Source: Xenophilus azovorans DSM 13620 (GTDB lineage Bacteria > Pseudomonadota > Gammaproteobacteria > Burkholderiales > Burkholderiaceae_C). Taken from it: a stretch of 64,000 nt of DNA. The notes beneath the pieces were generated by a model. That model had not been told where the DNA came from, did not search any database, and saw only the letters and a list, made by a program, of their open reading frames with translations. The position numbers and the translations under genes were made by a program. Shown here one piece after another: positions 1 through 64,000 of this stretch. The stretch's first letter is position 1, and every line of letters starts with the position of its first letter. The DNA lies in the NCBI RefSeq assembly GCF_000745855.1, contig NZ_JQKD01000005.1, positions 1-64,000 on the forward strand, read 5' to 3'.

Positions 1-308
<308 letters not shown>

Positions 309-309
309 C

Positions 310-326
310 GAGCAAGACGGTTGCTC
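310..326. repeat. Short inverted repeat at presumed right end of the IS110 element
   Basis: GAGCAA and TTGCTC form perfect 6-bp arms around a 5-base spacer, directly after the transposase stop. IS110 elements commonly have short subterminal features rather than classical terminal inverted repeats, so I read this as the element's right-end region. It overlaps the stop codon (325-327) of the opposite-strand VOC gene. The exact element boundary cannot be fixed from one end. Confidence 0.4.
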
Positions 327-699
327 AGTCGGCGGCGTGCAGGCCCACGAGGTTGCCGTCCGGGTCCTCGACATGGGCGAAATAACCAATGCCGGGCGCG
401 ATCAGGGTGCGCGGCGTCACCACGCGGCCCCCGGCCGCCTGTGCGCGCGCCAGAGCGGCTTCGACGCTGGGTGCGCAGTCCAGGTAGACCAGGGTGCCGC
501 CGGCCGCGGGGCGGGACTGGCCGGGCCGGAGCACCAGGCAGCCGCCGGCGCCGGGCTTCTCGTGGGCGAACACAGCCATGGTGTCGCCGCCCAGGTCCTC
601 GGTGCCGAGCATCGCGCGGTCGAGCATCGCTTCGTAGAAGCGCTGCGAGCGCGAGAGGTCGGCGACGGGGATTTCGAACCAGGTGTTGGCGCTGTGCAT
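325..699 (-). CDS. VOC-family (glyoxalase/bleomycin-resistance fold) protein
   Basis: This 124-residue protein has the single-module VOC layout: an N-terminal WFEIPVADLSRSQRFYEAML strand-helix unit and a C-terminal GYFAHVEDPDGNLVGL strand that includes the usual metal-ligand Glu/Asp region. VOC proteins bind a divalent metal and act as dimers in isomerase, dioxygenase or resistance roles; no substrate can be named here. Its stop codon overlaps the right end of the IS110 element, so the last codons could have been supplied by the insertion, although the length is normal for the family. It stands alone, separated from the upstream PhoH gene by a strong hairpin. Confidence 0.8.
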   Translation of the reverse strand: MHSANTWFEIPVADLSRSQRFYEAMLDRAMLGTEDLGGDTMAVFAHEKPGAGGCLVLRPGQSRPAAGGTLVYLDCAPSVEAALARAQAAGGRVVTPRTLIAPGIGYFAHVEDPDGNLVGLHAAD

Positions 700-743
700 G
701 AAAAGCTCCTTGAACGTGTTGAGGAGCTTCGATGCTGCGCCGG

Positions 744-771
744 GCCTCCTGACAACGTCTTGTCAGGAGGC
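744..771. terminator. 12-bp perfect hairpin between the PhoH and VOC genes
   Basis: Arms GCCTCCTGACAA and TTGTCAGGAGGC flank a CGTC loop. It follows the stop of the PhoH gene (794, minus strand) and precedes the VOC start (699). There is no T-tract on either strand, so it is not a canonical intrinsic terminator. It may be a rho-assisted 3' end or, because its core is the palindrome TGACAA-N4-TTGTCA, an operator for the VOC gene. Confidence 0.45.
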
Positions 772-793
772 TGGCACCGGAGGGCCGGATGCC

Positions 794-2515
794 CTACAGC
801 ACGTCGCTGGCGAAGTCCGCCAGCCGCGAGCGCTCGCCGCGCGCCAGCGTGATGTGGCCGCTGTGCGGCCAGCCCTTGAAGCGGTCCACCGCGAAGGTCA
901 GGCCCGAGGAACCTTCGGTCAGGTAGGGCGTGTCGATCTGCGCCAGGTTGCCCATGCAGATGATCTTGGTGCCCGGGCCGGCGCGCGTGACCAGCGTCTT
1001 CATCTGCTTGGGCGTGAGGTTCTGCGCCTCGTCGATGATCACGTACTTGTTCAGGAAGGTGCGCCCGCGCATGAAGTTCATGCTCTTGATCTTGATCTTC
1101 GAGCGGATGAGTTCGTTGGTCGCGGCACGGCCCCATTCGCCGGCGCCCGAGTTGTCGCCCTTGGCGAGGAACTCCAGGTTGTCGTCCAGCGCGCCCATCC
1201 ACGGGCCCATCTTCTCCTCCTCGGTGCCGGGCAGGAAGCCGATGTCCTCGCCCACGCTCACCGTGGCGCGGGTCATGATGATCTCGGTGTAGCGGCGATC
1301 GTCCAGCACCTGCGTCAGGCCCGAGGCCAACGCCATCAGCGTCTTGCCGGTGCCTGCCGTGCCGGCCAGCGTCACGAAGTCGACCTCCGGGTCCATGAGC
1401 AGGTTCATGGCGAAGTTCTGCTCGCGGTTGCGGGTGGTCACGCCCCACACGGCGTTCTTGCCGGAGGCGTAGTCCTTCAGTGTGCGCAGCACGGCCGTCT
1501 TGTCGCGGATCTCGGTCACGCGCGCGTACATGCTGGGTTCGCCCGGCGCCTCGAAGTAGACGAACTGGTTGATGTAGAGGCTGGGCACCAGCGGCCCGGT
1601 GATGCGGTAGAAGGTGCTGCTGCCGGACTGCCAGCTCTCCACCGTCTTGCTCTGACGCGTCCAGAAGTCGGCCGGCAGCGCCAGCGAGCCGGCGTACAGC
1701 AGGTCGCCGTCCTCCAGCGCCTTGTCGTTCTGGTAGTCGTCGGCGGCCAGGCCCAGGGCGCGCGCCTTCACGCGCATGTTGATGTCCTTGGACACCAACA
1801 CCACCTCGCGCCGGTCGGCGCCGCTGCGCTCCTTCTCGTAGCGCGTGCGCAGCGCCTGCACCACACCCAGGATCTGGTTGTCGGCCTTGCCCTGGGGCAG
1901 GCTCATGGGCAACTGGTACTGCAGCGGCTCGGTCTGGAAGAGCAGCCTGCCGCCGGCCTCCTTGTGGCCGGTGGAGTCGAGCTTGAGCCCCTTGCCGATG
2001 TCCGCGCCCTGCGCGCCGGCCAGCGCGTCCAGCGTGCGGCTGGCCTGGCGGCCGTTGCGGGCCACCTCGGTCGTGCCCTTCTTGTGGCCGTCCAGTTCCT
2101 CCAGCACGATCATCGGCAGGTAGATGTCGTGCTCCTCGAAGCGGAACAGGCAGGTCGGGTCGTGCAGCAGCACGTTGGTGTCGAGCACGAAGAGCCGGGC
2201 CGGGCCATTGGCTTTGCCGCGGCGCGTGCGGGACGACGGCACCTGCCCCGGCGTGGCGGCGGGTTGCGCGGGAACTGCCGCCGCCGGCCGGGGCTCGGTG
2301 GCCGGGCCGCGGGCTATCGCAGGGCTGGGCGCGCCGCCGCCCTCGCGCCGGTCATCGAACAGCGCCAGCGGCTGATGGCTCCGGGCCGGGGTGTCCTCCG
2401 CGTGGCGCTCGGCCGCGTTTCGTCGGCTGCCCTTGGCGACGGAACGCGCCGGCGCATCCATGGCGTCGGGCGAGAGCAGGGCGGCACGGCGGGTGGGGGC
2501 GGGAGGCAGGGGCAT
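794..2515 (-). CDS. PhoH-family PIN-ATPase (YlaK/PhoH2 type)
   Basis: The product is about 573 residues from the ATG at 2515; the frame stays open 12 codons further upstream to 2551. After a Pro/Ala-rich, probably disordered N-terminus (~100 residues) comes a PIN-type nuclease domain starting LFVLDTNVLLHD with the acidic EELDGHK segment. The PhoH helicase-like ATPase follows, with Walker A GTAGTGKT near residue 390 and Walker B IIDEAQ near 495. In this family (PhoH2) the PIN RNase and ATPase act together on RNA. It is monocistronic: a terminator lies just upstream of its start and a hairpin after its stop. The domain call is secure; the physiological role is not known from sequence. Confidence 0.9.
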   Translation of the reverse strand: MPLPPAPTRRAALLSPDAMDAPARSVAKGSRRNAAERHAEDTPARSHQPLALFDDRREGGGAPSPAIARGPATEPRPAAAVPAQPAATPGQVPSSRTRRGKANGPARLFVLDTNVLLHDPTCLFRFEEHDIYLPMIVLEELDGHKKGTTEVARNGRQASRTLDALAGAQGADIGKGLKLDSTGHKEAGGRLLFQTEPLQYQLPMSLPQGKADNQILGVVQALRTRYEKERSGADRREVVLVSKDINMRVKARALGLAADDYQNDKALEDGDLLYAGSLALPADFWTRQSKTVESWQSGSSTFYRITGPLVPSLYINQFVYFEAPGEPSMYARVTEIRDKTAVLRTLKDYASGKNAVWGVTTRNREQNFAMNLLMDPEVDFVTLAGTAGTGKTLMALASGLTQVLDDRRYTEIIMTRATVSVGEDIGFLPGTEEEKMGPWMGALDDNLEFLAKGDNSGAGEWGRAATNELIRSKIKIKSMNFMRGRTFLNKYVIIDEAQNLTPKQMKTLVTRAGPGTKIICMGNLAQIDTPYLTEGSSGLTFAVDRFKGWPHSGHITLARGERSRLADFASDVL

Positions 2516-2565
2516 GGAGGACGGAACTCGTGGATTCAGGATGCACCGCAAGGGTGCGCAGTCCG

Positions 2566-2604
2566 AAAAACAAAAAAGCCGCCTGGAGACCAGAGCGGCT
2601 TCTT
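2566..2604 (-). terminator. Intrinsic terminator after bcp
   Basis: On the minus strand a stem AAGCCGC/GCGGCTT (2595-2601 with 2576-2582) is followed by a T-rich run (TTTTTTGTTTTT, 2566-2577). It sits about 100 bases after the bcp stop and 50 bases upstream of the PhoH ATG. PhoH therefore needs its own promoter in a very short interval, or read-through from bcp. Confidence 0.85.
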
Positions 2605-2701
2605 CGGGAGGATGCAGTCGCGGAAGTCAACGGCATGCGGCCCATTATGCACAGGCCGCGTGACCTGTCTGCCTGGCCGTTGCCCGCCGCCAACGACGAC
2701 G

Positions 2702-3178
2702 TCAGGCGGCCTTCTTCAGCGCCTTCACTTCCTTGAGGACCTCGTCGACGTGGCCCGGTACCTTCAGGCCGCGCCACTCGGCCTTGAGGATGCCGTCGGG
2801 ACCGATCAGGAAGGTGCTGCGCTCGATGCCCTTGACCTTCTTGCCGTACATGATCTTGTTCTTGACCACGCCGAACATGTGGCACATCTTCTCTTCGGTG
2901 TCGGCGATGAGCTCGAAGGGCAGCTCCAGCTTGGCCTTGAATTCGTCGTGCGACTTCATGTTGTCGCGCGAGACGCCGAACACCGCGGCGCCGGCCTTGA
3001 CGAAGTCCTTGTAGTGGTCGCGGAACTGCATCGCCTCGGTGGTGCAGCCGGGGGTGTTGTCCTTGGGGTAGAAGTACAGGACCACGATCTGGCCGAGATG
3101 GGAGGTGTTCGAGACCTTGACGCCGCCGGTTGCGCTGGCTTCGAATTCGGGAATGGGTTTGTTGACTACGATCGCCAT
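2702..3178 (-). CDS. bcp: Thioredoxin-dependent peroxiredoxin, Bcp/PrxQ type
   Basis: The 158-residue product reduces hydrogen peroxide and organic hydroperoxides in the cytoplasm using thioredoxin. The peroxidatic cysteine lies in the family signature DNTPGCTTEA; there is no cysteine five residues later, so the resolving Cys of the classical CX4C PrxQ form is absent. The only other cysteine visible is in EKMCHMF. The start at 3178 is preferred over an in-frame ATG at 3235 because GGAGAAAAC lies just before it and the protein then begins like other Bcp proteins (MAIVVNKPIPEF). A terminator follows at 2566-2604. Confidence 0.93.
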   Translation of the reverse strand: MAIVVNKPIPEFEASATGGVKVSNTSHLGQIVVLYFYPKDNTPGCTTEAMQFRDHYKDFVKAGAAVFGVSRDNMKSHDEFKAKLELPFELIADTEEKMCHMFGVVKNKIMYGKKVKGIERSTFLIGPDGILKAEWRGLKVPGHVDEVLKEVKALKKAA

Positions 3179-3221
3179 GAAACTTGTTTTCTCCGCGTGA
3201 GTTCCCGAGATAGAACGCGAA

Positions 3222-3250
3222 ACTACCCATCGCACAAGGCGCAGGGTAGT
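3222..3250 (-). other. Inverted repeat in the bcp leader
   Basis: Perfect 7-base arms ACTACCC and GGGTAGT flank a 15-base loop between the Mth938-like gene and bcp. It may be a weak terminator of the upstream gene or a leader structure of bcp. No T-tract is visible. Confidence 0.3.
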
Positions 3251-3287
3251 CCGGTCTGCAACCCGCTATTTTACCCCGAAACAGCTC

Positions 3288-3674
3288 TCACTCGCCATTC
3301 GAGGGGCGTTCGATGAGGAGCGCCGCCACGACGTGGCGGCCTTCGCCAGCCAGGATGTTGTAGGTGCGGCAGGCCGCCGCGGTGTCCATCGTCTCGACGC
3401 CGGTGCGCTGCGCGATCAGGGGTGCGATCCAGGCGGGGCGGGGGAAGCGGATGCGTTCGCCGCTGCCGAAGATGACGACTTCCGCGCCCAGCGCCGCCAA
3501 CTGCGCGAAGTGCTCGGCGCCGAGGTCCTCGAAGCGCTCGCAGGCCCACGGCAGGCGCTCGTCACGCGAACCGAGCACCACGCTGGCCTCGACGCGCTCG
3601 CCGTTGATGGCCACCCAGCCCGGCCCGTGTGCGGTGACGGTCTGCACGTCGGGGCGGTCGGGCTGGAGCTTCAT
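3288..3674 (-). CDS. Mth938/DUF498-like protein (NDUFAF3 homologue family)
   Basis: The 128-residue protein starts MKLQPDRPDVQTVTAHGPGWVAI. It has the compact Mth938 fold signature, with GAEVVIFGSGERIRFP in the centre and a terminal ETMDTAAACRTYNILAGEGRHVVAALL segment. Bacterial members have no established reaction; the mitochondrial relative NDUFAF3 is a complex I assembly factor. The frame continues upstream to 3953, but that part runs antisense through the start of alaC and is not credible. It is divergent from alaC with 97 bases between them. Confidence 0.85.
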   Translation of the reverse strand: MKLQPDRPDVQTVTAHGPGWVAINGERVEASVVLGSRDERLPWACERFEDLGAEHFAQLAALGAEVVIFGSGERIRFPRPAWIAPLIAQRTGVETMDTAAACRTYNILAGEGRHVVAALLIERPSNGE

Positions 3675-3771
3675 GGGAGGAGGGGAAAAGGCGGGCGCAG
3701 CGGCGGCACGCACCCGTTGAACTGTGCTCCAATTGTAGGTTTTCCCTGTTGACTGGCCCCTCGGAGGGACT

Positions 3772-4995
3772 TTGAAACCACTGAAGAAATCGGCCAAGCT
3801 GGCCAACGTGCTGTACGACGTGCGCGGACCCATCGTGGACGCGGCGCGGCAGATGGAGGACGAGGGCCAGAAGATCATCAAGCTGAACATCGGCAACATG
3901 GCGCCGTTCGGCTTCGACCCGCCGGAGGAGATCCAGCAGGACATGATCCGCAACCTGCCGGATTCGGCGGGCTATTCGGACAGCAAGGGCATCTTCGCCG
4001 CGCGCAAGGCGGTGATGCACTACACCCAGCAACTGGGCATCGAGGGCGTCACCCTGGAGGACATCTACCTGGGCAACGGCGCCAGCGAGCTGATCGGGAT
4101 GGCCGTCAACGCGCTGATCAACGACGGCGACGAACTGCTGGTGCCCATGCCCGACTACCCGCTGTGGACGGCGGTGACCTCGCTGTCGGGCGGCACGCCG
4201 GTGCACTATCGCTGCGACGAGGACAGCGGCTGGCTGCCCGACCTGGACGACATGCGCGCCAAGATCACGCCGCGCACCCGCGGCATCGTGGTCATCAACC
4301 CGAACAACCCCACCGGCGTGCTCTACCCCGATGTCGTCCTCAAGGGCATCGTGGCGCTGGCGCGCGAGCATGGCCTGGTGCTGCTGGTGGACGAGGTGTA
4401 CGACAAGGTGCTGTACGACGGGGTGAAGTTCACCGCGATGGGCAGCCTGTCGACCGACGTGCTGACGCTGACCTTCAACTCGCTGTCCAAGGCCTACCGC
4501 TCCTGCGGCTACCGGGCGGGCTGGATGGTGGTGTCGGGCCCGAAGGCCGACGCCGGCGACTACGTCGAGGGCCTGAACATGCTGGCCAACCTCAAGCTCG
4601 GCTCCAACGTGCCGGGCCAGTGGGCGATCCAGACGGCACTGGGCGGCTACCAGAGCATCAACGACCTGGTGAAGGAAGGTGGGCGCCTGCGCCGCCAGCG
4701 CGACCTGGCGTACGAGCTGATCACGGCCATCCCGGGCGTGAGCTGCGTGAAGCCCCAGGCGGCGCTGTACATGTTCCCGAGGCTGGACCCGAAGGTCTAC
4801 CCCATCGAGGACGACCGCCAGTTCTTCATGCAGGTGCTGCGCGAGACGCGCGTGATGCTGGTGCAGGGCTCGGGCTTCAACTATCCCGACAACCAGCACT
4901 TCCGCATCGTCTTCCTGCCGCACGAGGAGGACCTGCGCGAGGCGATCAACCGCATCGCGCGCTTCCTCGAGCGCTACCGCACGCGCTTCGCCTGA
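3772..4995 (+). CDS. alaC: Alanine/valine-type aminotransferase (PLP fold type I)
   Basis: The 407-residue enzyme belongs to the AlaC/AlaA class of cytoplasmic PLP aminotransferases that make alanine from pyruvate and glutamate. The PLP lysine is K240 in NSLSKAYR; the substrate-binding NPNNPTG and the cofactor-binding VDEVYDK are present. It starts with TTG (3772), supported by GGAGGG 4-9 bases upstream. It is first in a run with hom and thrC, an arrangement common in Burkholderiales that places an amino-donor enzyme beside threonine synthesis. Confidence 0.92.
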   Translation: MKPLKKSAKLANVLYDVRGPIVDAARQMEDEGQKIIKLNIGNMAPFGFDPPEEIQQDMIRNLPDSAGYSDSKGIFAARKAVMHYTQQLGIEGVTLEDIYLGNGASELIGMAVNALINDGDELLVPMPDYPLWTAVTSLSGGTPVHYRCDEDSGWLPDLDDMRAKITPRTRGIVVINPNNPTGVLYPDVVLKGIVALAREHGLVLLVDEVYDKVLYDGVKFTAMGSLSTDVLTLTFNSLSKAYRSCGYRAGWMVVSGPKADAGDYVEGLNMLANLKLGSNVPGQWAIQTALGGYQSINDLVKEGGRLRRQRDLAYELITAIPGVSCVKPQAALYMFPRLDPKVYPIEDDRQFFMQVLRETRVMLVQGSGFNYPDNQHFRIVFLPHEEDLREAINRIARFLERYRTRFA

Positions 4996-5052
4996 GCTTT
5001 CCCGCGGGCGCGGCCCACGCGCCCTGTTTCCCTGACTGAAAAGACTGCATCC

Positions 5053-6375
5053 ATGAAACCCATCCAGGTCGGCCTTCTGGGCATCGGCACCGTCGGCGGC
5101 GGCACCTTCAAGGTGCTGCAGCGCAACCAGGAAGAGATCAAGCGCCGCGCCGGCCGCGGCATTGAGATCACCATGGTGGCCGACCTGGACACGGCGCGCG
5201 CGCAGGCTGTGGCGGGCGAGGGCGTGAAGGTCGTGGGCGACGCACGCGAGGTCATCGCCAACCCGGACATCGACATCGTCATCGAGCTGATCGGCGGCTA
5301 CGGCGTGGCCCGGACGCTGGTGCTCGAGGCCATCGCCGCCGGCAAGCACGTCGTCACGGCCAACAAGGCGCTGCTGGCGGTGCACGGCACCGAGATCTTC
5401 GCCGCCGCGCATGCCAGGGGCGTGATGGTCGCCTTCGAGGCCGCCGTGGCCGGCGGCATCCCGATCATCAAGGCGCTGCGCGAGGGCCTGACGGCCAACC
5501 GCATCCAGTGGATCGCCGGCATCATCAACGGCACAACCAACTTCATCCTCTCGGAGATGCGCGACAAGGGGCTGGACTTCGACGTCGTGCTCAAGGAGGC
5601 GCAGCGCCTGGGCTACGCCGAGGCCGACCCGACCTTCGACATCGAGGGCGTGGACGCGGCGCACAAGGCCACGATCATGAGCGCCATCGCCTTCGGCATC
5701 CCGGTGCAGTTCGACAAGGCGCACGTCGAGGGCATCACCAGGCTGGCCTCGCAGGACATCCGCTATGCCGAGCAGCTCGGCTACCGCATCAAGCTGCTGG
5801 GCATCACCAAGCGCGTGCCCAAGGGCATCGAGCTGCGCGTGCACCCGGCGCTGGTGCCGGCCAAGCGGCTGCTGGCCAACGTGGAGGGTGCGATGAACGC
5901 GGTCGTCGTGCACGGCGACGCGGTGGGCACCACGCTCTACTACGGCAAGGGCGCGGGCAGCGAGCCCACCGCCAGCGCGGTGATCGCCGACCTGGTGGAC
6001 ATCGCGCGCCTGCACACCGCCGACGCGGCGCACCGCGTGCCGCACCTGGCCTTCCAGGCCGACGCCATGAGCGACGCGCCCGTGCTGCCGATGAGCGAGG
6101 TGGTGACCAGCTACTACCTGCGCCTGCGCGTGGCCGACGAGGCAGGCGTGCTGGCGCGCGTCACCTCGCTGCTGGCCGAGGCCGGCATCAGCATCGACGC
6201 GGTGCTGCAGCGCGAGGCCGACGAGGTGGGCGGCGAAGGCTCGACGCAGACCGACCTGATCATCCTCACGCACGACACGCGCGAGGGCACGCTGGACGAG
6301 GTGCAGGCCCACTTGCAGAGCCTGCCCAGCGTGCTGGCGCCGATCGTGCGCATCCGCAAGGAAGAGTTGAGCTGA
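5053..6375 (+). CDS. hom: Homoserine dehydrogenase
   Basis: This 440-residue enzyme reduces aspartate semialdehyde to homoserine with NAD(P)H, the branch-point step for threonine and methionine. The N-terminal Rossmann motif is GLLGIGTVGGG, the catalytic-domain signature is IINGTTNFIL, and a C-terminal ACT domain (from about residue 355, YYLRLRVADEAGVLARV) points to threonine feedback control. It lies 57 bases after alaC and 5 bases before thrC, so hom-thrC are co-transcribed. Confidence 0.96.
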   Translation: MKPIQVGLLGIGTVGGGTFKVLQRNQEEIKRRAGRGIEITMVADLDTARAQAVAGEGVKVVGDAREVIANPDIDIVIELIGGYGVARTLVLEAIAAGKHVVTANKALLAVHGTEIFAAAHARGVMVAFEAAVAGGIPIIKALREGLTANRIQWIAGIINGTTNFILSEMRDKGLDFDVVLKEAQRLGYAEADPTFDIEGVDAAHKATIMSAIAFGIPVQFDKAHVEGITRLASQDIRYAEQLGYRIKLLGITKRVPKGIELRVHPALVPAKRLLANVEGAMNAVVVHGDAVGTTLYYGKGAGSEPTASAVIADLVDIARLHTADAAHRVPHLAFQADAMSDAPVLPMSEVVTSYYLRLRVADEAGVLARVTSLLAEAGISIDAVLQREADEVGGEGSTQTDLIILTHDTREGTLDEVQAHLQSLPSVLAPIVRIRKEELS

Positions 6376-6380
6376 GTGCC

Positions 6381-7796
6381 ATGAGATACATCTCCACCCG
6401 CGGCGACGCCACGCCGCGCCGCTTCTGCGAGATCCTGCTGGAGGGTCTGGCGCCGGACGGCGGCCTGTACATGCCGCAGCGCTATCCGCAGGTCGATGCG
6501 GCGACGCTCTCGACGTGGCGCGGCCTGCCGTACCACGAGCTGGCCTTCGAGATCCTGTCGCTCTACATCGACGACATTCCCGCGGACGACCTGCGCGCGC
6601 TGTGCGCGAAGACGTACACGGCGGAGGTCTTCGGCAGCGAAGACATCACGCCCCTGCGCGAGCTGGAGGACGGCGTGTACCTCGAGGGCCTGTCCAACGG
6701 CCCCACGCTGGCCTTCAAGGACATGGCCATGCAGCTGCTGGGCAACCTGTTCGAGTACGAACTGGGCCGGCGCGGCGAGGTGCTGAACATCCTCGGCGCC
6801 ACCAGCGGCGACACCGGCAGCGCGGCCGAGTACGCCATGCGCGGCAAGCAGGGCGTGCGCGTGTTCATGACCTCGCCCGACGGCCGCATGAGCCCCTTCC
6901 AGCAGGCGCAGATGTTCAGCCTGCAGGACGCCAACATCCACAACATCGCCATCGCCGGCGTGTTCGACGACTGCCAGGACATTGTCAAGGCCGTGAGCAA
7001 CGACCTGGCGTTCAAGCGCCAGTACCGCATCGGCACCGTCAACTCGATCAACTGGGCGAGGCTGCTGGCGCAGGTGGTGTACTACTTCAAGGGCTGGTTC
7101 GAGGCGACCGGCCCGCAGGGCGGCGAGGTGAGCTTCACCGTGCCCAGCGGCAACTTCGGCAACGTCTGCGCCGGCCACGTGGCGCGCATGATGGGGCTGC
7201 CGATCCGCCGGCTGGTGGTGGCGACCAACGAGAACGACGTGCTCGACGAGTTCTTCCGCACCGGCGTGTACCGCGTGCGCGGCGCGGCCGACACGCACGA
7301 GACCTCCAGCCCGTCGATGGACATCAGCAAGGCCAGCAACTTCGAGCGCTTCGTGTTCGACCTGGTGGGCCGCGATGGCGCCCGGACGCGCTCCCTGTTC
7401 GCCGACGAGGTCGGGCGCACGGGCCGCTTCGACCTGAGCGGCGACCCGGCCTTCGCCGACGCGGCCGCGAAGTTCGGCTTCGCCAGCGGCCGCAGCACGC
7501 ACGCCGACCGGCTGGCGACCATCCGCGACACCGACCGGCGTTTCGCCGTACTGGTCGATACGCACACCGCCGACGGGCTGAAGGTGGCGCGCGAGCACCG
7601 GGAGCCCGGCGTGCCGATGGTGGTGCTGGAGACGGCGCTGCCGATCAAGTTCGCCGCCACCATCGTCGAGGCGCTGGGCCGCGAGCCGGACCGGCCGGCG
7701 AAGTTCGAGGGGATCGAGCAATTGCCCCGGCGCGTGGTGCGGATGCCCGCCGACGTCGAGGCGGTGAAGCGCTACATCGCCGAGCATTGCGCCTAG
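6381..7796 (+). CDS. thrC: Threonine synthase
   Basis: The 471-residue PLP enzyme converts O-phosphohomoserine to threonine. The N-terminal Thr_synth_N module (MRYISTRGDATPRRF) and the PLP lysine K113 in LAFKDMA are visible, as are the phosphate-binding GATSGDTGSA loop and the VPSGNFGNV segment. Its length fits the long bacterial class of threonine synthases. It completes the hom-thrC pair. Confidence 0.96.
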   Translation: MRYISTRGDATPRRFCEILLEGLAPDGGLYMPQRYPQVDAATLSTWRGLPYHELAFEILSLYIDDIPADDLRALCAKTYTAEVFGSEDITPLRELEDGVYLEGLSNGPTLAFKDMAMQLLGNLFEYELGRRGEVLNILGATSGDTGSAAEYAMRGKQGVRVFMTSPDGRMSPFQQAQMFSLQDANIHNIAIAGVFDDCQDIVKAVSNDLAFKRQYRIGTVNSINWARLLAQVVYYFKGWFEATGPQGGEVSFTVPSGNFGNVCAGHVARMMGLPIRRLVVATNENDVLDEFFRTGVYRVRGAADTHETSSPSMDISKASNFERFVFDLVGRDGARTRSLFADEVGRTGRFDLSGDPAFADAAAKFGFASGRSTHADRLATIRDTDRRFAVLVDTHTADGLKVAREHREPGVPMVVLETALPIKFAATIVEALGREPDRPAKFEGIEQLPRRVVRMPADVEAVKRYIAEHCA

Positions 7797-7839
7797 CGAG
7801 GCCAGGTGGCGTGCGGCCACCGTCAACGAGCAGCAGACG

Positions 7840-8388
7840 ATGAAAGTGATCGCCTTCGCGGGCTACTCCGGCGCCGGCAAGACCACGCTGGTGGAGCGCG
7901 TGATCCCCGAACTCCGGCGCCATGGGCAGCGCGTGTCGGTGGTCAAGCACGCGCACCACCGCTTCGACATCGACCACCCGGGCAAGGACAGCTGGCGCCA
8001 CCGCGAGGCGGGCGCCTTCGAGGTGCTGGTCGCGTCCGACCGGCGCCTGGCGCTGATGCGCGAGTTCGAGCAGCCGGCCGAGCTGGACGTGCATGCGCTG
8101 CTGGCCGAACTGCGCGCGGACGTCGACTGGGTGCTGGTCGAGGGCTTCAAGCTGAGCGACCTGCCCAAGATCGAGGTCATGCGCCGCGTCGAGCCCGGCC
8201 AGGCGCCGCGGCCGGCGCTGTATCCCGGCGACGCGCGCATCTGCGCCATCGCCACCGACCGCCGCCCCGACCACCTGCCCGCGCCCACCGATGTGCCTGT
8301 CTTCCACCTGGACGACGCTCCCGCCGTCGCGCAATGGCTGCTGGCCAGCGGCGGGCGATTCCACTACAACCCCGAGAGCCATGGCTGA
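7840..8388 (+). CDS. mobB: Molybdopterin-guanine dinucleotide biosynthesis adaptor MobB
   Basis: The 182-residue GTP-binding protein assists MobA in attaching GMP to molybdenum cofactor. Walker A is GYSGAGKTT at the N-terminus; the family segment VVKHAHHRFDIDHPGKDSWRH and the VLVEGFK motif are intact. Its stop overlaps the moeA start region (8381-8388), showing translational coupling to moeA. Confidence 0.94.
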   Translation: MKVIAFAGYSGAGKTTLVERVIPELRRHGQRVSVVKHAHHRFDIDHPGKDSWRHREAGAFEVLVASDRRLALMREFEQPAELDVHALLAELRADVDWVLVEGFKLSDLPKIEVMRRVEPGQAPRPALYPGDARICAIATDRRPDHLPAPTDVPVFHLDDAPAVAQWLLASGGRFHYNPESHG

Positions 8389-9727
8389 CCCGAACACTCC
8401 CCGACCGCCGCTGATGTCGCTGGACGACGCCCTGGCGCGCCTGCTGTCGCATGCCGCGCCGCTGCCGGGTGCCGACGAGGCCTCGACCTTCGAGGCCGAC
8501 GGCCGCGTGCTGGCTCAGGACCTGGTGGCCGGCCTCACCGTGCCGCCGCGCGACAACAGCGCGATGGACGGCTATGCCGTGCGCAGCGCCGACTGCGCCG
8601 CCGCCAATGCCGTGCTGCAGGTGGCGCAGCGCATCCCCGCCGGCATCGTCGGCCAGCCGCTGGCGGCGGGCACGGCGGCGCGCATCTTCACCGGCGCCCA
8701 GGTTCCCGACGGCGCCGACGCCGTGGTGATGCAGGAGGACGCCGAGGCGCTGCCGGCCGAGGACGGCGCGCAGGGCCTGGGCCGCGTGCGCATCCGCCAG
8801 ACGCCGGCGGCCGGCCAGCACATCCGCCGCGCCGGCGAGGACGTGCAGGCCGGCAGCGTGGTGCTGTCCCGCGGCACCCGCCTCACGCCGCAGGCCCTCG
8901 GCCTGGCGGCCAGCATCGGCTTCGCCAGGCTGCCGCTGGCACCGCGCCCGCGCGTGGCGCTGTTGTCGACCGGCGACGAACTGGTCATGCCCGGCGACGT
9001 GCCGCCGGAGCAGATGCCGCCCGGCGCCATCTACAACTCCAACCGCTTCTTCATGCGCGCGCTGCTGCAGCGCCTGGGCTGCGAGGTGCAGGACCTGGGC
9101 CTGGTGCCCGACCGGCTCGACGCCACGCTGGCGGCGCTGAGCGCCGCTGCCGCGCGCAACGACGTGGTCATCACCACCGGCGGCGTCTCGGTCGGCGAGG
9201 AGGACCACGTGCGCGCCGCGGTGGAGACGCTGGGCACGCTGGAGCTGTGGTCCGTTGCGATGAAGCCCGGCAAGCCTTTCGCTTACGGCTCGATTGCGAG
9301 GCAATCGAGCCGGCGCGATGCGCCGAGTGTGGGCACCCCCCCTGTGCCCCCCCGCCAAGCGGGGGGGGGCATGGACGTCTCGATGGCCTGTCACGTCTGC
9401 GGCCTGCCCGGCAACCCCGTCTCCAGCTTCATGACCTTCATGCTGCTGGTGCGCCCCTTCCTGCTGGCGCTGCAGGGTGCCGTCGCCCTCGCGCCGCCGT
9501 CCTTCGAGATGCGGGCCGATTTCGACCTGCCGCGCGCCGACCGGCGCCGCGAGTTCCTGCGCGTGCGCTGCAATACCGAGGGTGGGCTGGACCTGTTCCC
9601 CAACCAGAGTTCGGGCGTGCTGACCTCCACCGTGTGGGGCGACGGCGTGATCGACCATCCAGCCGGCCGGACCATCGCCCGCGGCGACAGCGTGCGCTTC
9701 ATCCCCTTCGCGGGTTGGCTGGGATGA
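8381..9727 (+). CDS. moeA: Molybdopterin molybdenumtransferase MoeA with an internal in-frame insertion
   Basis: The 448-residue enzyme inserts molybdate into adenylylated molybdopterin. Family motifs are present: DNSAMDGYAV, GAQVPDGADAVVMQE, STGDEL, TTGGVSVGEEDH, MKPGKPFA and GLPGNPVSS. Between G303 (FAYG) and G341 (GLPG) there are 37 residues, against 8 at this place in E. coli MoeA. The extra ~29 residues are Arg/Pro/Gly/Ser-rich and are encoded by three consecutive hairpins (9287-9371). The reading frame is kept. The insertion lies in a loop just before a strongly conserved active-site segment, so function may be tolerated or impaired. It overlaps mobB upstream and moaD (ATGA) downstream. 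Confidence 0.92.
   Translation: MADPNTPRPPLMSLDDALARLLSHAAPLPGADEASTFEADGRVLAQDLVAGLTVPPRDNSAMDGYAVRSADCAAANAVLQVAQRIPAGIVGQPLAAGTAARIFTGAQVPDGADAVVMQEDAEALPAEDGAQGLGRVRIRQTPAAGQHIRRAGEDVQAGSVVLSRGTRLTPQALGLAASIGFARLPLAPRPRVALLSTGDELVMPGDVPPEQMPPGAIYNSNRFFMRALLQRLGCEVQDLGLVPDRLDATLAALSAAAARNDVVITTGGVSVGEEDHVRAAVETLGTLELWSVAMKPGKPFAYGSIARQSSRRDAPSVGTPPVPPRQAGGGMDVSMACHVCGLPGNPVSSFMTFMLLVRPFLLALQGAVALAPPSFEMRADFDLPRADRRREFLRVRCNTEGGLDLFPNQSSGVLTSTVWGDGVIDHPAGRTIARGDSVRFIPFAGWLG
9287..9371. repeat. Three-hairpin mosaic repeat inserted inside moeA
   Basis: Hairpin 1 (9287-9311) has perfect 11-bp arms GGCTCGATTGC/GCAATCGAGCC with a 3-base loop. Hairpin 2 (9312-9324) is GGCGC-GAT-GCGCC. Hairpin 3 (9345-9371) pairs TGCCCCCCC with a G-run ending in CA. 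This architecture resembles the intergenic GC-hairpin repeats elsewhere in the window (20.5, 35.5 and 41.1 kb) but here it sits inside a coding sequence and preserves the frame. Confidence 0.75.
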
Positions 9728-9975
9728 AGTTGACGGTGCGCTACTTCGCCTCGGTGCGCGAGGCCCTGGGCCGCGACAGCGAGGCCGTGCAGACCGACGC
9801 TGCCACGCTGGGCGCGCTGCGCGATGAACTGATCGCCCGCGGCGAACCCTACGCCGGGACGCTGGCGCGCGGCCGGGCCGTGCGCATGGCGCTGGACCAG
9901 GTCATGAGCACGGATGCGGCCGTGCTGCGCGAAGGGGCGGAGGTCGCCTTCTTCCCGCCGGTGACCGGCGGCTGA
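9724..9975 (+). CDS. moaD: Molybdopterin synthase sulfur-carrier subunit MoaD
   Basis: The 83-residue ubiquitin-like protein carries a thiocarboxylate on its C-terminal Gly-Gly (PPVTGG) and passes sulfur to precursor Z with MoaE. The start MKLTVRYFASVREALG is typical. Its ATG overlaps the moeA stop (ATGA). Its partner gene moaE is not adjacent but 2.25 kb downstream, beyond two minus-strand genes. Confidence 0.95.
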   Translation: MKLTVRYFASVREALGRDSEAVQTDAATLGALRDELIARGEPYAGTLARGRAVRMALDQVMSTDAAVLREGAEVAFFPPVTGG

Positions 9976-9976
9976 T

Positions 9977-11002
9977 TCAGGCGCCGGCAGGCGGTTCGAC
10001 CGCCGGACCGAAAGCGACAAGGACATCGTCCGCCTCGCCGTCGCCTGCGAGGAATTCGACGTCCACATGCTGCCCCAGGTTCACCGGCGCGGTGCGGCGG
10101 CCTCCGGGGCAGATCAGCACGCCGCCGACGCGATACCAGTGGCGCGCGGGCCGGTGCTTGCCGCCGGGCGGCGTGCGCAAGCACTCGGTCACCGGCCCGG
10201 TGAGCGTCGCCAGCCGCAACCCGCGGCCGGCCCGGCGCCGGACCTGCAGCCAGCCCAGCACGGCGATCGCGCCGCAGGTGAGCAGGCCGATTGCCAGCGT
10301 GAGGCCGAGCCCGCCGGCATCGAAGCCGTCCGCGAAGGCCAGGGGCAGCGTGCCCGCCGGCAGCGCCAGCGCGAGCACCAGGATCAGTTCGCGCGCATGC
10401 CAGGCGGCGCGGCGATGGTCCCCGTCTTCCGAGGGGCGGGAGCGGCGCCTGGCAGGCGCCTCGGGATAGTGCGCCTCCAGCAGCAGGCCCTGCTGCGGCG
10501 CGATCGGCAGCCAGTGCAGCGCGACCTCCGTGCCGGCGAGGTGCTGGAGCCGGTCGATGCGCTGCATCGGTGCCAGGCCGGGCCCGTCGAAAGGGCCGGC
10601 CAGCGGCCAGAGGTGCAGTACCTCGCCGTCGACGGTGTAGCGCAGACCGCCCTCGCCGGCGGCTTCCAGGGTGTGCAGATGTCCGTGCGTCACCTGCTTG
10701 GCGCCGTCCGCCAGCGCCTCGGCCAGCGGCCGCCACAGGCGCGTACGCTGCCTGAGCAGCTTGCGCAGCAGGAGGCAGGCGAAGAGCAGCACCGTGGCCA
10801 GCATGGCGGCCAGGACGATGCGGTCGCTGCCCGCGGGGCGCCCGTGCAGTGCCAGGCCCAGTGGCGCGCAGCCGGCCAGCAGCGCGATGGCGCCGCCGAT
10901 GCCGAAGCGCGCCTCCAGGCGCCCGCTGGACAGGACGTGGCGCAGCGCACGCAGGTTGTCGGGCGAAAGCGGGGCGGACTGGGCGGCTGGCACGCGCGGC
11001 AT
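9977..11002 (-). CDS. Unrecognised four-helix membrane protein
   Basis: I do not recognise this 341-residue protein. Two hydrophobic segments lie near residues 35-55 and 63-85, followed by a ~115-residue soluble stretch with DGEVLHLWPLAGPF and WLPIAPQQGLLLEAHY. Two more membrane helices (LILVLALALPAGTLPLAF and the TLAIGLLTCGAIAVL region) precede a soluble C-terminus rich in Arg/Gly. The pattern suggests an inner-membrane protein with a large loop, perhaps sensory or structural. It converges on moaD with one base between them and lies 31 bases after the dapA-like gene, likely in the same transcript. Confidence 0.6.
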   Translation of the reverse strand: MPRVPAAQSAPLSPDNLRALRHVLSSGRLEARFGIGGAIALLAGCAPLGLALHGRPAGSDRIVLAAMLATVLLFACLLLRKLLRQRTRLWRPLAEALADGAKQVTHGHLHTLEAAGEGGLRYTVDGEVLHLWPLAGPFDGPGLAPMQRIDRLQHLAGTEVALHWLPIAPQQGLLLEAHYPEAPARRRSRPSEDGDHRRAAWHARELILVLALALPAGTLPLAFADGFDAGGLGLTLAIGLLTCGAIAVLGWLQVRRRAGRGLRLATLTGPVTECLRTPPGGKHRPARHWYRVGGVLICPGGRRTAPVNLGQHVDVEFLAGDGEADDVLVAFGPAVEPPAGA

Positions 11003-11033
11003 TGTGCCGGGGCATGGCGCGGGCGCGCGGCGC

Positions 11034-11921
11034 TCACTGGACGGGCACGCGGGCCAGCAGCCCGGCCAGGCGCCGGGCGAGCGCCTCCGAGGCGCACGTC
11101 ATCGGTGCGCGCAGCTCGTTCGCCATCTCGCCCTGCTGCGCCAGCAGCGCCTTGAGCGGGCCCGGGTTGGGCTCGGCGAAGAGGGCGTCCACCAGCGGCT
11201 GCAGGGGCTGCCACAGCCGGCGTGCCTCGGCCAGGCGGCCTTCGCGCAGCAGCGCGACCATGTGGGCCCAGCGCGCCGTGTGCAGGTGCGCGCTGGCCGC
11301 GATGGCGCCCGCGCCGCCTTCGGCCAGCGTGGCGAAGACCTGCGCGTCCTCGCCTGCCAGCACCTGCAGGCGTCCGTCGGCGATCAGGGCGCGGGTCTTG
11401 CCGGCATCGCCGCCGCAGTCCTTCACCGCCACGATGCGCGGGTGCGCCGCGAGCGCCAGCAGCGTGTCGGGTGCGATCGTGACGCCCGTGCGGTACGGGA
11501 TGTCGTAGAGCAGCACCGGCACGGCGCTCGCGTCGGCGATGGCCTCGAACCAGGCCAGCAAGCCGGCCTGCGAGGGGCGGATGTAGCTCGGCGCGGACAC
11601 CAGCAGGCCGGCCACGCTGCCTGGGCCGAAGCGGCGCACGCGCTCGAGCATCCGGCCCATGTGCTGGCCGGACAAGCCCATGACACGGGGCACGGCGGGC
11701 GCCGCTGCCGCCACCGTTTCCAGCACGGCGGCCTGTTCCGCCTCGTCCAGCGCGGCCGCTTCGCCGGTGGAGCCGCAGACGACGAAGCCCGCGATGCCCT
11801 GTGCGGCCAGCCGCCGGCACAGGGCGGCGAGGGCATCGTGATCGACCTGGCCGCCGCGCAAGGGCGTGACCAGCGGGATCCAGAGGCCGGAGAAGTCGGC
11901 CGGGGAAGGTGGGTGGGACAT
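11034..11921 (-). CDS. dapA: Dihydrodipicolinate synthase / N-acetylneuraminate lyase family protein
   Basis: The ~295-residue TIM-barrel class I aldolase has the Schiff-base lysine in VKDCGGD, the tyrosine in YDIPYRTG and the carboxylate-binding GSTGE loop (Ser replacing the first Thr of the E. coli GTTGE). DapA condenses pyruvate with aspartate semialdehyde; other members are pyruvate lyases of different specificity. Its place next to no lysine gene leaves specificity open. ATG 11921 (MSHPPSPADF) is chosen over 11939 because AAAGGAA lies upstream. It interrupts the moaD-moaE order together with the downstream membrane-protein gene. Confidence 0.82.
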   Translation of the reverse strand: MSHPPSPADFSGLWIPLVTPLRGGQVDHDALAALCRRLAAQGIAGFVVCGSTGEAAALDEAEQAAVLETVAAAAPAVPRVMGLSGQHMGRMLERVRRFGPGSVAGLLVSAPSYIRPSQAGLLAWFEAIADASAVPVLLYDIPYRTGVTIAPDTLLALAAHPRIVAVKDCGGDAGKTRALIADGRLQVLAGEDAQVFATLAEGGAGAIAASAHLHTARWAHMVALLREGRLAEARRLWQPLQPLVDALFAEPNPGPLKALLAQQGEMANELRAPMTCASEALARRLAGLLARVPVQ

Positions 11922-12227
11922 GTCGGGGTTCCTTTGCAAAGACGCGTGACGATGACCGATGGGGGTCCATCGGCGGACGGGCGCAGTGCGATGCAGGGAA
12001 GGCCGACCAGGGCGGGTGGCTGTCCGCGGCTCCGTCGCTCATCCGACGACGGAACCGCAGCTCCGGTCAGACGAGCTGGGGTTTTTCGGCTTTGGCCGCC
12101 GCCGCGCATGCCGGCACCGGGCCTGGGAGGGCCGGCGCGAAGCGCAGTGCGGACGAGCGGAAAGCCATGGGACGAGTCTAGCGTCGGCGCGGCTGCATCC
12201 GTGCGGCGCGGATGCCACAATTTGCCG
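11922..12227. other. 306-base divergent intergenic region (dapA-like / moaE)
   Basis: No convincing gene is seen. On the plus strand a 6-bp stem CAGCTC/GAGCTG followed by GGGTTTTT (about 12058-12090) could be a leader hairpin or weak terminator ahead of moaE. I could not fold a molybdenum-cofactor riboswitch here by eye. Confidence 0.4.
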
Positions 12228-12719
12228 ATGACCCCGTCTCCAGCACCGCGCGTGCGCATCCAGACCCAGGACTTCGACCTCGCCGCCGAAGTCGCCGCGC
12301 TGCGCGCCGGCGATGCGCGCGCAGGCGCCGTGTGCAGCTTCGTCGGCACGGTGCGCGACCGCAGCGACGGGGAGACCGTCGCGGCCATGGAACTGGAGCA
12401 CTACCCCGGCATGACCGAGAAGGCCATCGAGGCCATGATCGACGAGGCGCAGCAGCGCTTCGGCATCCTCGGCGCGCGCGTGGTGCACCGCGTGGGCCCG
12501 CTCCTGCCGCTGGACCAGATCATGATGGTGGCCGTCACCTCGGCCCACCGGGGCGAGGCCTTCCAGGCCTGCGAGTTCCTGATGGACTACCTCAAGACCC
12601 AGGCGCCCTTCTGGAAGAAGGAGTCCACGCCCGAGGGCGCGCGCTGGGTGGACGCGCGCGTGGCCGACGACGAGGCGCTGGCGCGCTGGGGCATCCAGGC
12701 CGCCAACGCGCCGGGCTGA
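12228..12719 (+). CDS. moaE: Molybdopterin synthase catalytic subunit MoaE
   Basis: The 163-residue subunit forms the MoaD2-MoaE2 complex that converts precursor Z to molybdopterin. Signature segments are FVGTVRD, LEHYPGM, HRVGPL, SAHRGEAF and the catalytic-lysine region LKTQAPFWKKE. The ATG at 12228 gives a normal family length. It is separated from moaD by 2.25 kb and ends 9 bases from the convergent acid phosphatase gene. Confidence 0.95.
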   Translation: MTPSPAPRVRIQTQDFDLAAEVAALRAGDARAGAVCSFVGTVRDRSDGETVAAMELEHYPGMTEKAIEAMIDEAQQRFGILGARVVHRVGPLLPLDQIMMVAVTSAHRGEAFQACEFLMDYLKTQAPFWKKESTPEGARWVDARVADDEALARWGIQAANAPG

Positions 12720-12728
12720 AGGGCCGGC

Positions 12729-13571
12729 TCAGGGGGCCAGCCCGGTCGAGGTGCCGAGGGCGGCCGCCTCGGCGGCGCAGCCGGCCGCAGGCGGCACCAG
12801 GCCCCTGGCGCGGGCGTCGGCGACCTCGGCCCTGGCAGCGGCCACCTGGGCCTTGAACACGGCGTTCTCGTGCAGCCGCGCCACGGTGGCCGAGCCCATC
12901 AGGCGGCCGGCCTCGATGTCGCTCTTCCAGTGCACGCCGCAGACGCCGCGGCTCTGGGCGAAGGCGCGGCCGCGCTGCAGCAGCGCGTCGGTGCGGTCGG
13001 GCGCCACTTCCGTCAGCACCAGCGCCCAGGCCCAGCCCAGGGCGGAGTGGCCCGAGGGGTAGGAGCCGTCCTTGCGCAGGGCCGCTTCGTCGTTCGGCGT
13101 GCAGGAGCCGGTGTTGAAGGCCACGAAGGGCCGGGTGCGCTGGTACTTGTCCTTGGCCTTGTAGGTGGACAGGCCGGCGTCGGACAGCGTCCGGCGCAGC
13201 AGCATGTTCAGGTGCGGGGTGTTCCGCTCGGAGATGTCGACGCCCAGCGCGCAAGAGAAATGGCCGGCGGCCTGCGGGAACCGGAGCACGGCATCCTTCG
13301 TGGCCTGTGCGCCGCGCGGGCCGCTGCGCAGGGCGGTCAGGGCGCGGAAGGCCTCGCCGTCGGCGGCCAGCGCGGCCGAGCCTTCCGCCGGCGGCGGCGG
13401 CAGCAGCGCCAGGCTGTCCGGCAGCTCGGCCCGCGCCAGGTAGCCGTTCAGGTAGCCGGAGCCCGGGCGGGACTCGCCCACCTCGGCCACCGTGGTCGGT
13501 GGCGGGGTGGTGCAGGCTGATGAAAGCAGGCAGGCGGCCAGGGTGGCCGCGGGGAGCAGGAAGGGGCGCAT
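12729..13571 (-). CDS. Class A (PAP2-fold) acid phosphatase, predicted lipoprotein
   Basis: The 280-residue protein has a lipoprotein signal with lipobox LSSAC (Cys20), so it is likely anchored in an envelope membrane facing the periplasm. The vanadate-dependent phosphatase signature is complete: K140-x6-R147-P148, PSGH at 172-175, and S207-R208-x5-H214-x3-D218. Such PhoN/PhoC-like enzymes release phosphate from many organic monoesters. The lipid anchor is less usual than the free periplasmic form. It stands alone on the minus strand. Confidence 0.88.
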   Translation of the reverse strand: MRPFLLPAATLAACLLSSACTTPPPTTVAEVGESRPGSGYLNGYLARAELPDSLALLPPPPAEGSAALAADGEAFRALTALRSGPRGAQATKDAVLRFPQAAGHFSCALGVDISERNTPHLNMLLRRTLSDAGLSTYKAKDKYQRTRPFVAFNTGSCTPNDEAALRKDGSYPSGHSALGWAWALVLTEVAPDRTDALLQRGRAFAQSRGVCGVHWKSDIEAGRLMGSATVARLHENAVFKAQVAAARAEVADARARGLVPPAAGCAAEAAALGTSTGLAP

Positions 13572-13668
13572 GGCTTGTCTCCGGATCGCAGTGGTGGCGC
13601 GGCGATGCTATCGGCCGCCACGCCTGCTCCGGCGTAACGGGCGAGACAGGAGACGGGGCGCCGCCCGG

Positions 13669-14667
13669 TTATTGCGGCTGGAAGCCGCTCGCCTTGATGA
13701 TGCCTTCCCAGGTCTGCGTGTAGGTGCGCACGCGGCCGGCGAACTGGCCCTGCGGCTCGTAGGCGACGTTCAGGCCCATGTCGGTCAGCTTCTTCTTCAC
13801 GTCGGGCATGGCCAGCACCTTCTGCAGCGCGGCGCCGAAGCGGTCGACCACGGGCTGGGGCGTGCCCACGGGCGCGAAGATGCCGTACCAGGGGTAGTCG
13901 GTCAGGTTCTGGAAGCCCAGCTCGGTGAAGGTGGGCACGCCGGGCAGCAGCGGGTCGCGCTTGGCGCCGATGGTGGCGACGATGCGCACCTTGCCCTGCT
14001 TCTGGTACTCGATGAAGTCCGGCACCGAGGCGATACCCGAGGAGATCTGGTTGCCCAGCATGTCCGCCGTCATGGGCGCGCTGCCGCGGTAGGGCGCGGC
14101 CTGCACGTCGATGCCGTACTTCTTGGCGATGAGCTGCACCAGGAAGACGGGGATTGAGCCCGGCGCGGGCACGCCGATCGTGTCCTTGCCGCCCTTGGCG
14201 GTCTTCACCCAGTTCACGTACTCCTGCATCGTCTTCGCCGGTGTGGCGCCGGAGACGGCCAGCACGTTGGCGAAGGTGGCGAAGCCGGCCACCGGCGTGA
14301 AGTCGCTGGCCGGGTCGAAGCCGGGGTTGCGGGTCACCTGGGGCAGGATGGAGATGCTGTGGTCGTGGGTCAGGAAGAGGGTGTGGCCGTCGGCGGGCGC
14401 GGCCTTCAACGCCTGCGCCGCGATCTGGCCGCCGGCGCCGGCGCGGTTCTCGACCACCACGTTGGTGCCCAGCTCGTCCTTGAGCTTCTCGGCCAGGACG
14501 CGGGCGATGGCGTCGGAGCCGGCGCCGGCCGGGAAGCCCACCAGCAGGCGGATCGGCGTGCCCGCAGGCTGGGCCGCGGCCAGGCCGGCGGCGGCCAGCA
14601 GCATGCCGGCGGCGAAGGTGCGGCGCAGCAGGCGCGAGGCAAAGGGGAGGGAAGAGGCAAGGGGCAT
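13669..14667 (-). CDS. Bug/TctC-family periplasmic substrate-binding protein (orphan)
   Basis: The 332-residue protein has a signal sequence (RRTFAAGMLLAAAGLAAAQP) and the TctC pattern PIRLLVGFPAGAGSDAIARV, VVVENRAGAGGQIAA, and PGVPTFTELGF. These receptors bind carboxylates or amides for a tripartite tricarboxylate transporter or for signalling. No TctA/TctB gene is near, as for most of the many bug genes in this group. The ATG at 14667 has GGAG nine bases upstream; the frame runs on through clpB antisense, which is not coding. It is divergent from clpB. Confidence 0.9.
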   Translation of the reverse strand: MPLASSLPFASRLLRRTFAAGMLLAAAGLAAAQPAGTPIRLLVGFPAGAGSDAIARVLAEKLKDELGTNVVVENRAGAGGQIAAQALKAAPADGHTLFLTHDHSISILPQVTRNPGFDPASDFTPVAGFATFANVLAVSGATPAKTMQEYVNWVKTAKGGKDTIGVPAPGSIPVFLVQLIAKKYGIDVQAAPYRGSAPMTADMLGNQISSGIASVPDFIEYQKQGKVRIVATIGAKRDPLLPGVPTFTELGFQNLTDYPWYGIFAPVGTPQPVVDRFGAALQKVLAMPDVKKKLTDMGLNVAYEPQGQFAGRVRTYTQTWEGIIKASGFQPQ

Positions 14668-14798
14668 GGGGCGAACTCCGGGAGAAAAGCGCAATGATGC
14701 CGAAATTGCTCGCACGAAACGCGCCCGCCGCGGCCGCAAAGGCGGTTGATCGAGCGCAAGCGCGACCTCCGCCGGCAGCCTTTTGCCCGCCGGCCGGG

Positions 14799-14825
14799 TT
14801 GAATCGTGCTGCGAGGGCCCCATAT
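14799..14825 (+). promoter_or_regulatory. Sigma-32 (RpoH) heat-shock promoter of clpB
   Basis: TTGAA at 14799-14803 and CCCCATAT at 14818-14825 are separated by 14 bases, matching the RpoH consensus CTTGAAA-N11-16-CCCCATNT. The -10 lies about 32 bases before the clpB ATG. Confidence 0.88.
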
Positions 14826-14856
14826 CGGCTGCAATCCCGGAAGTTCCTTCATCACC

Positions 14857-17480
<2,624 letters not shown>

Positions 17481-17481
<1 letters not shown>

Positions 17482-17807
17482 TGGGCATGCTCAACTTCGT
17501 CCTCCGGGTCTTCCTGTTCCTGATGGGGCTGCTCTTCGCGGCCAGCCTGGCGGTGGCGGCGCTGCTGCTGCTGGCCGTGTGGATGGCCCGCCTCGCCTGG
17601 GCGCGGCTCACCGGCAAACCGGTGACGCCCTGGTCGGTGATGTTCGGCCAGCGCTTCGATCCGCGCGCCGGCTTCGAGCGCTTCCGCAGCGCGGCGGCCC
17701 GCCAGGACGCGCCCTCGGCGGCGGACGTGGCCTCGGCGCGGGCGCGCGGCGCCAGCGACAAGGACGTGACCGACGTGCGCGCCCGGCCCGTCACGGGCCG
17801 GGAATGA
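17481..17807 (+). CDS. Small one-helix membrane protein coupled to clpB
   Basis: I do not recognise this 108-residue protein. A single long hydrophobic stretch (about residues 5-38) is followed by a basic, Ala/Arg-rich soluble tail. Its ATG shares one base with the clpB stop (TAATG), so it is translationally coupled and should be heat induced. A role in envelope or membrane-associated proteostasis is conjecture from position only. Confidence 0.7.
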
Positions 17808-17831
17808 CAGGCGCCCGGCGCCGGGCGGCCG

Positions 17832-18614
17832 TCACTTCAGCCATTGGTCTGCGGCCTGCTTGACGGCGCCGCGGCTGTCCAGCAGCTCCCACACGAAGTT
17901 CATCACCCGCAGGTAGTCGGCATCGTCTGCCGGCAGCATGAAGCCCAGGTAGTTCTTGGGCGTGAGCGGCGCGTCGACGAAGGCGGCCGCCAGGCGCGGG
18001 TCGGCCCTGGCGTAGTGCAGGGCCTCGTAGGTCTCGGTGATCATCACGTCGCCCTTGCCCTCGGCGATCAGCGCCGGGATCTCCGCGTTCTTCTCGTGCG
18101 TGCTCACCTGCGCCGCCTTCAGGTGCTCCAGCACGAAGGCCTCGTTGGTGCCGCCCGGGTTCTTGATGACCCGCACGCCGCTCTGGTTGAGCGATTCGGG
18201 GGTGGTGAACTTCGCCTTGTCGGCGGCGCGCACCAGCGCCACCTTGCCGAAGGGCGCGTAGCCCGGCAGCATGGCCACCACGCGCATGCGGGCGACGTTG
18301 CGGGTGATGCCGCCCACGGCGACGTCGAACCTGTCAGCCTGGATGTCCTTGAGCAGGTTGGGCCAGCTGGTGGGCACCCATTCGATGCGCGCGCCCAGCT
18401 CCTTCGCCATGCGCTCGATCAGGTCGACGTCATGGCCGCTGTAGCCGGTGTCGGTCTTGATGGCGAAGGGCCGGTAGTCGCCCGGCGTGCCCACGCGGAT
18501 GACCTTGCTGTCGAGGATGCGGTCCAGCCGCGCGCCGGCGTGGGCGGGGGCTGCGAGCGACAGGCCCAGGGCGAGGGCCGAGGCGGCGAAGGCGAAGCGG
18601 CGGCGGGACAGCAT
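17832..18614 (-). CDS. PheC-like periplasmic protein (cyclohexadienyl dehydratase / solute-binding fold)
   Basis: The 260-residue protein has the type II solute-binding fold and a twin-arginine-like leader (SRRRFAFAAS...). It resembles periplasmic cyclohexadienyl dehydratase PheC more than ordinary amino-acid binders: RLDRILDSKVIRVGTPGDYRPF, VPTSWPNLLKDIQADRFDVAVGGI and NPGGTNEAF all match that family. PheC turns prephenate or arogenate into phenylpyruvate or phenylalanine in the periplasm. The start at 18614 follows GGAG; an ATG at 18662 lacks such a site. It lies 44 bases after the acyl-CoA ligase and may share its transcript. Confidence 0.72.
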   Translation of the reverse strand: MLSRRRFAFAASALALGLSLAAPAHAGARLDRILDSKVIRVGTPGDYRPFAIKTDTGYSGHDVDLIERMAKELGARIEWVPTSWPNLLKDIQADRFDVAVGGITRNVARMRVVAMLPGYAPFGKVALVRAADKAKFTTPESLNQSGVRVIKNPGGTNEAFVLEHLKAAQVSTHEKNAEIPALIAEGKGDVMITETYEALHYARADPRLAAAFVDAPLTPKNYLGFMLPADDADYLRVMNFVWELLDSRGAVKQAADQWLK

Positions 18615-18658
18615 GCGGACTCCATCGGGATGTTGCGACCCGCCCATTCTGGCGCACG

Positions 18659-20491
18659 TCAAGCCCGGTAGAGCGCCTCGATCTCCGCTGCGTAGGTCTT
18701 GTAGATGCTGGCGCGCCGCACCTTCATGGTGGCCGTCACCTCGCCATCGTCATGGTCCAGCTCCTTGGTCAGCAGGTGGAAGCGCCGCACCTGCGCCACC
18801 TGGGCCAGGCGCGCGTTGCCCCTGTCGATCTCGGCCTGCACCATCTCGTGCACCTGCGGCAGCTCCACCAGCGAGCGGAAGTGCGTGAACGCCAGGCGCT
18901 GCGCCTCGGCCCACTTGCCCACCGTCTCGTAGTCGATCTGCACCAGCGCGGAGACGAACTTGCGTCCCTCCGCGATCACGATGCATTCCTTGACGAAGGG
19001 GCTGGCCTTCATCGTGTTCTCGATCTCCGAGGGCGTGAGGTTCTTGCCGCCGGCGGTGATCATGATGTCCTTCAGGCGGTCGACGATGCGCAGGTGGCCC
19101 TCGGGCGTGGCGGCCACCACGTCGCCGGTGTGCAGCCAGCCGTCCTGCACGGAAGCGGCGGTGGCTTCGGGGTTCTTGTAGTAGCCGGCGAACACCATCT
19201 CGCCGCGGAGCTGCAGCTCGCCGCTGTCCGCGATGCGGTGCTCCACGCCCGCCACGGGCGTGCCGACCGTGCCCACCTTCACGTCGTGAAGCGCGTGGCC
19301 GGTGACCATGCCGGTGGATTCCGTGAGGCCGTACACCTCCACCAGCGGCACGCCGAGGGTGCGGAAGAAGCGCACCACGTCCGGCGGGATCGGGGCGGCG
19401 CCGGTCAGCGCGACCTTCGCTTCGCGCAGGCCGATGAAGTTCTGGAGCGCCCGCAGCACGGTCCAGTAGGCGAGGGCGAAGCGCAGGCGCTCGTCCAAAG
19501 TCCATTGCGCGCGCGGCTTCTCGGCCAGCGGCGCGCAGGCGGCGATGGCGCGCCCGTACAGCGCGCGCTGCAGCCGGCCGGCCTCCTGCATCTTGATGTG
19601 GATGCCGGCGTGCAGCTTCTCCCAGATGCGCGGCACGCCGAGGAACATGCTGGGCGCCACTTCGCGCAGGTCTTCCTGCACGGTGCGGATCGATTCGCCG
19701 AAGTTGACCTGCGAGCCCAGGTACAGCGGGATGAAGGTGGTGAGCATCTGCTCGGCCACGTGGCACAGCGGCAGGTACGAGAGGTGCGTGGTGCCGCCGT
19801 CCAGCCCCAGGCGCTGCACCACGCCCGGCACCATGCCGCGGATGTTGCGCCACGAGATCATGGCCCCCTTGGGCGCGCCGGTGGAGCCCGAGGTGTAGAT
19901 CATCAGGCCGATGTCGTCCAGCGCCTGCGCGGCCAGGGCGGCGTCGATGCGCGCATCGCCCTCGCGCGCATGCAGCGCGGCGCCGGCCTGCTCGACCCCG
20001 GCGAAGGTGCGGATGATCCTGCGCGCCTCGGGCGCGTAGCTCGCCAGGCCCTTGGTCTCGACGACGACGATGTGGCGCAGCCGCGGCAGCGAGGGCAGGG
20101 CGTCAAGCACCTTGTCGGCCTGCTCCTGGTCCTCGCAGACGACGACCTCCACGTCGGCGTGGCCGACCACGTAGGCCACCTCGTTGCTCGGGCTGGTGGG
20201 GTACACGCCCACCGTCACGGCGCCGATCAGGCCAGCGCCCATCTGCGCCAGCACCCATTCGACGCAGTTCTCGGAGATCACGCCGAGGTGGCCGCCGCGT
20301 TCCAGCCCCAGCGCGGCCAGGCCCAGCCCGACGTGGCTGGCGCGGCGCAGGTAGTCCGTCCAGCTCAGCGGCTGCCAGATGCCGAAATCCTTTTGGCGGA
20401 TGGCGATGTGCCCAGGCTGCCGCGCGGCCTGCTCGCGCAGCATCTGCGGCAGCGTTTTTTCGGGCAGTGTGGACGCCGTCACGGCCGGCAT
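18659..20491 (-). CDS. Long-chain-type acyl-CoA synthetase (AMP-forming)
   Basis: The ~610-residue ANL enzyme activates a carboxylic acid to acyl-AMP and then acyl-CoA. The phosphate-binding YTSGSTGAPKG lies at about 199-209; YGLTEST, GWLHTGD and the C-terminal catalytic-lysine loop near GGKNLTPSEIEN are present. Its length and N-terminal pattern fit FACL/FadD15-like ligases. It is last in an apparent operon with five ABC-transporter genes, so it probably activates what they import. The start at 20491 (MPAVTAS) is uncertain; the frame is open to 20551, where a repeat begins to overlap. Confidence 0.85.
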   Translation of the reverse strand: MPAVTASTLPEKTLPQMLREQAARQPGHIAIRQKDFGIWQPLSWTDYLRRASHVGLGLAALGLERGGHLGVISENCVEWVLAQMGAGLIGAVTVGVYPTSPSNEVAYVVGHADVEVVVCEDQEQADKVLDALPSLPRLRHIVVVETKGLASYAPEARRIIRTFAGVEQAGAALHAREGDARIDAALAAQALDDIGLMIYTSGSTGAPKGAMISWRNIRGMVPGVVQRLGLDGGTTHLSYLPLCHVAEQMLTTFIPLYLGSQVNFGESIRTVQEDLREVAPSMFLGVPRIWEKLHAGIHIKMQEAGRLQRALYGRAIAACAPLAEKPRAQWTLDERLRFALAYWTVLRALQNFIGLREAKVALTGAAPIPPDVVRFFRTLGVPLVEVYGLTESTGMVTGHALHDVKVGTVGTPVAGVEHRIADSGELQLRGEMVFAGYYKNPEATAASVQDGWLHTGDVVAATPEGHLRIVDRLKDIMITAGGKNLTPSEIENTMKASPFVKECIVIAEGRKFVSALVQIDYETVGKWAEAQRLAFTHFRSLVELPQVHEMVQAEIDRGNARLAQVAQVRRFHLLTKELDHDDGEVTATMKVRRASIYKTYAAEIEALYRA

Positions 20492-20545
20492 TCCCGGCTG
20501 GGACCGCGCTTCGCCGATCGAAAGGCCGCGGAGCAGGCCATGCGC

Positions 20546-20636
20546 GTGCACGCGCGGAACTGGCTCTGCCAGGCCGCGGCGTGCGCCCCCTCGAGGGGGG
20601 ATGCGAGCACACGCAGTGGGCGAGAAACGGGGGTGG
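20546..20636. repeat. GC-hairpin mosaic repeat (copy B)
   Basis: It contains GCGCGGAACTGGCT, GCCAGGCCGC and the hairpin core GCGCCCCCTCGAGGGGGG, then a GCGA/ACACG/AGTG/GGGGGT tail that stops at the livF stop codon. The first half matches the copy at 35.5 kb (inverted), the second half the copy at 41.1 kb. Copies with the same order are common after stop codons in Comamonadaceae. Confidence 0.7.
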
Positions 20637-21452
<816 letters not shown>

Positions 21453-21456
21453 GCGC

Positions 21457-22650
21457 TCAGAGCTTGATCCAATCGGATGCGGCGATCATCTTCTGCGCCT
21501 TCATGTCGGCCTTGTAGACACGCCCCACCGGAATCGAGTTGCCGGAAATCGTGATCGGCACGCCGACCAGCCCGCCGGTGTCGAAGTCCTTGATGCTGTT
21601 GAGCGCCGCCTTCAGGTTCTTGCCGTCCAGCGGCTTGCCGGCGTCCAGCGTGCGCCTGGCGGCCTCGGTGAACAGCATCGCGGTGAGGAAGCCCTGGATG
21701 TAGGCCGTGCTCTGGTACTCCGGGCGCAGGGCGCGGATCTTCTCCAGCATCGGCGCCTTCTCGGTGTCGTAGTAGTAGCGGAAGGGCATCACGCCCATGA
21801 AGCCGTCGCCGGCCTCGCCCATCTTCATGACGGTGGAGCTGTCCATCGTCCAGAAGGTGCCCATCCACTTGCTCGTCATGCCCTGCTGCTTGCCCTGCTG
21901 GATGAATTCCGGGATCGGCGCCAGCACGTAGCCGTGGAAGATGGTGTAGTCGGGCGCGGCGCGGCGCAGCTTGATGACCTCGGTGGACACGTCCACGCTG
22001 CCCGGCGGCGTCATGATCTTGATCGGCACCGACAGGCCCAGTTTCTTCGCCGCCGCCTCGCTGGCCTCGATCGGGTCGCGGCCGAACTCGGAGTCGGAAT
22101 ACACGAAGGCCACCTTGGCGCCCGGCTTCTCCTTGGCGATGTGCTTGAGCAGGATGCCGAACATCTCGGTGTAGTCCGGCCCCACCAGGAACTGGTGCGG
22201 GTACTTCTGCGGGTTGTTCAGTTCGGTGGCGAAGGAGGCGCCCGCCATCAGGATCTGGCCGCTGCGGTCCAGCTCCGGGTTGATGGTCTTGGAGAAGCCG
22301 GTCGAGTCGCCATAGTAGAGGTTGACCTTGTTCTGGCTGGTGATCTTCTTGAAGGCGGCCACCGACACGTCGACCTTGTAGCCGGTGTCCTCCGGCACGT
22401 AGCGCAGCTTGCGGCCCTTGATGCCGCCGTCGTCGTTGACGATCTTCACGTAGTCGGCGATGCCGGCGTTGATGCCGATGCCGGCAAAGGCGAACACGCC
22501 GGTCATCGGGATCGAGCCGCCGATCACGATGTCCTCGGCCTGGGCCTGCACCGCCAGCGGCAGGCCGCCGGCGGCCAGGGCGGTGGCGCCGCCCGCCAGC
22601 ACGAGGCTGCGGCGGCGGAGCGAGGCGGGAAGCTGCTGTGTCTCACGCAT
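21457..22650 (-). CDS. livK: Liv-type periplasmic substrate-binding protein
   Basis: The 397-residue type I solute-binding protein has a cleavable, Tat-like signal (RRRSLVLAGGATALAAGGLPLAVQA cleaving near QAQA). The mature part begins EDIVIGGSIPMTGVFAFAGI, as in leucine/amide/aromatic-acid binders. It contains FVYSDSEFGRD and AYIQGFLTAMLF. Similar binders paired with acyl-CoA ligases often bind aromatic or aliphatic acids rather than branched amino acids. It sits in the middle of the livG-H-M-K-F-ligase run. Confidence 0.9.
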   Translation of the reverse strand: MRETQQLPASLRRRSLVLAGGATALAAGGLPLAVQAQAEDIVIGGSIPMTGVFAFAGIGINAGIADYVKIVNDDGGIKGRKLRYVPEDTGYKVDVSVAAFKKITSQNKVNLYYGDSTGFSKTINPELDRSGQILMAGASFATELNNPQKYPHQFLVGPDYTEMFGILLKHIAKEKPGAKVAFVYSDSEFGRDPIEASEAAAKKLGLSVPIKIMTPPGSVDVSTEVIKLRRAAPDYTIFHGYVLAPIPEFIQQGKQQGMTSKWMGTFWTMDSSTVMKMGEAGDGFMGVMPFRYYYDTEKAPMLEKIRALRPEYQSTAYIQGFLTAMLFTEAARRTLDAGKPLDGKNLKAALNSIKDFDTGGLVGVPITISGNSIPVGRVYKADMKAQKMIAASDWIKL

Positions 22651-22665
22651 GGTCTGTCTCCTTGG

Positions 22666-23703
22666 TCAGTTCCGGAAAGGCCAGAGATGGAAAAAGCGGC
22701 GGATCCGCCGCCACACTTCGGCGAGCCCGTGCGGCTCGAACACCAGAAAACCCACGATCAGCAGGCCGAACACGACCGTGCGCACCGGCGAGAGGAAGAC
22801 CGTCATCTCGGTGCCGCCCGGCAGCAGCTCGAACACCAGCTTGAGCACCTCGGGCACCAGCGTCATGAACACCGCGCCCAGGATGCCGCCGAGGATCGTG
22901 CCCATGCCGCCGACGATGATGGCGGCCAGGAAGAAGATGGACATGAGCAGCGGGAAGCTCTCGGGCGTGACCACGCGGAAGAAGTAGGCCCACAGCCCGC
23001 CCGCCACGCCGGCGTAGAAGGACGAGAGGCCGAAGGACAGCAGCTTGTAGCGCAGCAGCGGGATGCCCAGCACCTCGGCCGAGATGTCGCGGTCGCGGAT
23101 GGCGATGAAGGCGCGGCCCACGCGGGTGCGGAACAGGTTGGCCGCGCCCAGCAGCATCAGGATCGTCACTGGCACGATCAGCCAGTACAGGCGAAAGGAC
23201 GTGTCGAGCACGGCGCCGAACAGCGAGGCCGGCGGCAGCGACAGCCCCGTGGTGCCGCCCGTGAGCGCCAGGTTGGCGAAGAGGAAGTGCGCGATGAACG
23301 AGGCGGCGATGGTGGCGATGGCCAGGTACAGCCCCTTGACGCGCAGCGAAGGCAGGCCGACCACGATGCCGCCCAGCATCGCCACCACGCCGCCGGCCAG
23401 GATGTTGAACAGGAAGGGCGTGCCGAAGCGGATCTGCAGGATGGCGACGGTGTACGCGCCCAGGCCCATGAAGGCCGCCTGGCCCAGGCTGACGAGCCCG
23501 GTGTAGCCGGTGAGGATGTTCAGGCCCGTGCTGCTGGCGATGTTGATGGCGACCAGGCAGGCGAGATACAGCCAGTAGTCGCTGGCGACGAAGGGGAAGC
23601 ACACCAGCAGCGCGGCGCCGATCGCCAGCCACGCCTTCTGCGTGCGCGAGTCGAACAGCGCCGCATCGGCGACGTAGCTTTCCTTGAGGGTGCCGATCCT
23701 CAT
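22666..23703 (-). CDS. livM: Liv-type ABC transporter permease LivM
   Basis: The 345-residue inner-membrane permease has about nine hydrophobic segments and the signature LNILTGYTGLVSLGQAAFMGLGAY plus the EAA-like cytoplasmic loop RVGRAFIAIRDRDISAEVLGI. It overlaps the livH stop by 4 bases and precedes livK by 15 bases. Confidence 0.93.
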   Translation of the reverse strand: MRIGTLKESYVADAALFDSRTQKAWLAIGAALLVCFPFVASDYWLYLACLVAINIASSTGLNILTGYTGLVSLGQAAFMGLGAYTVAILQIRFGTPFLFNILAGGVVAMLGGIVVGLPSLRVKGLYLAIATIAASFIAHFLFANLALTGGTTGLSLPPASLFGAVLDTSFRLYWLIVPVTILMLLGAANLFRTRVGRAFIAIRDRDISAEVLGIPLLRYKLLSFGLSSFYAGVAGGLWAYFFRVVTPESFPLLMSIFFLAAIIVGGMGTILGGILGAVFMTLVPEVLKLVFELLPGGTEMTVFLSPVRTVVFGLLIVGFLVFEPHGLAEVWRRIRRFFHLWPFRN

Positions 23704-24578
23704 AGCCGCTCTATTTCATGGGTGCCGAACAGACCGTAGGGCCGCACCAGCAAAACCGCCACCAGCACCACGAAGGTCGCCAGCAGCTTGTATTCGCCGC
23801 CCAGGTAGGCACCGGCCAGCGCCTCCACCAGCCCGATGAAGAGGCCCCCGACCAGCGCGCCCAGCACGCTGTCGAGCCCGCCGACGATCACCACCACCAG
23901 CACCGACAGGCCGAACACGCCCATCGAGGACGAGATGCCGCCGATGGCGCCGACCACGATGCCGGCGACGGCGGCGATCATGGCCGACACCACCCAGGCC
24001 AGCGAGAACACCTTCGGCACCGCGATGCCCATCATGTACGCGGCGCCCTGGTCGGAGGCGGTGGCCCGCAGCGCCACGCCGCCGCGCCAGAAGCGGAACA
24101 GCAGCAGCACCGCCGCGATCAGCACCATCGCCGCCAGCGCGCCGCAGGCCACCTTGGGCGCGAGGAAGGCGTCGCCGATCATCACCGGGCGGTTGGGGAA
24201 GAACTCCGGAAGCCGCCGCTGGTCGGCCGTCCAGATGATCTCCACCAGGCCGACCAGGATGGAGCCGAGGCCCACGGTGACCATGAAGGCCGAGATGGGC
24301 GGCTCGCCCAGCAGCGGGCGGATCATGGTGCGCTCGATGACGGCGCCGAGCAGCCCGCTGCCCAGCACCGCGGCAGGGATGGCCAGCCACAGCGGCAGCG
24401 AGAAGGTGACGGCGAAGGCGAAGAAGAGGTAGGCGCCGGCCATCAGCATCTCGCCGATGGCGATGTTGACCACCCGCGTGGCCTTGTAGACCAGCACGAA
24501 GGCCAGCGCCGCCAGCGCGTACAGGCCGCCGCCGGCCAGGCCGGTGAGGGCGATCTCGAACAGGTAGGCCCAGTCCAT
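23700..24578 (-). CDS. livH: Liv-type ABC transporter permease LivH
   Basis: The 292-residue permease begins MDWAYLFEIALTGLAGGGLYAL and carries the LivH motifs ATRVVNIAIGEMLMAGAY and ALRATASDQGAAYMMGI. The ATG at 24578 is chosen because upstream sequence in this frame is antisense to livG and low in hydrophobicity. It overlaps livM by 4 bases and follows livG by 14. Confidence 0.93.
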   Translation of the reverse strand: MDWAYLFEIALTGLAGGGLYALAALAFVLVYKATRVVNIAIGEMLMAGAYLFFAFAVTFSLPLWLAIPAAVLGSGLLGAVIERTMIRPLLGEPPISAFMVTVGLGSILVGLVEIIWTADQRRLPEFFPNRPVMIGDAFLAPKVACGALAAMVLIAAVLLLFRFWRGGVALRATASDQGAAYMMGIAVPKVFSLAWVVSAMIAAVAGIVVGAIGGISSSMGVFGLSVLVVVIVGGLDSVLGALVGGLFIGLVEALAGAYLGGEYKLLATFVVLVAVLLVRPYGLFGTHEIERL

Positions 24579-24592
24579 GAGCGATGCCCCGC

Positions 24593-25447
24593 TCAGGCCG
24601 GCTGCGCCAGCGGCTGCGCGCGCAGGCGCCGCCGCAGTTCGCCCACGTCGCCGCCGCCCAGGTAGGCGCGGTTGACTTCCGGATCGGCCTGTACCGCGGC
24701 CGGCGCGCCCTGCGCGATCACCTGGCCGAAGTTGAGCACCACCACGTGATCCGACAGGTCCATCACCATGCCCATGTCGTGCTCCACCATCAGCACGGTG
24801 ATGCCCCACTCGCGCCGCACATCGAGGATGAAGCGGGCCATGTCCTCCGTCTCCTCGCGGTTCATGCCGGCCACGGGCTCGTCCAGCATCAGCACCTTGG
24901 GCTGCATGGCCAGGGCGCGCGCCATCTCCACCCGCTTGCGCAGGCCGTAGGGCAGGGCGGCCACCGGCGCATGGCGGATGTGGTCGATCTCCAGGAAGTC
25001 GATGATCCGCTCCTCCACCTCGCGGCGCAGTTCGGCCTCCTCGCGGCGGGCGCGGCCCAGGTAGAAGAGGGCGTCGAACACGTTGCTCTTCAGGTGCGCG
25101 TGGCGGCCGAGCTTGATGTTGTCCAGCACCGTCATGCCGCGGAAGAGCGCGATGTTCTGGAAGCTGCGCGCCAGGCCCAGCGCGGCGCGCTTCGGCGCCG
25201 GCAGGTGCGTGATGTCGCGGCCCTCGAACAGCACCCGCCCCGCGGTCGGCCGGTAGAAGCCCGAGACGGTGTTGAACAGCGAGGTCTTGCCCGCGCCGTT
25301 GGGCCCGATGACGGCGGTGATGCTGCCCGGCGCCACGTCGAAGCCCACGCCCGACAGCGCCTTCACGCCGCCGAAGGCCAGCGTCAGCGCATCCAGGCGC
25401 AGCACCGGCTCGGCGGCGTTCGCTGGTGCGTCAGCGGCGTCGTTCAA
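24593..25447 (-). CDS. livG: Branched-chain-type ABC transporter ATPase LivG
   Basis: The 284-residue ATPase has Walker A GPNGAGKTS, a degenerate signature region before ARALAMQPKVLMLDEPVAG, and the long LivG-type insertion (HLKSNVFDALFYLG). It is the first gene of the transporter operon and is divergent from the TetR gene, with 181 bases between, which makes TetR its likely regulator. Confidence 0.93.
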   Translation of the reverse strand: MNDAADAPANAAEPVLRLDALTLAFGGVKALSGVGFDVAPGSITAVIGPNGAGKTSLFNTVSGFYRPTAGRVLFEGRDITHLPAPKRAALGLARSFQNIALFRGMTVLDNIKLGRHAHLKSNVFDALFYLGRARREEAELRREVEERIIDFLEIDHIRHAPVAALPYGLRKRVEMARALAMQPKVLMLDEPVAGMNREETEDMARFILDVRREWGITVLMVEHDMGMVMDLSDHVVVLNFGQVIAQGAPAAVQADPEVNRAYLGGGDVGELRRRLRAQPLAQPA

Positions 25448-25628
25448 AGGCGTCTCCGTCGGTCGTGCTCTGGCGGCACTGGAGTTTGCTCGGAGGCGGG
25501 TCGGGCTGCGAAGCGAGGCTACTCGTCCGTAGAATGCCTACCCACCGGTAACCTGCGCGATCTTCCGGACGGCGGTGCGCAGGGGCATCGGGACTTTCCC
25601 CCAAACCGCCCGTTCCCACGCTCCACGC

Positions 25629-26321
25629 ATGGCCACCCGCACGCGCCGCCCGCCCGCCGCCGCCTCGCCCTGGACGAAGCCGGACCAGCGCGGCCGGCAG
25701 CGCGAGCTGAAACGCCAGGCGGTGCTGCAGACGGCGGCGCGGCTGTTCAACGAGCGGGGCTTCCACGCCACCTCGCTGGACGACATCGCCCGCCAGCTGC
25801 ACGTCACAAAACCCACGCTCTACTACTACGTCAAGAGCAAGGACGACATCCTGCTCGAATGCGTGCGCGCCGCGCTGGGCATGATGAAGGAGGGCATCGA
25901 CGCCGTGCGCGAGAGCGGCGGCCGCGCGCTGGACCAGCTCGTGGCCTGCATGCGCATCTACGTCGACATCGTGATGCAGGATTTCGGCATGTGCGTGATC
26001 CGCAACGGCGAGGACCCGCTGCCGCCGCCGCTGAAGAAGGAGCTGCGGCGCCTCAAGGCCGGCGTCGACCACGAGTTCCGCCGCCTGATCGCCGCCGGCG
26101 TGGAGGAGGGCAGCCTGGCGCCCTGCGACCCGAAGATGGCCGCCTTCATGATCGGCGGCGCGTTGAGCTGGGTCGGCCGCTGGTACCGTCCCGACGGCGA
26201 ACTCGACCCGCAGCAGATCGCCGAGCAGGCCGTGGCGCTGCTGCTGGGCGGCGTGCTGGCGCCGGCGCAGCGGCGCGCAGCGGCGCGCCAGCGCAAGAAG
26301 ACCCAGGAGATTCCCGCATGA
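25629..26321 (+). CDS. TetR-family regulator of the liv/acyl-CoA cluster
   Basis: The 230-residue repressor has a basic N-terminal extension and a TetR HTH at about 30-80 (RLFNERGFHATSLDDIARQLHVTKPTLYYYVKSKDD). The C-terminal part is a TetR_C-like ligand domain. It is divergent from livG and overlaps the enoyl-CoA hydratase start by ATGA, so it likely senses an acyl-CoA or acid and controls both directions. The start at 25629 (MATRTRRP) is favoured on length. A TAGAAT element at 25530-25535 may be a -10. Confidence 0.88.
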   Translation: MATRTRRPPAAASPWTKPDQRGRQRELKRQAVLQTAARLFNERGFHATSLDDIARQLHVTKPTLYYYVKSKDDILLECVRAALGMMKEGIDAVRESGGRALDQLVACMRIYVDIVMQDFGMCVIRNGEDPLPPPLKKELRRLKAGVDHEFRRLIAAGVEEGSLAPCDPKMAAFMIGGALSWVGRWYRPDGELDPQQIAEQAVALLLGGVLAPAQRRAAARQRKKTQEIPA

Positions 26322-27109
26322 ATTCGGATTCCGCCACCCCCACGCTCGTCGTCGGCCGCGAAGGCGCCGTCGCCACGATCGCCTTCAACCGCCCGCAGGC
26401 GCTCAACGCCATCGACGTGCCGATGGCGCAGGGCTTCCTGGCCGCGGTGAAGGGCATCGCCGCCGACCGCGGCGTGCGCGCCGTGCTGATGCGCGGCGAG
26501 GGCAAGGGCTTCATGGCCGGCGGCGACCTGGCGCTGCTGGGCGCCGACCCGCAGGGCGGCGCGGCGGCGCTGATCGGCCCGCTGCACGAGGCGCTGGTGG
26601 TGCTGGCCGGCATCGACGCGCCGGTGGTGGCGCAGGTGCACGGCGTGGCGGCCGGCGCGGGCCTGTCGCTGATGCTGCAGGCCGACTTCGTGCTGGCGGC
26701 CGAGGGCACGCGCTTCAACCTGGCCTACGTGAACATCGGCACGAGCTGCGACGTCGGCGCCTCCTGGGCGCTGCCGCGCCGCGTGGGCCTGCGCCGCGCG
26801 CTGGAGATCGCCCTGCTGGGCGACACGCTGGAGGCCGCCGATGCCGAGCGGATCGGCCTGGTCAACCGCGTGCTGCCGGCCGGGGCGCTGCCGGCCGAGG
26901 CGATGGCCCTGGCGCAGCGGCTGGCGGCCGGGCCCACCGTGGCGCTGGGGCAGTTGCGCCGTCTCATGCGCGCCAGCCTGGAGCGCGATTTGGCGGCACA
27001 GTTGGATGCCGAGGCGGCCGCTTTCCAGACCTGCGCCGCGAGCGCAGACTTCCGCCTTGGCGTCGACGCCTTCTTCGCCAAGGCGAAGCCCGCCTTCACC
27101 GGCCGCTGA
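26318..27109 (+). CDS. Enoyl-CoA hydratase/isomerase family protein
   Basis: The 263-residue crotonase-fold enzyme hydrates or isomerises an enoyl-CoA. The oxyanion-hole segments GKGFMAGGDLALL and VHGVAAGAGLSLMLQADFVLA are visible. The catalytic glutamates of classical enoyl-CoA hydratase are not clearly in place: the second position lies in NIGTSCDVGASW, where Asp/Cys replace the usual P-D/E-G-G pattern. It could be an isomerase-like member. It is translationally coupled to TetR and precedes the thiolase. Confidence 0.88.
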   Translation: MNSDSATPTLVVGREGAVATIAFNRPQALNAIDVPMAQGFLAAVKGIAADRGVRAVLMRGEGKGFMAGGDLALLGADPQGGAAALIGPLHEALVVLAGIDAPVVAQVHGVAAGAGLSLMLQADFVLAAEGTRFNLAYVNIGTSCDVGASWALPRRVGLRRALEIALLGDTLEAADAERIGLVNRVLPAGALPAEAMALAQRLAAGPTVALGQLRRLMRASLERDLAAQLDAEAAAFQTCAASADFRLGVDAFFAKAKPAFTGR

Positions 27110-27141
27110 ACCCCGCTTTTTTCACTCTCGAGGACTGCACC

Positions 27142-28329
27142 ATGACCCAACGCGACATCTTCGTCGTCGGCACCGCCCGCACCGCCATCGGCACCTTCGG
27201 CGGCTCGCTCAAGGACGTGCCCAACACCCAGCTGGCCACCACCGCCGTCAAGGCCGCCCTCACGCGCAGCGGCGTGGCGCCCGACGCGGTCGGCCACGTG
27301 GTGATGGGCAACGTGATCCCCACCGACACCAAGGACGCCTACCTCAGCCGCGTGGCCGCCATCGACGCCGGCTGCCCGATCGAGACGCCGGCCTTCAACG
27401 TCAACCGCCTGTGCGGCTCGGGCCTGCAGGCCATCGTGTCGGCGGCGCAGGCGATCGCGCTGGGCGACTGCGACATCGCCATCGGCGGCGGCTCGGAGTC
27501 GATGAGCCGCGGCCCCTACTTCGACACCTCTGCCCGCTACGGCGCCCGCATGGGCGACGCCACGCTGGTGGACTACATGCTGGGCATCCTGCACGACCCG
27601 TGGCAGAAGATCCACATGGGCATCACCGCCGAGAACGTGGCCGAGCGCCACGGCATCACGCGCGAGGAGCAGGACGCGCTGGCCGCGCTGAGCCACCAGC
27701 GCGCGGCGGCCGCCATCGCCGCCGGCCGCTTCAAGGAGCAGATCGTCCCGGTCGAGATCAAGACGCGCAAGGGCGTGGTGGTGTTCGACACCGACGAGCA
27801 CGTGAAGGCGAGCACGACCGTCGAGGTGCTGGCGGGCATGAAGCCGGCCTTCAAGAAGGAGGGCGGCACGGTGACGGCCGGCAACGCCTCGGGCATCAAC
27901 GACGGCGCGGGCGCCGTGGTGCTGGCCGAGGGCGGGCGTGTCAAGGCGCTGGGCCTGAAGCCGCTGGCGCGGCTGGTGGGCTACGCGCACGCCGGCGTGG
28001 AGCCGGCCTACATGGGCATCGGTCCGGTGCCGGCCACGCGCAAGGTGCTGGAGCGCACCGGCCTGAAGATCGGCGACCTGGACGTGATCGAGGCCAACGA
28101 GGCCTTCGCCGCGCAGGCCTGCGCGGTGGCGAAGGAACTGGACTTCGACCCGGCCAAGGTCAATCCCAACGGCTCGGGCATCTCGCTGGGCCACCCGGTG
28201 GGCGCGACGGGCGCGATCATCACCACCAAGGCCATCGCCGAACTGCACCGCGTGCAGGGCCGCTACGCCCTGGTGACGATGTGCATCGGCGGCGGGCAGG
28301 GCATCGCAGCGATCTTCGAACGGGTCTGA
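27142..28329 (+). CDS. Acetyl-CoA acyltransferase (thiolase)
   Basis: The 395-residue thiolase cleaves 3-ketoacyl-CoA or condenses two acyl-CoAs. The acyl-accepting Cys91 (NRLCGSG), the GHPVGATGA histidine motif and the second cysteine CIGGGQG are all intact. The overall sequence resembles BktB/PhaA-type biosynthetic or degradative thiolases. Beside the ligase, hydratase and transporter, a beta-oxidation-like role is likely; the hydroxyacyl-CoA dehydrogenase and acyl-CoA dehydrogenase are not in the cluster. Confidence 0.93.
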   Translation: MTQRDIFVVGTARTAIGTFGGSLKDVPNTQLATTAVKAALTRSGVAPDAVGHVVMGNVIPTDTKDAYLSRVAAIDAGCPIETPAFNVNRLCGSGLQAIVSAAQAIALGDCDIAIGGGSESMSRGPYFDTSARYGARMGDATLVDYMLGILHDPWQKIHMGITAENVAERHGITREEQDALAALSHQRAAAAIAAGRFKEQIVPVEIKTRKGVVVFDTDEHVKASTTVEVLAGMKPAFKKEGGTVTAGNASGINDGAGAVVLAEGGRVKALGLKPLARLVGYAHAGVEPAYMGIGPVPATRKVLERTGLKIGDLDVIEANEAFAAQACAVAKELDFDPAKVNPNGSGISLGHPVGATGAIITTKAIAELHRVQGRYALVTMCIGGGQGIAAIFERV

Positions 28330-28335
28330 CGCGGC

Positions 28336-28743
28336 ATGGCCTCGCGCCCGCTGCAGGTCGACGAGCGCGAGGTCGTGTTCACGGCGATCCGCGCCCAGGG
28401 TGCGGGCGGCCAGAACGTCAACAAGGTGTCGAGCGCGGTACACCTGCGCTTCGACGTCGGCGCCAGCTCGCTGCCCGAGGACGTGAAGGCGCGGCTGCTG
28501 GCGCTGCACGACGCCCGGCTCACGCAGGACGGCGTGATCGTCATCAAGGCGCAGCAGCACCGTACGCAGGAGCTGAACCGCGCCGACGCGCTGGCGCGGC
28601 TGCAGGCGCTGGTCGACCGCGTGGCCTCGCCGCCGCGCGTGCGCCGCGCCACGCGGCCGACGCGGGCCTCGGTGCGGCGGCGGCTCGAAGGCAAGAGCCA
28701 GCGCGCCGAGGTCAAGCGCCTGCGCGGCGCGGTGCGCGACTAG
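28336..28743 (+). CDS. arfB: Alternative ribosome-rescue factor ArfB (YaeJ)
   Basis: The 135-residue peptidyl-tRNA hydrolase releases peptides from ribosomes stalled on truncated mRNA. The catalytic GGQ is in AQGAGGQNVNK, near residue 25, and the C-terminal tail is strongly basic (RRRLEGKSQRAEVKRLRG), as needed to probe the empty mRNA channel. It lies 6 bases after the thiolase but is functionally unrelated to it, so probably only shares the transcript. Confidence 0.92.
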   Translation: MASRPLQVDEREVVFTAIRAQGAGGQNVNKVSSAVHLRFDVGASSLPEDVKARLLALHDARLTQDGVIVIKAQQHRTQELNRADALARLQALVDRVASPPRVRRATRPTRASVRRRLEGKSQRAEVKRLRGAVRD

Positions 28744-28750
28744 GCGGTCG

Positions 28751-29146
28751 TCACGCCGCCTGCACCTCGATGCGGCGCGGCCGCGCGTGCTCGGCCTTCG
28801 GGATGCGCAGCTGCAGCACGCCCTGGTTCAGGTTGGCCTCGATGCGCTGCGTGTCCAGCTCCTTGCTCAGCGTGAAGACGCGGCGGTAGCGGTTGAGGCC
28901 CACCTCGGCGTGCGAGGCCTGCATGCCTTCCGGCAACTGCAGCGTGACCTCGCCCTCGATGGCGAGCTGGTCGCCGTCCACCTGCAGGTTCAGGCCCTCG
29001 CGGGTCACGCCCGGCAGGTCGGCCCACAGGGTGATGGCGCCGGCGTCCTCCACCACGTCCACGGGCGGCAGCAGCGCGGGCTGCGCCTCGCGGCCGGCGG
29101 CGTCGCGGGCGGCTGGGGCGTTCGGGGTGTTGGGGGTGTTGTTCAT
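28751..29146 (-). CDS. Hsp20/alpha-crystallin small heat-shock protein (second of pair)
   Basis: The 131-residue chaperone has an alpha-crystallin domain from about residue 35 (ITLWADLPGVTREGLNLQVDGDQLAIEGE) ending in the conserved RRVFTLSKELD and NLNQGVLQLRIPK strands, then a short C-terminal tail. The start at 29146 follows AAGGAGGA; the N-terminal extension in frame is not used. It lies 13 bases after the first hsp20. Confidence 0.92.
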   Translation of the reverse strand: MNNTPNTPNAPAARDAAGREAQPALLPPVDVVEDAGAITLWADLPGVTREGLNLQVDGDQLAIEGEVTLQLPEGMQASHAEVGLNRYRRVFTLSKELDTQRIEANLNQGVLQLRIPKAEHARPRRIEVQAA

Positions 29147-29159
29147 CGTCGGTCCTCCT

Positions 29160-29612
29160 TCATTGCACGGTGATGCGGCGCGGCTGCGCCGAGGCGCGGC
29201 GCTGCACGCTGACGCGCAGCACGCCGTCGCGGTAGCCGGCCGTGACGGCATCGGGGTCGGCGTCATCGGGCAGGCTCACGGTGCGGCGGAACTCGCCGGC
29301 GAAGCGCTCGTTGATGTGCACGACCGGCCGCTCCTTCGCCTCGCCGCCGTTGCCGGAGGGCAGGGACGAGGCCCGGCGGCCCGACAGGCTGAGCACGCCG
29401 CGGTCGATCTGCACGTCGATCGAGGCCGGGTCCAGCCCCGGCGCGAAGGCGTACAGCTCGATGGACTGCGGCGTGGCGCCCACGTTCAGCGCCGGAAAGC
29501 CGCCGCGGCCGATGCCGCGGATGGTGGGGGACAGGTCGAACGCCTGCTGCACGTCGCGCTGCAGGCGATCCAGCTCGGCGAACAGGTCGCGCGGAAACAG
29601 GGATCGGTACAT
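29160..29612 (-). CDS. Hsp20/alpha-crystallin small heat-shock protein (first of pair)
   Basis: The 150-residue protein begins MYRSLFPRDLFAELDRLQRDVQ, a typical class A Hsp20 N-arm. Its crystallin domain covers IELYAFAPGLDPASIDVQIDRGVLSLSG to VLRVSVQR. It holds unfolding proteins for refolding by DnaK/ClpB. The ATG at 29612 has AAGGAGG upstream. A sigma-32-like promoter lies 76-103 bases before the start, so both hsp20 genes should be heat induced like clpB. Confidence 0.93.
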   Translation of the reverse strand: MYRSLFPRDLFAELDRLQRDVQQAFDLSPTIRGIGRGGFPALNVGATPQSIELYAFAPGLDPASIDVQIDRGVLSLSGRRASSLPSGNGGEAKERPVVHINERFAGEFRRTVSLPDDADPDAVTAGYRDGVLRVSVQRRASAQPRRITVQ

Positions 29613-29687
29613 GGCGAAAACCTCCTTGCAAAGATGCGTTGCAGGAAGCCGCCGGAAGCGGTGCCGCAGGCGACTTCCTGCTGGCGC

Positions 29688-29715
29688 ACATAGGGTGTCC
29701 GAACCCCCTTTCAAG
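29688..29715 (-). promoter_or_regulatory. Sigma-32 (RpoH) promoter of the hsp20 pair
   Basis: On the minus strand CTTGAAA (29709-29715) and CCCTATGT (29688-29695) are spaced by 13 bases, close to the RpoH consensus. The -35 lies in the loop and arm of a CCCCCT/AGGGGG hairpin (29704-29721) that follows the SulP stop. Confidence 0.8.
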
Positions 29716-29739
29716 AGGGGGCGGAGGCCGCGCGGAAGG

Positions 29740-31443
29740 TCAGGCGCCGGCGGGCGGCTGCGGCGCCTGCAGCGCTGCCAGCGCCTCGGCGTCCGTGCGG
29801 TAGGTGAACAGCATCGGCCCCGGCGCGAGCAGTCCGGCGCGCTCCAGCACCTGCAAGGCCGGCAGCTTCAGGCCGCTCAGGTGCAGGCGCACGCCCTTGC
29901 TCTCCAGCAGGCGGCGGATGCTGCCGAACACCTCGGCGCCGGTCAGGTCCACGCGGTTGATGGGGTGGGCGAAGAGGCACACGTCCTTGAGCCCGGGCCG
30001 CTCGGCCAGCACGGTGCTGATGGCGCGCTCCAGCGTGCTGGCGGTGGCGAAGTCGAGCTCGGCGTCCATGCGCAGCGCGTAGAGGTCCGGCGCCAGCGGC
30101 GGGAGCTGCCACAGGTGGCGGTCGCGCAGGCTGCCGTCGGGGTGCAGGCCCACCTCGATGATGCGCGGGTGCAGGTGGCGGTACATGTAGTGCGCCAGCG
30201 CTGCCAGCAGCCCGCCCAGCACGCCCCAGTAGATGGACGGCGAGGTGGCGATGGTCAGCACGAAGGTGCCGAAGGCGATGGCCGCCTCGATGCGCGAGAT
30301 GCGCCACAGCGCGACGAAGGCCGACGGCTTGAGCAGCCCGATGGTGGCCGACGCCACGATGGCCGCCAGCACCGCCTGCGGCACGTTGTACAGCAGGGGC
30401 ATCGCCCACAGCAGTGCGGCCGCCACCACCACCACGTTGAACAGGGTGGCCCACTGCGTCTGCGCGCCGGCGTACAGCGTGATGGCCGAGCGCGAGAAGG
30501 ACGAACTCGTCGGGAAGGAGCCCGAGAAGCCGGAGGCGATCTTGGCCAGGCCCTGGCCGATCAGGTCCTGGTTCTCGTTCCACAGCGTGCCGGCGCGGGC
30601 GTTGTCCACCTTGGCGCTGGAGGCCGTCTCCAGGAAGCTCACCAGCGTGACCAGGAAGGCCGGCAGGATCAGCGCGCCCAGTTCGTGCCAGCTCAGGAGG
30701 CCGGGCAGGTAGAAGGAGGGCAGGCCGGAGGGCAGCGCACCCACCACCGCCCCACCGCCGAGCGCGTAGCCGATCAGCCAGCTGATGAAGGCGCTGAGCG
30801 CCACCAGCGCCATGGTGGTCGGAAAGCGCGGCGTGAAGCGCTTGCCCAGCCAGAGCATCGCCATGCCGCCCAGGCCGAAGCCGATGGCGATGAAGTCCGG
30901 CGGCGGCCCCTGCAGCGCCTGCCAGAAGCTGCGGCCGGTGAAGCCCAGCAGGGCCGGCAGCTGCGACAGCGTGATGAGCACCGCCGCGCCCTGAGTGAAG
31001 CCCATCAGCACCGGCGAGTTGACCAGCCGCAGCAGCCAGCCGAAGCGCGCCGCGCCCAGCACCACCTGCATCAGCCCCGACAGCAGCGCCAGCCACACGG
31101 CCAGCGACACCCATTCGCGGCTGCCGGGCACCGCCAGCGGCGCCAGCGCGGCGCCGATCAGGATGCTCGACAGCGCCGTCGGCCCCACCGACAGGCGGGC
31201 CGAGGAACTGAACAGCACCGCCACCAGCGCCGGCCACAGCGCCGCGTAGATGCCGGTGGCCAGCGGCATGCCGGCCAGCGAGGCGTAGGCCACGCCCTGC
31301 GGGATGACCATCAGCGCGACGGTGATGCCGGCCAGCGCTTCGTTGATGAGCAGCGGACGGTCGGGCCGGGGCCAGGCGAGGAAGGGCAGCCAGTGCGCGA
31401 GGCGTTCGCGGCGGCTGGCTGGTGTGGCAGGAGCTGGATTCAT
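29740..31443 (-). CDS. SulP-family inorganic anion transporter with STAS domain
   Basis: The 567-residue protein has about 11-12 hydrophobic segments, the SulP signature GITVALMVIPQGVAYASLAGMP, and a C-terminal STAS domain (about 430-545) with the VDLTGAEVFG strand-helix. Members move sulfate, bicarbonate or C4-dicarboxylates; the anion here cannot be read from sequence. It stands alone on the minus strand, upstream of the hsp20 pair. Confidence 0.92.
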   Translation of the reverse strand: MNPAPATPASRRERLAHWLPFLAWPRPDRPLLINEALAGITVALMVIPQGVAYASLAGMPLATGIYAALWPALVAVLFSSSARLSVGPTALSSILIGAALAPLAVPGSREWVSLAVWLALLSGLMQVVLGAARFGWLLRLVNSPVLMGFTQGAAVLITLSQLPALLGFTGRSFWQALQGPPPDFIAIGFGLGGMAMLWLGKRFTPRFPTTMALVALSAFISWLIGYALGGGAVVGALPSGLPSFYLPGLLSWHELGALILPAFLVTLVSFLETASSAKVDNARAGTLWNENQDLIGQGLAKIASGFSGSFPTSSSFSRSAITLYAGAQTQWATLFNVVVVAAALLWAMPLLYNVPQAVLAAIVASATIGLLKPSAFVALWRISRIEAAIAFGTFVLTIATSPSIYWGVLGGLLAALAHYMYRHLHPRIIEVGLHPDGSLRDRHLWQLPPLAPDLYALRMDAELDFATASTLERAISTVLAERPGLKDVCLFAHPINRVDLTGAEVFGSIRRLLESKGVRLHLSGLKLPALQVLERAGLLAPGPMLFTYRTDAEALAALQAPQPPAGA

Positions 31444-31545
31444 GGCTGGGTGCGCCCGGCGGGCGGGCGCGGCGGACGCTTGTTGTGATGGGCCTCGGAG
31501 CGCCCGCCATTGTCCGGGATGCCGGGGCCGGCCTCCCGGCAGGGG

Positions 31546-32004
31546 TCAGAGCAGCGAGGTCGCGTTCTTCAGCACGTAGTCGCAGGCCTTCTCCTTGAGC
31601 TTGGAGGAGAGGTTCTTCATGTTGAGCGACTTGCCGTTCTCGCCCTGCAGCAGCCCCTTGGCGCCGTTGGCGAAGCCGGTCTGCTGCGGCTTCTGGCCGG
31701 TGACCATGCCCAGCAGCCTGTCCTTGACCGAATTGGCGCTGGCGGCGCTGAGGTAGTTGTTCTTGACGCAGTACTGGATCACGCCGGCCGCGTTGCCCAG
31801 CGTGCTGTTGCCCATGGCCGGCATCGACAGGCCGAGGCCGCTGGCCAGTGCGGCCGCGCCGCCGCCGGAGGCGGAACCGGCATCGGCCTGGCCGGAACTG
31901 CCCAGTTGTTCCTTCATCGCGTCGAGGTACTTGTTGGCGTGGGCAGCGCCGCCCGCGGCGAGCAGGGCCGCGCACAGCGCGGCGGCGGGGAGGGAACGAT
32001 GCAT
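31546..32004 (-). CDS. Secreted DUF2501 (YjjA-like) protein
   Basis: The 152-residue protein has a signal peptide (LPAAALCAALLAAGGAAHA) and the DUF2501 body: a Gly/Ala-rich stretch with MPAMGNSTLGNAAGVIQYCVKNNYL and a C-terminal KLKEKACDYVLKN, whose two cysteines could form a disulfide. The function is unknown; relatives are periplasmic. It lies between SulP and AraC, unlinked to either. Confidence 0.85.
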   Translation of the reverse strand: MHRSLPAAALCAALLAAGGAAHANKYLDAMKEQLGSSGQADAGSASGGGAAALASGLGLSMPAMGNSTLGNAAGVIQYCVKNNYLSAASANSVKDRLLGMVTGQKPQQTGFANGAKGLLQGENGKSLNMKNLSSKLKEKACDYVLKNATSLL

Positions 32005-32065
32005 GGCGGATCTCCTTGAAGGTACGGCGATGCCCGGACGATAGCCGCTGGCGCCGCGGCAGGCG

Positions 32066-32878
32066 TTACGGTTTCTTCCTGTGCTGGAAGGCGGTGGGCG
32101 ACTTGCCCGTCGCCTGCTTGAACATGGCGCAGAAGGCGCTGTCGGTGGCGTAGCCGCTGGCGGCGGCCACCTGGCTCACCGCCATGCCGCGCGCCAGCAG
32201 CGGCAGCGCATGGGCCAGCACGGCCTGCTGGCGCCACTGCTGCCAGCTCATGCCCATCTGGTCGCGGAACAGGCGCGCCACGGTGCGCTCGCTGGCGCCG
32301 ATGGCGGCGGCGCGTTCGGCCAGCGTGGCGCGGCCGGCCGGGTTGCGCAGCAGCGTCTCGCACAACTGGCGCAGGCGCTTGTCGGCCGGCAGCGGCACGT
32401 CGATGCGGATCTGCGTGGCGCGCTCCAGCTCGTCCACCAGCAGCGGGGCGATCCAGCGCTCGCGCTGGGCGGCGTGCGGGTCGGCCGGCGGCAGGCCGTC
32501 GGGCGTGGTGTCCAGCGCCAGCATCAGGGCGCGCAGCAGCGGGCTGATCTCCAGCACCTCGCAGCGCTCCCAGTGCGGCCCCAGCCAGGGATGCAGGTAG
32601 ACGGTGCGCAGCTCGGCGTATTCCATCAGGCTGATGCTGTGCGGCACGTCGGCCGGCACCCACACGGCGCGCGAGGGCGGCACGATGTAGCTGCCGTCGG
32701 TGGTCGACAGGCGGATCACGCCGCGGGTGGAGAAGGTGAGCTGCGGCCAGGGATGCTGGTGCAGCTCGACCTGCGTGTCGGCCTGGAGGAAGTGCTCCTT
32801 GGCGCGCAGGGGCCGCACCGCATCGGGGGCATACAGATGGGGCGTGAGCGGACCCACGCTGTGGACGGCGCTTGTCAT
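32066..32878 (-). CDS. AraC-family transcriptional regulator
   Basis: The 270-residue regulator has an N-terminal cupin sensing domain (EHFLQADTQVELHQHPWPQLTFSTRGV) and a C-terminal double HTH (ATLAERAAAIGASERTVARLFRDQ and MAVSQVAAASGYATDSAFCAMFKQATGKSP). It is divergent from an MFS gene, which is its likely target. A CGACAA-ATG-TTGTCG palindrome lies directly before its start and may be its own operator. Confidence 0.92.
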   Translation of the reverse strand: MTSAVHSVGPLTPHLYAPDAVRPLRAKEHFLQADTQVELHQHPWPQLTFSTRGVIRLSTTDGSYIVPPSRAVWVPADVPHSISLMEYAELRTVYLHPWLGPHWERCEVLEISPLLRALMLALDTTPDGLPPADPHAAQRERWIAPLLVDELERATQIRIDVPLPADKRLRQLCETLLRNPAGRATLAERAAAIGASERTVARLFRDQMGMSWQQWRQQAVLAHALPLLARGMAVSQVAAASGYATDSAFCAMFKQATGKSPTAFQHRKKP

Positions 32879-32883
32879 GTTTC

Positions 32884-32898
32884 CGACAAATGTTGTCG
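32884..32898. promoter_or_regulatory. Palindrome CGACAA-ATG-TTGTCG between araC-type and MFS genes
   Basis: The perfect 6-base arms lie 6 bases upstream of the regulator start and about 75 bases before the MFS start. A further GACA half-site lies at the regulator start. The position fits autorepression or joint control, but no binding family can be assigned. Confidence 0.4.
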
Positions 32899-32972
32899 CT
32901 GTATCGCCATTCTGCCGCGAAAGCAGCCCCTAGCATCCAGGGCTGCCCGAGCGCATTGTTTCCAGATCTGTC

Positions 32973-34229
32973 ATGTCCGCCTCCAACCCCGCTTCCTCCG
33001 CCACCCCGCCTTCGCTGGGCTCCGACGCCAAGCTGATCGGCCTCGTCGGCCTGGCCCACGCCATCAGCCACTTCAGCCAGCTCATCCTGGCGCCGCTGTT
33101 CCCCTGGCTGAAGGACGCCTTCGGCGTGAGCTACACCGAGCTGGGCGCGGTGCTGACGGTGTTCTTCGTCGTCTCCTGCGCGGTGCAGGCGGCGTCCGGC
33201 TTCGTGGTCGACAAGCTCGGGCCGCGGCCGGTGCTGTTCGTCGGGCTGGGCTGCCTGGGGCTGGCCGCCTTCGTCTATGCAGCGGCGCCGAACTACTGGG
33301 TGCTGCTGGCCGGCGCCGTGCTCGCGGGCGTGGGCAACGGCGTGTTCCACCCGGTGGACTACACCCTGTTCAACCGCAAGGTGGCGCCCACGCGGCTGGG
33401 CCACGCCTACAGCGTGCACGGCATCACCGGCAGCCTGGGCTGGGCGCTGGCGCCGGCCTTCGTGGTACCGATCGCCATGGGCTGGGGCTGGCGCGTGGCG
33501 CTGGCCGCGGCCGGCGTGCTGGCGCTGGTGGTGCTCGCCGTGCTGTGGTTCAACCGCGGCGTGCTGGCGCTGGACGTGAAGGCCGTGCACAAGGCCACAG
33601 GCCAGGGCGACGGCGCGCCGGCCGCCGGCACCTTCGACTTCCTGCGCATCCCGGCGGTGTGGATGTGCTTCGGCTTCTTCTTCTTCTACGCGATGGTCAT
33701 CAGCATCGTGCAGACCTTCGCGCCGGCGGCGGCCGGCCAGTTGCACGCGGTGCCGGTGGCGCTGGTGGCGATCTGCCTGACGGTGTACATGGTCGCCAGC
33801 TCGGTGGGCATGGTGGCGGGCGGTTTCCTGGCCGCCGACCCGTCGCGCTGCGAGCGCATCGTGGGCATCGGCTTCGGTGTCGCGGCGGTGTTCGCGCTGG
33901 TGATGGCGCTGGCCGACTTCCCGCCGGTGGTGGTGCCGGTGCTGTTCGGCGCCATGGGCTTCGCCTCGGGCATCGCGGGCCCCTCGCGCGACCTGCTGGT
34001 CAAGCGCTCCACGCCGGCCAACGCCAGCGGACGCGTCTACGGCGTGGTCTACGCCGGGCTGGACATCGGCCAGGCCGTGGCGCCGCTGATCTTCGGCCCG
34101 CTGATGGACCACGGCCGCTACGGCGCGGTCATCCTCGGCCTGGCGCTGGTGCAGGCGGTGCTGATCGTCAGCGCCTTCAACGTGCGCCGCGTGCGGCGCG
34201 AGGCGCTGCCGCTGCCGGCCTCCGCTTGA
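32973..34229 (+). CDS. Major facilitator superfamily transporter
   Basis: The 418-residue protein has twelve predicted helices and MFS loop motifs (GFVVDKLGPRPVLF; NRKVAPTRLGHAYSVHGITGSLGWAL). The second half has NASGRVYGVVYAGLDIGQAVAPLIFG. The substrate is unknown. It is controlled, by position, by the divergent AraC regulator, and its stop overlaps the TTG start of the TauE-like gene, so the two transporters are co-translated. Confidence 0.9.
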   Translation: MSASNPASSATPPSLGSDAKLIGLVGLAHAISHFSQLILAPLFPWLKDAFGVSYTELGAVLTVFFVVSCAVQAASGFVVDKLGPRPVLFVGLGCLGLAAFVYAAAPNYWVLLAGAVLAGVGNGVFHPVDYTLFNRKVAPTRLGHAYSVHGITGSLGWALAPAFVVPIAMGWGWRVALAAAGVLALVVLAVLWFNRGVLALDVKAVHKATGQGDGAPAAGTFDFLRIPAVWMCFGFFFFYAMVISIVQTFAPAAAGQLHAVPVALVAICLTVYMVASSVGMVAGGFLAADPSRCERIVGIGFGVAAVFALVMALADFPPVVVPVLFGAMGFASGIAGPSRDLLVKRSTPANASGRVYGVVYAGLDIGQAVAPLIFGPLMDHGRYGAVILGLALVQAVLIVSAFNVRRVRREALPLPASA

Positions 34230-34987
34230 GCGACGGCCTGTCCCTGTACCTGCTCGTGGCGCTGGGCGCCGGCATCGCCGGCTTCGTCCAGGGCCTGTCG
34301 GGCTTCGCCTTCGGGCTCACGGCCATGTCGATCTGGGCCTGGTCGGTGGAGCCGCGGCTGGCGGCGGTGCTCGCCACCTTCGGCGCGCTCACCGGGCAGG
34401 TGATCGCCGCCGTGACCGTGCGGCGCGGCTTCGACATGCGTGCGCTGCTGCCCTTCGTGATCGGCGGGCTGGTCGGCGTGCCGCTGGGCGTGTGGCTGCT
34501 GCCGCACCTGGACGCCGTGCTGTTCAAGGCCTGCCTGGGCGCGCTGCTGGTGCCCTGGTGCCTGGCCATGCTGTTCGCCCGCAGCCTGCCGCGCGTGCGC
34601 TGGGGCGGCCGGCCGGCCGACGCCGTGTCGGGCCTGCTGGGCGGCGTGTGCGGCGGGGTGGGGGGCTTCACCGGGCCGATCCCCACGCTGTGGTGCACGC
34701 TGCGCGGTCTGGAGCGCGACGCGCAGCGCGCCATCATCCAGAACTTCAACCTCTCGATGCTCGCCGTGGCCTTCACCCTGCAGATCGGCGCCGGCCACGT
34801 GCCGGCGGCCATGCTGCCGATGCTGGCCATCGTCGCCGTGTGCGTGCTGGTGCCGGTGCTGCTGGGCGCGAGGCTGTACGTGGGCCTGAGCGAGCTGGCC
34901 TTCCGCCACGTGGTGCTGAGCCTGCTGACCGTCTCGGGCGTGGTGCTGCTGGTCTCGTCGGTGCCCGCGCTGCTGCAGCGCGGCTGA
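34226..34987 (+). CDS. TauE/SafE-family membrane transporter
   Basis: The 253-residue protein has about eight hydrophobic segments and the two TauE half-repeats (GAGIAGFVQGLSGFAFGL; LLGGVCGGVGGFTGPIPTLW). Members are proposed exporters of sulfite or organosulfonates or importers of anions. The TTG start at 34226 overlaps the MFS stop by four bases (TTGA). It completes an AraC-MFS-TauE unit. Confidence 0.88.
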   Translation: MSDGLSLYLLVALGAGIAGFVQGLSGFAFGLTAMSIWAWSVEPRLAAVLATFGALTGQVIAAVTVRRGFDMRALLPFVIGGLVGVPLGVWLLPHLDAVLFKACLGALLVPWCLAMLFARSLPRVRWGGRPADAVSGLLGGVCGGVGGFTGPIPTLWCTLRGLERDAQRAIIQNFNLSMLAVAFTLQIGAGHVPAAMLPMLAIVAVCVLVPVLLGARLYVGLSELAFRHVVLSLLTVSGVVLLVSSVPALLQRG

Positions 34988-35011
34988 GCCGCACGCCGCA
35001 CAATCCGCGGC

Positions 35012-35482
<471 letters not shown>

Positions 35483-35484
35483 AA

Positions 35485-35590
35485 TGAAACACCCCCCAAG
35501 CGGCTTCGCCGCTCCCCCTCTCTCGCCTTCGGCGGGAGGGGGCGCACCCGGCGGCCTGGCCAAGCCAGTTCCGCGGGTGCCCTTGCATGG
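35485..35590. repeat. GC-hairpin mosaic repeat (copy A)
   Basis: It starts immediately after the EVE gene stop. Hairpin AGCGGC-TTC-GCCGCT (35499-35513) is followed by CCCCCTC...GAGGGGG with a nested CGCC/GGCG stem, then GCGCACCCGGCGGCCTGGCC and AAGCCAGTTCCGCGGGTGCC. The last part recurs inverted at 20.5 kb and at the window's right edge. It may end EVE transcripts. Confidence 0.7.
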
Positions 35591-35696
35591 TCTGCTTCGC
35601 GGCCTTCGGAGCGGAGAAGGGCGTTCTGTTTTGTAGGCTGCGGGTGGCGCGCAGCGCAATGGATAACTGACGTTAAAAAGGACGAAGGAGATTCCC

Positions 35697-36425
35697 ATGG
35701 CGGACAAGAAGGCCATCCTGGTCATCGGCGCCGGCGACGCCACCGGCGGCGCCATCGCCCAGCGCTTCGCGCGCGAGGGCTACGTGGCGTGCGTGACGCG
35801 GCGCAGCGCCGACAAGCTCCAGCCCCTGGTCGACCGGATCCGCGCCGCGGGCGGCGAGGCGCACGGCTTCGGCTCGGATGCGCGCAAGGAAGAGGAGATG
35901 GTGGCCCTGGTGCAGAAGATCGAGGCCGAGATCGCGCCGATCGAGGTGGCGGTCTTCAACATCGGCGCCAACGTCCGCTTCGGCATCGCCGAGACGACGG
36001 CGCGGGTGTACTACAAGGTCTGGGAGATGGCCTGCTTCGCCGGCTTCCTGATGGGGCGCGAGGCCGCCAAGGCGATGCTCCCGCGGGGCCGCGGCACGAT
36101 CATCTTCACCGGCGCGACGGCCAGCCTGCGCGGGCGCGAGGGCTTCGCGGCCTTCGCCGGCGCCAAGCACGGGCTGCGCGCGCTGGCGCAGAGCATGGCC
36201 CGGGAGCTCTGGCCCAAGGGCATCCACGTGGCGCACCCGATCGTCGACGGCGCCATCGACACCGAGTTCATCCGCAGCAACTTCCCCGAGCGCTATGCCA
36301 CCCGGGCGCAGGGCGGCATCGTCGACCCGGCGCACATCGCCGAGCTGTACTGGCAGTTGCACATGCAGCCGCGCGATGCGTGGACCCACGAGACGGAAGT
36401 GCGTCCGTGGATGGAGGCGTGGTGA
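35697..36425 (+). CDS. SDR-fold protein lacking the catalytic tyrosine
   Basis: The 242-residue Rossmann protein has the cofactor motif GAGDATGGAIA (11-21) and a conserved ARELWPKGIHVAHPIVDGAIDTEF C-half. At the YxxxK site it has F153-A-G-A-K157, so the catalytic Tyr is Phe, while Lys157 is kept. I recall a subfamily of SDRs with this FAxAK pattern, so it need not be a damaged gene, but standard carbonyl reduction is doubtful. AAGGAG precedes the ATG. It is a single gene. Confidence 0.85.
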   Translation: MADKKAILVIGAGDATGGAIAQRFAREGYVACVTRRSADKLQPLVDRIRAAGGEAHGFGSDARKEEEMVALVQKIEAEIAPIEVAVFNIGANVRFGIAETTARVYYKVWEMACFAGFLMGREAAKAMLPRGRGTIIFTGATASLRGREGFAAFAGAKHGLRALAQSMARELWPKGIHVAHPIVDGAIDTEFIRSNFPERYATRAQGGIVDPAHIAELYWQLHMQPRDAWTHETEVRPWMEAW

Positions 36426-36438
36426 GCACAAGCGCCCT

Positions 36439-36804
36439 TCAGGCCGCCGGCAGCACCTCCAGCACCTTCTCCTTCGGCCGGCACAGCCGCGTGCCCAGCG
36501 GCGTGACGACGACCGGGCGTTCCATCAGGACCGGGTGCGCCACCATGAAGTCGAGCAGCTGCGCGTCGGTCCACTTGGGGTCGTCCAGGCCCAGTTCCTC
36601 GTAGGGCGGGGCCTTCCGGCGCAGCAGGTCGCGCACGGAGCCGCCCATGGCGGCGACCAGCTCGGCCAGGCGCTCGCGGCCCGGCGGGGTCTTCAGGTAC
36701 TCGACGACGGTCGGCTCGATGCCGCGCTCGTGCAGCATGGCGAGCACGTTGCGCGAAGTGCTGCAGCCGGGGTTGTGATAGATGACGTAGTCGGATGAGG
36801 GCAT
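36439..36804 (-). CDS. arsC: ArsC-like glutaredoxin-type arsenate reductase
   Basis: The 121-residue protein has the ArsC thioredoxin-fold signature YHNPGCSTSRN with the active cysteine near residue 14, and RPVVVTPLGTRLCRPKEKVLEVL at its C-end, which contains the arsenate-binding arginine. It may reduce arsenate, or belong to the YfgD-type group of similar sequence. No ars operon is nearby, so a general thiol role is possible. Confidence 0.87.
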   Translation of the reverse strand: MPSSDYVIYHNPGCSTSRNVLAMLHERGIEPTVVEYLKTPPGRERLAELVAAMGGSVRDLLRRKAPPYEELGLDDPKWTDAQLLDFMVAHPVLMERPVVVTPLGTRLCRPKEKVLEVLPAA

Positions 36805-36842
36805 GCGCCGATGATAGGCAGCGCAGCGCCATACTCGCGCCC

Positions 36843-37655
36843 ATGCTGCGCCGATTCGCCGTCTTCCTTCCGTTCGCCTGCGCTGCGGCGGCCGCGGCCG
36901 CGCAGTGGGTGGAGGAGGTGCCCTTCATCACCACGCCCGACCACGTCACGCTCGGCATGCTGGAGCTGGCGGGCGTGGGCCCCCGGGATCACCTGATCGA
37001 CCTGGGCTCGGGCGACGGCCGCATCGTCATCACGGCGGCGCGGCGCTTCGGCGCCAGCGGCCTGGGCGTGGAGATCGTGCCGGAACTGGTGCAGCGCAGC
37101 CGTGCGCATGCGCAGCAGGCGGGCGTGGCGGACCGGGTCGCGTTCCGCACCGAGGACCTGTTCCAGACCGACCTGTCGCGCGCCACGGTGGTCACCATGT
37201 ACCTGCTGCCGGAGATCAACCTGCAACTGCGGCCGCGCCTGCTGGCGCTGGCGCCGGGCACGCGCATCGTCTCGCACGACTGGGACCTGGGCGACTGGCG
37301 GCCGGACCGGACGGCCACGCTGCCCGTGCCCGACAAGGCGGTGGGCCGGGAAAAGCTCAGCCGCGTGCACCTGTGGCGGGTGCCGGCGCCGGTGGACGGC
37401 CTGTGGTGCGCCGGGCCGGTGGCGTTGCGCATCGCACAGCGCTTCCAGCACTACCGCGCGCAGATCGAGGGGCCGGTGCCGCACCGGTGGGAGGGGCGCA
37501 TCCATGGCGCGCAACTGCCGCCGCCGGTGGGCGGGCCGCCACGTCCGGGCCTGCGCTGGCGCGAAGGCGTGCTGGAGGTGGCGCAGGGCGCGCCCGGCGT
37601 GGCGCCGGGCAGCCGCTTCACGCAGGCCGAAGCCGCGGCCTGCCCGGCGGGCTGA
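36843..37655 (+). CDS. Class I SAM-dependent methyltransferase with a signal-like N-terminus
   Basis: The 270-residue protein has motif I DLGSGDGRIVITAARRFG and the LGVEIVPELVQRSR motif II, as in Rossmann-type methyltransferases. The first ~21 residues (LRRFAVFLPFACAAAAAAAQ) look like a secretion signal, which is odd because SAM is cytosolic. The TMYLLPEINLQLRPRLL segment resembles the DOT1-like or KsgA-like group of small-substrate enzymes. The target is not known. Confidence 0.8.
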   Translation: MLRRFAVFLPFACAAAAAAAQWVEEVPFITTPDHVTLGMLELAGVGPRDHLIDLGSGDGRIVITAARRFGASGLGVEIVPELVQRSRAHAQQAGVADRVAFRTEDLFQTDLSRATVVTMYLLPEINLQLRPRLLALAPGTRIVSHDWDLGDWRPDRTATLPVPDKAVGREKLSRVHLWRVPAPVDGLWCAGPVALRIAQRFQHYRAQIEGPVPHRWEGRIHGAQLPPPVGGPPRPGLRWREGVLEVAQGAPGVAPGSRFTQAEAAACPAG

Positions 37656-37668
37656 GCGCTGCTGCGGT

Positions 37669-38352
37669 TCAGTCGTCTTCCCAGCCGGGCGAGAAGGGAA
37701 AGCGCTCGGCCCAGAACGCGGCCAGGGCCGGCAGCGCATCGACGCGGCGCACGGCGCCGGCCATGAAGGGCGCCTCGGCATAGAAGCGGCGCCGCTTGGG
37801 CGTCCAGCGCGAGGCGACGGCGACGTACAGGTCCAGCAGGCTCGGGCGCTCGCCGAGCAGCCAGGGCCGCTCCGGCGAGCCCAGCGGGCGGATGCCCGCG
37901 TCCATCAGGCGCCAGCATTCGGCGATGCGCTCGGCCGAGCGCTCCAGCAGCACCGCCTGCGCGGCGGCGTCGGCGGTCAGGCGGCCGGGCGCGTCGCGCA
38001 CCCAGAACAGCGCATAGATCTGCGTGGCGACGTAGCTCATCCAGCGCAGGTACTGGCCGCGCAGCGGGTCGGCTGGCAGGGGCGCCAGGCCGGCCTCGGG
38101 GTGCCGGTCGCCCAGCCAGACCAGGATGGCGGCGCTTTCGGTGAGCAGTTCACCCTCGGGCGTGACCAGGGCCGGCACCTGGCGTGCCGGGTTGACCTGC
38201 CCGGCGCGCTCGCGCTCGGCTTCGCCTTCCCAGGGCGCGATGTCCACCGTGCGCACCGGCAGGCCGATCAGCGTCATCGCCGCATGGATGGGGGTGGCGC
38301 CCGAACCGGGCGCGCCGTAGAGGGTGTAGGGGGTGGATGCGTCCTGTGCCAT
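37669..38352 (-). CDS. Glutathione S-transferase family protein
   Basis: The 227-residue protein has a thioredoxin-like N-domain (YTLYGAPGSGATPIHAAMTLIGLP; NPARQVPALVTPEGELLTESAAILVWLGD) with the ESA glutathione contact and an all-helical C-domain with RPSLLDLYVAVASRW. Serine in GSGAT may be the catalytic residue. It converges on the methyltransferase gene with 13 bases between. Confidence 0.9.
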   Translation of the reverse strand: MAQDASTPYTLYGAPGSGATPIHAAMTLIGLPVRTVDIAPWEGEAERERAGQVNPARQVPALVTPEGELLTESAAILVWLGDRHPEAGLAPLPADPLRGQYLRWMSYVATQIYALFWVRDAPGRLTADAAAQAVLLERSAERIAECWRLMDAGIRPLGSPERPWLLGERPSLLDLYVAVASRWTPKRRRFYAEAPFMAGAVRRVDALPALAAFWAERFPFSPGWEDD

Positions 38353-38416
38353 CGGGCCAGTGTCGCGGCCGGGCAGGCGGGCGGCAAGGGCCTGCCGCGC
38401 CTGCGTCGCGGCGCGC

Positions 38417-38920
38417 TCAGGCCGCGATCAGCGCATCCACCCGCGCCAGCCCCTCGATGGTCTTCACGCAGGCCTCGGCCGCCTCGGTGCCCTTCACGGC
38501 GAAATGCCGCTGGAAGTACTTGCGGTGCTCGATGTGCTCGTGGAAGTGGTGCGGCGTGAGCACGGCCGAGATCATCGGCACGCCGGTCTCCAACTGCAGC
38601 GCCATCAGCGAGCTGACGACGGTGTTGGCGACGAACTCGTGGCGGTAGATGCCGCCGTCCACCACCAGCGCGCAGCACACCACCGCGGCGTAGCGGCCCG
38701 AGAGGGCGAGGCGCTTGGCGTGCAGCGGGATCTCGAAGGCGCCGGGCACGTCGAGCACGTCGATGCGCTCGCGCGGCACGCCCAGGCGCGCCATCTCCTC
38801 GAGGAAGGCGTCGCGCGCCTGGTGGACGATCTCCGCATGCCACTGGGCTTCGACCAGCGCGATGCGCTGGTTGCCGCCCGCCGCAAAGGAGGAGAGAGGA
38901 AGGTCGTTGAGCTGACTCAT
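38417..38920 (-). CDS. ribH: 6,7-Dimethyl-8-ribityllumazine synthase, type II (RibH2)
   Basis: The 167-residue enzyme makes lumazine, the direct precursor of riboflavin. The active-site segments DVPGAFEIPLHAK, GGIYRHEF and VLTPHHFHEH follow the decameric RibH2 form known from Brucella rather than the icosahedral RibH1. No other rib gene is adjacent. Its leader (38921-39183) contains an FMN riboswitch, so expression should fall when FMN is plentiful. Confidence 0.95.
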   Translation of the reverse strand: MSQLNDLPLSSFAAGGNQRIALVEAQWHAEIVHQARDAFLEEMARLGVPRERIDVLDVPGAFEIPLHAKRLALSGRYAAVVCCALVVDGGIYRHEFVANTVVSSLMALQLETGVPMISAVLTPHHFHEHIEHRKYFQRHFAVKGTEAAEACVKTIEGLARVDALIAA

Positions 38921-39017
38921 GGTTTGCCTTGGTAGGAAGGGTTGCCTGAATCAGGGCGCACGAAAGAACGGCTGCACCGCACGCGCGCGCAAGGGAGCGC
39001 GGGCGGGTCGCCGCATT

Positions 39018-39183
39018 TCGCGCTCTCTTTCATCCGGACTGTGACCGTCGGCCCCGGGATCGCACCGGGTCTGCTGACACCGCACCTCGTTGCGAGGCAT
39101 GGCCGCTCGCGGGCTCGTGCGGCTGCCCTTGCGAGGCGCCGCCATCACCGCCGGTGGGGAATTGCACCCCGCCCTGAGAACGC
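39018..39183 (-). ncRNA. FMN riboswitch (RFN element) of ribH
   Basis: On the minus strand the conserved RFN segments are in order: CAGGGCGGGGTG (39164-39175), CCCCACCGGCGGT (39148-39160), AGCCCGCGAGCG, TGCCTCGCAACGAGG, GTCAGCAGACCCGGTGCGAT, CCGACGGTCACAGTCCGGATG. P1 pairs GCGTTCTC (39176-39183) with GAGAGCGC (39018-39025). A TAGAAT -10 (39217-39222) lies upstream. About 97 bases of GC-rich sequence separate the aptamer from the ribH ATG; no clear T-tract terminator is seen, suggesting control of translation start or a rho-type mechanism. Confidence 0.95.
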
Positions 39184-39185
39184 TT

Positions 39186-39210
39186 GCGGCCCCGCTGGAG
39201 TCGGGGCCGC
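39186..39210 (-). terminator. Perfect 9-bp GC hairpin between eamA and the riboswitch
   Basis: Arms GCGGCCCCG and CGGGGCCGC flank a 7-base loop. It follows the EamA stop and abuts the aptamer P1. With no T-tract it is a doubtful terminator; if transcription starts about 39210 it forms the 5' end of the ribH leader. Confidence 0.4.
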
Positions 39211-39245
39211 CGGGGGATTCTAGACAGCCGCGGGAAACCGCGCTG

Positions 39246-40160
39246 TCACTCGGGCGGCTGCGTCAGCGCCTGGGCCGCGGCGCTGCGGCCGCGCTCGCTG
39301 TACACCATGTACAGGCCCGAGCCCACCAGCAGCGCGATGCCGGCCCAGGCCCAGGCGTTGGGCACGTGGCCCCACACGCCGTAGCCCAGCAGCACGGCGA
39401 ACAGCAGCGAGCTGTAGCGGAAAGGCGCGGTCAGCGAGATCTCCGCCAGCCGCAGGCTGCCGATGAGCAGCAGGTAGGCCGAGGTCAGCAGCGAAGCGGC
39501 CGCCGCGAGCAGCGCCAGGTGCCACCACGCCACCGGCCGCCAGCCCTGCCACAGCAGCATCGCGCCGCCGATGAGGCCCAGCGCCACGGCGCTGGACAGC
39601 GCGATGACCAGCGAGGGCACGGCGGGGTCGATGCGCCGCGTGAGCAGGTCGCGCACCGCGTGCAGCAGCGTGCCGGTCACGCACAGCAGCGCCCAGGCGT
39701 TGAAGCCGTCGCCGGTGGGCTGCACCACGGCCAGCACGCCGGCGAAGCCCAGGCCCACCGCCGACCAGCGCGCGGCCGAGGCGCGCTCGCCCAGCAGCAG
39801 CACGGCCAGCACCGTCATGAACACCGGCGCCGCCAGGTTGATGGCGGTGGCGTTGGCCAGCGGGAGGTGGAACAGCGACAGCAGGTACATCGAGGTGCCG
39901 AAGGCGTCGGCCACGCTGCGCCACAGCACGCGCGGGCCGCGCGCCAGGCCGAGCTGCCGCGTGGCGCCGGTGTGCCGGGCGACCAGCAGGATCAGCGCCG
40001 CGGCGATCAGGCTGCGCAGCAGGATGACCTGGCCCGAGGGCAGCGACTGGCTGACGAACTTGACCAGCGCGTCGTTGGTGGCGAAGCAGGCGGAGGCACC
40101 CACCATCAGCACGATGGCGCGGCGGGCGGGGGAGCGGGGGGTGGGGGAGGAGGTCGGCAT
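39246..40160 (-). CDS. EamA/DMT-family transporter
   Basis: The 304-residue protein has ten predicted helices in two EamA repeats (ASACFATNDALVKFVSQSLPSGQVILLRSL; SLLTSAYLLLIGSLRLAEISLTAPFRYSSLLFAVLLGYGVWG). These move metabolites such as amino acids or purines, in or out. The ATG at 40160 starts MPTSSPTPRSP; the longer frame upstream is an antisense shadow. It stands alone, upstream of the FMN riboswitch. Confidence 0.88.
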   Translation of the reverse strand: MPTSSPTPRSPARRAIVLMVGASACFATNDALVKFVSQSLPSGQVILLRSLIAAALILLVARHTGATRQLGLARGPRVLWRSVADAFGTSMYLLSLFHLPLANATAINLAAPVFMTVLAVLLLGERASAARWSAVGLGFAGVLAVVQPTGDGFNAWALLCVTGTLLHAVRDLLTRRIDPAVPSLVIALSSAVALGLIGGAMLLWQGWRPVAWWHLALLAAAASLLTSAYLLLIGSLRLAEISLTAPFRYSSLLFAVLLGYGVWGHVPNAWAWAGIALLVGSGLYMVYSERGRSAAAQALTQPPE

Positions 40161-40216
40161 GGGCAGCAGCAAGCGCGCGAGGGTAGCGCGGCGGCGCTGC
40201 CCGCGCCGCCGCGGGG

Positions 40217-41095
40217 CTACACCGCGCTGCGGTGGCGCTCGATGCAGGTCGCGAGCGTCTCCTCGCCGCTGCGCTGCCACCAGTCCTGCGCGGAGAAGAT
40301 TTCGACCTCGCTGAAGCCGGCGAAGCCGGCGTCTTCCACCCAGCCGCGGATCTTCTTCAGTTCGATCACGCCGTCGCCCATCATGCCCCGGTCGTTGAGC
40401 AGGTCGCGCGTGGGCGCGAGCCAGTCGCAGACGTGGTAGGCGAGCAGGCGCTCCCGGCCGGCGCGTTCGGTCTGCTGGCGAAGCTTCGGGTCCCACCACA
40501 CGTGGTAGACGTCCAGCGCCACGCCCAGCATGCCGCTGCGGGCCGGGTCCAGCTCGTCGCACAGGTCGAGCGCATGCTCCAGCGTGTTGATGCAGGCGCG
40601 GTCGGCCGCCTGCATGGGGTGCAGCGGCTCGATGGCCAGCGGCATGCCGACCTCGCGCGCGTACGCCAGCGAGGCGGCGATGCCGTCGCGCACCTCGCCG
40701 CGCGCGCGGGCGATGTCCTTGTAGGCCGGCCTGCCTTCCAGCGCGCCGGGCAGGGCGCCGACCACCAGCACCAGGCAGGGGGCGTCGAGCGTCTTCGCCT
40801 CGTCGATGGCGCGGCGGTTGTCGTCCAGCGCGGCTTTCAGGCCGGCCGCGTCGGCGGCCGGGAAGAAGCCGCCGCGGCAGTAGCCGGAGAGCGCCATGCC
40901 GTGCGCCTTCAACTGCCGCGCCACGGCGTCGAGGCCGGCCGCCGCCACCTGGTCGCGCCAGGGGCTGATGGCGCGCACGCCCTGCGCCGCGCACTGGTCG
41001 ATGATCTTCGCGAGCGGCACTTCCGCGCCGTGCTGCCGGCGCAGCGTGGCGGTGTTGACGGAGAGCCAGCCGTGGTCGGCGGAGAAGTCGCGCAT
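40217..41095 (-). CDS. TIM-barrel sugar-phosphate isomerase/epimerase-type enzyme
   Basis: The 292-residue protein belongs to the xylose-isomerase-like TIM barrels (IolE/IolI/Hyi superfamily). Metal-ligand candidates are the glutamate in LAIEPLHPM, the aspartate in GVALDVYHVWW, the histidine in LLAYHVCDW and the glutamate in GFSEVEIFS. The reaction is unknown; family members isomerise or dehydrate polyols and keto sugars. It is last of tctC-gfo-DUF993-isomerase. A mosaic repeat (41099-41178) lies directly before its ATG, leaving no clear ribosome-binding site. Confidence 0.88.
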   Translation of the reverse strand: MRDFSADHGWLSVNTATLRRQHGAEVPLAKIIDQCAAQGVRAISPWRDQVAAAGLDAVARQLKAHGMALSGYCRGGFFPAADAAGLKAALDDNRRAIDEAKTLDAPCLVLVVGALPGALEGRPAYKDIARARGEVRDGIAASLAYAREVGMPLAIEPLHPMQAADRACINTLEHALDLCDELDPARSGMLGVALDVYHVWWDPKLRQQTERAGRERLLAYHVCDWLAPTRDLLNDRGMMGDGVIELKKIRGWVEDAGFAGFSEVEIFSAQDWWQRSGEETLATCIERHRSAV

Positions 41096-41098
41096 GTC

Positions 41099-41179
41099 AG
41101 TGCCCGTCCGGCCGCCCGAAGGGCACTGAGCGCCCCCTCGGGGGGCAGCGATACACGAAGTGATGAGCGTGGGGGTTCA
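41099..41179. repeat. GC-hairpin mosaic repeat (copy D)
   Basis: AGTGCCC...GGGCACT (7-bp arms, 41099-41127) is followed by GCGCCCCCTCGGGGGGC and the tail CGATACACGAAGTG-AT-GAGCGTGGGGGTTC, which ends at the DUF993 stop codon. The core and tail match copy B. It lies inside a putative operon and may uncouple the last gene. Confidence 0.7.
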
Positions 41180-41181
41180 TG

Positions 41182-42366
41182 TCATTCCACGCCGTAGGTG
41201 GCCAGCAGCGTCTTCATGCGCTGCACCGCGAGTTCGGGCCGCTCCAGCAGGTCGGCCGCGTCGGCCAGGCGGAACAGCTCGGCCAGGTGCTGCAGCGAGC
41301 GCGTGCTCTGCTGGCCGCCCACCATCGTGAAGTGCGACTGGTGCCCGTTGAGCCAGGCCATGAAGACCACGCCCGTCTTGTAGAAGCGCGTGGGCGCCTG
41401 GAAGATGTGGCGCGACAGCGGCACGGTGGGGCCGAGGATGGCGTGGAAGCGCTCCACGTTGCCGGCCGCCAGCTCGCCCAGCGCCGCGCTGGCCGCCGGC
41501 GCGATGGCGTCGAAGATGCCCAGCAGCGCGTCGCTCCTGCCGTGCGTCGGCTCGCTGCCGAAGCCGTCGCCGGCGATCAGCTCGGCGTAGTTGAAGTCGT
41601 CGCCGGTGTACATGCGCACGCCCGGCGGCAGGCGCCGGCGCATGGCGATCTCCTTGTCCTTGTCGAGCAGCGAGATCTTGATGCCGTCCACCTTGGCGGC
41701 ATGCGCGGCGATGATGCCCAGCGCCGTGTCCATCGCGGCGTCCAGGTCCTGCGTGCCCCAGTAGCCGGCCAGCGCCGGGTCGAACATGTCGCCCAGCCAG
41801 TGCAGCACCACCGGCTGCTTCGCCTGGCTCAGCACGCGGCCGTAGACGCGCTCGTAGTCGGCCGGGCCGGTCGCCACGCGCGCCAGGGCGCGGCTGGCCA
41901 TCACGATGAGCTTGCCGCCCAGCGCCTCGATGGCCTCCATCTGCTCCTCGTAGCCGCGGATCACGTCGTCGACGCTCTTCACGGCGTCGATGTCGAGGTG
42001 GTCGGTGCCGCAGCCGCTGGCGACAAAGGCGCCGGGCACGTCCTTCGCGGCGTCGAGCGAGCGGCGGATCAGCTCCAGCGAGGTCTTCCAGTCCAGGCCC
42101 ATGCCGCGCTGCGCGGTGTCCATCGCCTCGGCCACGCCCAGGCCCAGCGACCACAGGTGGCGGCGGTAGGCGATGGTGGCGTCCCAGTCCACCGCGGCCG
42201 TGAGCCAGGGGTCGACGGCGGCCAGCGGGTCGGCCACGACGTGCGCGGCCGAGTAGGCGATGCGGTCGAACTTCACGCCCGCGGGCGGCTTCACCGGCAC
42301 GCTGCCGCGCAGCGTGTAGGTCTCGATCGCGCGGGCGGCCGTGGGCAGTCGCAGGGTCAGTGCCAT
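41182..42366 (-). CDS. DUF993 protein (dihydrodipicolinate-synthase-like)
   Basis: The 394-residue protein belongs to the DUF993 family, annotated as dihydrodipicolinate-synthase-like; VDGIKISLLDKDKE would supply the barrel lysine expected of a class I aldolase. Other landmarks are DPWLTAAVDWDATIAYRRHLWSLGLGVAEAMDTAQRGMG and TGDDFNYAELIAGDG. The substrate is unknown. It lies 16 bases after the Gfo/Idh/MocA gene, and both probably act on the same intermediate. MALTLRLP at 42366 is taken as start. Confidence 0.85.
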   Translation of the reverse strand: MALTLRLPTAARAIETYTLRGSVPVKPPAGVKFDRIAYSAAHVVADPLAAVDPWLTAAVDWDATIAYRRHLWSLGLGVAEAMDTAQRGMGLDWKTSLELIRRSLDAAKDVPGAFVASGCGTDHLDIDAVKSVDDVIRGYEEQMEAIEALGGKLIVMASRALARVATGPADYERVYGRVLSQAKQPVVLHWLGDMFDPALAGYWGTQDLDAAMDTALGIIAAHAAKVDGIKISLLDKDKEIAMRRRLPPGVRMYTGDDFNYAELIAGDGFGSEPTHGRSDALLGIFDAIAPAASAALGELAAGNVERFHAILGPTVPLSRHIFQAPTRFYKTGVVFMAWLNGHQSHFTMVGGQQSTRSLQHLAELFRLADAADLLERPELAVQRMKTLLATYGVE

Positions 42367-42382
42367 GGCGTGCTCCGCGGCG

Positions 42383-43558
42383 TCAGACGGCCAGCGCCGG
42401 CACGTCGATCCAGCGCCGCTCGCCCCAGCTCTGCAGCGCGGCCTCGACCAGCTGCACGCCCTTGGCACCCTCGGGCAGCGTCCACTTGTAGGGGGCGTCC
42501 TCCACCACGTGGCGGATGAAGTGCTCCCACTGGATCTTGAAGCCGTTGTCGTAGACCTGCGAGTCCGGAATCTCCTGCCACTGGTCGAAGAAGTTCATCG
42601 TCTGCTTGATGTCCGGGTTCCACACCGGCCGCGGCGTCGCCACGCGCGACTGGGCGCGGCACTCCTGCAGCCCGGCCACGGCCGAACCGTCGGTGCCGTC
42701 GACGTGGAAGGTCACCAGGTCGTCGCGCCGCACGCGCGTGACCCAGCTCATGTTGATCTGCGCGATCACCGGCTCGCCGTTGTGGCCGGTCAGTTCGCAG
42801 GTGGCGTAGGCGGCGTCGTCGGCGGTGGCCTCGTAGGGCTGGTCGTTCTCGTCCCAGCGCTTCGGGATGTGGGTGGCGCCCAGGCAGCTCACCGACTTCA
42901 CCTCGCCGAACAGGTTGTCCAGCACGTAGCGCCAGTGGCACATCATGTCCAGGATCATCCCGCCGCCGTCTTCCTTGCGGTAGTTCCAGCTCGGGCGCTG
43001 GATGGGTTGCAGGTCGCCCTCGAACACCCAGTAGCCGAACTCCAGGCGCACGCTGAGCATGCGGCCGAAGAAGCCGGCGCGGCGCAGCATGTCGAGCTTG
43101 CGCAGGCCGGGCAGGAAGAGCTTGTCCTGCACGGCGCCGTGCTTCAGCCCTCTGGTCCTGCCGGCCTCCTCGGCCAGCCGGGCGATCTCCACCGCCTCGT
43201 TCAGGTTGGTGGCGATGGGCTTCTCGCAGTAGACGTGCTTGCCGGCGCGGATCGCCTTGGCCAGCAGGGTGGGGCGCATCTGCGTGGTGCCGGCGTCGAA
43301 GAAGACGGTGTCGTCGGGGTTGGCCAGGGCCGCGTCCAGATCGGTGCCCCAGCGCGCGATGCCGTGCGCCTTGGCCAGCGCCTCGATCTTCTCGGCGTTG
43401 CGGCCGATCAGGATCGGGTCGGGCATCACCTTGTCTCCGTTCGAGAGCGTCACGCCGCCCTGGGCGCGGATCGCCACGATGGAGCGGATCAGGTGCTGGT
43501 TCATGCCCATGCGTCCGGTGACGCCGTGCATGATCAGGCCGAGTCGTTGGGTTGCCAT
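42383..43558 (-). CDS. Gfo/Idh/MocA-family oxidoreductase
   Basis: The 391-residue NAD(P)-dependent dehydrogenase has an N-terminal Rossmann domain (RLGLIMHGVTGRMGMNQHL) and the family motif GKHVYCEKPIATNLNEA with the EKP lysine. The C-terminal domain has the GGGMILDMMCHWRYVLDNLFG segment that usually carries the catalytic Asp/His. Relatives oxidise inositols, sugars or glycosides. It follows the TctC receptor in the operon, so it may act first on the imported compound. Confidence 0.92.
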   Translation of the reverse strand: MATQRLGLIMHGVTGRMGMNQHLIRSIVAIRAQGGVTLSNGDKVMPDPILIGRNAEKIEALAKAHGIARWGTDLDAALANPDDTVFFDAGTTQMRPTLLAKAIRAGKHVYCEKPIATNLNEAVEIARLAEEAGRTRGLKHGAVQDKLFLPGLRKLDMLRRAGFFGRMLSVRLEFGYWVFEGDLQPIQRPSWNYRKEDGGGMILDMMCHWRYVLDNLFGEVKSVSCLGATHIPKRWDENDQPYEATADDAAYATCELTGHNGEPVIAQINMSWVTRVRRDDLVTFHVDGTDGSAVAGLQECRAQSRVATPRPVWNPDIKQTMNFFDQWQEIPDSQVYDNGFKIQWEHFIRHVVEDAPYKWTLPEGAKGVQLVEAALQSWGERRWIDVPALAV

Positions 43559-43597
43559 GTCTTTTGCCTCAGGGATGAAGGGTGGGGAAGAAAAGCG

Positions 43598-44566
43598 TCA
43601 TTGCGCGGGCGAGAGGCCGGCCGCCTTCACCAGCGCGGCGTTGCTCTTGATCTCGCCCTTGATGTAGGCGTCGAACTGCTCCGGCTTGAGCGTCCAGGCG
43701 TCGGCGCCCAGCTTCAGGAAGCGCTCCTTGACCTCCGGCGTCGCCAGGGCCTTGACCACCTCGTCGTGCAGGCGGTCGACGATGGCGCGCGGCGTCTTGG
43801 CCGGGGCCATCATGCCGATCCAGAAGTTGAACTCCGAGCCGGGCACGCCGGCTTCGGCCGTGGTCGGCACGTCGGGCAGGGCGGCGGCGCGCCGGGGCGA
43901 GCCCACAGCCAGCGCGAGCAGCTGGCCCTCGCGGATCTGGCCGATCACCGGCGCGATGGGCGAGAAGTAGTAGTCCACCCGGCCCGCGAGCACCTCGCTC
44001 ACGGCTTCGCCGGAGCCCTTGAACGGGATGTTGGTCGCGGCTATCTTCGCGGCCATCTTGAACTTCTCGGCGTTCAGGTGCGTGGCGCTGCCCTGGCCGG
44101 CGGAGGCGAAGTTCATCTTGCCCGGCTCGGCCTTCGCCTTCGCCACCAGTTCCTGCACCGACTTGACGCCCTTGGCCGGCGAGATGACCAGCACGTTGGG
44201 CGTGGTGCTGATGGGCGTGACGGGCGCGAAGTCGGCCAGCGTGTCGAAGGGCAGCTTGGCGAAAGTGGACGGACTCACCGTGTGCGAGGACGAGTGAATC
44301 ATGATCGTGTAGCCGTCGGGCGCGGCCGAGGCCACCACCTGCTGGCCGATGGTGCCGCTGGCGCCGCCGCGGTTGTCCACCACCAGCGTCTGGCCCATGC
44401 TCTGGCCCATCTTGTCGGCGATGGCGCGCGCAATGATGTCGGTGGTGCTGCCGGCCGCGAAAGGCACGACGACGCGGATGGGCTTGTTGGGGTAGCCGTC
44501 CTGCGCCTGGGCAGGGGCGGCGAGGGCGAGCGCGGCCAGTGCGGGAAGGAAGATGGCGAGTTTCAC
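43598..44566 (-). CDS. Bug/TctC-family substrate-binding protein heading the oxidoreductase operon
   Basis: The 322-residue protein starts with GTG (44566), preceded by CCGGAGAC. It has a signal peptide (FLPALAALALAAPAQA) and TctC motifs PIRVVVPFAAGSTTDIIARA, LVVDNRGGASGTIG and LPDVPTTAEAGVPG. It could supply a second ligand range to the TctAB pump encoded 3 kb upstream. Its promoter has two copies of the cluster operator, one covering the transcription start. Confidence 0.92.
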   Translation of the reverse strand: MKLAIFLPALAALALAAPAQAQDGYPNKPIRVVVPFAAGSTTDIIARAIADKMGQSMGQTLVVDNRGGASGTIGQQVVASAAPDGYTIMIHSSSHTVSPSTFAKLPFDTLADFAPVTPISTTPNVLVISPAKGVKSVQELVAKAKAEPGKMNFASAGQGSATHLNAEKFKMAAKIAATNIPFKGSGEAVSEVLAGRVDYYFSPIAPVIGQIREGQLLALAVGSPRRAAALPDVPTTAEAGVPGSEFNFWIGMMAPAKTPRAIVDRLHDEVVKALATPEVKERFLKLGADAWTLKPEQFDAYIKGEIKSNAALVKAAGLSPAQ

Positions 44567-44589
44567 GGTTGTCTCCGGGTGCCTGGGTT

Positions 44590-44609
44590 AATTAACTATT
44601 TGGTGAATT
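44590..44609. promoter_or_regulatory. Operator copy 1, AATTAAC-TATTTG-GTGAATT
   Basis: This 20-bp near-perfect palindrome lies just downstream of a good promoter (TTGAAG 44641-44646, 18-base spacer, TAGAAT 44617-44622, minus strand). It would cover about +1 to +20 of the tctC-gfo-DUF993-isomerase transcript, a classical repressor position. Confidence 0.8.
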
Positions 44610-44616
44610 GAGGGTG

Positions 44617-44646
44617 ATTCTAGGGGTGATGCATGGGTGGCTTCAA
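44617..44646 (-). promoter_or_regulatory. Promoter of the tctC-gfo-DUF993-isomerase operon
   Basis: The -35 TTGAAG and -10 TAGAAT (minus strand) are 18 bases apart. Transcription would start near 44610, at the edge of operator copy 1. Confidence 0.7.
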
Positions 44647-44762
44647 GCCTCTCCATGGTGAGGCGTCTGATGGTTTCCCCCAATAAATGAAGGGGTCGGC
44701 GCGAAGTTGGCGTGCCGTGAGGCTCGTGAGGCAGCCGGGGTGCGCTGGATCGGTTGCCCGGA

Positions 44763-44782
44763 AATTAACTATTTGGTGACTT
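44763..44782. promoter_or_regulatory. Operator copy 2, AATTAAC-TATTTG-GTGACTT
   Basis: It shares the first 17 bases with copy 1 and lies 173 bases upstream of it. It overlaps the stop codon of the enolase-superfamily gene. Two sites on one promoter region suggest looping or cooperative repression. Confidence 0.75.
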
Positions 44783-46211
44783 ATTGCGGCACAGCCATCA
44801 GCTGCAGCGTGTCCCACAGCGGATGGGCGGCCGAGGCGAAGCCGGCGGCGGCATGGAGGCTGCGCAGGCTGATCTGTCCGCCCTGGATGTGCAGGCGCGG
44901 CCGGCCGGGCGGCTGGTACAGGTCGGCATGGGCGGCGGCGAAGGCTTGCGCCTCCGCTGGCGGCGCCGTGCCGAAGCCGTCGACGTAGTGGTGGCCGTTG
45001 CGCTCCACGTGCGCGAGCCCGAGCAGGCTGACCAGCGCCAGGTCCTGCTGCACGGCCAGGCCGGCCTGCGTGGTCAGGTCTTCCGCCGACATGAAGTAGA
45101 CGGCCTCGCGGCCCTCGCGCAGGGCCTGCTCGTTGAGCTGCCGGCAGCGCGCCGCGTTGAGCACCGAGCGGTAGATGCCCTTGCACGCCTTGCTGGAGAC
45201 GCCCGTGTAGCCGCAGGCCAGTGCGCGCGGAAAAGCGTCCAGCGTGGCGTCGGACTCGTCGATCAGCACCGGCCGCATCGCGGCCAGCGGGCGCACGTCG
45301 CTGTCCAGCGCGATGGCGCGAGGCAGCGGCTGCTCGATGTAGAGCGTGGCCTGCGCGAGCCGGCGCAGGGCGGGCGTGCGCTCCACCTGCTGCCAGAAGG
45401 CAGCGGCCGACGCGGCGTCGGCGAACTGCTCGTTGCCGTCCAGCGTGACCTGGTAGTCGGGCAGGCTGTCGTCCAGCACCTGCGCGATGCGCGTGAGGCG
45501 CGCGATGTCGGCCTCGGCATCGCCGGCGACCTTGAGCTTGAAGTGGCGGCAGCCGGTGGCCGCCACCACGTCCTCCAGGCTCTCGGGCAGGCCGTCGTCC
45601 AGCCGCTGCGCGATGTCGGCGCCGGTGATCGGGTCCAGCATGCCGACCGTGTGCCGCAGCGCGATGGCGGGCGACGGCGCGAGGCTCGCCAGGAAGGCGT
45701 CGATGTCGAAGCCGGCGAGGTCGCCCGTCAGGCGCGCGTCGATGCCCGGCAGGTTGCGCTGCATCGCCTCGTGGAAGGGCAGGCCCTGCGCGCGGCACAG
45801 CGCGTCCAGCAGGGCCTTGTCGATCAGGGCGGGGCCGAAGCAGGCGATCAGCGGGTTCAGGCCCTGCCGCGCGGCGGCGTCGATCTGCGGCTGGTAGTGC
45901 GTCGCGAAATGGCCGAAGGCATCGCGTTCGGCCGCCGCGCCCAGGTAGGCGTCGCGCGCCAGGCGCAGCGAGGCGCGCAACTGCTCGAAGTTGTCCTCGT
46001 TGCTCAGGGCCAGGTTCTTGTCGAACCACTTGGGGGCCAGCAGTTCGGCGGCGGCGCCCTCGGCCTCGCGTCCGTCGGCGGTGGCGATGCGCACCCGCGC
46101 GAAGGCCTGCGGGCAGGCCGTCAGCGTGACGACGCCGAAGCGGAAGGGCAGGCGCATGCGCACGCCGCGTTCGTAGAGCTGGATGTCGGTGATGCGGAAG
46201 GGAACGGACAT
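44781..46211 (-). CDS. Enolase-superfamily enzyme (mandelate racemase/muconate lactonizing type)
   Basis: The 476-residue protein is longer than the usual 350-400 residues. It has the barrel motifs of the superfamily: FKLKVAGD (general-base Lys), TLDGNEQF (metal Asp), YIEQPLPR (metal Glu), LIDESD (third ligand) and a second lysine in VSSKACKG. Members abstract a proton alpha to a carboxylate for racemisation, cycloisomerisation or acid-sugar dehydration. It closes the tctCBA-isomerase-enolase operon. ATG 46211 (MSVPFRITDI) fits the family start. Confidence 0.9.
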   Translation of the reverse strand: MSVPFRITDIQLYERGVRMRLPFRFGVVTLTACPQAFARVRIATADGREAEGAAAELLAPKWFDKNLALSNEDNFEQLRASLRLARDAYLGAAAERDAFGHFATHYQPQIDAAARQGLNPLIACFGPALIDKALLDALCRAQGLPFHEAMQRNLPGIDARLTGDLAGFDIDAFLASLAPSPAIALRHTVGMLDPITGADIAQRLDDGLPESLEDVVAATGCRHFKLKVAGDAEADIARLTRIAQVLDDSLPDYQVTLDGNEQFADAASAAAFWQQVERTPALRRLAQATLYIEQPLPRAIALDSDVRPLAAMRPVLIDESDATLDAFPRALACGYTGVSSKACKGIYRSVLNAARCRQLNEQALREGREAVYFMSAEDLTTQAGLAVQQDLALVSLLGLAHVERNGHHYVDGFGTAPPAEAQAFAAAHADLYQPPGRPRLHIQGGQISLRSLHAAAGFASAAHPLWDTLQLMAVPQ

Positions 46212-46230
46212 GGCGGCGAGAGGGATGGCT

Positions 46231-47064
46231 TCAGCAGTCGAGCGCCTCGCGCAGCCCGCGCAGGTAGCCCGCGGCGAAGGCCGCCGCGCCCGGCCCGTCG
46301 GGCACGTAGTCGAAGGGCTCGACGCCGATGGCGCCCGCATAGGCATGGCGCTTGAGCGCGGCGAGGATCGGCGCGAAGCGCATCTCGCCCTGGCCGGGCG
46401 CGCGGCGGTTGGGGTCGTTGACCTGCACGTGGCCGATCAGGCCGGTGGGCAGCCAGCGGTCGATCAGCTCGGGCACCGGCGCCGATTCGGCCAGGCCCGC
46501 GGCGCTGCAGTCGAGCATGGTGCGCAGGGCGGGTTCGTTCATCGCGCGCACCAGGCCGGCCGCCTCCTCGATGGTGTTGACCACCTCTGTCTCGTGCCGC
46601 GACAGCGGCTCGATGCAGTAGACCAGCCCGTGCGCCGCGGCCGCGCGGGCGGCGCGCGCCAGCCCTTCCTGCAGCCGGCCCAGGGCGGTGGCCTTGTCTT
46701 CGCCGGGCGCGACGGCGCGCTGCCTGGGCGAACCGTGCACCAGCACGGCGCCGCCGAGTTCGGCGCACAGCCCCACCAGGCGCTCCATCACCTGCAGCGT
46801 GCGCTCGCGCAGCGCGGCGTCGGGATCGGTCAGCGACAGGCCCTCGGGCCGCACCAGCAGCCAGTGCAGCCCGGTGACCACCAGGCCGAAGGACTCGACC
46901 GTGGCCCGGATGCGCGCCGCCTGCGCCGTGGTGATGCGCTCGGGCGCGTCGTCCAGCGTGAAGGGCGCGATCTCCAGGCCGTCATAGCCCAGGGCCGCCG
47001 CGTACTCGCACTGGCGCTCCAGCGGCAGCGCCGCCAGCACCTCGTTGCACAGGCCGATCCTCAT
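46231..47064 (-). CDS. TIM-barrel sugar-phosphate isomerase/epimerase-type enzyme (second copy type)
   Basis: The 277-residue protein has the xylose-isomerase-like barrel with probable metal ligands at YCIEPLSRHETEVV, RTMLDCSAAG, GHVQVND and GAIGVEPFDY. It is closest in style to hydroxypyruvate isomerase/IolI-like enzymes and only distantly like the barrel at 40.2 kb. Its ATG shares one base with the tctA stop (TGATG), so it is coupled to the transporter. Confidence 0.88.
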   Translation of the reverse strand: MRIGLCNEVLAALPLERQCEYAAALGYDGLEIAPFTLDDAPERITTAQAARIRATVESFGLVVTGLHWLLVRPEGLSLTDPDAALRERTLQVMERLVGLCAELGGAVLVHGSPRQRAVAPGEDKATALGRLQEGLARAARAAAAHGLVYCIEPLSRHETEVVNTIEEAAGLVRAMNEPALRTMLDCSAAGLAESAPVPELIDRWLPTGLIGHVQVNDPNRRAPGQGEMRFAPILAALKRHAYAGAIGVEPFDYVPDGPGAAAFAAGYLRGLREALDC

Positions 47065-48605
47065 CAGGTGCCCGCCTTGCGGCCGAACAACGCGGCGATG
47101 CGCCCGCCGATGGCGCCGGTGAAGGACTTCACCGCGGCCTTGAACGAGGGCAGGTACATCAGCAGCGTGAAGACGGTCACCGCAGCGAACACGATGCAGA
47201 TGGGGCGCGTGAAGAAGGGCGCGATGCTGCCGTCGGACAGCACCAGCCCGCGGCGCAGGCTCTTGTCGAGCAGGTGGCCCAGCACCAGGCCCAGCACCAG
47301 CGGCGCCATCTCGTAGCCGCGGCGGCGCAGGAAGAAGGCGCCGATGCCGATCGCCAGCATCACGTACACGTCGAACAGGCGCGAGGCGGTGGCGAAGGCG
47401 CCCACCGTACACAGCACGAAGACGATCGGCATGAGGATGCCGCGGCGCACCTTCAGCACGTGCAGCAGCGGCCGCACGCCGAACAGGCCGAACAGCAGGA
47501 TGGTGATGGAGGCCAGCGTGGTCATGGCGACCACGTGGTAGATGAAGTGCGGGTTCTGGATCATCAGCATCGGCCCGGGCTGCACGCCGTGGATGATCAT
47601 GGCCGCCATCAGCACCGCCGAGGGCGCCGAGCCGGGGATGCCCAGGGCCAGCGAGGGAATGATGTGGCCGGGAATGGAGGACATGTCGCCCGTCTCGGCC
47701 GCCATCAGCCCGTCGATGGAGCCCTTGCCGAACTGCTCCTTCTCCTTGCTCACGGCCTTGGCCGCGGCATAGGACATCCAGGCGCCGGCGTCCTCGCCCA
47801 CGCCGGGCAGCAGGCCCGTCGCCACGCCGATGATGCCCGAGCGCAGCACCGTCCAGCGGTACTGGATCACCTCGCGCCAGCGCGGCAGCACCGAGTCCTT
47901 CATGTCGATGATCTTGCGCTCGATCGGGTCGGCCAGCGTGGTCAGCACCTCCGCCAGGCCGAAGGCGCCGACCAGCGCCGGGATCAGGCCGATGCCGCCG
48001 GCCAGTTCGTCCCAGCCGAAGGTGAAGCGGTCGTAGGCGTAGAGGCTTTCCTGGCCGACCTGTGCCAGCAGCAGGCCGAGCAGGCCCATGAGCCAGCCCT
48101 TGATCGGGTCGTCGCCCACGATGCTGCCCGACATGGTCACGCCGAACAGGGCGAGCCAGAAGAACTCGAAGGCGCCGAACTTGAGCGCCACTTCGGCCAG
48201 CAGCGGCGTGAACAGCGCCAGGCAGACCACGCCGATCAGCGTGCTGACGAAGGCCCCGCTGGTGGCGATGCCGATGGCGCGCCCGGCCTGGCCCTGCAGC
48301 GCCAGCGCGTGGCCGTCGGCGCAGGAGGCGGCGTTGGCGGCCGTGCCGGGGATGTTCAGCAGGATGGCCGTGCGCGAGCCGCCGTACAGCGCGCCCACGT
48401 AGGAGCAGATCAGCACCAGGATGGCGTCGTTGGGGCTGAGCTTGATGGTCAGCGTGGTCAGCAGCGCGATGGCCAGCGTGGCCGACAGCCCCGGCAGGAT
48501 GCCCATCACGATGCCCACGAAGGCGCCGCCCAGCCCGTAGAGCAGCGTCATCGGGTTGAGAAAGCTCAGATAGGCTTGGCCGAGGTCGGTGAGGCCCTGC
48601 AACAT
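47064..48605 (-). CDS. tctA: Tripartite tricarboxylate transporter large membrane subunit TctA
   Basis: The 513-residue protein has about twelve helices and the TctA signature GGAFVGIVMGILPGLSATLAIALL, with a second inverted half containing GVATGLLPGVGEDAGAWMSYAAAK. It is the main sodium- or proton-coupled channel for carboxylates. It follows tctB and is coupled to the TIM-barrel gene. Confidence 0.95.
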   Translation of the reverse strand: MLQGLTDLGQAYLSFLNPMTLLYGLGGAFVGIVMGILPGLSATLAIALLTTLTIKLSPNDAILVLICSYVGALYGGSRTAILLNIPGTAANAASCADGHALALQGQAGRAIGIATSGAFVSTLIGVVCLALFTPLLAEVALKFGAFEFFWLALFGVTMSGSIVGDDPIKGWLMGLLGLLLAQVGQESLYAYDRFTFGWDELAGGIGLIPALVGAFGLAEVLTTLADPIERKIIDMKDSVLPRWREVIQYRWTVLRSGIIGVATGLLPGVGEDAGAWMSYAAAKAVSKEKEQFGKGSIDGLMAAETGDMSSIPGHIIPSLALGIPGSAPSAVLMAAMIIHGVQPGPMLMIQNPHFIYHVVAMTTLASITILLFGLFGVRPLLHVLKVRRGILMPIVFVLCTVGAFATASRLFDVYVMLAIGIGAFFLRRRGYEMAPLVLGLVLGHLLDKSLRRGLVLSDGSIAPFFTRPICIVFAAVTVFTLLMYLPSFKAAVKSFTGAIGGRIAALFGRKAGT

Positions 48606-48663
48606 GAGTCAGCTCTGAAAGAAAGGAAGGAGATTGCCGCCCGACGGCGGGCGGCGAGTGGCG

Positions 48664-49215
48664 TCAGGGGAGACGCACGAGGAAGACCTGCTCGAAGACC
48701 AGCGAGATGACGAGGGACACGCCGACGCCGATGGCCAGGGCCTTGGCCCACGCGCGCAACCCCAGCCGCCGCTCGGCCTCGTCCAGGCTCAGCCGCTGGA
48801 ACAGCAGGATGGACGCGGTGACGTAGATGGCCGAGGCGAGCCAGAACGGCAGGCCGTGCCCCACCAGCACCACCGAGTAGCCCGTACACAGGACGATCGT
48901 CAGGCCGACGCGGCGGCGCTGCTGCGCCCGCATCGGATCGGCGGCATGCGCCTTCGGCCGGAGGGCGCCGCGGCGCCAGCTGCGCACGGCCATGGCGGCG
49001 CCCAGCAGGATCAGCGCGATCCCCAGCAGGCCCGGCAGCAGGCCGGGCACCGTGTAGGGGTTGATGTCCTGGCTTTCCAGCCGATCCATCGTGATGGAGG
49101 CGATCAGCGTGGCCACGCCGAGCGCGGTCCAGCCGATCGCGTCCTTGAAGTCGGCGCGCGGCGAGGCGGCTTCCTCGCCGTGCGCTTGCGTGCCAGCCTC
49201 GTCGGAGGAACTCAT
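48664..49215 (-). CDS. tctB: Tripartite tricarboxylate transporter small membrane subunit TctB
   Basis: The 183-residue protein has four hydrophobic segments and the TctB landmarks INPYTVPGLLPGLLGIALILLG. It partners TctA. The methionine at 49215 is taken, although 49218 is equally possible. It is 10 bases after tctC in the operon. Confidence 0.92.
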   Translation of the reverse strand: MSSSDEAGTQAHGEEAASPRADFKDAIGWTALGVATLIASITMDRLESQDINPYTVPGLLPGLLGIALILLGAAMAVRSWRRGALRPKAHAADPMRAQQRRRVGLTIVLCTGYSVVLVGHGLPFWLASAIYVTASILLFQRLSLDEAERRLGLRAWAKALAIGVGVSLVISLVFEQVFLVRLP

Positions 49216-49225
49216 CACCGGCGCG

Positions 49226-50242
49226 TCAGGGCTTGGGGATGCCGACCGTGTCCGGCGAGACCTTCGCCTTGCCGGCCGCGAACAGGTTCCAGGCGTTGGC
49301 CTGCACCGCGGGTGCCACGGCCTTCTGTGCGGCGTCGCCGGAGAGCGGATCGAACAGCGCGCCGCGGCTCAGGGCGTACTTCTTCAGCGCCTCGCTCTTG
49401 GGGATGCTCTCGGTCCAGATCTTCTGCACCGTCTGCACCACCTCGTCCGGCACGCCCTTGGGGATGAAGATGCCGAAGTAGTTGGGCGGCGCGGTGAAGC
49501 CGGGCACGCTGTTCGACAGCGGCGGGATGGTGCCGTAGCCGTCGATCTCCAGCGGCTTGCTGCTCACCGTGGCCAGGGCGCGCAGGCGCTTGCCGCGCAG
49601 CATGTCGGCCTGCTCCACCGCCAGCTGGGTCGTCACCTCCGTCTCGCCCGCCACCGTGGCCACCACGGCGGGGTTGCCGCCGTCATAGGCCACCTCGCGG
49701 TACTTCACGCCGGTGGCCTTGGTGATGAAGTCCATCGCGTTGTGGCCGGCCGAGGTGACGCCGGCGGTCGCCACCGAAATCTGTCCCGGCTTGGCCTTCA
49801 TGGCGTCGATCAGGTCCTTGGCCGTCTTGTAGGGCGTGGAAGGGTTGACGCCGATCACCTGGATGTTCGCCACCGAGAGGAACAGGTGCCAGTCGCTCAT
49901 GCGCGTCTTGAGCGAGCCCAGCGTCTCGTAGGCGCCCAGATCCTGCGCGGCGCCTGCCGTCCAGGTGTAGCCGTCCTTGGGCGCGTCCAGCGCGCTCTTG
50001 GTGCCGATGGCGCCCGATGCGCCGGGCTGGTTGACGATCACGATCGTCTGGCCCAGCGCCTTCTCCAGCTCGACGGCGGCGACGCGCGTGACCTGGTCGG
50101 TGGAGCCTCCGGCGGCCCACGGCACGATCAGGTTGATGGGGCGCGAAGGCTTCCACTGCGCGAACGCGCAGGAGGCTGCCAGCGACAGGGCGGTGAACAG
50201 GGCGGTCCGGCGGGCCAGGCCTGCGAGCGAAGACACGGTCAT
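49226..50242 (-). CDS. tctC: Tripartite tricarboxylate transporter receptor TctC (first gene of the transporter operon)
   Basis: The 338-residue periplasmic receptor has a signal (LFTALSLAASCAFAQ) and motifs PINLIVPWAAGGSTDQVTRV and IVIVNQPGASGAIG. It captures the cluster's carboxylate ligand for TctAB. A promoter with TTGACC-18-CACAAT and one copy of the cluster palindrome lie directly upstream. Confidence 0.94.
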   Translation of the reverse strand: MTVSSLAGLARRTALFTALSLAASCAFAQWKPSRPINLIVPWAAGGSTDQVTRVAAVELEKALGQTIVIVNQPGASGAIGTKSALDAPKDGYTWTAGAAQDLGAYETLGSLKTRMSDWHLFLSVANIQVIGVNPSTPYKTAKDLIDAMKAKPGQISVATAGVTSAGHNAMDFITKATGVKYREVAYDGGNPAVVATVAGETEVTTQLAVEQADMLRGKRLRALATVSSKPLEIDGYGTIPPLSNSVPGFTAPPNYFGIFIPKGVPDEVVQTVQKIWTESIPKSEALKKYALSRGALFDPLSGDAAQKAVAPAVQANAWNLFAAGKAKVSPDTVGIPKP

Positions 50243-50262
50243 GTGGAAATCCCTCGTGTTGC

Positions 50263-50282
50263 AATTAACTAACGAGTGAATT
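50263..50282. promoter_or_regulatory. Operator copy 3, AATTAAC-TAACGA-GTGAATT
   Basis: The arms match copy 1; only the 6-base centre differs. It overlaps the downstream side of the predicted -10 of the tctCBA operon, 21-40 bases before the tctC ATG. Confidence 0.8.
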
Positions 50283-50309
50283 GTGGTGTCTTCGGGAAAG
50301 AAAGGTCAA
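50280..50309 (-). promoter_or_regulatory. Promoter of the tctC-tctB-tctA-isomerase-enolase operon
   Basis: The -35 TTGACC (50304-50309) and -10 CACAAT (50280-50285) on the minus strand are 18 bases apart. The operator palindrome begins inside the -10. Confidence 0.55.
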
Positions 50310-50322
50310 CGCGTCGGCGGCC

Positions 50323-50970
50323 TCAATCTTTCAGGACATACCCTAGGATGACGTCGCACATGTGCGAGAGCCGTTCGGCGCGCGCCTTGTGCGACATCAG
50401 GTCGCGCCCGAAGATCGCCGACAGCGTGTGGTTGTTGGACAGGTAGAAGTAGGCGATGCCGGCGATCGAGATGTAGAGCTGCACCGGGTCGATGCCGCCG
50501 CGGAACACACCCTCTCGGCGGCCGTGCTCGAGGATGTCGCCCAGCGTCTGGACCAGCGGCGAGTTCATCTCCTGCACGCGCTGCGATTTCTCCAGGTGCC
50601 GCGCCAGGTGCAGGTTGGCGCTGTTCAGCAGCGTGATGAACTCGGGGTGCGCCAGGTAGTACTCCCACGTGAACTCGGTGAGCCGGCGCACCGCAGCGGC
50701 CGGCTCCATCTCCAGCAGGCGCAGTTGCTTCTCGGCGTTGCGGATGTCGGCGTAGGCCTGTTCCAGCACCGCCAGGAACAGGTCGTCCTTGCTGCCGAAG
50801 TAGTAGTAGATGAGGCGCTTGTTGATCTCGGCGCGCTCGGCGATGCGGTCGACGCGCGCGCCCGCCAGCCCGAAGGACGCGAACTCCTCGCGCGCGGCCA
50901 GCAGGATGGCGGCCTGCGAGCGCTCGGCGTCGCGCAGACGGGGTTCGGTGGCGATGGGAGGGGCGCTCAT
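50323..50970 (-). CDS. TetR-family repressor of the TctCBA/enolase/ThDP cluster
   Basis: The 215-residue protein has an N-terminal HTH (about 25-70: FASFGLAGARVDRIAERAEINKRLIYYYFGSKDDLF) and a TetR_C-type sensor domain of the RutR/NicS-like group (YYLAHPEFITLLNSANL). Its own promoter contains the cluster palindrome, and the same palindrome precedes both tct operons and the divergent ThDP gene; this is strong contextual evidence that it binds there. The inducer is probably the cluster substrate or an early intermediate. Confidence 0.92.
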   Translation of the reverse strand: MSAPPIATEPRLRDAERSQAAILLAAREEFASFGLAGARVDRIAERAEINKRLIYYYFGSKDDLFLAVLEQAYADIRNAEKQLRLLEMEPAAAVRRLTEFTWEYYLAHPEFITLLNSANLHLARHLEKSQRVQEMNSPLVQTLGDILEHGRREGVFRGGIDPVQLYISIAGIAYFYLSNNHTLSAIFGRDLMSHKARAERLSHMCDVILGYVLKD

Positions 50971-50977
50971 GCTGTTT

Positions 50978-50997
50978 TATTCACTGTACGGTTAATT
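50978..50997. promoter_or_regulatory. Operator copy 4 (reverse orientation), between tetR and the ThDP gene
   Basis: Read on the minus strand it is AATTAAC-CGTACA-GTGAATA, one arm base off the consensus. It covers the tetR -10 (TACAGT, 50983-50988) and lies 60-79 bases before the divergent ThDP gene, so one bound repressor could control both. Confidence 0.8.
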
Positions 50998-51011
50998 GAG
51001 AGGCATCGCAA
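50983..51011 (-). promoter_or_regulatory. tetR promoter
   Basis: TTGCGA (51006-51011) and TACAGT (50983-50988) on the minus strand, 17 bases apart, with the -10 inside operator copy 4. The ThDP gene has a GATAAT at 51023-51028 as a possible -10 on the plus strand without a clear -35. Confidence 0.5.
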
Positions 51012-51056
51012 TCGTGGCTGCCGATAATCGCCCAACTGCCAGACGTCCTCCCGATC

Positions 51057-52748
51057 ATGACCCCTCAGCTTGCCGGCCACCTTCTCGTCGAATGCCTCGT
51101 CGCCCAGGGCGTCAGCCACGTGTTCGGCGTGCCGGGCGAGAGCTACCTCGCGGCGCTGGACGGGTTCCACGACCACGCCGACCGCATCCGCTTCGTCATC
51201 TGCCGGCAGGAGGGCGGGGCCGCCTTCATGGCCGAGGCGCACGGCAAGCTCACCGGCCGGCCGGGCGTGTGCTTCGTCACGCGCGGCCCCGGCGCGACCA
51301 ACGCCTCGATCGGCGTGCACACCGCCTTCCAGGACTCGACGCCGATGGTGCTGCTGGTCGGCGACGTCGGCAGCGACTTCCGCGACCGCGAGGCCTTCCA
51401 GGAGGTGGACTACGCCAGCTTCTTCGGCCCCAGCACCAAGGGCTTCGCCAAGCGCGTGGAGCGGGTGGACGAGGCGGCGCGGCTGCCCGAGTACGTGGCG
51501 CGCGCCTTCGCCACCGCCATGAACGGCCGTCCCGGCCCGGTGGTGCTGGTCTTGCCGGAGGACATGCTGCGCACCCCCGTGCAGGCCGCCCCGCTGCCGC
51601 GGGTGGCGCCGACCCCGGCCTGGGCAGACCCGGCCGGCCTGCATGAGTTGCGCGGGATGCTGCTGGCCGCGCAGCGCCCGCTGGTGATCGCCGGCGGCGG
51701 CGGCTGGACGCCGCAGTCCGCGCAGGCGCTGCAGCGCTTCGCGGAGCAATGGCAACTGCCGGTGGCCAATGCCTTCCGCTTCCAGGACACCTTCGACAAC
51801 CACCACCCGCTGTACGCGGGCGACGTCGGCATCGCCATCAGCCCGAAGCTGGCGGCGCGCGTGCGCGAGGCCGACCTGGTGATCGCCGTCGGCCCGCGCC
51901 TGGGCGAGATGACCACCGGCGGCTACACACTGCTGGAGGCGCCGCGGCCGAAGCAGAAGCTGGTGCACTTCCACGCCGACGCGGAAGAACTCAACCGCGT
52001 CTACCAGGCCGACCTGGCGTTCAACACGACCATGAACGCCGCCGCCTGCGCGCTCGAGACGCTGGCGCCGCCGCCCGAGCTGCCCTGGCGCGCCTGGGCC
52101 GAGGCCGCGCATGCCGACTACGAGGCCAACCTGGTGCCGCAGCCGCTGCCCGGCCCCATCGACATGCCGGCCATCGTGCGCAGCCTGCAGGCGCACCTGC
52201 CCGCCGACGCCGTGCTGACCAACGGCGCCGGCAACTTCGCGAGCTGGATCCATCGCTTCTTCCGCCACCACGGCCTGGCCAAGGGCTTCAAGACGCAGCT
52301 CGCGCCCACCAGCGGCGCGATGGGCTACGGCGTGCCGGCCGGCGTCGCGGCCAGCATCGCGACCGGCCGCGTGGCCTTCACCATCGCCGGCGACGGCGAT
52401 TTCCTGATGAACGGGCAGGAACTGGCCACCGCCGTCCAGCACGGCGGCAGGAGCATCGTCGTGCTGCTGAACAACGGCATGTACGGCACCATCCGCATGC
52501 ACCAGGAGCGCGAGTACCCCGAGCGCGTGAGCGGCACAGCGCTCGCCAACCCGGATTTCTGCGCGCTGGCGCGCGCCTACGGTTATGCCGCCGAGCGGGT
52601 GACCGAGACGGCGCAATTCGAGCCGGCGCTGCTGCGCGCGCTGGCATGCGAGACGGGCACGCTGATCGAGATTCCGCTGGACCCGGAGGTCATCACCACG
52701 CGCGGCACGCTCAGCGCCATCACGCGGGCGGCGCAGGGCAAGGCCTGA
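51057..52748 (+). CDS. Thiamine-diphosphate enzyme (acetolactate synthase-like)
   Basis: The 563-residue protein has the three-domain POX/ALS plan: ThDP_N with the catalytic glutamate in VICRQEGGAAFMAEAHGK, a central domain from about 190, and ThDP_C with GDGDFLMNGQELATAVQHGG...LNNG. Members cleave or form C-C bonds next to a carbonyl; IolD, the inositol-pathway trihydroxycyclohexanedione hydrolase, is from this superfamily. It lacks a regulatory small subunit gene, so it is unlikely to be the biosynthetic acetolactate synthase. It is divergent from tetR with a shared operator. Confidence 0.9.
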   Translation: MTPQLAGHLLVECLVAQGVSHVFGVPGESYLAALDGFHDHADRIRFVICRQEGGAAFMAEAHGKLTGRPGVCFVTRGPGATNASIGVHTAFQDSTPMVLLVGDVGSDFRDREAFQEVDYASFFGPSTKGFAKRVERVDEAARLPEYVARAFATAMNGRPGPVVLVLPEDMLRTPVQAAPLPRVAPTPAWADPAGLHELRGMLLAAQRPLVIAGGGGWTPQSAQALQRFAEQWQLPVANAFRFQDTFDNHHPLYAGDVGIAISPKLAARVREADLVIAVGPRLGEMTTGGYTLLEAPRPKQKLVHFHADAEELNRVYQADLAFNTTMNAAACALETLAPPPELPWRAWAEAAHADYEANLVPQPLPGPIDMPAIVRSLQAHLPADAVLTNGAGNFASWIHRFFRHHGLAKGFKTQLAPTSGAMGYGVPAGVAASIATGRVAFTIAGDGDFLMNGQELATAVQHGGRSIVVLLNNGMYGTIRMHQEREYPERVSGTALANPDFCALARAYGYAAERVTETAQFEPALLRALACETGTLIEIPLDPEVITTRGTLSAITRAAQGKA

Positions 52749-52770
52749 CGCCGGGCGGCGCGCGTCGGCG

Positions 52771-53403
52771 TCAGGTGCCGAGCCTGTCCTCGGCGTCGAA
52801 GGTCATGCGGATATCGGCGTACCTGCCGATGATCTCCTCGCCGAAGCGCGCCTTGAAGTCCTCTCCGATGGCGCGGGAGAACGACACCGTGTCCTGCATC
52901 CGATCCGGGCCTTGGATGATGACCAGCAGCCGGGCGGGCTTGCCGCTGGTGTTCCTGAAGGTGCGCATCACCTTCGGGGGCACGGCGAACAGGTCGTTCG
53001 GCCGCGCGGCAACCACGCTTTCGTTGTCGAAGCCGGTGCAGATGTCGAAGCCGCCGTCCAGGACATAGAAGGACTCCTGCGTGTCGGAGTGCGCGTGGGG
53101 CGGTGGGCCGTCGTCGCCGGCCGTGCATTCGGCGATCGAGATGTACAGCCCCTGGTGGCCATGCATCGGCGCGGTGCGCGAGCGTCCGGCATGGCCCTCC
53201 GGCACGATCAGCGGGAAGACCGAGCCGGCCGACAGCCGCATCGTCGCCTCGGGCGGCAGGCCGCCGGTGCGGTCGAGGTCCTTCTTGTAGGGCACCAGGG
53301 TCGCGAAGCGGGTGGTCCGGCCGGCCAGCGCCGCAGGATCGGCGGGCTCGCCCTCGAAGCTGTCGAAGCCCACGGCCAGTTCGTCGCGGGCCTGTTCACC
53401 CAC
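52771..53403 (-). CDS. Cupin-domain protein (paralogue of the 56.8-kb gene)
   Basis: The 210-residue single cupin has the two motifs PPPHAHSDTQESFYVLDGGFDI and PNDLFAVPPKVMRTFRNTSGKPARLLVI. Motif 1 has two His and a Glu, so it can bind a metal. The C-terminal DFKARFGEEIIGRYADIRMTFDAEDR region aligns with the end of the cupin at 56.8 kb. Candidates are dioxygenase or isomerase activities, unproven. It converges on the ThDP gene. Confidence 0.8.
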   Translation of the reverse strand: MGEQARDELAVGFDSFEGEPADPAALAGRTTRFATLVPYKKDLDRTGGLPPEATMRLSAGSVFPLIVPEGHAGRSRTAPMHGHQGLYISIAECTAGDDGPPPHAHSDTQESFYVLDGGFDICTGFDNESVVAARPNDLFAVPPKVMRTFRNTSGKPARLLVIIQGPDRMQDTVSFSRAIGEDFKARFGEEIIGRYADIRMTFDAEDRLGT

Positions 53404-53460
53404 GGATGTCGCCGCCGCCGCGTCGAAGACGGCGCCACAGTGGCCTTGCGCAGGAATGCT

Positions 53461-53910
53461 CTAGACCACGACCAGGCGGGCAAGGGAATCGCCGGCGTTC
53501 CTCACGCGGTGCCGCATACCCTCGGGCACCGACAGCATGTCCTTCGCCTCCAGCACGATGCTGTCTGCCAGCGCCGGCCCGAACGACACCTCCACGCGCC
53601 CCTCGACGCAGACGAGGTTCTCGATGGCGCAGGGATTGCGATACGGCTGCGTGCAGGCGCCGGCCGCCAGTTCCAGGGCGCCCGTGCACGCCGTGGGCGG
53701 GCACGAGAGGGCCGCACCGGCGAACCGGCCAGCGGTGTCGCCGCTGGCCATCATGGGCGTCAGAACGCCACCCCACAGCGCCTGCACTTCGGTTGCGAAC
53801 CTTTTTGCAGGGGCCGTGCTGCTGGCGCCGTAGCCGGGGAACGGGGCCATGTGCCGGCGCATCGCTTCTGCGCTCAGCGCACCGGGGCGTGCGGCGTGGG
53901 ACGGGGTCAT
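53461..53910 (-). CDS. Cupin-domain protein (distinct from the other two)
   Basis: The 149-residue protein has a cupin core (CAIENLVCVEGRVEVSFGPALADSIVLEAKDMLSVPEGMRHRVRNAGDSLARLVVV). The first motif lacks the usual HxH pair, so metal binding is doubtful; it may be a ligand-binding cupin. The ATG at 53910 follows TGGAG; an ATG at 53967 is possible. It is 57 bases upstream of the 52.8-kb cupin and divergent from lysR. Confidence 0.7.
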   Translation of the reverse strand: MTPSHAARPGALSAEAMRRHMAPFPGYGASSTAPAKRFATEVQALWGGVLTPMMASGDTAGRFAGAALSCPPTACTGALELAAGACTQPYRNPCAIENLVCVEGRVEVSFGPALADSIVLEAKDMLSVPEGMRHRVRNAGDSLARLVVV

Positions 53911-54090
53911 CGACGGTCTCCAGTGATCGAAGACGTCATTGGACGCAGAGGCATCGCCGAAAGCCATGCAGGCGCTTCAATGCGTCATTCACACGCGTCA
54001 ATGGCCGCGAGGCGATGCGGCCGCGGCGATCGGGCATCCTTCGGCGTGCCCGCAGGGGAGAATCCACAGAGCACAAGGAAGGAGCCGTTC

Positions 54091-55059
54091 ATGCCCCCCG
54101 GGACACGGCAGGAGACACATTCCACAGCCCTGACGCGACTGACCTTCCAGCACCTGCAGTACCTGCAGGCGCTGGTCGAGGAGCGCCACGTCACCCGCGC
54201 GGCCGAGCGCATGGGCATTGGCCAGCCGGCCATGTCCACCGCCCTGGCGCGCCTGCGCGAGGTGTTCAGGGACGTGCTGCTGGTGAAGACCACCACCGGC
54301 ATGGAGCCCACCCCCCGCGCGCTGGACCTGGTGCGGCGCGTGCGCGAGATCGCGGACATGCTGGAGGGCCGGGGTTTCGAGGCCGGGCACTTCGATCCCG
54401 CCACTTCCCAGGCGCGCTGGCGCGTCATGTCCTCGGACGGCATCTCGCGCACGCTCCTGCCCGAGATGATGGCGGTGGCTGCGCGCGGCGCCCCGAACAT
54501 GCGCTTCACCGTCCACCCTGGCGATCCGCGGCGGCTGTCCGAGTACCTGCGCGACGGCGACTTCGACCTGGCCCTGACCTTCGTGCGCTCGCCGCCCTCC
54601 GAACTGCGCCAGACCGTGCTCTATCCGCAGCGTCTCCTGTGCATCGCGCGTGCTGGGCACCCGGCGGTGGACGGGCAGATCGGCCTGGACGCATTCGTGG
54701 CCTGCCAGCACGCCCGCTGGGGCGCGCCGCCCGTGGCCCATGCCACCATGGAGGCGATGGTCGACGAGGCGCTGGACGCGCAGGGACACGCCCGGCGCGT
54801 CAGCCTGTTGGTGTCCAACCTGACGCTGCTGCCGGACGTCGTCGCCGGCTCCGACCTGCTCGCCGTCGTGCCCGAGCACATGGCCCGGGCGGCGGCGCGG
54901 GCACTGCCGATCCAGCTCCTGGCGCTGCCCTTCAAGGTGCCGAGCGTGGACGTGAGCATGGTCTGGCACGAGCGTCTGCACCACGACCCCGCGCACAGGT
55001 GGCTGCGCGAATCCCTGCGGGACATCGGTCGGAAGCTCTCGAAGCGGCCGACGCTGTGA
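54091..55059 (+). CDS. LysR-family transcriptional regulator
   Basis: The 322-residue regulator has an N-terminal winged HTH (LTFQHLQYLQALVEERHVTRAAERMGIGQPAMSTALARLREVFRDVLLVKT) and a periplasmic-binding-like effector domain. It has AAGGAAGGAG before the ATG. It is divergent from the cupin pair with 180 bases between, in which CGTCA(T/A)T(G/C) recurs three times (53934, 53983, 53996). Confidence 0.92.
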   Translation: MPPGTRQETHSTALTRLTFQHLQYLQALVEERHVTRAAERMGIGQPAMSTALARLREVFRDVLLVKTTTGMEPTPRALDLVRRVREIADMLEGRGFEAGHFDPATSQARWRVMSSDGISRTLLPEMMAVAARGAPNMRFTVHPGDPRRLSEYLRDGDFDLALTFVRSPPSELRQTVLYPQRLLCIARAGHPAVDGQIGLDAFVACQHARWGAPPVAHATMEAMVDEALDAQGHARRVSLLVSNLTLLPDVVAGSDLLAVVPEHMARAAARALPIQLLALPFKVPSVDVSMVWHERLHHDPAHRWLRESLRDIGRKLSKRPTL

Positions 55060-55083
55060 GCCCGGCCGCGCACCGCGCGCCTG

Positions 55084-55806
55084 TCAGCGCTCCAGAAGGC
55101 GACCGGCCACGAAGGCGATGGCATCCGACAGCCGCTCGCCCTCCAGCTCGCGGTGCGGCCCGGGATAGGCGACGAGGCGCTTGTCGGCCGACCCGATCGT
55201 GTCGAACAGGGCCAGCGTGCCGTCGCGGTCGAAGAACTCGTCGTCCCACTGCTGCGTGAACCACACGTCGCACCGCATCCTGCGGGCCGCTTCCGCCAGG
55301 TGCTCGCTGGCGGCGTAGGTCGTGCTCCACAGGCCGATGGCCGCGGCGCGAATGCGCGGCTCGGCCGCCAGCATCGGGATGCCGTACGCGGTGCCCATCG
55401 ACACGCCGACATAGCCGATCGGCAGATCCGCGCAGCCGGGCACGCGCTGGATGGCGTCCAGCGCGGCCTGCATGTCCTCGCCCATGCCAGTGCGTGCCAC
55501 ACCTGCGCGCCATGCCTCGCGAAAGGCCGCGCGCGCGGTGCTGGGCGCGAGGTCGCCGTCGCCGCGGCGCTCGCCATGGACCGGGCCGTCGACGGCCAGG
55601 ACGGCCAGCCCCAGCGGCAGGCAGGCCCGGGCGATCATGAGGACAGCGTTCGAGGTCTTGTGTCCGCTGCCCCCGTGGCATGCCAGGACGAGCCCCCTGG
55701 CGCCGTCCGCCGGCTGCCAGTGGACCGCGGGGATCCTGTGGCTGCCGCGCTCGACGGCCAGGGGTGCGGGTGGAGGGAGCGGGCGCGTCGCGTCCTGTCG
55801 TGTCAT
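55084..55806 (-). CDS. Alpha/beta hydrolase, dienelactone-hydrolase-like
   Basis: The 240-residue protein has the nucleophile elbow GVSMGTAYG with Ser as nucleophile, an oxyanion strand LVLACHGGSGHKTSN, and a late acid/His region (QQWDDEFFDRDGTLALFD; YPGPHRELEG). The size and order fit dienelactone hydrolase or small esterases. It is last in the cupin-bug-hydrolase run and may hydrolyse a lactone or 1,3-dicarbonyl product. Confidence 0.83.
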   Translation of the reverse strand: MTRQDATRPLPPPAPLAVERGSHRIPAVHWQPADGARGLVLACHGGSGHKTSNAVLMIARACLPLGLAVLAVDGPVHGERRGDGDLAPSTARAAFREAWRAGVARTGMGEDMQAALDAIQRVPGCADLPIGYVGVSMGTAYGIPMLAAEPRIRAAAIGLWSTTYAASEHLAEAARRMRCDVWFTQQWDDEFFDRDGTLALFDTIGSADKRLVAYPGPHRELEGERLSDAIAFVAGRLLER

Positions 55807-55810
55807 CTCG

Positions 55811-56767
55811 TCAGTCCAGCCGGATGTCGTTGTCCTTGATCACGCGGCCGAACTTCTGGTAGTCGGCCTCGATCTCCTTGTAGAAGTCCTCCAGCGACCC
55901 CTTCGAGGGTTCGAAGCCGGCGTCGCGGATGGTCTTCTGCACGGCAGGGCTGGCCAGCGCCTTCTGCCACTCGGCGCGCAGCCTGGACAGCACCGGTGCC
56001 GGCGTGCCGGCAGGCGCGTAGACCACCTGCCATCCCACCACCGTCGCCGCCGGAAAGCGCTGGCCGATCGCGTCCACCTGGGGGAAGGCCGCCATCGGCG
56101 CGTTGCCGGTCTGCGCCACTGCCCGGATGTGGCCCGCGGCCACCTGCGGCGCCGGCGAGGTGGGTGGATCGATGCTGCACGAGACCTGCCCCGAGACCAG
56201 GTCGGGCAGGACCTGGCCGAAGGTCTTGTACGGCACGTGCAGCACGTCGATGCCGGTCTCCTTCTTGAGCAGTTCCAGCGCCAGGTGCGGTGGTGAGGCG
56301 ACGCCGTAGGTCGCGCAACTGAGCTGGCCTGGGTGCTTCTTGGCGTAGTCGATGAACTCCGCCAGGTTGTGTATGGGCAGCTTCGGGTTCACCGTCATCA
56401 GGTACGGCGTGTCGGCCGGGCGCGCCACGGGCACGAGGTCCTTGCGGAAGTCGAAGGGCTGCTTCTTCACCCAGGGGTTGATCACCATGGCGCTGGAGTT
56501 CAGCAGCAGGGTGTAGCCGTCGGCGGGCGCCTTGGCCACGATGTCCGCGCCGATGGCGCCGGTCGCGCCCGGGCGGTTGTCCACCACGATGGGCTGGCCC
56601 ATCTGTTCCTTGAGCTGCTCGCCGTAGGCGCGCGACATGATGTCGGGCGCGCTGCCTGGGGCGAAGGCGACGACCAGCTTGATCGGTCGGTCAGGATAGG
56701 TTCCCTGGGCCAGGCCGGCCCCGCTCGCGGCCACCGCCGCGAGCGCCAACAGGTGGCGGCGCCGCAT
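55811..56767 (-). CDS. Bug/TctC-family substrate-binding protein of the second cluster
   Basis: The 318-residue protein has a short signal (MRRRHLLALAAVAASGAGLAQG) and TctC motifs PIKLVVAFAPGSAPDIMSRA and IVVDNRPGATGAIGADIV. It is one base from the upstream cupin stop and 4 bases before the hydrolase, so it is inside an operon with them, but no TctAB genes are present in this cluster. Confidence 0.9.
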   Translation of the reverse strand: MRRRHLLALAAVAASGAGLAQGTYPDRPIKLVVAFAPGSAPDIMSRAYGEQLKEQMGQPIVVDNRPGATGAIGADIVAKAPADGYTLLLNSSAMVINPWVKKQPFDFRKDLVPVARPADTPYLMTVNPKLPIHNLAEFIDYAKKHPGQLSCATYGVASPPHLALELLKKETGIDVLHVPYKTFGQVLPDLVSGQVSCSIDPPTSPAPQVAAGHIRAVAQTGNAPMAAFPQVDAIGQRFPAATVVGWQVVYAPAGTPAPVLSRLRAEWQKALASPAVQKTIRDAGFEPSKGSLEDFYKEIEADYQKFGRVIKDNDIRLD

Positions 56768-56768
56768 C

Positions 56769-57374
56769 TCAGGCGGCCTCGCCGACCTGGCTGCCCAGCA
56801 CGGCGTCGAAGCGCCAGCCCATCTCCTCGATGCGCTGGCGGACATCGGGGCCGAAGTTCCGTTCGATCTTCTCGCCGGTGGCCGGCGCGTACTGCACGTC
56901 GGACGCCACGTCCCTGTTCTCGCCCTGGATCAGCACCAGCAGCACCGCCTCGGGCGTCTTGCCCGTGTTGCGAAAGGCCCGCATCACGTTCGGCGGCACC
57001 GAGATCATGTCGTGCTCGTCGAGGAGAGTCTTGTACTGGCCGTCGTCGCCCCAGCGCACCTCGAACTGTCCGCTCAGGCACATGAAGGTCTCCAGCGTGC
57101 GGGCATGTGCATGCAGGTCGGGGCCCTGGCCCACCGGGCAGCGGCACAGGTTCACCGTCAGGCCCGGGAAGCCGACGATGCCCGGGTTCCGGCTGCTGGC
57201 GCCCACGCCTTCGCCCGGCGCCATGTACAGGTAGATCGAGTCGGCCGCGATCGATTCGAGCGCTGCGGCGGGAATGCCGCCGGTCGCGTCGAAGCGGCGC
57301 TTCTTGGGCTGGATGGTCCTGGCGCGCACGATGCGCTTTTCCATTTCATCGGGCGTGGGGTTGAGCGTGGGCAT
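56769..57374 (-). CDS. Cupin-domain protein heading the bug/hydrolase operon
   Basis: The 201-residue cupin has PDLHAHARTLETFMCLSGQFEVRWG (HxH and Glu ligands, metal-competent) and DEHDMISVPPNVMRAFRNTGKTPEAVLLVLIQG. It is a clear paralogue of the 52.8-kb cupin (shared MR-FRNT, LIQG and C-terminal acidic helix). The ATG at 57374 follows CGGAG. It is divergent from the ThDP gene across a region with an 18-bp palindrome. Confidence 0.82.
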   Translation of the reverse strand: MPTLNPTPDEMEKRIVRARTIQPKKRRFDATGGIPAAALESIAADSIYLYMAPGEGVGASSRNPGIVGFPGLTVNLCRCPVGQGPDLHAHARTLETFMCLSGQFEVRWGDDGQYKTLLDEHDMISVPPNVMRAFRNTGKTPEAVLLVLIQGENRDVASDVQYAPATGEKIERNFGPDVRQRIEEMGWRFDAVLGSQVGEAA

Positions 57375-57473
57375 GGATGTCTCCGGGAGGGTTGAAAGGA
57401 GTCGGGGCGGTTCGACGTCGTCGCCGTGGCATGGGAATCTAGGCGCGTCGCCGGCGAGCGGCCATGCCTGGCG

Positions 57474-57491
57474 GTTGATGGCGCCATCAAC
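57474..57491. promoter_or_regulatory. 18-bp perfect palindrome GTTGATGGC-GCCATCAAC
   Basis: It lies almost midway between the divergent cupin (start 57374) and ThDP gene (start 57588). A perfect palindrome at this place is most simply an operator. The local LysR protein is one candidate binder; the symmetry is also GntR- or TetR-like. Confidence 0.6.
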
Positions 57492-57587
57492 GAACCGCAT
57501 GGCCTGCGCGCGGCCCCGCGTGCTTCAATCGTCGCCGACGCCCATGCGGGCGGATCGACCTTTCACCTTCCAGGAGAGACCAGGCAC

Positions 57588-59150
57588 ATGAACGGCGCCG
57601 AATCCCTGGTGCACACCCTGCTCGATGCGGGCGTGGACACCTGCTTCGCCAACCCCGGCACCTCGGAGATGCACTTCGTCTCCGCGCTGGACCGCATCGC
57701 CGGCATGCGTTGCGTGCTGGGGCTGTTCGAGGGCGTCGTCACCGGCGCCGCCGACGGTTACTACCGCATGGCCGGCCGGCCCGCCGCGACGCTCCTGCAC
57801 CTGGGCCCGGGCCTGGCCAACGGCCTGGCCAACCTGCACAACGCGAAGAAGGCGAGGTCCGGCATCGTCAACGTGGTCGGCGAGCACGCCACCACGCACC
57901 TGGCGCTGGACGCGCCGCTGACCTCGGACATCCAGGGCCTGGCCGTGCCCATGTCGCACTGGGTGCGCACGGTGCGCAGCGCCGATGCCATCGCGTCGGA
58001 CTGCCGCGAGGCAGTGGTGCAGGCCTCGGGCCGTCCGGGGCGCGTCGCCACGCTGGCCCTGCCGGCCGACATGGCCTGGTCCGACACGGCCGCCGCGCCG
58101 CCGGCGCTGGGCGCCGTGCGCGAGCCTGTCGCGCTGCCGGTCGAGCAGGAGGCCGTCATCGCGGCCGCGCGCATCCTGCGCCGCCACGGCGGCTCGACGC
58201 TGCTGCTGCTCGGCGGCCGTGCCGTGCGGGCCCGGGCCACGGAGTGGGCCGGCCGGATCGCGGCGGCCACGGGCTGCGCCGTCATGTCGGAGTTCTACGC
58301 CGAGCGCATCGAGCGGGGAGCCGGGCGCGTGCCGGTGCCGCGCCTGCCCTATGCCGTGCAGGGCGCCGTCGACGCGCTGTCCCGCTTCGACCACATCGTC
58401 CTGGTGGGCGCTGCCGAGCCCGTGGCGTTCTTCGGCTATCCCGACAAGCCCGGCCGCCTGGCAGCACCCGGCACCACGTTCGCGACGCTGTCCACCCACG
58501 CGCAGGACCCCGCGCAGGCCCTGCGCATGGTCTGCGAGGAACTGGGCGCCATGCGCGTGAACCCGGCAACCTGCGGCCGCGCGGCGGCGCATGCCGAACT
58601 GGAGGAGGGACCCGTCACGCCGGCGTCCATCGGCGCGCTGCTGGCCGCGCTGATCCCGGAGAACGCGATCGTGGTGGACGAGGCCATCAGCACCGGGCGG
58701 GCCTTCGACGCGACCACCCGCGATGCCGCGCCCCACGACTGGCTGACCAACATGGGCGGCTCCATCGGCTATGGGCTGCCGGTGGCCGTCGGCGCCGCCA
58801 TCGCGGCGCCCGGGCGCAGGGTGCTCGCGCTGGAGGGCGACGGCAGCGCGATGTACACGCTGCAGGCGCTGTGGACCATGGCCCGCGAGAGCCTGAACGT
58901 CACGGTGGTCGTCTTCGCCAACCGGAGCTACCAGATCCTGAGGGGCGAGTATGCGCAGGTGGGTGCCGGCTCGCCGGGTCGCCGCGCGGGCGACATGCTC
59001 GGCATCGACCGGCCGGCGCTGGACTGGGTGGCCCTTGCGTCCGGGCAGGGCGTTCCGGCCTGCCGGGTGTCGACCCTGGGCCAGTTCGGCGACGCCGTGA
59101 GGCGGGCCAACGCGACGGAAGGGCCCAGCCTCGTCGAATTGGTGCTGTAG
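57588..59150 (+). CDS. Thiamine-diphosphate enzyme (benzoylformate decarboxylase / acetolactate synthase-like)
   Basis: The 520-residue ThDP protein has FANPGTSEMHFVSALD with FEGVVTGAADGYYRM (the cofactor-activating Glu), and a ThDP_C motif LEGDGSAMYTLQALWTMARESLNVTVVVFANRSY, where the usual final NN is AN. It resembles benzoylformate-decarboxylase-type enzymes more than acetolactate synthase. Decarboxylation of a 2-keto acid is a reasonable guess. CAGGAGAG precedes its ATG; a bidirectional terminator follows. Confidence 0.9.
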   Translation: MNGAESLVHTLLDAGVDTCFANPGTSEMHFVSALDRIAGMRCVLGLFEGVVTGAADGYYRMAGRPAATLLHLGPGLANGLANLHNAKKARSGIVNVVGEHATTHLALDAPLTSDIQGLAVPMSHWVRTVRSADAIASDCREAVVQASGRPGRVATLALPADMAWSDTAAAPPALGAVREPVALPVEQEAVIAAARILRRHGGSTLLLLGGRAVRARATEWAGRIAAATGCAVMSEFYAERIERGAGRVPVPRLPYAVQGAVDALSRFDHIVLVGAAEPVAFFGYPDKPGRLAAPGTTFATLSTHAQDPAQALRMVCEELGAMRVNPATCGRAAAHAELEEGPVTPASIGALLAALIPENAIVVDEAISTGRAFDATTRDAAPHDWLTNMGGSIGYGLPVAVGAAIAAPGRRVLALEGDGSAMYTLQALWTMARESLNVTVVVFANRSYQILRGEYAQVGAGSPGRRAGDMLGIDRPALDWVALASGQGVPACRVSTLGQFGDAVRRANATEGPSLVELVL

Positions 59151-59176
59151 CCGGAACCCGCCCCGCTCATAAAAAG

Positions 59177-59202
59177 AAAAAGCCGGCGCGAGCCGGCTTT
59201 TT
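59177..59202. terminator. Bidirectional intrinsic terminator
   Basis: The 11-bp stem AAAAAGCCGGC/GCCGGCTTTTT with a GCGA loop works for both the ThDP gene (plus) and the SWIB/H1 gene (minus), having T-runs on both strands. Confidence 0.93.
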
Positions 59203-59219
59203 CGTGGGGCTGGATCAGC

Positions 59220-59651
59220 TTACTTGACGTGCTTGCCGATCAGCGAGGCCAGTTCGAACATCGACACCTGGGCCTTGCCGAAGATCTCCTTGAGCTTGGC
59301 GTCGGCGTTGATCATGCGCTTGTTCGCCTTGTCCTGCAGGCCGTTCTTCTTGATGTAGTCCCACAGCTTGGAGACGATGGCGGTGCGCGGCAGCGGGGTC
59401 GAGCCCACCACGGCGGCCAGCGCGGGGCTGGGGGTCAGGGCCTTCATGAAGGCGGCGTTGGGGGTGCGCTTCTTGGCGGGCGCCTTCTTCGCAGCGGCCT
59501 TCTTGGCGGGAGCCGCCTTCTTCGCCGGAGCAGCCTTCTTGGCCGGGGCGGCCTTCTTCGCCGGGGCCTTCTTGGCGGGAGCCGCCTTCTTCGCCGGTGC
59601 GGCCTTCTTGGCCGGCGCTTTCTTCGCCGGTGCCTTCTTTGCAGTTGCCAT
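59220..59651 (-). CDS. Histone-H1-like lysine-rich tail fused to a SWIB/MDM2 domain
   Basis: The 143-residue protein has residues 4-62 made almost entirely of Lys/Ala/Pro repeats (AKKAPAKKAAP), the DNA-binding H1 C-tail pattern, then a SWIB domain (about 64-143: FMKALTPSPALAAVVGSTPLPRTAIVSKLWDYIKKNGLQD...). Free SWIB proteins and H1-like proteins both occur in Chlamydiae and betaproteobacteria. It is likely a nucleoid protein. AAGGAAA precedes the ATG at 59651. The leader to 59769 is AT-richer than its surroundings. Confidence 0.93.
   Translation of the reverse strand: MATAKKAPAKKAPAKKAAPAKKAAPAKKAPAKKAAPAKKAAPAKKAAPAKKAAAKKAPAKKRTPNAAFMKALTPSPALAAVVGSTPLPRTAIVSKLWDYIKKNGLQDKANKRMINADAKLKEIFGKAQVSMFELASLIGKHVK
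59466..59642. repeat. Degenerate tandem repeat coding the Lys/Ala/Pro tail
   Basis: About eleven imperfect 12-15-base units encode AKKAP or AKKAAP. Such arrays change length by slippage, so copy number may vary between strains. Confidence 0.85.
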
Positions 59652-59833
59652 GGTTGATTTCCTTTTGGTTTGGACAGAACGTTCTGCCAATGAAAACGCA
59701 GTCTCCACTGGCATTGCGGATGCTAAGGGAGAAAAAACGCGTTTCCAAGGGAGATCGCTGATTTTTCATTGGGAGTTGTTGTTTTTTTCGAGTGCGTTTT
59801 CCCTCGGGGAAGGGCGCGGCGGCGCCCGTGCGC

Positions 59834-60772
59834 TCAATGCACGGCCTGCGCGGCGGGGCGCCGGGCGGGCCAGGTGGCGAGCAGCACACCCGCCAGCGCG
59901 AGCGCGAAAGCGGCCATCTGCAGGGGCGCCAGGGGCTCGCCGAGCACCAGCACGCCCACCATCGCGGCGCTCACCGGCAGCATCACGGTGAACACGCCGG
60001 CCCGTGCGGCGGGCACGCTCTTCAGGCCCGTCATCCACAGCCACACCGTCCAGACGCTGGCCGCCAGCGCGTAGACGAGCAGCAGCAGCCACAGGCCCGC
60101 GCCTACCGCGCCGAAGTCGAAGCGCAGCGCCAGCCACACGCCGAAGGGCGTGGACAGGACGAAGCCCCAGAGGTTGATGAGCGAGGAGATGCGCTTGGGG
60201 CCCAGCCGCCCGGTGAGCGACTTGCCGATCACCGCGTACGAAGCCTCGCACAGCACCGCGCAGAAGATCAGCAGGTTGCCCAGCCAGGGCATGCGCGGCG
60301 GCGCGCCCGTGCTCCCCGGCGCCGCGCCGTGGGCGGGCGAGAGCGCCAGCAGCCCGATGCCCAGCGCCGCGCAGGCGATCGCCGCGACGGTGCGCGCGCC
60401 GATGCGCTCGCGCAGGAACAGCCAGCTTCCCACGGCCACCACCGCCGGGATCGAGGCCATGACGACCCCGGCCGACACGGCGCTGGTCATGGTCACGCCG
60501 AACAGCATGCACACGGAGAAGAGGAAGTTGCCGAGGAAGGACTCCAGGAAGACCAGCGCGCGGGTGCGGTGCGTCATGGGCGGCTCGCCCGGCGGGCGGC
60601 GCAGCCAGTGCGGCATGGCCAGCGCCGCGATGCCGAAGCGCAGCCACGCCAGCAGCATGACGGGGAACGCGGCGGTCAGCGGCTTGGACAGCGCCACGTA
60701 GGCGCCGACCAGCGACATGCTCAGCGCGAGGCAGCCGTACGCGACGAGCCGGGGCGGATGGTGCGGGTTCAA
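59834..60772 (-). CDS. EamA/DMT-family transporter
   Basis: The 312-residue protein has ten helices in two EamA units (ALSMSLVGAYVALSKPLTAAFPVMLLAWLRFGIAAL; VFTVMLPVSAAMVGVLVLGEPLAPLQMAAFALALAGVLLATW), the pattern of RhaT/YdcZ-like exporters. The substrate is not known. It is unlinked in sequence to the eamA gene at 39 kb and is divergent from the GGCT-like gene with 41 bases between. Confidence 0.9.
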   Translation of the reverse strand: MNPHHPPRLVAYGCLALSMSLVGAYVALSKPLTAAFPVMLLAWLRFGIAALAMPHWLRRPPGEPPMTHRTRALVFLESFLGNFLFSVCMLFGVTMTSAVSAGVVMASIPAVVAVGSWLFLRERIGARTVAAIACAALGIGLLALSPAHGAAPGSTGAPPRMPWLGNLLIFCAVLCEASYAVIGKSLTGRLGPKRISSLINLWGFVLSTPFGVWLALRFDFGAVGAGLWLLLLVYALAASVWTVWLWMTGLKSVPAARAGVFTVMLPVSAAMVGVLVLGEPLAPLQMAAFALALAGVLLATWPARRPAAQAVH

Positions 60773-60813
60773 TAGACTGCGCGCTCTGATGTGCCGGAGG
60801 AAGCACCCCGATC

Positions 60814-61329
60814 ATGCCCGATGAGACCTCCGGCCCGGCGCGCCACGTGTTCGTCTACGGCACGCTGCGCGCGGGCGGCAGCAACGACATCCGCTGCATG
60901 CGGCCGGCGCCGGCCTGGGTCGGCCACGCCCGGCTGCGCGGCACGATGCACGACCTGGGCGCCTACCCGGGCGCGGTGCTTGCGGGCGAGGGCGAATTGG
61001 TGGGCGAGGTCTGGCGCATCGGGCCGGCGCTGGAGGCGGCGCTGGACCGGTTGGAAGGCGTGCGGCCCGACGGCAGCGGCGAGTACCTGCGGCGCGAGTG
61101 CGACGTGGCCGTGCACCCGAATGCGGTGCTGCGCTGCCTGATCTACGAGATCCACCCCGCGCGCATCGCCGGGGCGCCGGTGGTGCCGGGCGGCGACTGG
61201 CTCGCGCACCGGCGCCTTGCGCCGGCCGGCGGGGCTACGCCACCCGCAGGCCCTGCAGCGCCGGATCGGCCGGCGGCGGACGCAGGTCCAGGCCGCGCAG
61301 GGTGCGCACCAGCAGGCGGGCGATCATGA
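60814..61329 (+). CDS. Gamma-glutamylcyclotransferase-like (GGCT/YtfP) protein
   Basis: The 171-residue protein has the GGCT signature VFVYGTLRAGGSN and the GEVWRIGPALEAALDRLEGV segment; the catalytic glutamate could be in GEYLRREC. Members release 5-oxoproline from gamma-glutamyl amines. The last ~32 residues (Pro/Ala/Gly-rich) overlap the end of the convergent ppk2 gene by 95 bases and may not be conserved. Confidence 0.85.
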   Translation: MPDETSGPARHVFVYGTLRAGGSNDIRCMRPAPAWVGHARLRGTMHDLGAYPGAVLAGEGELVGEVWRIGPALEAALDRLEGVRPDGSGEYLRRECDVAVHPNAVLRCLIYEIHPARIAGAPVVPGGDWLAHRRLAPAGGATPPAGPAAPDRPAADAGPGRAGCAPAGGRS

Positions 61330-62050
61330 GGTTGCGGTGCAGCTTGCTGTCGGCCGGGATCACGTACCACGGCGCATGGCGGGTGGAGGTGGCGCCCAGC
61401 GCCTTGGCGTAGGCGCGCTGGTAGTCGGCCCATTTCGTGCGCACCGCCAGGTCGCCCATGCTGAACTTCCACTGCTTGCCCGGCGAGTCGATGCGCGCCT
61501 GCAGCCGCTCGCGCTGCTCGTCGCGGCTGATGTGCAGCATGCACTTGACCAGCGTGGTGCCGGTCTCGGCCAGCAGGCGCTCGAAGTCGTTGATCTGGGC
61601 GTAGCGGCGCTTGGTTTCCGCCTTGTCGATCCAGCCCTCGACCACGGGCACCAGCACGTCCTCGTAGTGGCTGCGGTTCCACACGGCGATCTCGCCCGCG
61701 CGCGGCACCACGGCGTGGCAGCGCCAGAGGAAGTCGTGCGCCTTCTCCTCCTCGGTGGGGGCCTTGAAGGCCGCCACGCGCACGCCCAGCGGCGAGGTGC
61801 GCGAGAACACCCAGCGGATGGTGCCGTCCTTGCCGCTGGTGTCCATGCCCTGCAGCACCAGCAGCAGCTTGCGCCGGCCCTCGGCGTGCAGCAGGTTCTG
61901 CAGTTCGTCCAGCTCCTCGGCCAGGCGGTCGAGTTCGGCGCGGTGCTCGTCCTCGCCGCCGCCGCGCAGGAAGGGCGTGTCGCCCGGATCGATGCGCGAC
62001 AGGTCGGGGGTGCGGCCGGGATCGACCCGGTAGGGCTTGAAACGGCTCAT
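61235..62050 (-). CDS. ppk2: Polyphosphate:nucleotide phosphotransferase, PPK2 family
   Basis: The 271-residue kinase moves phosphate between polyphosphate and nucleotides. Walker A is in LQGMDTSGKDGTI, the lid has SRTSPLGVRVAAFKAPT, and Walker B is in WNRSHYEDVLV. The one-domain size is that of class I or III PPK2; the class cannot be decided from sequence here. It is 10 bases after hslR in the same direction. Confidence 0.94.
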   Translation of the reverse strand: MSRFKPYRVDPGRTPDLSRIDPGDTPFLRGGGEDEHRAELDRLAEELDELQNLLHAEGRRKLLLVLQGMDTSGKDGTIRWVFSRTSPLGVRVAAFKAPTEEEKAHDFLWRCHAVVPRAGEIAVWNRSHYEDVLVPVVEGWIDKAETKRRYAQINDFERLLAETGTTLVKCMLHISRDEQRERLQARIDSPGKQWKFSMGDLAVRTKWADYQRAYAKALGATSTRHAPWYVIPADSKLHRNLMIARLLVRTLRGLDLRPPPADPALQGLRVA

Positions 62051-62060
62051 GGTGCGCAGC

Positions 62061-62483
62061 CTACTTGATGTCGTCGTCCACGCTGGCGCTCCAGCGGTCG
62101 CCCCAGCCGTGGCGCGCCTGGTCGAGCTGCCGGCGGTCGCGCTTGGTGGGGCGGCCCTGCTCGATGGCCAGCGCCGGTTCGCGGGCCACGCGCCGCTGCT
62201 CGCGCGCGGCGGCCTGGGCCGCCAGGCTCTCGGGGGTTTCCTCGTACAGCTGCTGCGCCACCGGCGCCGGGCCGCGCTGCAGGCTCAGGCCGAGCACGCG
62301 CACGGTGCGCGTCGCATCGCCCTGGCGCAGCGCGACGGTGTCGCCCGGCCGGATCTCGCGCGAGGGCTTGGCGTTCTCGCCGTTGACCTGCACCCGGTGC
62401 CGCTCGATCTCGTCGACCGCGAGCGAGCGGGTCTTGTAGAAGCGGGCGGCCCACAGCCACTTGTCGATGCGCATGCGCTCCAT
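62061..62483 (-). CDS. hslR: S4-domain ribosome-recycling factor HslR (Hsp15)
   Basis: The 140-residue RNA-binding heat-shock protein has an N-terminal S4 domain (MRIDKWLWAARFYKTRSLAVDEI; NGENAKPSREIRPGDTV) and a basic C-tail. Hsp15 binds 50S subunits blocked with nascent chains. The ATG 62483 (MERMRIDKW) is used. It is likely co-transcribed with ppk2. I found no clear sigma-32 promoter directly before it. Confidence 0.93.
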   Translation of the reverse strand: MERMRIDKWLWAARFYKTRSLAVDEIERHRVQVNGENAKPSREIRPGDTVALRQGDATRTVRVLGLSLQRGPAPVAQQLYEETPESLAAQAAAREQRRVAREPALAIEQGRPTKRDRRQLDQARHGWGDRWSASVDDDIK

Positions 62484-62524
62484 GAAGGCGTGTGTATGAC
62501 GGAGTGTGATGATGAGGGAAGTGC

Positions 62525-63946
62525 TCAGTGTCGCGCCAGCGGCAGCCGGACGAGTGCGTCGAGCCCGGTGATGCGGCCGTCGGGCGCCGTGCGATTGTCC
62601 AGCGCGATGTCGCCGCCGAGCGTGTGGACGATCTCGCGGCAGATGGCCAGCCCCAGGCCGGAGCCGCGCGCCACGTCGCCGGCGGCGAAGGGCGCGAACA
62701 GGCGCTGGCGCAGCTCGGCCGGGATGCCCGGGCCGGCGTCGCCCACGCGCAGCACGGCGCGGCCGTCCTGCGCAGCCACGCGCACCGCCAGGCTGCCGCC
62801 CGCGGGGCTGTGCTTGATGGCGTTGTGCAGCAGGTTGCGCGCCAGCTCGGTGAGCATCCAGCGGTGCGCATGCACGGCGGCCGGCTGCACGGCGAGCTCG
62901 AAGTCGAGCGCCTTGTCCGCCACCAGCGGCGAGAGGTCCAGCGCCACCTGGCGCACCACCTCGCCCAAATCCAGCGTCTCCCATTCCGGCTGCTGGCGCA
63001 ACTGCTCGATCTTGGCCAGCGAGAGCATCTGGTTGGCCAGCAGCGTCGCGCGCTCGACGGTGCCGCCGATGTCGGCCAGCGCCTCGGCCGCCGGCAGGTC
63101 GCCGCGCCGCGCCGACTGCACCTGCGCCTTGAGCACCGCCAGCGGCGTGCGCAGCTGGTGCGCCGCATCGCGCACGAAGCGCTTCTGGTGGTCCAGCAGC
63201 CGCTGCAGCCGCCCCATCACGCCGGTCATCGCGTCCAGCAGCGGCAGCAGCTCGCGCGGCGCGTCGGGCGCGTCGATGGGCGAGAGGTCGCCGGCCGCGC
63301 GCGCCTCGATGGCCCGGCCCAGCGCGCGCACCGGGCGCGTGGCCAGCTGCACCACCAGCACCGTCACGCCCGCGATCACCGCCGCCAGCAGGAGCTGGCG
63401 CCACAGCATGTCGACCAGCAGGCGGCGCGCCAGCGCCTCGCGCAGCTCCAGCGTCTCGGCCACCTGCACCACCGCCATGCCGCGGCCCTGGCTGCTGGCC
63501 ACCGGCTGCAGCAGCACGGCCACGCGCACCGGGCGGGCGCGGAAACGGTCGTCGTAGAAGTCGACCAGCGCGGCGTAGGGCGGCCGGTCCGGCAGGCGCC
63601 CGTGCCAGAAGGGCAGCTCCTCGAAGCCGGAAACCAGCTCGCCGCGCTGGGTCGAGACGCGGTAGTACATGCGGCTCTGGTTGTCGGCCTCGAAGGCTTC
63701 CAGCGCGGAGTAGGGCACGGTGGCGCGCAGCACGGCGGCCTCGTCGTAGCCGGTCACGTCGAGCTGCTCGCCGATGGTCTTGGCCGAGGCCAGCAGGGTG
63801 CGGTCGTAGGCGGTGGTGGCGGCGGCCAGCGCCTGGCGGTAGACGCTGACGCTGTTGATGACGATGAACAGCGCCACCGGCGCCAGCAGGCCCAGCAGCA
63901 GCCGGAAGCGCAGCGAGGTGCGGCGGGGCGCGGTGCTCAATGGCAT
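62525..63946 (-). CDS. TctE/QseC-type sensor histidine kinase
   Basis: The ~473-residue kinase has an N-terminal membrane helix (LLLGLLAPVALFIVINSVSVY), a periplasmic 2CSK_N-type sensor (about 45-165), a second helix (LLLAAVIAGVTVLVVQLA), HAMP-like linker and the catalytic core: H-box FVRDAAHQLRTPLAVLKAQ, N-box ELARNLLHNAIKHS, G1 VGDAGPGIP and G2 GSGLGLAIC. Its N-terminal sensor resembles TctE, which senses tricarboxylates and would fit the TctC-rich genome, but this is weak. Its regulator must lie to the right, beyond a repeat. Confidence 0.92.
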   Translation of the reverse strand: MPLSTAPRRTSLRFRLLLGLLAPVALFIVINSVSVYRQALAAATTAYDRTLLASAKTIGEQLDVTGYDEAAVLRATVPYSALEAFEADNQSRMYYRVSTQRGELVSGFEELPFWHGRLPDRPPYAALVDFYDDRFRARPVRVAVLLQPVASSQGRGMAVVQVAETLELREALARRLLVDMLWRQLLLAAVIAGVTVLVVQLATRPVRALGRAIEARAAGDLSPIDAPDAPRELLPLLDAMTGVMGRLQRLLDHQKRFVRDAAHQLRTPLAVLKAQVQSARRGDLPAAEALADIGGTVERATLLANQMLSLAKIEQLRQQPEWETLDLGEVVRQVALDLSPLVADKALDFELAVQPAAVHAHRWMLTELARNLLHNAIKHSPAGGSLAVRVAAQDGRAVLRVGDAGPGIPAELRQRLFAPFAAGDVARGSGLGLAICREIVHTLGGDIALDNRTAPDGRITGLDALVRLPLARH

Positions 63947-63974
63947 GGGATGCGCGAGTCTGGCGCAGTCGTTT

Positions 63975-64000
63975 TGCGGGGGCACCCGCGGAACCGGCTT
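63975..64000. repeat. GC-hairpin mosaic repeat (copy C, cut by window edge)
   Basis: GGGCACCCGCGGAACCGGCTT matches the inverted end of copy A with one change (ACCGG for ACTGG). It precedes the sensor-kinase gene and continues beyond the window. Confidence 0.65.

Follow-up and report, generated by a model that had tools for sequence, protein, structure and literature searches.

Genes and palindromes at the locus

The window, by which we mean the whole 64,000-nucleotide stretch of Xenophilus azovorans DSM 13620 that was analysed, holds a cluster of TTT transporter and enzyme genes alongside a tetR gene and a ThDP-dependent enzyme gene that diverges from it (Table 1). The tetR product matched PF00440 (TetR_N, E 4.4e-15) and TetR_C_29 (E 2.2e-46), both past the cut-off. 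The DUF993 open reading frame probably has its true start inside the interval listed. A LysR gene lies ~3 kb away.

Table 1. Coordinates of genes, predicted operators and predicted promoters in the window
Feature	Position	Strand	Remarks
iso1	40217..41095	-	xylose-isomerase-like TIM barrel; closest solved chain SMc04130, 3ju2
DUF993 protein	41182..42468	-	closest solved chain 4dnh
Gfo/Idh/MocA oxidoreductase (gfo)	42383..43558	-	closest solved chain 3oqb
tctC1	43598..44566	-	TTT binding protein
O1, predicted operator	44590..44609		AATTAACTATTTGGTGAATT; adjoins tctC1 predicted -10 box on its downstream side
tctC1 predicted promoter	44617..44646	-	sigma-70-like, TTGAAG-18-TAGAAT; same class in relatives
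O2, predicted operator	44763..44782		AATTAACTATTTGGTGACTT; 173 bp upstream of O1
Enolase-superfamily protein	44781..46211	-	MR_MLE_C; start by eye
iso2	46231..47064	-	xylose-isomerase-like TIM barrel; start (ATG overlapping tctA stop) by eye
tctA	47064..48605	-	
tctB	48664..49218	-	
tctC2	49226..50242	-	TTT transporter binding protein
O3, predicted operator	50263..50282		AATTAACTAACGAGTGAATT; covers last 3 bases of tctC2 predicted -10 box
tctC2 predicted promoter	50280..50309	-	sigma-70-like, TTGACC-18-CACAAT; same class in relatives
tetR	50323..50970	-	regulator, 215 aa; TetR_N, TetR_C_29
O4, predicted operator	50978..50997	-	AATTAACCGTACAGTGAATA; tetR/ThDP divergent region, 7 bp upstream of tetR start
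ThDP-dependent enzyme	51057..52748	+	acetolactate-synthase-like (PRK08199); divergent from tetR

The sequence-only reading had placed four copies of the palindrome AATTAAC-N6-GTGAATT in this cluster, and all four, here termed O1 to O4, were found where it put them. O1 and O3 match the pattern exactly; O4 has the single mismatch that had been reported, but O2, which shares 2 bases with the enolase-superfamily stop codon, also has one, so two of the four copies are imperfect. The consensus is symmetric over 20 bp (AATTCACY-N4-RGTGAATT), a form that would be compatible with binding by a dimer. When up to three mismatches were allowed, the window gave eight matches, namely O1 to O4 each counted on both strands, against a mean of 0.21 and a maximum of 2 in 100 dinucleotide-preserving shuffles. 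A weight matrix trained on sites from relatives scored O1, O2, O3 and O4 at 37.4, 30.2, 30.7 and 30.8 bits and the next-best position in the window at 0.5 bits, which bears out the earlier view that the copies are not due to chance. Predicted single-strand folds of O1, O3 and O4 gave -1, -4.1 and 0 kcal/mol, respectively, with only that of O3 clearly below its shuffles, and we rejected the idea that the operators are strong cruciforms.

We searched the whole genome (6,535,173 bases in 132 contigs) with the pattern alone. At up to two mismatches it occurs at six distinct places: O1 to O4, C86:9855 (one mismatch, 15.3 bits; by eye, the site does not precede a metabolic gene) and C13:87626 (two mismatches, 6.5 bits). 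At up to one mismatch, O1 to O4 are joined only by the weak fifth place at C86:9855; at this stringency the palindrome is not scattered over unrelated promoters, and a wide genomic regulon was rejected.

Conservation of the palindrome with tetR

In relatives, we scanned two places around tetR for sites of at least 12 bits: its upstream region and, on the operon side, the sequence up to 6 kb away. Of 60 family neighbourhoods, 48 had sites in both places, as did 80 of 80 named loci, and the tetR upstream region by itself carried a site in 56 of the family neighbourhoods and in every named locus; the two sets and the training set of the matrix overlap one another, they partly repeat the same genomes, and many of the loci are related. 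The mirror image of the matrix, used as a control, gave 0.08 sites per 20 kb. Among 31 neighbourhoods from genomes outside the training set, 19 had both sites, and in all 31 the stretch held one or more. The nearest ortholog loci all (29/29) had two sites, at up to three mismatches, in ~3.6 kb. Twelve of the 60 family neighbourhoods were without one or both expected positions: L095 and L096 are at contig ends, and most of the others belong to more distant orthologs or to clusters that have been rearranged.

At the level of whole genomes, 61 of the 299 that were sampled from the family have a tetR ortholog of at least 59% identity. The palindrome, at up to one mismatch, occurred in 56 of the 61 genomes with the ortholog, as against 62 of the 238 without it, matches that need not be at the cluster; the mirror pattern occurred in 12 and 48 of these genomes, respectively (all tallied by eye). 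The comparison with relatives shows the palindrome kept where tetR and the cluster are kept (48/60, 80/80). Of the conditions that the sequence-only reading named as refuting it, spread over unrelated promoters and loss in such relatives were both checked, and neither went against it.

Predicted promoters, recognition helix and the regulatory reading

The earlier placement of O1 at the start of the tctC1 operon and of O3 on the -10 box of the tctC2 operon agrees with the predicted promoters, whose -10 boxes adjoin O1 and overlap O3. Once identical segments had been counted once and L073 dropped because its orientation test failed, a promoter-like pair was predicted at 79 of 111 operon-side sites in relatives and none was detected at the other 32. 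In all but one of those 79, the operator follows the start of the predicted -10 box by 3 to 13 bases, so that it lies on or just past a -10 box of sigma-70-like type at 78 of the 111 operon-side loci; in controls, a promoter in any position was predicted at 3 to 4 of 111 with shuffled flanks and at 1 of 111 on the opposite strand. In the tetR direction, a promoter-like pair was found in 26 of 121 loci. A promoter for the ThDP gene was not found, with promoter-like sites in that direction in 4 of 121 loci compared with 2 and 3 in shuffles. With only 7 bp between O4 and the tetR start, this is the site from which TetR would most plausibly regulate its own gene; control of the ThDP gene by TetR is the weakest part of the reading. 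Three transcription units were originally proposed, and counting tetR there are four candidate units. We detected no terminator-like site in the regions scanned (44400-44950 and 50150-51200), and the units may therefore be partly co-transcribed.

We consider it very likely, from sequence comparison, that the TetR protein is a local, autoregulated repressor of genes for TTT transport and sugar-type catabolism. A TetR dimer would bind the 20-bp palindrome and, at O1 and O3, would cover or adjoin the -10 box and transcription start and exclude RNA polymerase from the tctC1-gfo-DUF993-iso1 and tctCBA-iso2-enolase operons. Bound at O4, it would lie immediately before the tetR start codon, a position from which it may act on the divergent ThDP gene as well. 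Release would come from a ligand, probably the compound that is imported or an intermediate of the pathway. The computation shows that the sites exist, that they are conserved along with tetR, that they coincide with predicted promoters and that the palindrome differs where the recognition helix does (below); together these features support the earlier proposal of repression by TetR. From them we infer binding, repression, induction and a joint response of all units.

The palindrome could instead belong to another regulator, a global factor or the product of the LysR gene ~3 kb off, with tetR merely one of its targets, as palindromes at predicted promoters are usable by any repressor. We think this very improbable, because at up to one mismatch the genome holds no wider set of motifs, and tblastn with the LysR protein at E 1e-10 gave a hit in the stretch from the window itself but in no further locus of the sets of 60 and 80. 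The palindrome also varies with the TetR recognition helix. At paralog loci, 11 of 14 carry a different palindrome, TCAACC-N4-GGTTGA, which was noticed after the fact, and those same eleven paralogs have NKQ in the recognition helix where the orthologs mostly have NKR; this change of site with helix ties the motif to this TetR protein. The paralog in the window's own genome (G000:C75, locus L177), 51% identical and of the same fold family, likewise has a palindrome next to its gene, again centred on CC-N4-GG, and adjoins catabolic-type genes (by eye), but its site is TCAACC-N4-GGTTGA rather than TTCACY-N4-RGTGAA and its residue 52 is Q rather than R. The arginine alone does not predict the site, because neither palindrome is present at two more distant TetR loci, L188 and L189, whose helix reads NKRM.

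TetR might also bind these sites and, at some of the promoters or at one, activate or work in both directions. In favour of this, O2 coincides with no detected promoter and is upstream of that of tctC1, and no ThDP promoter was found whose position could be compared with O4. Against this, O1 and O3 abut or overlap a predicted -10 box, as do all but one of the operon-side sites with a detected promoter, and such a placement is typical of a repressor; we hold activation to have very little chance of being correct. As for O2, the window shares with L102, L103 and L164 a second operator that precedes O1 (at the enolase stop codon), and L109 has a pair, which would suit a repression loop between O2 and O1, or their cooperation at a fixed helical phase, and would be compatible with repression by TetR. 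With 10.5 bp to a turn, the five spacings (173, 171, 186, 117 and 145 bp) correspond to ~16.5, 16.3, 17.7, 11.1 and 13.8 turns and share no common helical phase; looping at a fixed phase was rejected on this ground, and we regard the loop as unlikely.

Transporter types vary among relatives, and the promoter geometry tracks the transporter cassette; each cassette therefore seems to bring its own promoter-operator, and the window to join two. For the gap genes, seven loci were listed and six of them partly scanned against Pfam, with L048 left out. A tentative extension, which we rate as doubtful, is that one TetR and a fixed enzyme core accept exchangeable or stackable cassettes, each with its own promoter-operator and with the operators as joints; the cassettes would be a lone tctC, tctCBA-iso2-enolase, an NMT1-type ABC transporter and a MalK-type sugar ABC transporter. 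If so, the copy at the enolase stop, O2, would either have been left as a scar when cassettes were stacked or act as a roadblock to read-through from the upstream cassette.

Relation to known systems and significance

TetR/TetO and RutR exemplify TetR-family repressors that control their own genes together with local catabolic or efflux targets, and the window protein resembles them in its TetR_N domain and in a palindrome before its own gene and at the predicted promoters of neighbouring genes. Unlike RutR, it matched the NCBIfam RutR model at 62.5 bits, where the cut-off is 368, and was rejected as RutR; the RutR consensus, TTGACCANNTGGTCAA, differs from the window palindrome. The extracts of PMC5343134 describe TetR regulons of Proteobacteria (FabR, FadP, LiuQ, PsrA and RutR, with FadP reported for Comamonadaceae) rebuilt by comparative genomics, the same method and kind of result as here. 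Those regulons, unlike that of the window, govern fatty-acid, branched-chain amino-acid or pyrimidine genes, and no TTT/Gfo/DUF993 cluster appears among them in these extracts. Among the papers returned by full-text literature searches, we recognised no account of this regulon, and the literature searched yielded no mention of DUF993. In a sample of 274 genomes of the window's class, the window TetR at E 1e-60 was matched only in its own genome; it is not known to be shared with the gene set around S. meliloti SMc04130.

The closest solved chains are named only as oxidoreductase (gfo), sugar/xylose isomerase (iso1; 3ju2, 3qc0 and 7vpf) and uncharacterised protein (DUF993), the last of which, 4dnh, we take to be SMc04132 of S. 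meliloti; iso1 is close to SMc04130 (3ju2) of the same gene set. Extracts of PMC12542648 give SMc04132 as uncharacterised and SMc04133 as a putative oxidoreductase. The enolase-superfamily query returned no solved chain at 1e-8. Levoglucosan-type catabolism (cf. PMC10066097) shares Gfo and TIM-barrel enzymes with the window cluster, and was rejected since gfo scored 45.8 bits against the levoglucosan dehydrogenase cut-off of 650. Because the names of the solved chains are uninformative and the transporter types vary, we name no substrate.

We conclude that the proposed regulon is a well-supported but ordinary type of gene control. It provides an uncharacterised TetR group, present in 61 of 299 family genomes, with a defined predicted operator and a predicted regulon, and it links DUF993, Gfo/Idh/MocA and TIM-barrel enzymes of uncertain role to one signal. 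The ortholog and paralog palindromes offer a usable case of a helix change going with a changed DNA site, and the inducer, once found, would hint at the compound that the pathway breaks down.

Predicted operators and promoters in the window

The sequence-only reading had proposed that four copies of the palindrome AATTAAC-N6-GTGAATT mark a TetR regulon, and all four palindromes lie where it placed them. Two of the four match this pattern exactly; besides the arm mismatch already noticed in O4, a second copy, O2, is imperfect, ending in GTGACTT. With up to three mismatches allowed, the window contains eight matches (the four sites on both strands) versus a mean of 0.21 in 100 shuffles of the window. 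With up to two mismatches, the whole genome yields the four sites and two other places, which score 15.3 and 6.5 bits in our weight matrix (see below) versus 30.2–37.4 bits for the window's four. The gene content proposed earlier agrees with Pfam and NCBIfam annotation, and the names of the closest solved chains give no specific function for gfo, DUF993, or iso1. A matrix scan of the window found no strong copy near its third TctC gene.

Coordinates of the predicted operators, genes, and gene groups in the window
Feature	Position	Strand	Remark
O1	44590-44609		at predicted promoter of tctC1-gfo-DUF993-iso1
O2	44763-44782		
O3	50263-50282		at predicted promoter of tctC2-tctB-tctA-iso2-enolase
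O4	50978-50997		
tctC1-gfo-DUF993-iso1			gene group; Pfam/NCBIfam
tctC2-tctB-tctA-iso2-enolase			gene group; Pfam/NCBIfam
tetR	50323-50970	-	regulator; Pfam/NCBIfam
ThDP enzyme	51057-52748	+	divergent from tetR; Pfam/NCBIfam
Cupin-domain gene	52771-53403		opposite strand; immediately past the ThDP gene
ORF	52912-55059		contains LysR-type regulator domains
Hydrolase-like ORF	55084-55806		
Third TctC gene	55811-56845		near the LysR-type regulator and hydrolase-like ORF

A single promoter-like pair was found in each region scanned, TTGAAG-18-TAGAAT before tctC1 and TTGACC-18-CACAAT before tctC2 (shuffle mean 0.1 for each). O1 starts 13 bases past the start of the predicted tctC1 -10 box, and O3 starts 3 bases past that of tctC2. 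Among 111 distinct operon-side segments, which include the window's O3, such a pair was present in 79 and not detected in 32, and in 78 of the 79 the -10 box begins upstream of the operator by 3 to 13 bases. The controls yielded 4, 3, and 4 of 111 (shuffled flanks) and 1 of 111 (opposite strand). Toward tetR, 26 of 121 upstream segments contain a pair (versus 3 and 1 in shuffles), with the -10 box starting inside the operator in 25 of them. Toward the ThDP gene, pairs occurred in 4 of 121 segments versus 2 and 3 in shuffles, and therefore the ThDP promoter was not located.

The predicted geometry goes with the first gene after the operator, in counts that ignore shared descent. The -10 box starts at -3 in 19 of 19 detected promoters when tctC2 is first (7 loci without a detected promoter), in 5 of 5 when gfo is first (2 without), and in 4 of 5 for other first genes (3 without); when tctC1 is first, it starts at -13 to -10 in 46 of 50 (20 without). 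Both window promoters conform. In relatives, the interval between tetR and the enzyme core holds tctC1 alone, tctCBA-iso2-enolase, an NMT1-type ABC transporter (loci L058, L060, L069, and L078), or a MalK/SBP_bac_8-type ABC transporter (L038 and L041). In these last two (genomes G205 and G243), the MalK-type sugar transporter and an additional Gfo/Idh/MocA gene replace the TTT system, the transporter type of the tct genes, beside tetR.

O2 overlaps the enolase stop codon. In four loci (the window, L102, L103, and L164), the tctC1 operon comes after the enolase gene, and each of them has a second operator positioned at, or no more than 5 bases from, the enolase stop codon (by eye), 117–186 bp upstream of O1. 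L150 has the same gene order with no operators in between, and L163, L176, and L059, with both gene sets in a different order, lack the second internal site; therefore, O2 is not obligatory. It may be a scar, a roadblock, or a source of extra repression.

Conservation among relatives

Of 299 genomes sampled from the family, 61 have a TetR match of 59–100% identity (hand tally) and 78 have one at E 1e-50; at E 1e-60, a class-wide sample of 274 genomes gave one, the window's own. Each of 29 ortholog loci (29/29) carries two sites with up to three mismatches, and 57 of these sites were used to build the weight matrix, whose consensus is symmetric (AATTCACY-N4-RGTGAATT). At a threshold of at least 12 bits, we scored two expected positions, the tetR upstream region (600–900 bases from the tetR end) and up to 6 kb on the operon side. 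Both were occupied in 48 of 60 neighborhoods (tetR-upstream site in 56, operon-side site in 50) and in 80 of 80 named loci, two sets that have genomes in common and that also share genomes with the training set. Among the 31 neighborhoods from genomes outside training, 19 had both sites and all 31 had at least one. Background at 12 bits was 0.08 sites per 20 kb for the mirror-image control and 0.02 for shuffled sequence. Sites beyond the expected positions numbered 7 across the 60 neighborhoods and 6 across the 80 named loci; L085 and L090 account for four of the 7, as one pair each, and in L085 the pair precedes a relocated tctC1 operon. In three related genomes (L082, L087, and L088), the region upstream of tetR contains two or three operator-like sites, of which the first two are ∼100 bp apart, and the operon side of the fetched stretch has no site of at least 12 bits.

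Genome-wide, where a match may lie anywhere and not necessarily at the cluster, a looser pattern (AATTMAC-N6-GTKAATT, up to one mismatch) was present in 56 of 61 ortholog-bearing genomes versus 62 of 238 without an ortholog (hand tally). The mirrored control pattern was present in 12 of the 61 ortholog-bearing and 48 of the 238 ortholog-free genomes (hand tally), and the latter are therefore near background.

Palindrome and recognition helix

We compared the orthologs with 14 loci of more distant TetR matches (47–52% identity), where no site scored above 12.2 bits in the window's matrix. TCAACC-N4-GGTTGA is present in eleven of the 14, exactly those whose recognition helix contains NKQ; most orthologs have NKR there, and a few have NKK, DKR, or DKK. 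Two distant orthologs (L091 and L092, helix ANKRMLYYYF) carry GTTAACTGGGTGGTTAAC. Neither palindrome is present in L187 (NVRM), L188 (NKRM), or L189 (NKRM), so Arg at residue 52 is insufficient to predict the site. In most cases, then, the palindrome tracks the TetR protein, a correlation among related sequences that was noticed post hoc.

Another member of this TetR group (G000:C75:8579-9178, 51% identity) is encoded in the window's own genome. It is adjoined by its own palindrome TTTCAACCAAACGGTTGACA (L177:2721-2740) and, by eye, by aldehyde-dehydrogenase-like, epimerase-like, and dihydrodipicolinate-synthase-like genes. This TetR and its palindrome form a predicted second regulon.

A predicted local regulon

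With the corrections made here, the TetR regulon interpretation stands. The sequence comparisons point to what is probably a local, autoregulated TetR repressor regulon serving an uncharacterized catabolic cluster. As such, it would add another case to a known sort, local control by a TetR repressor.
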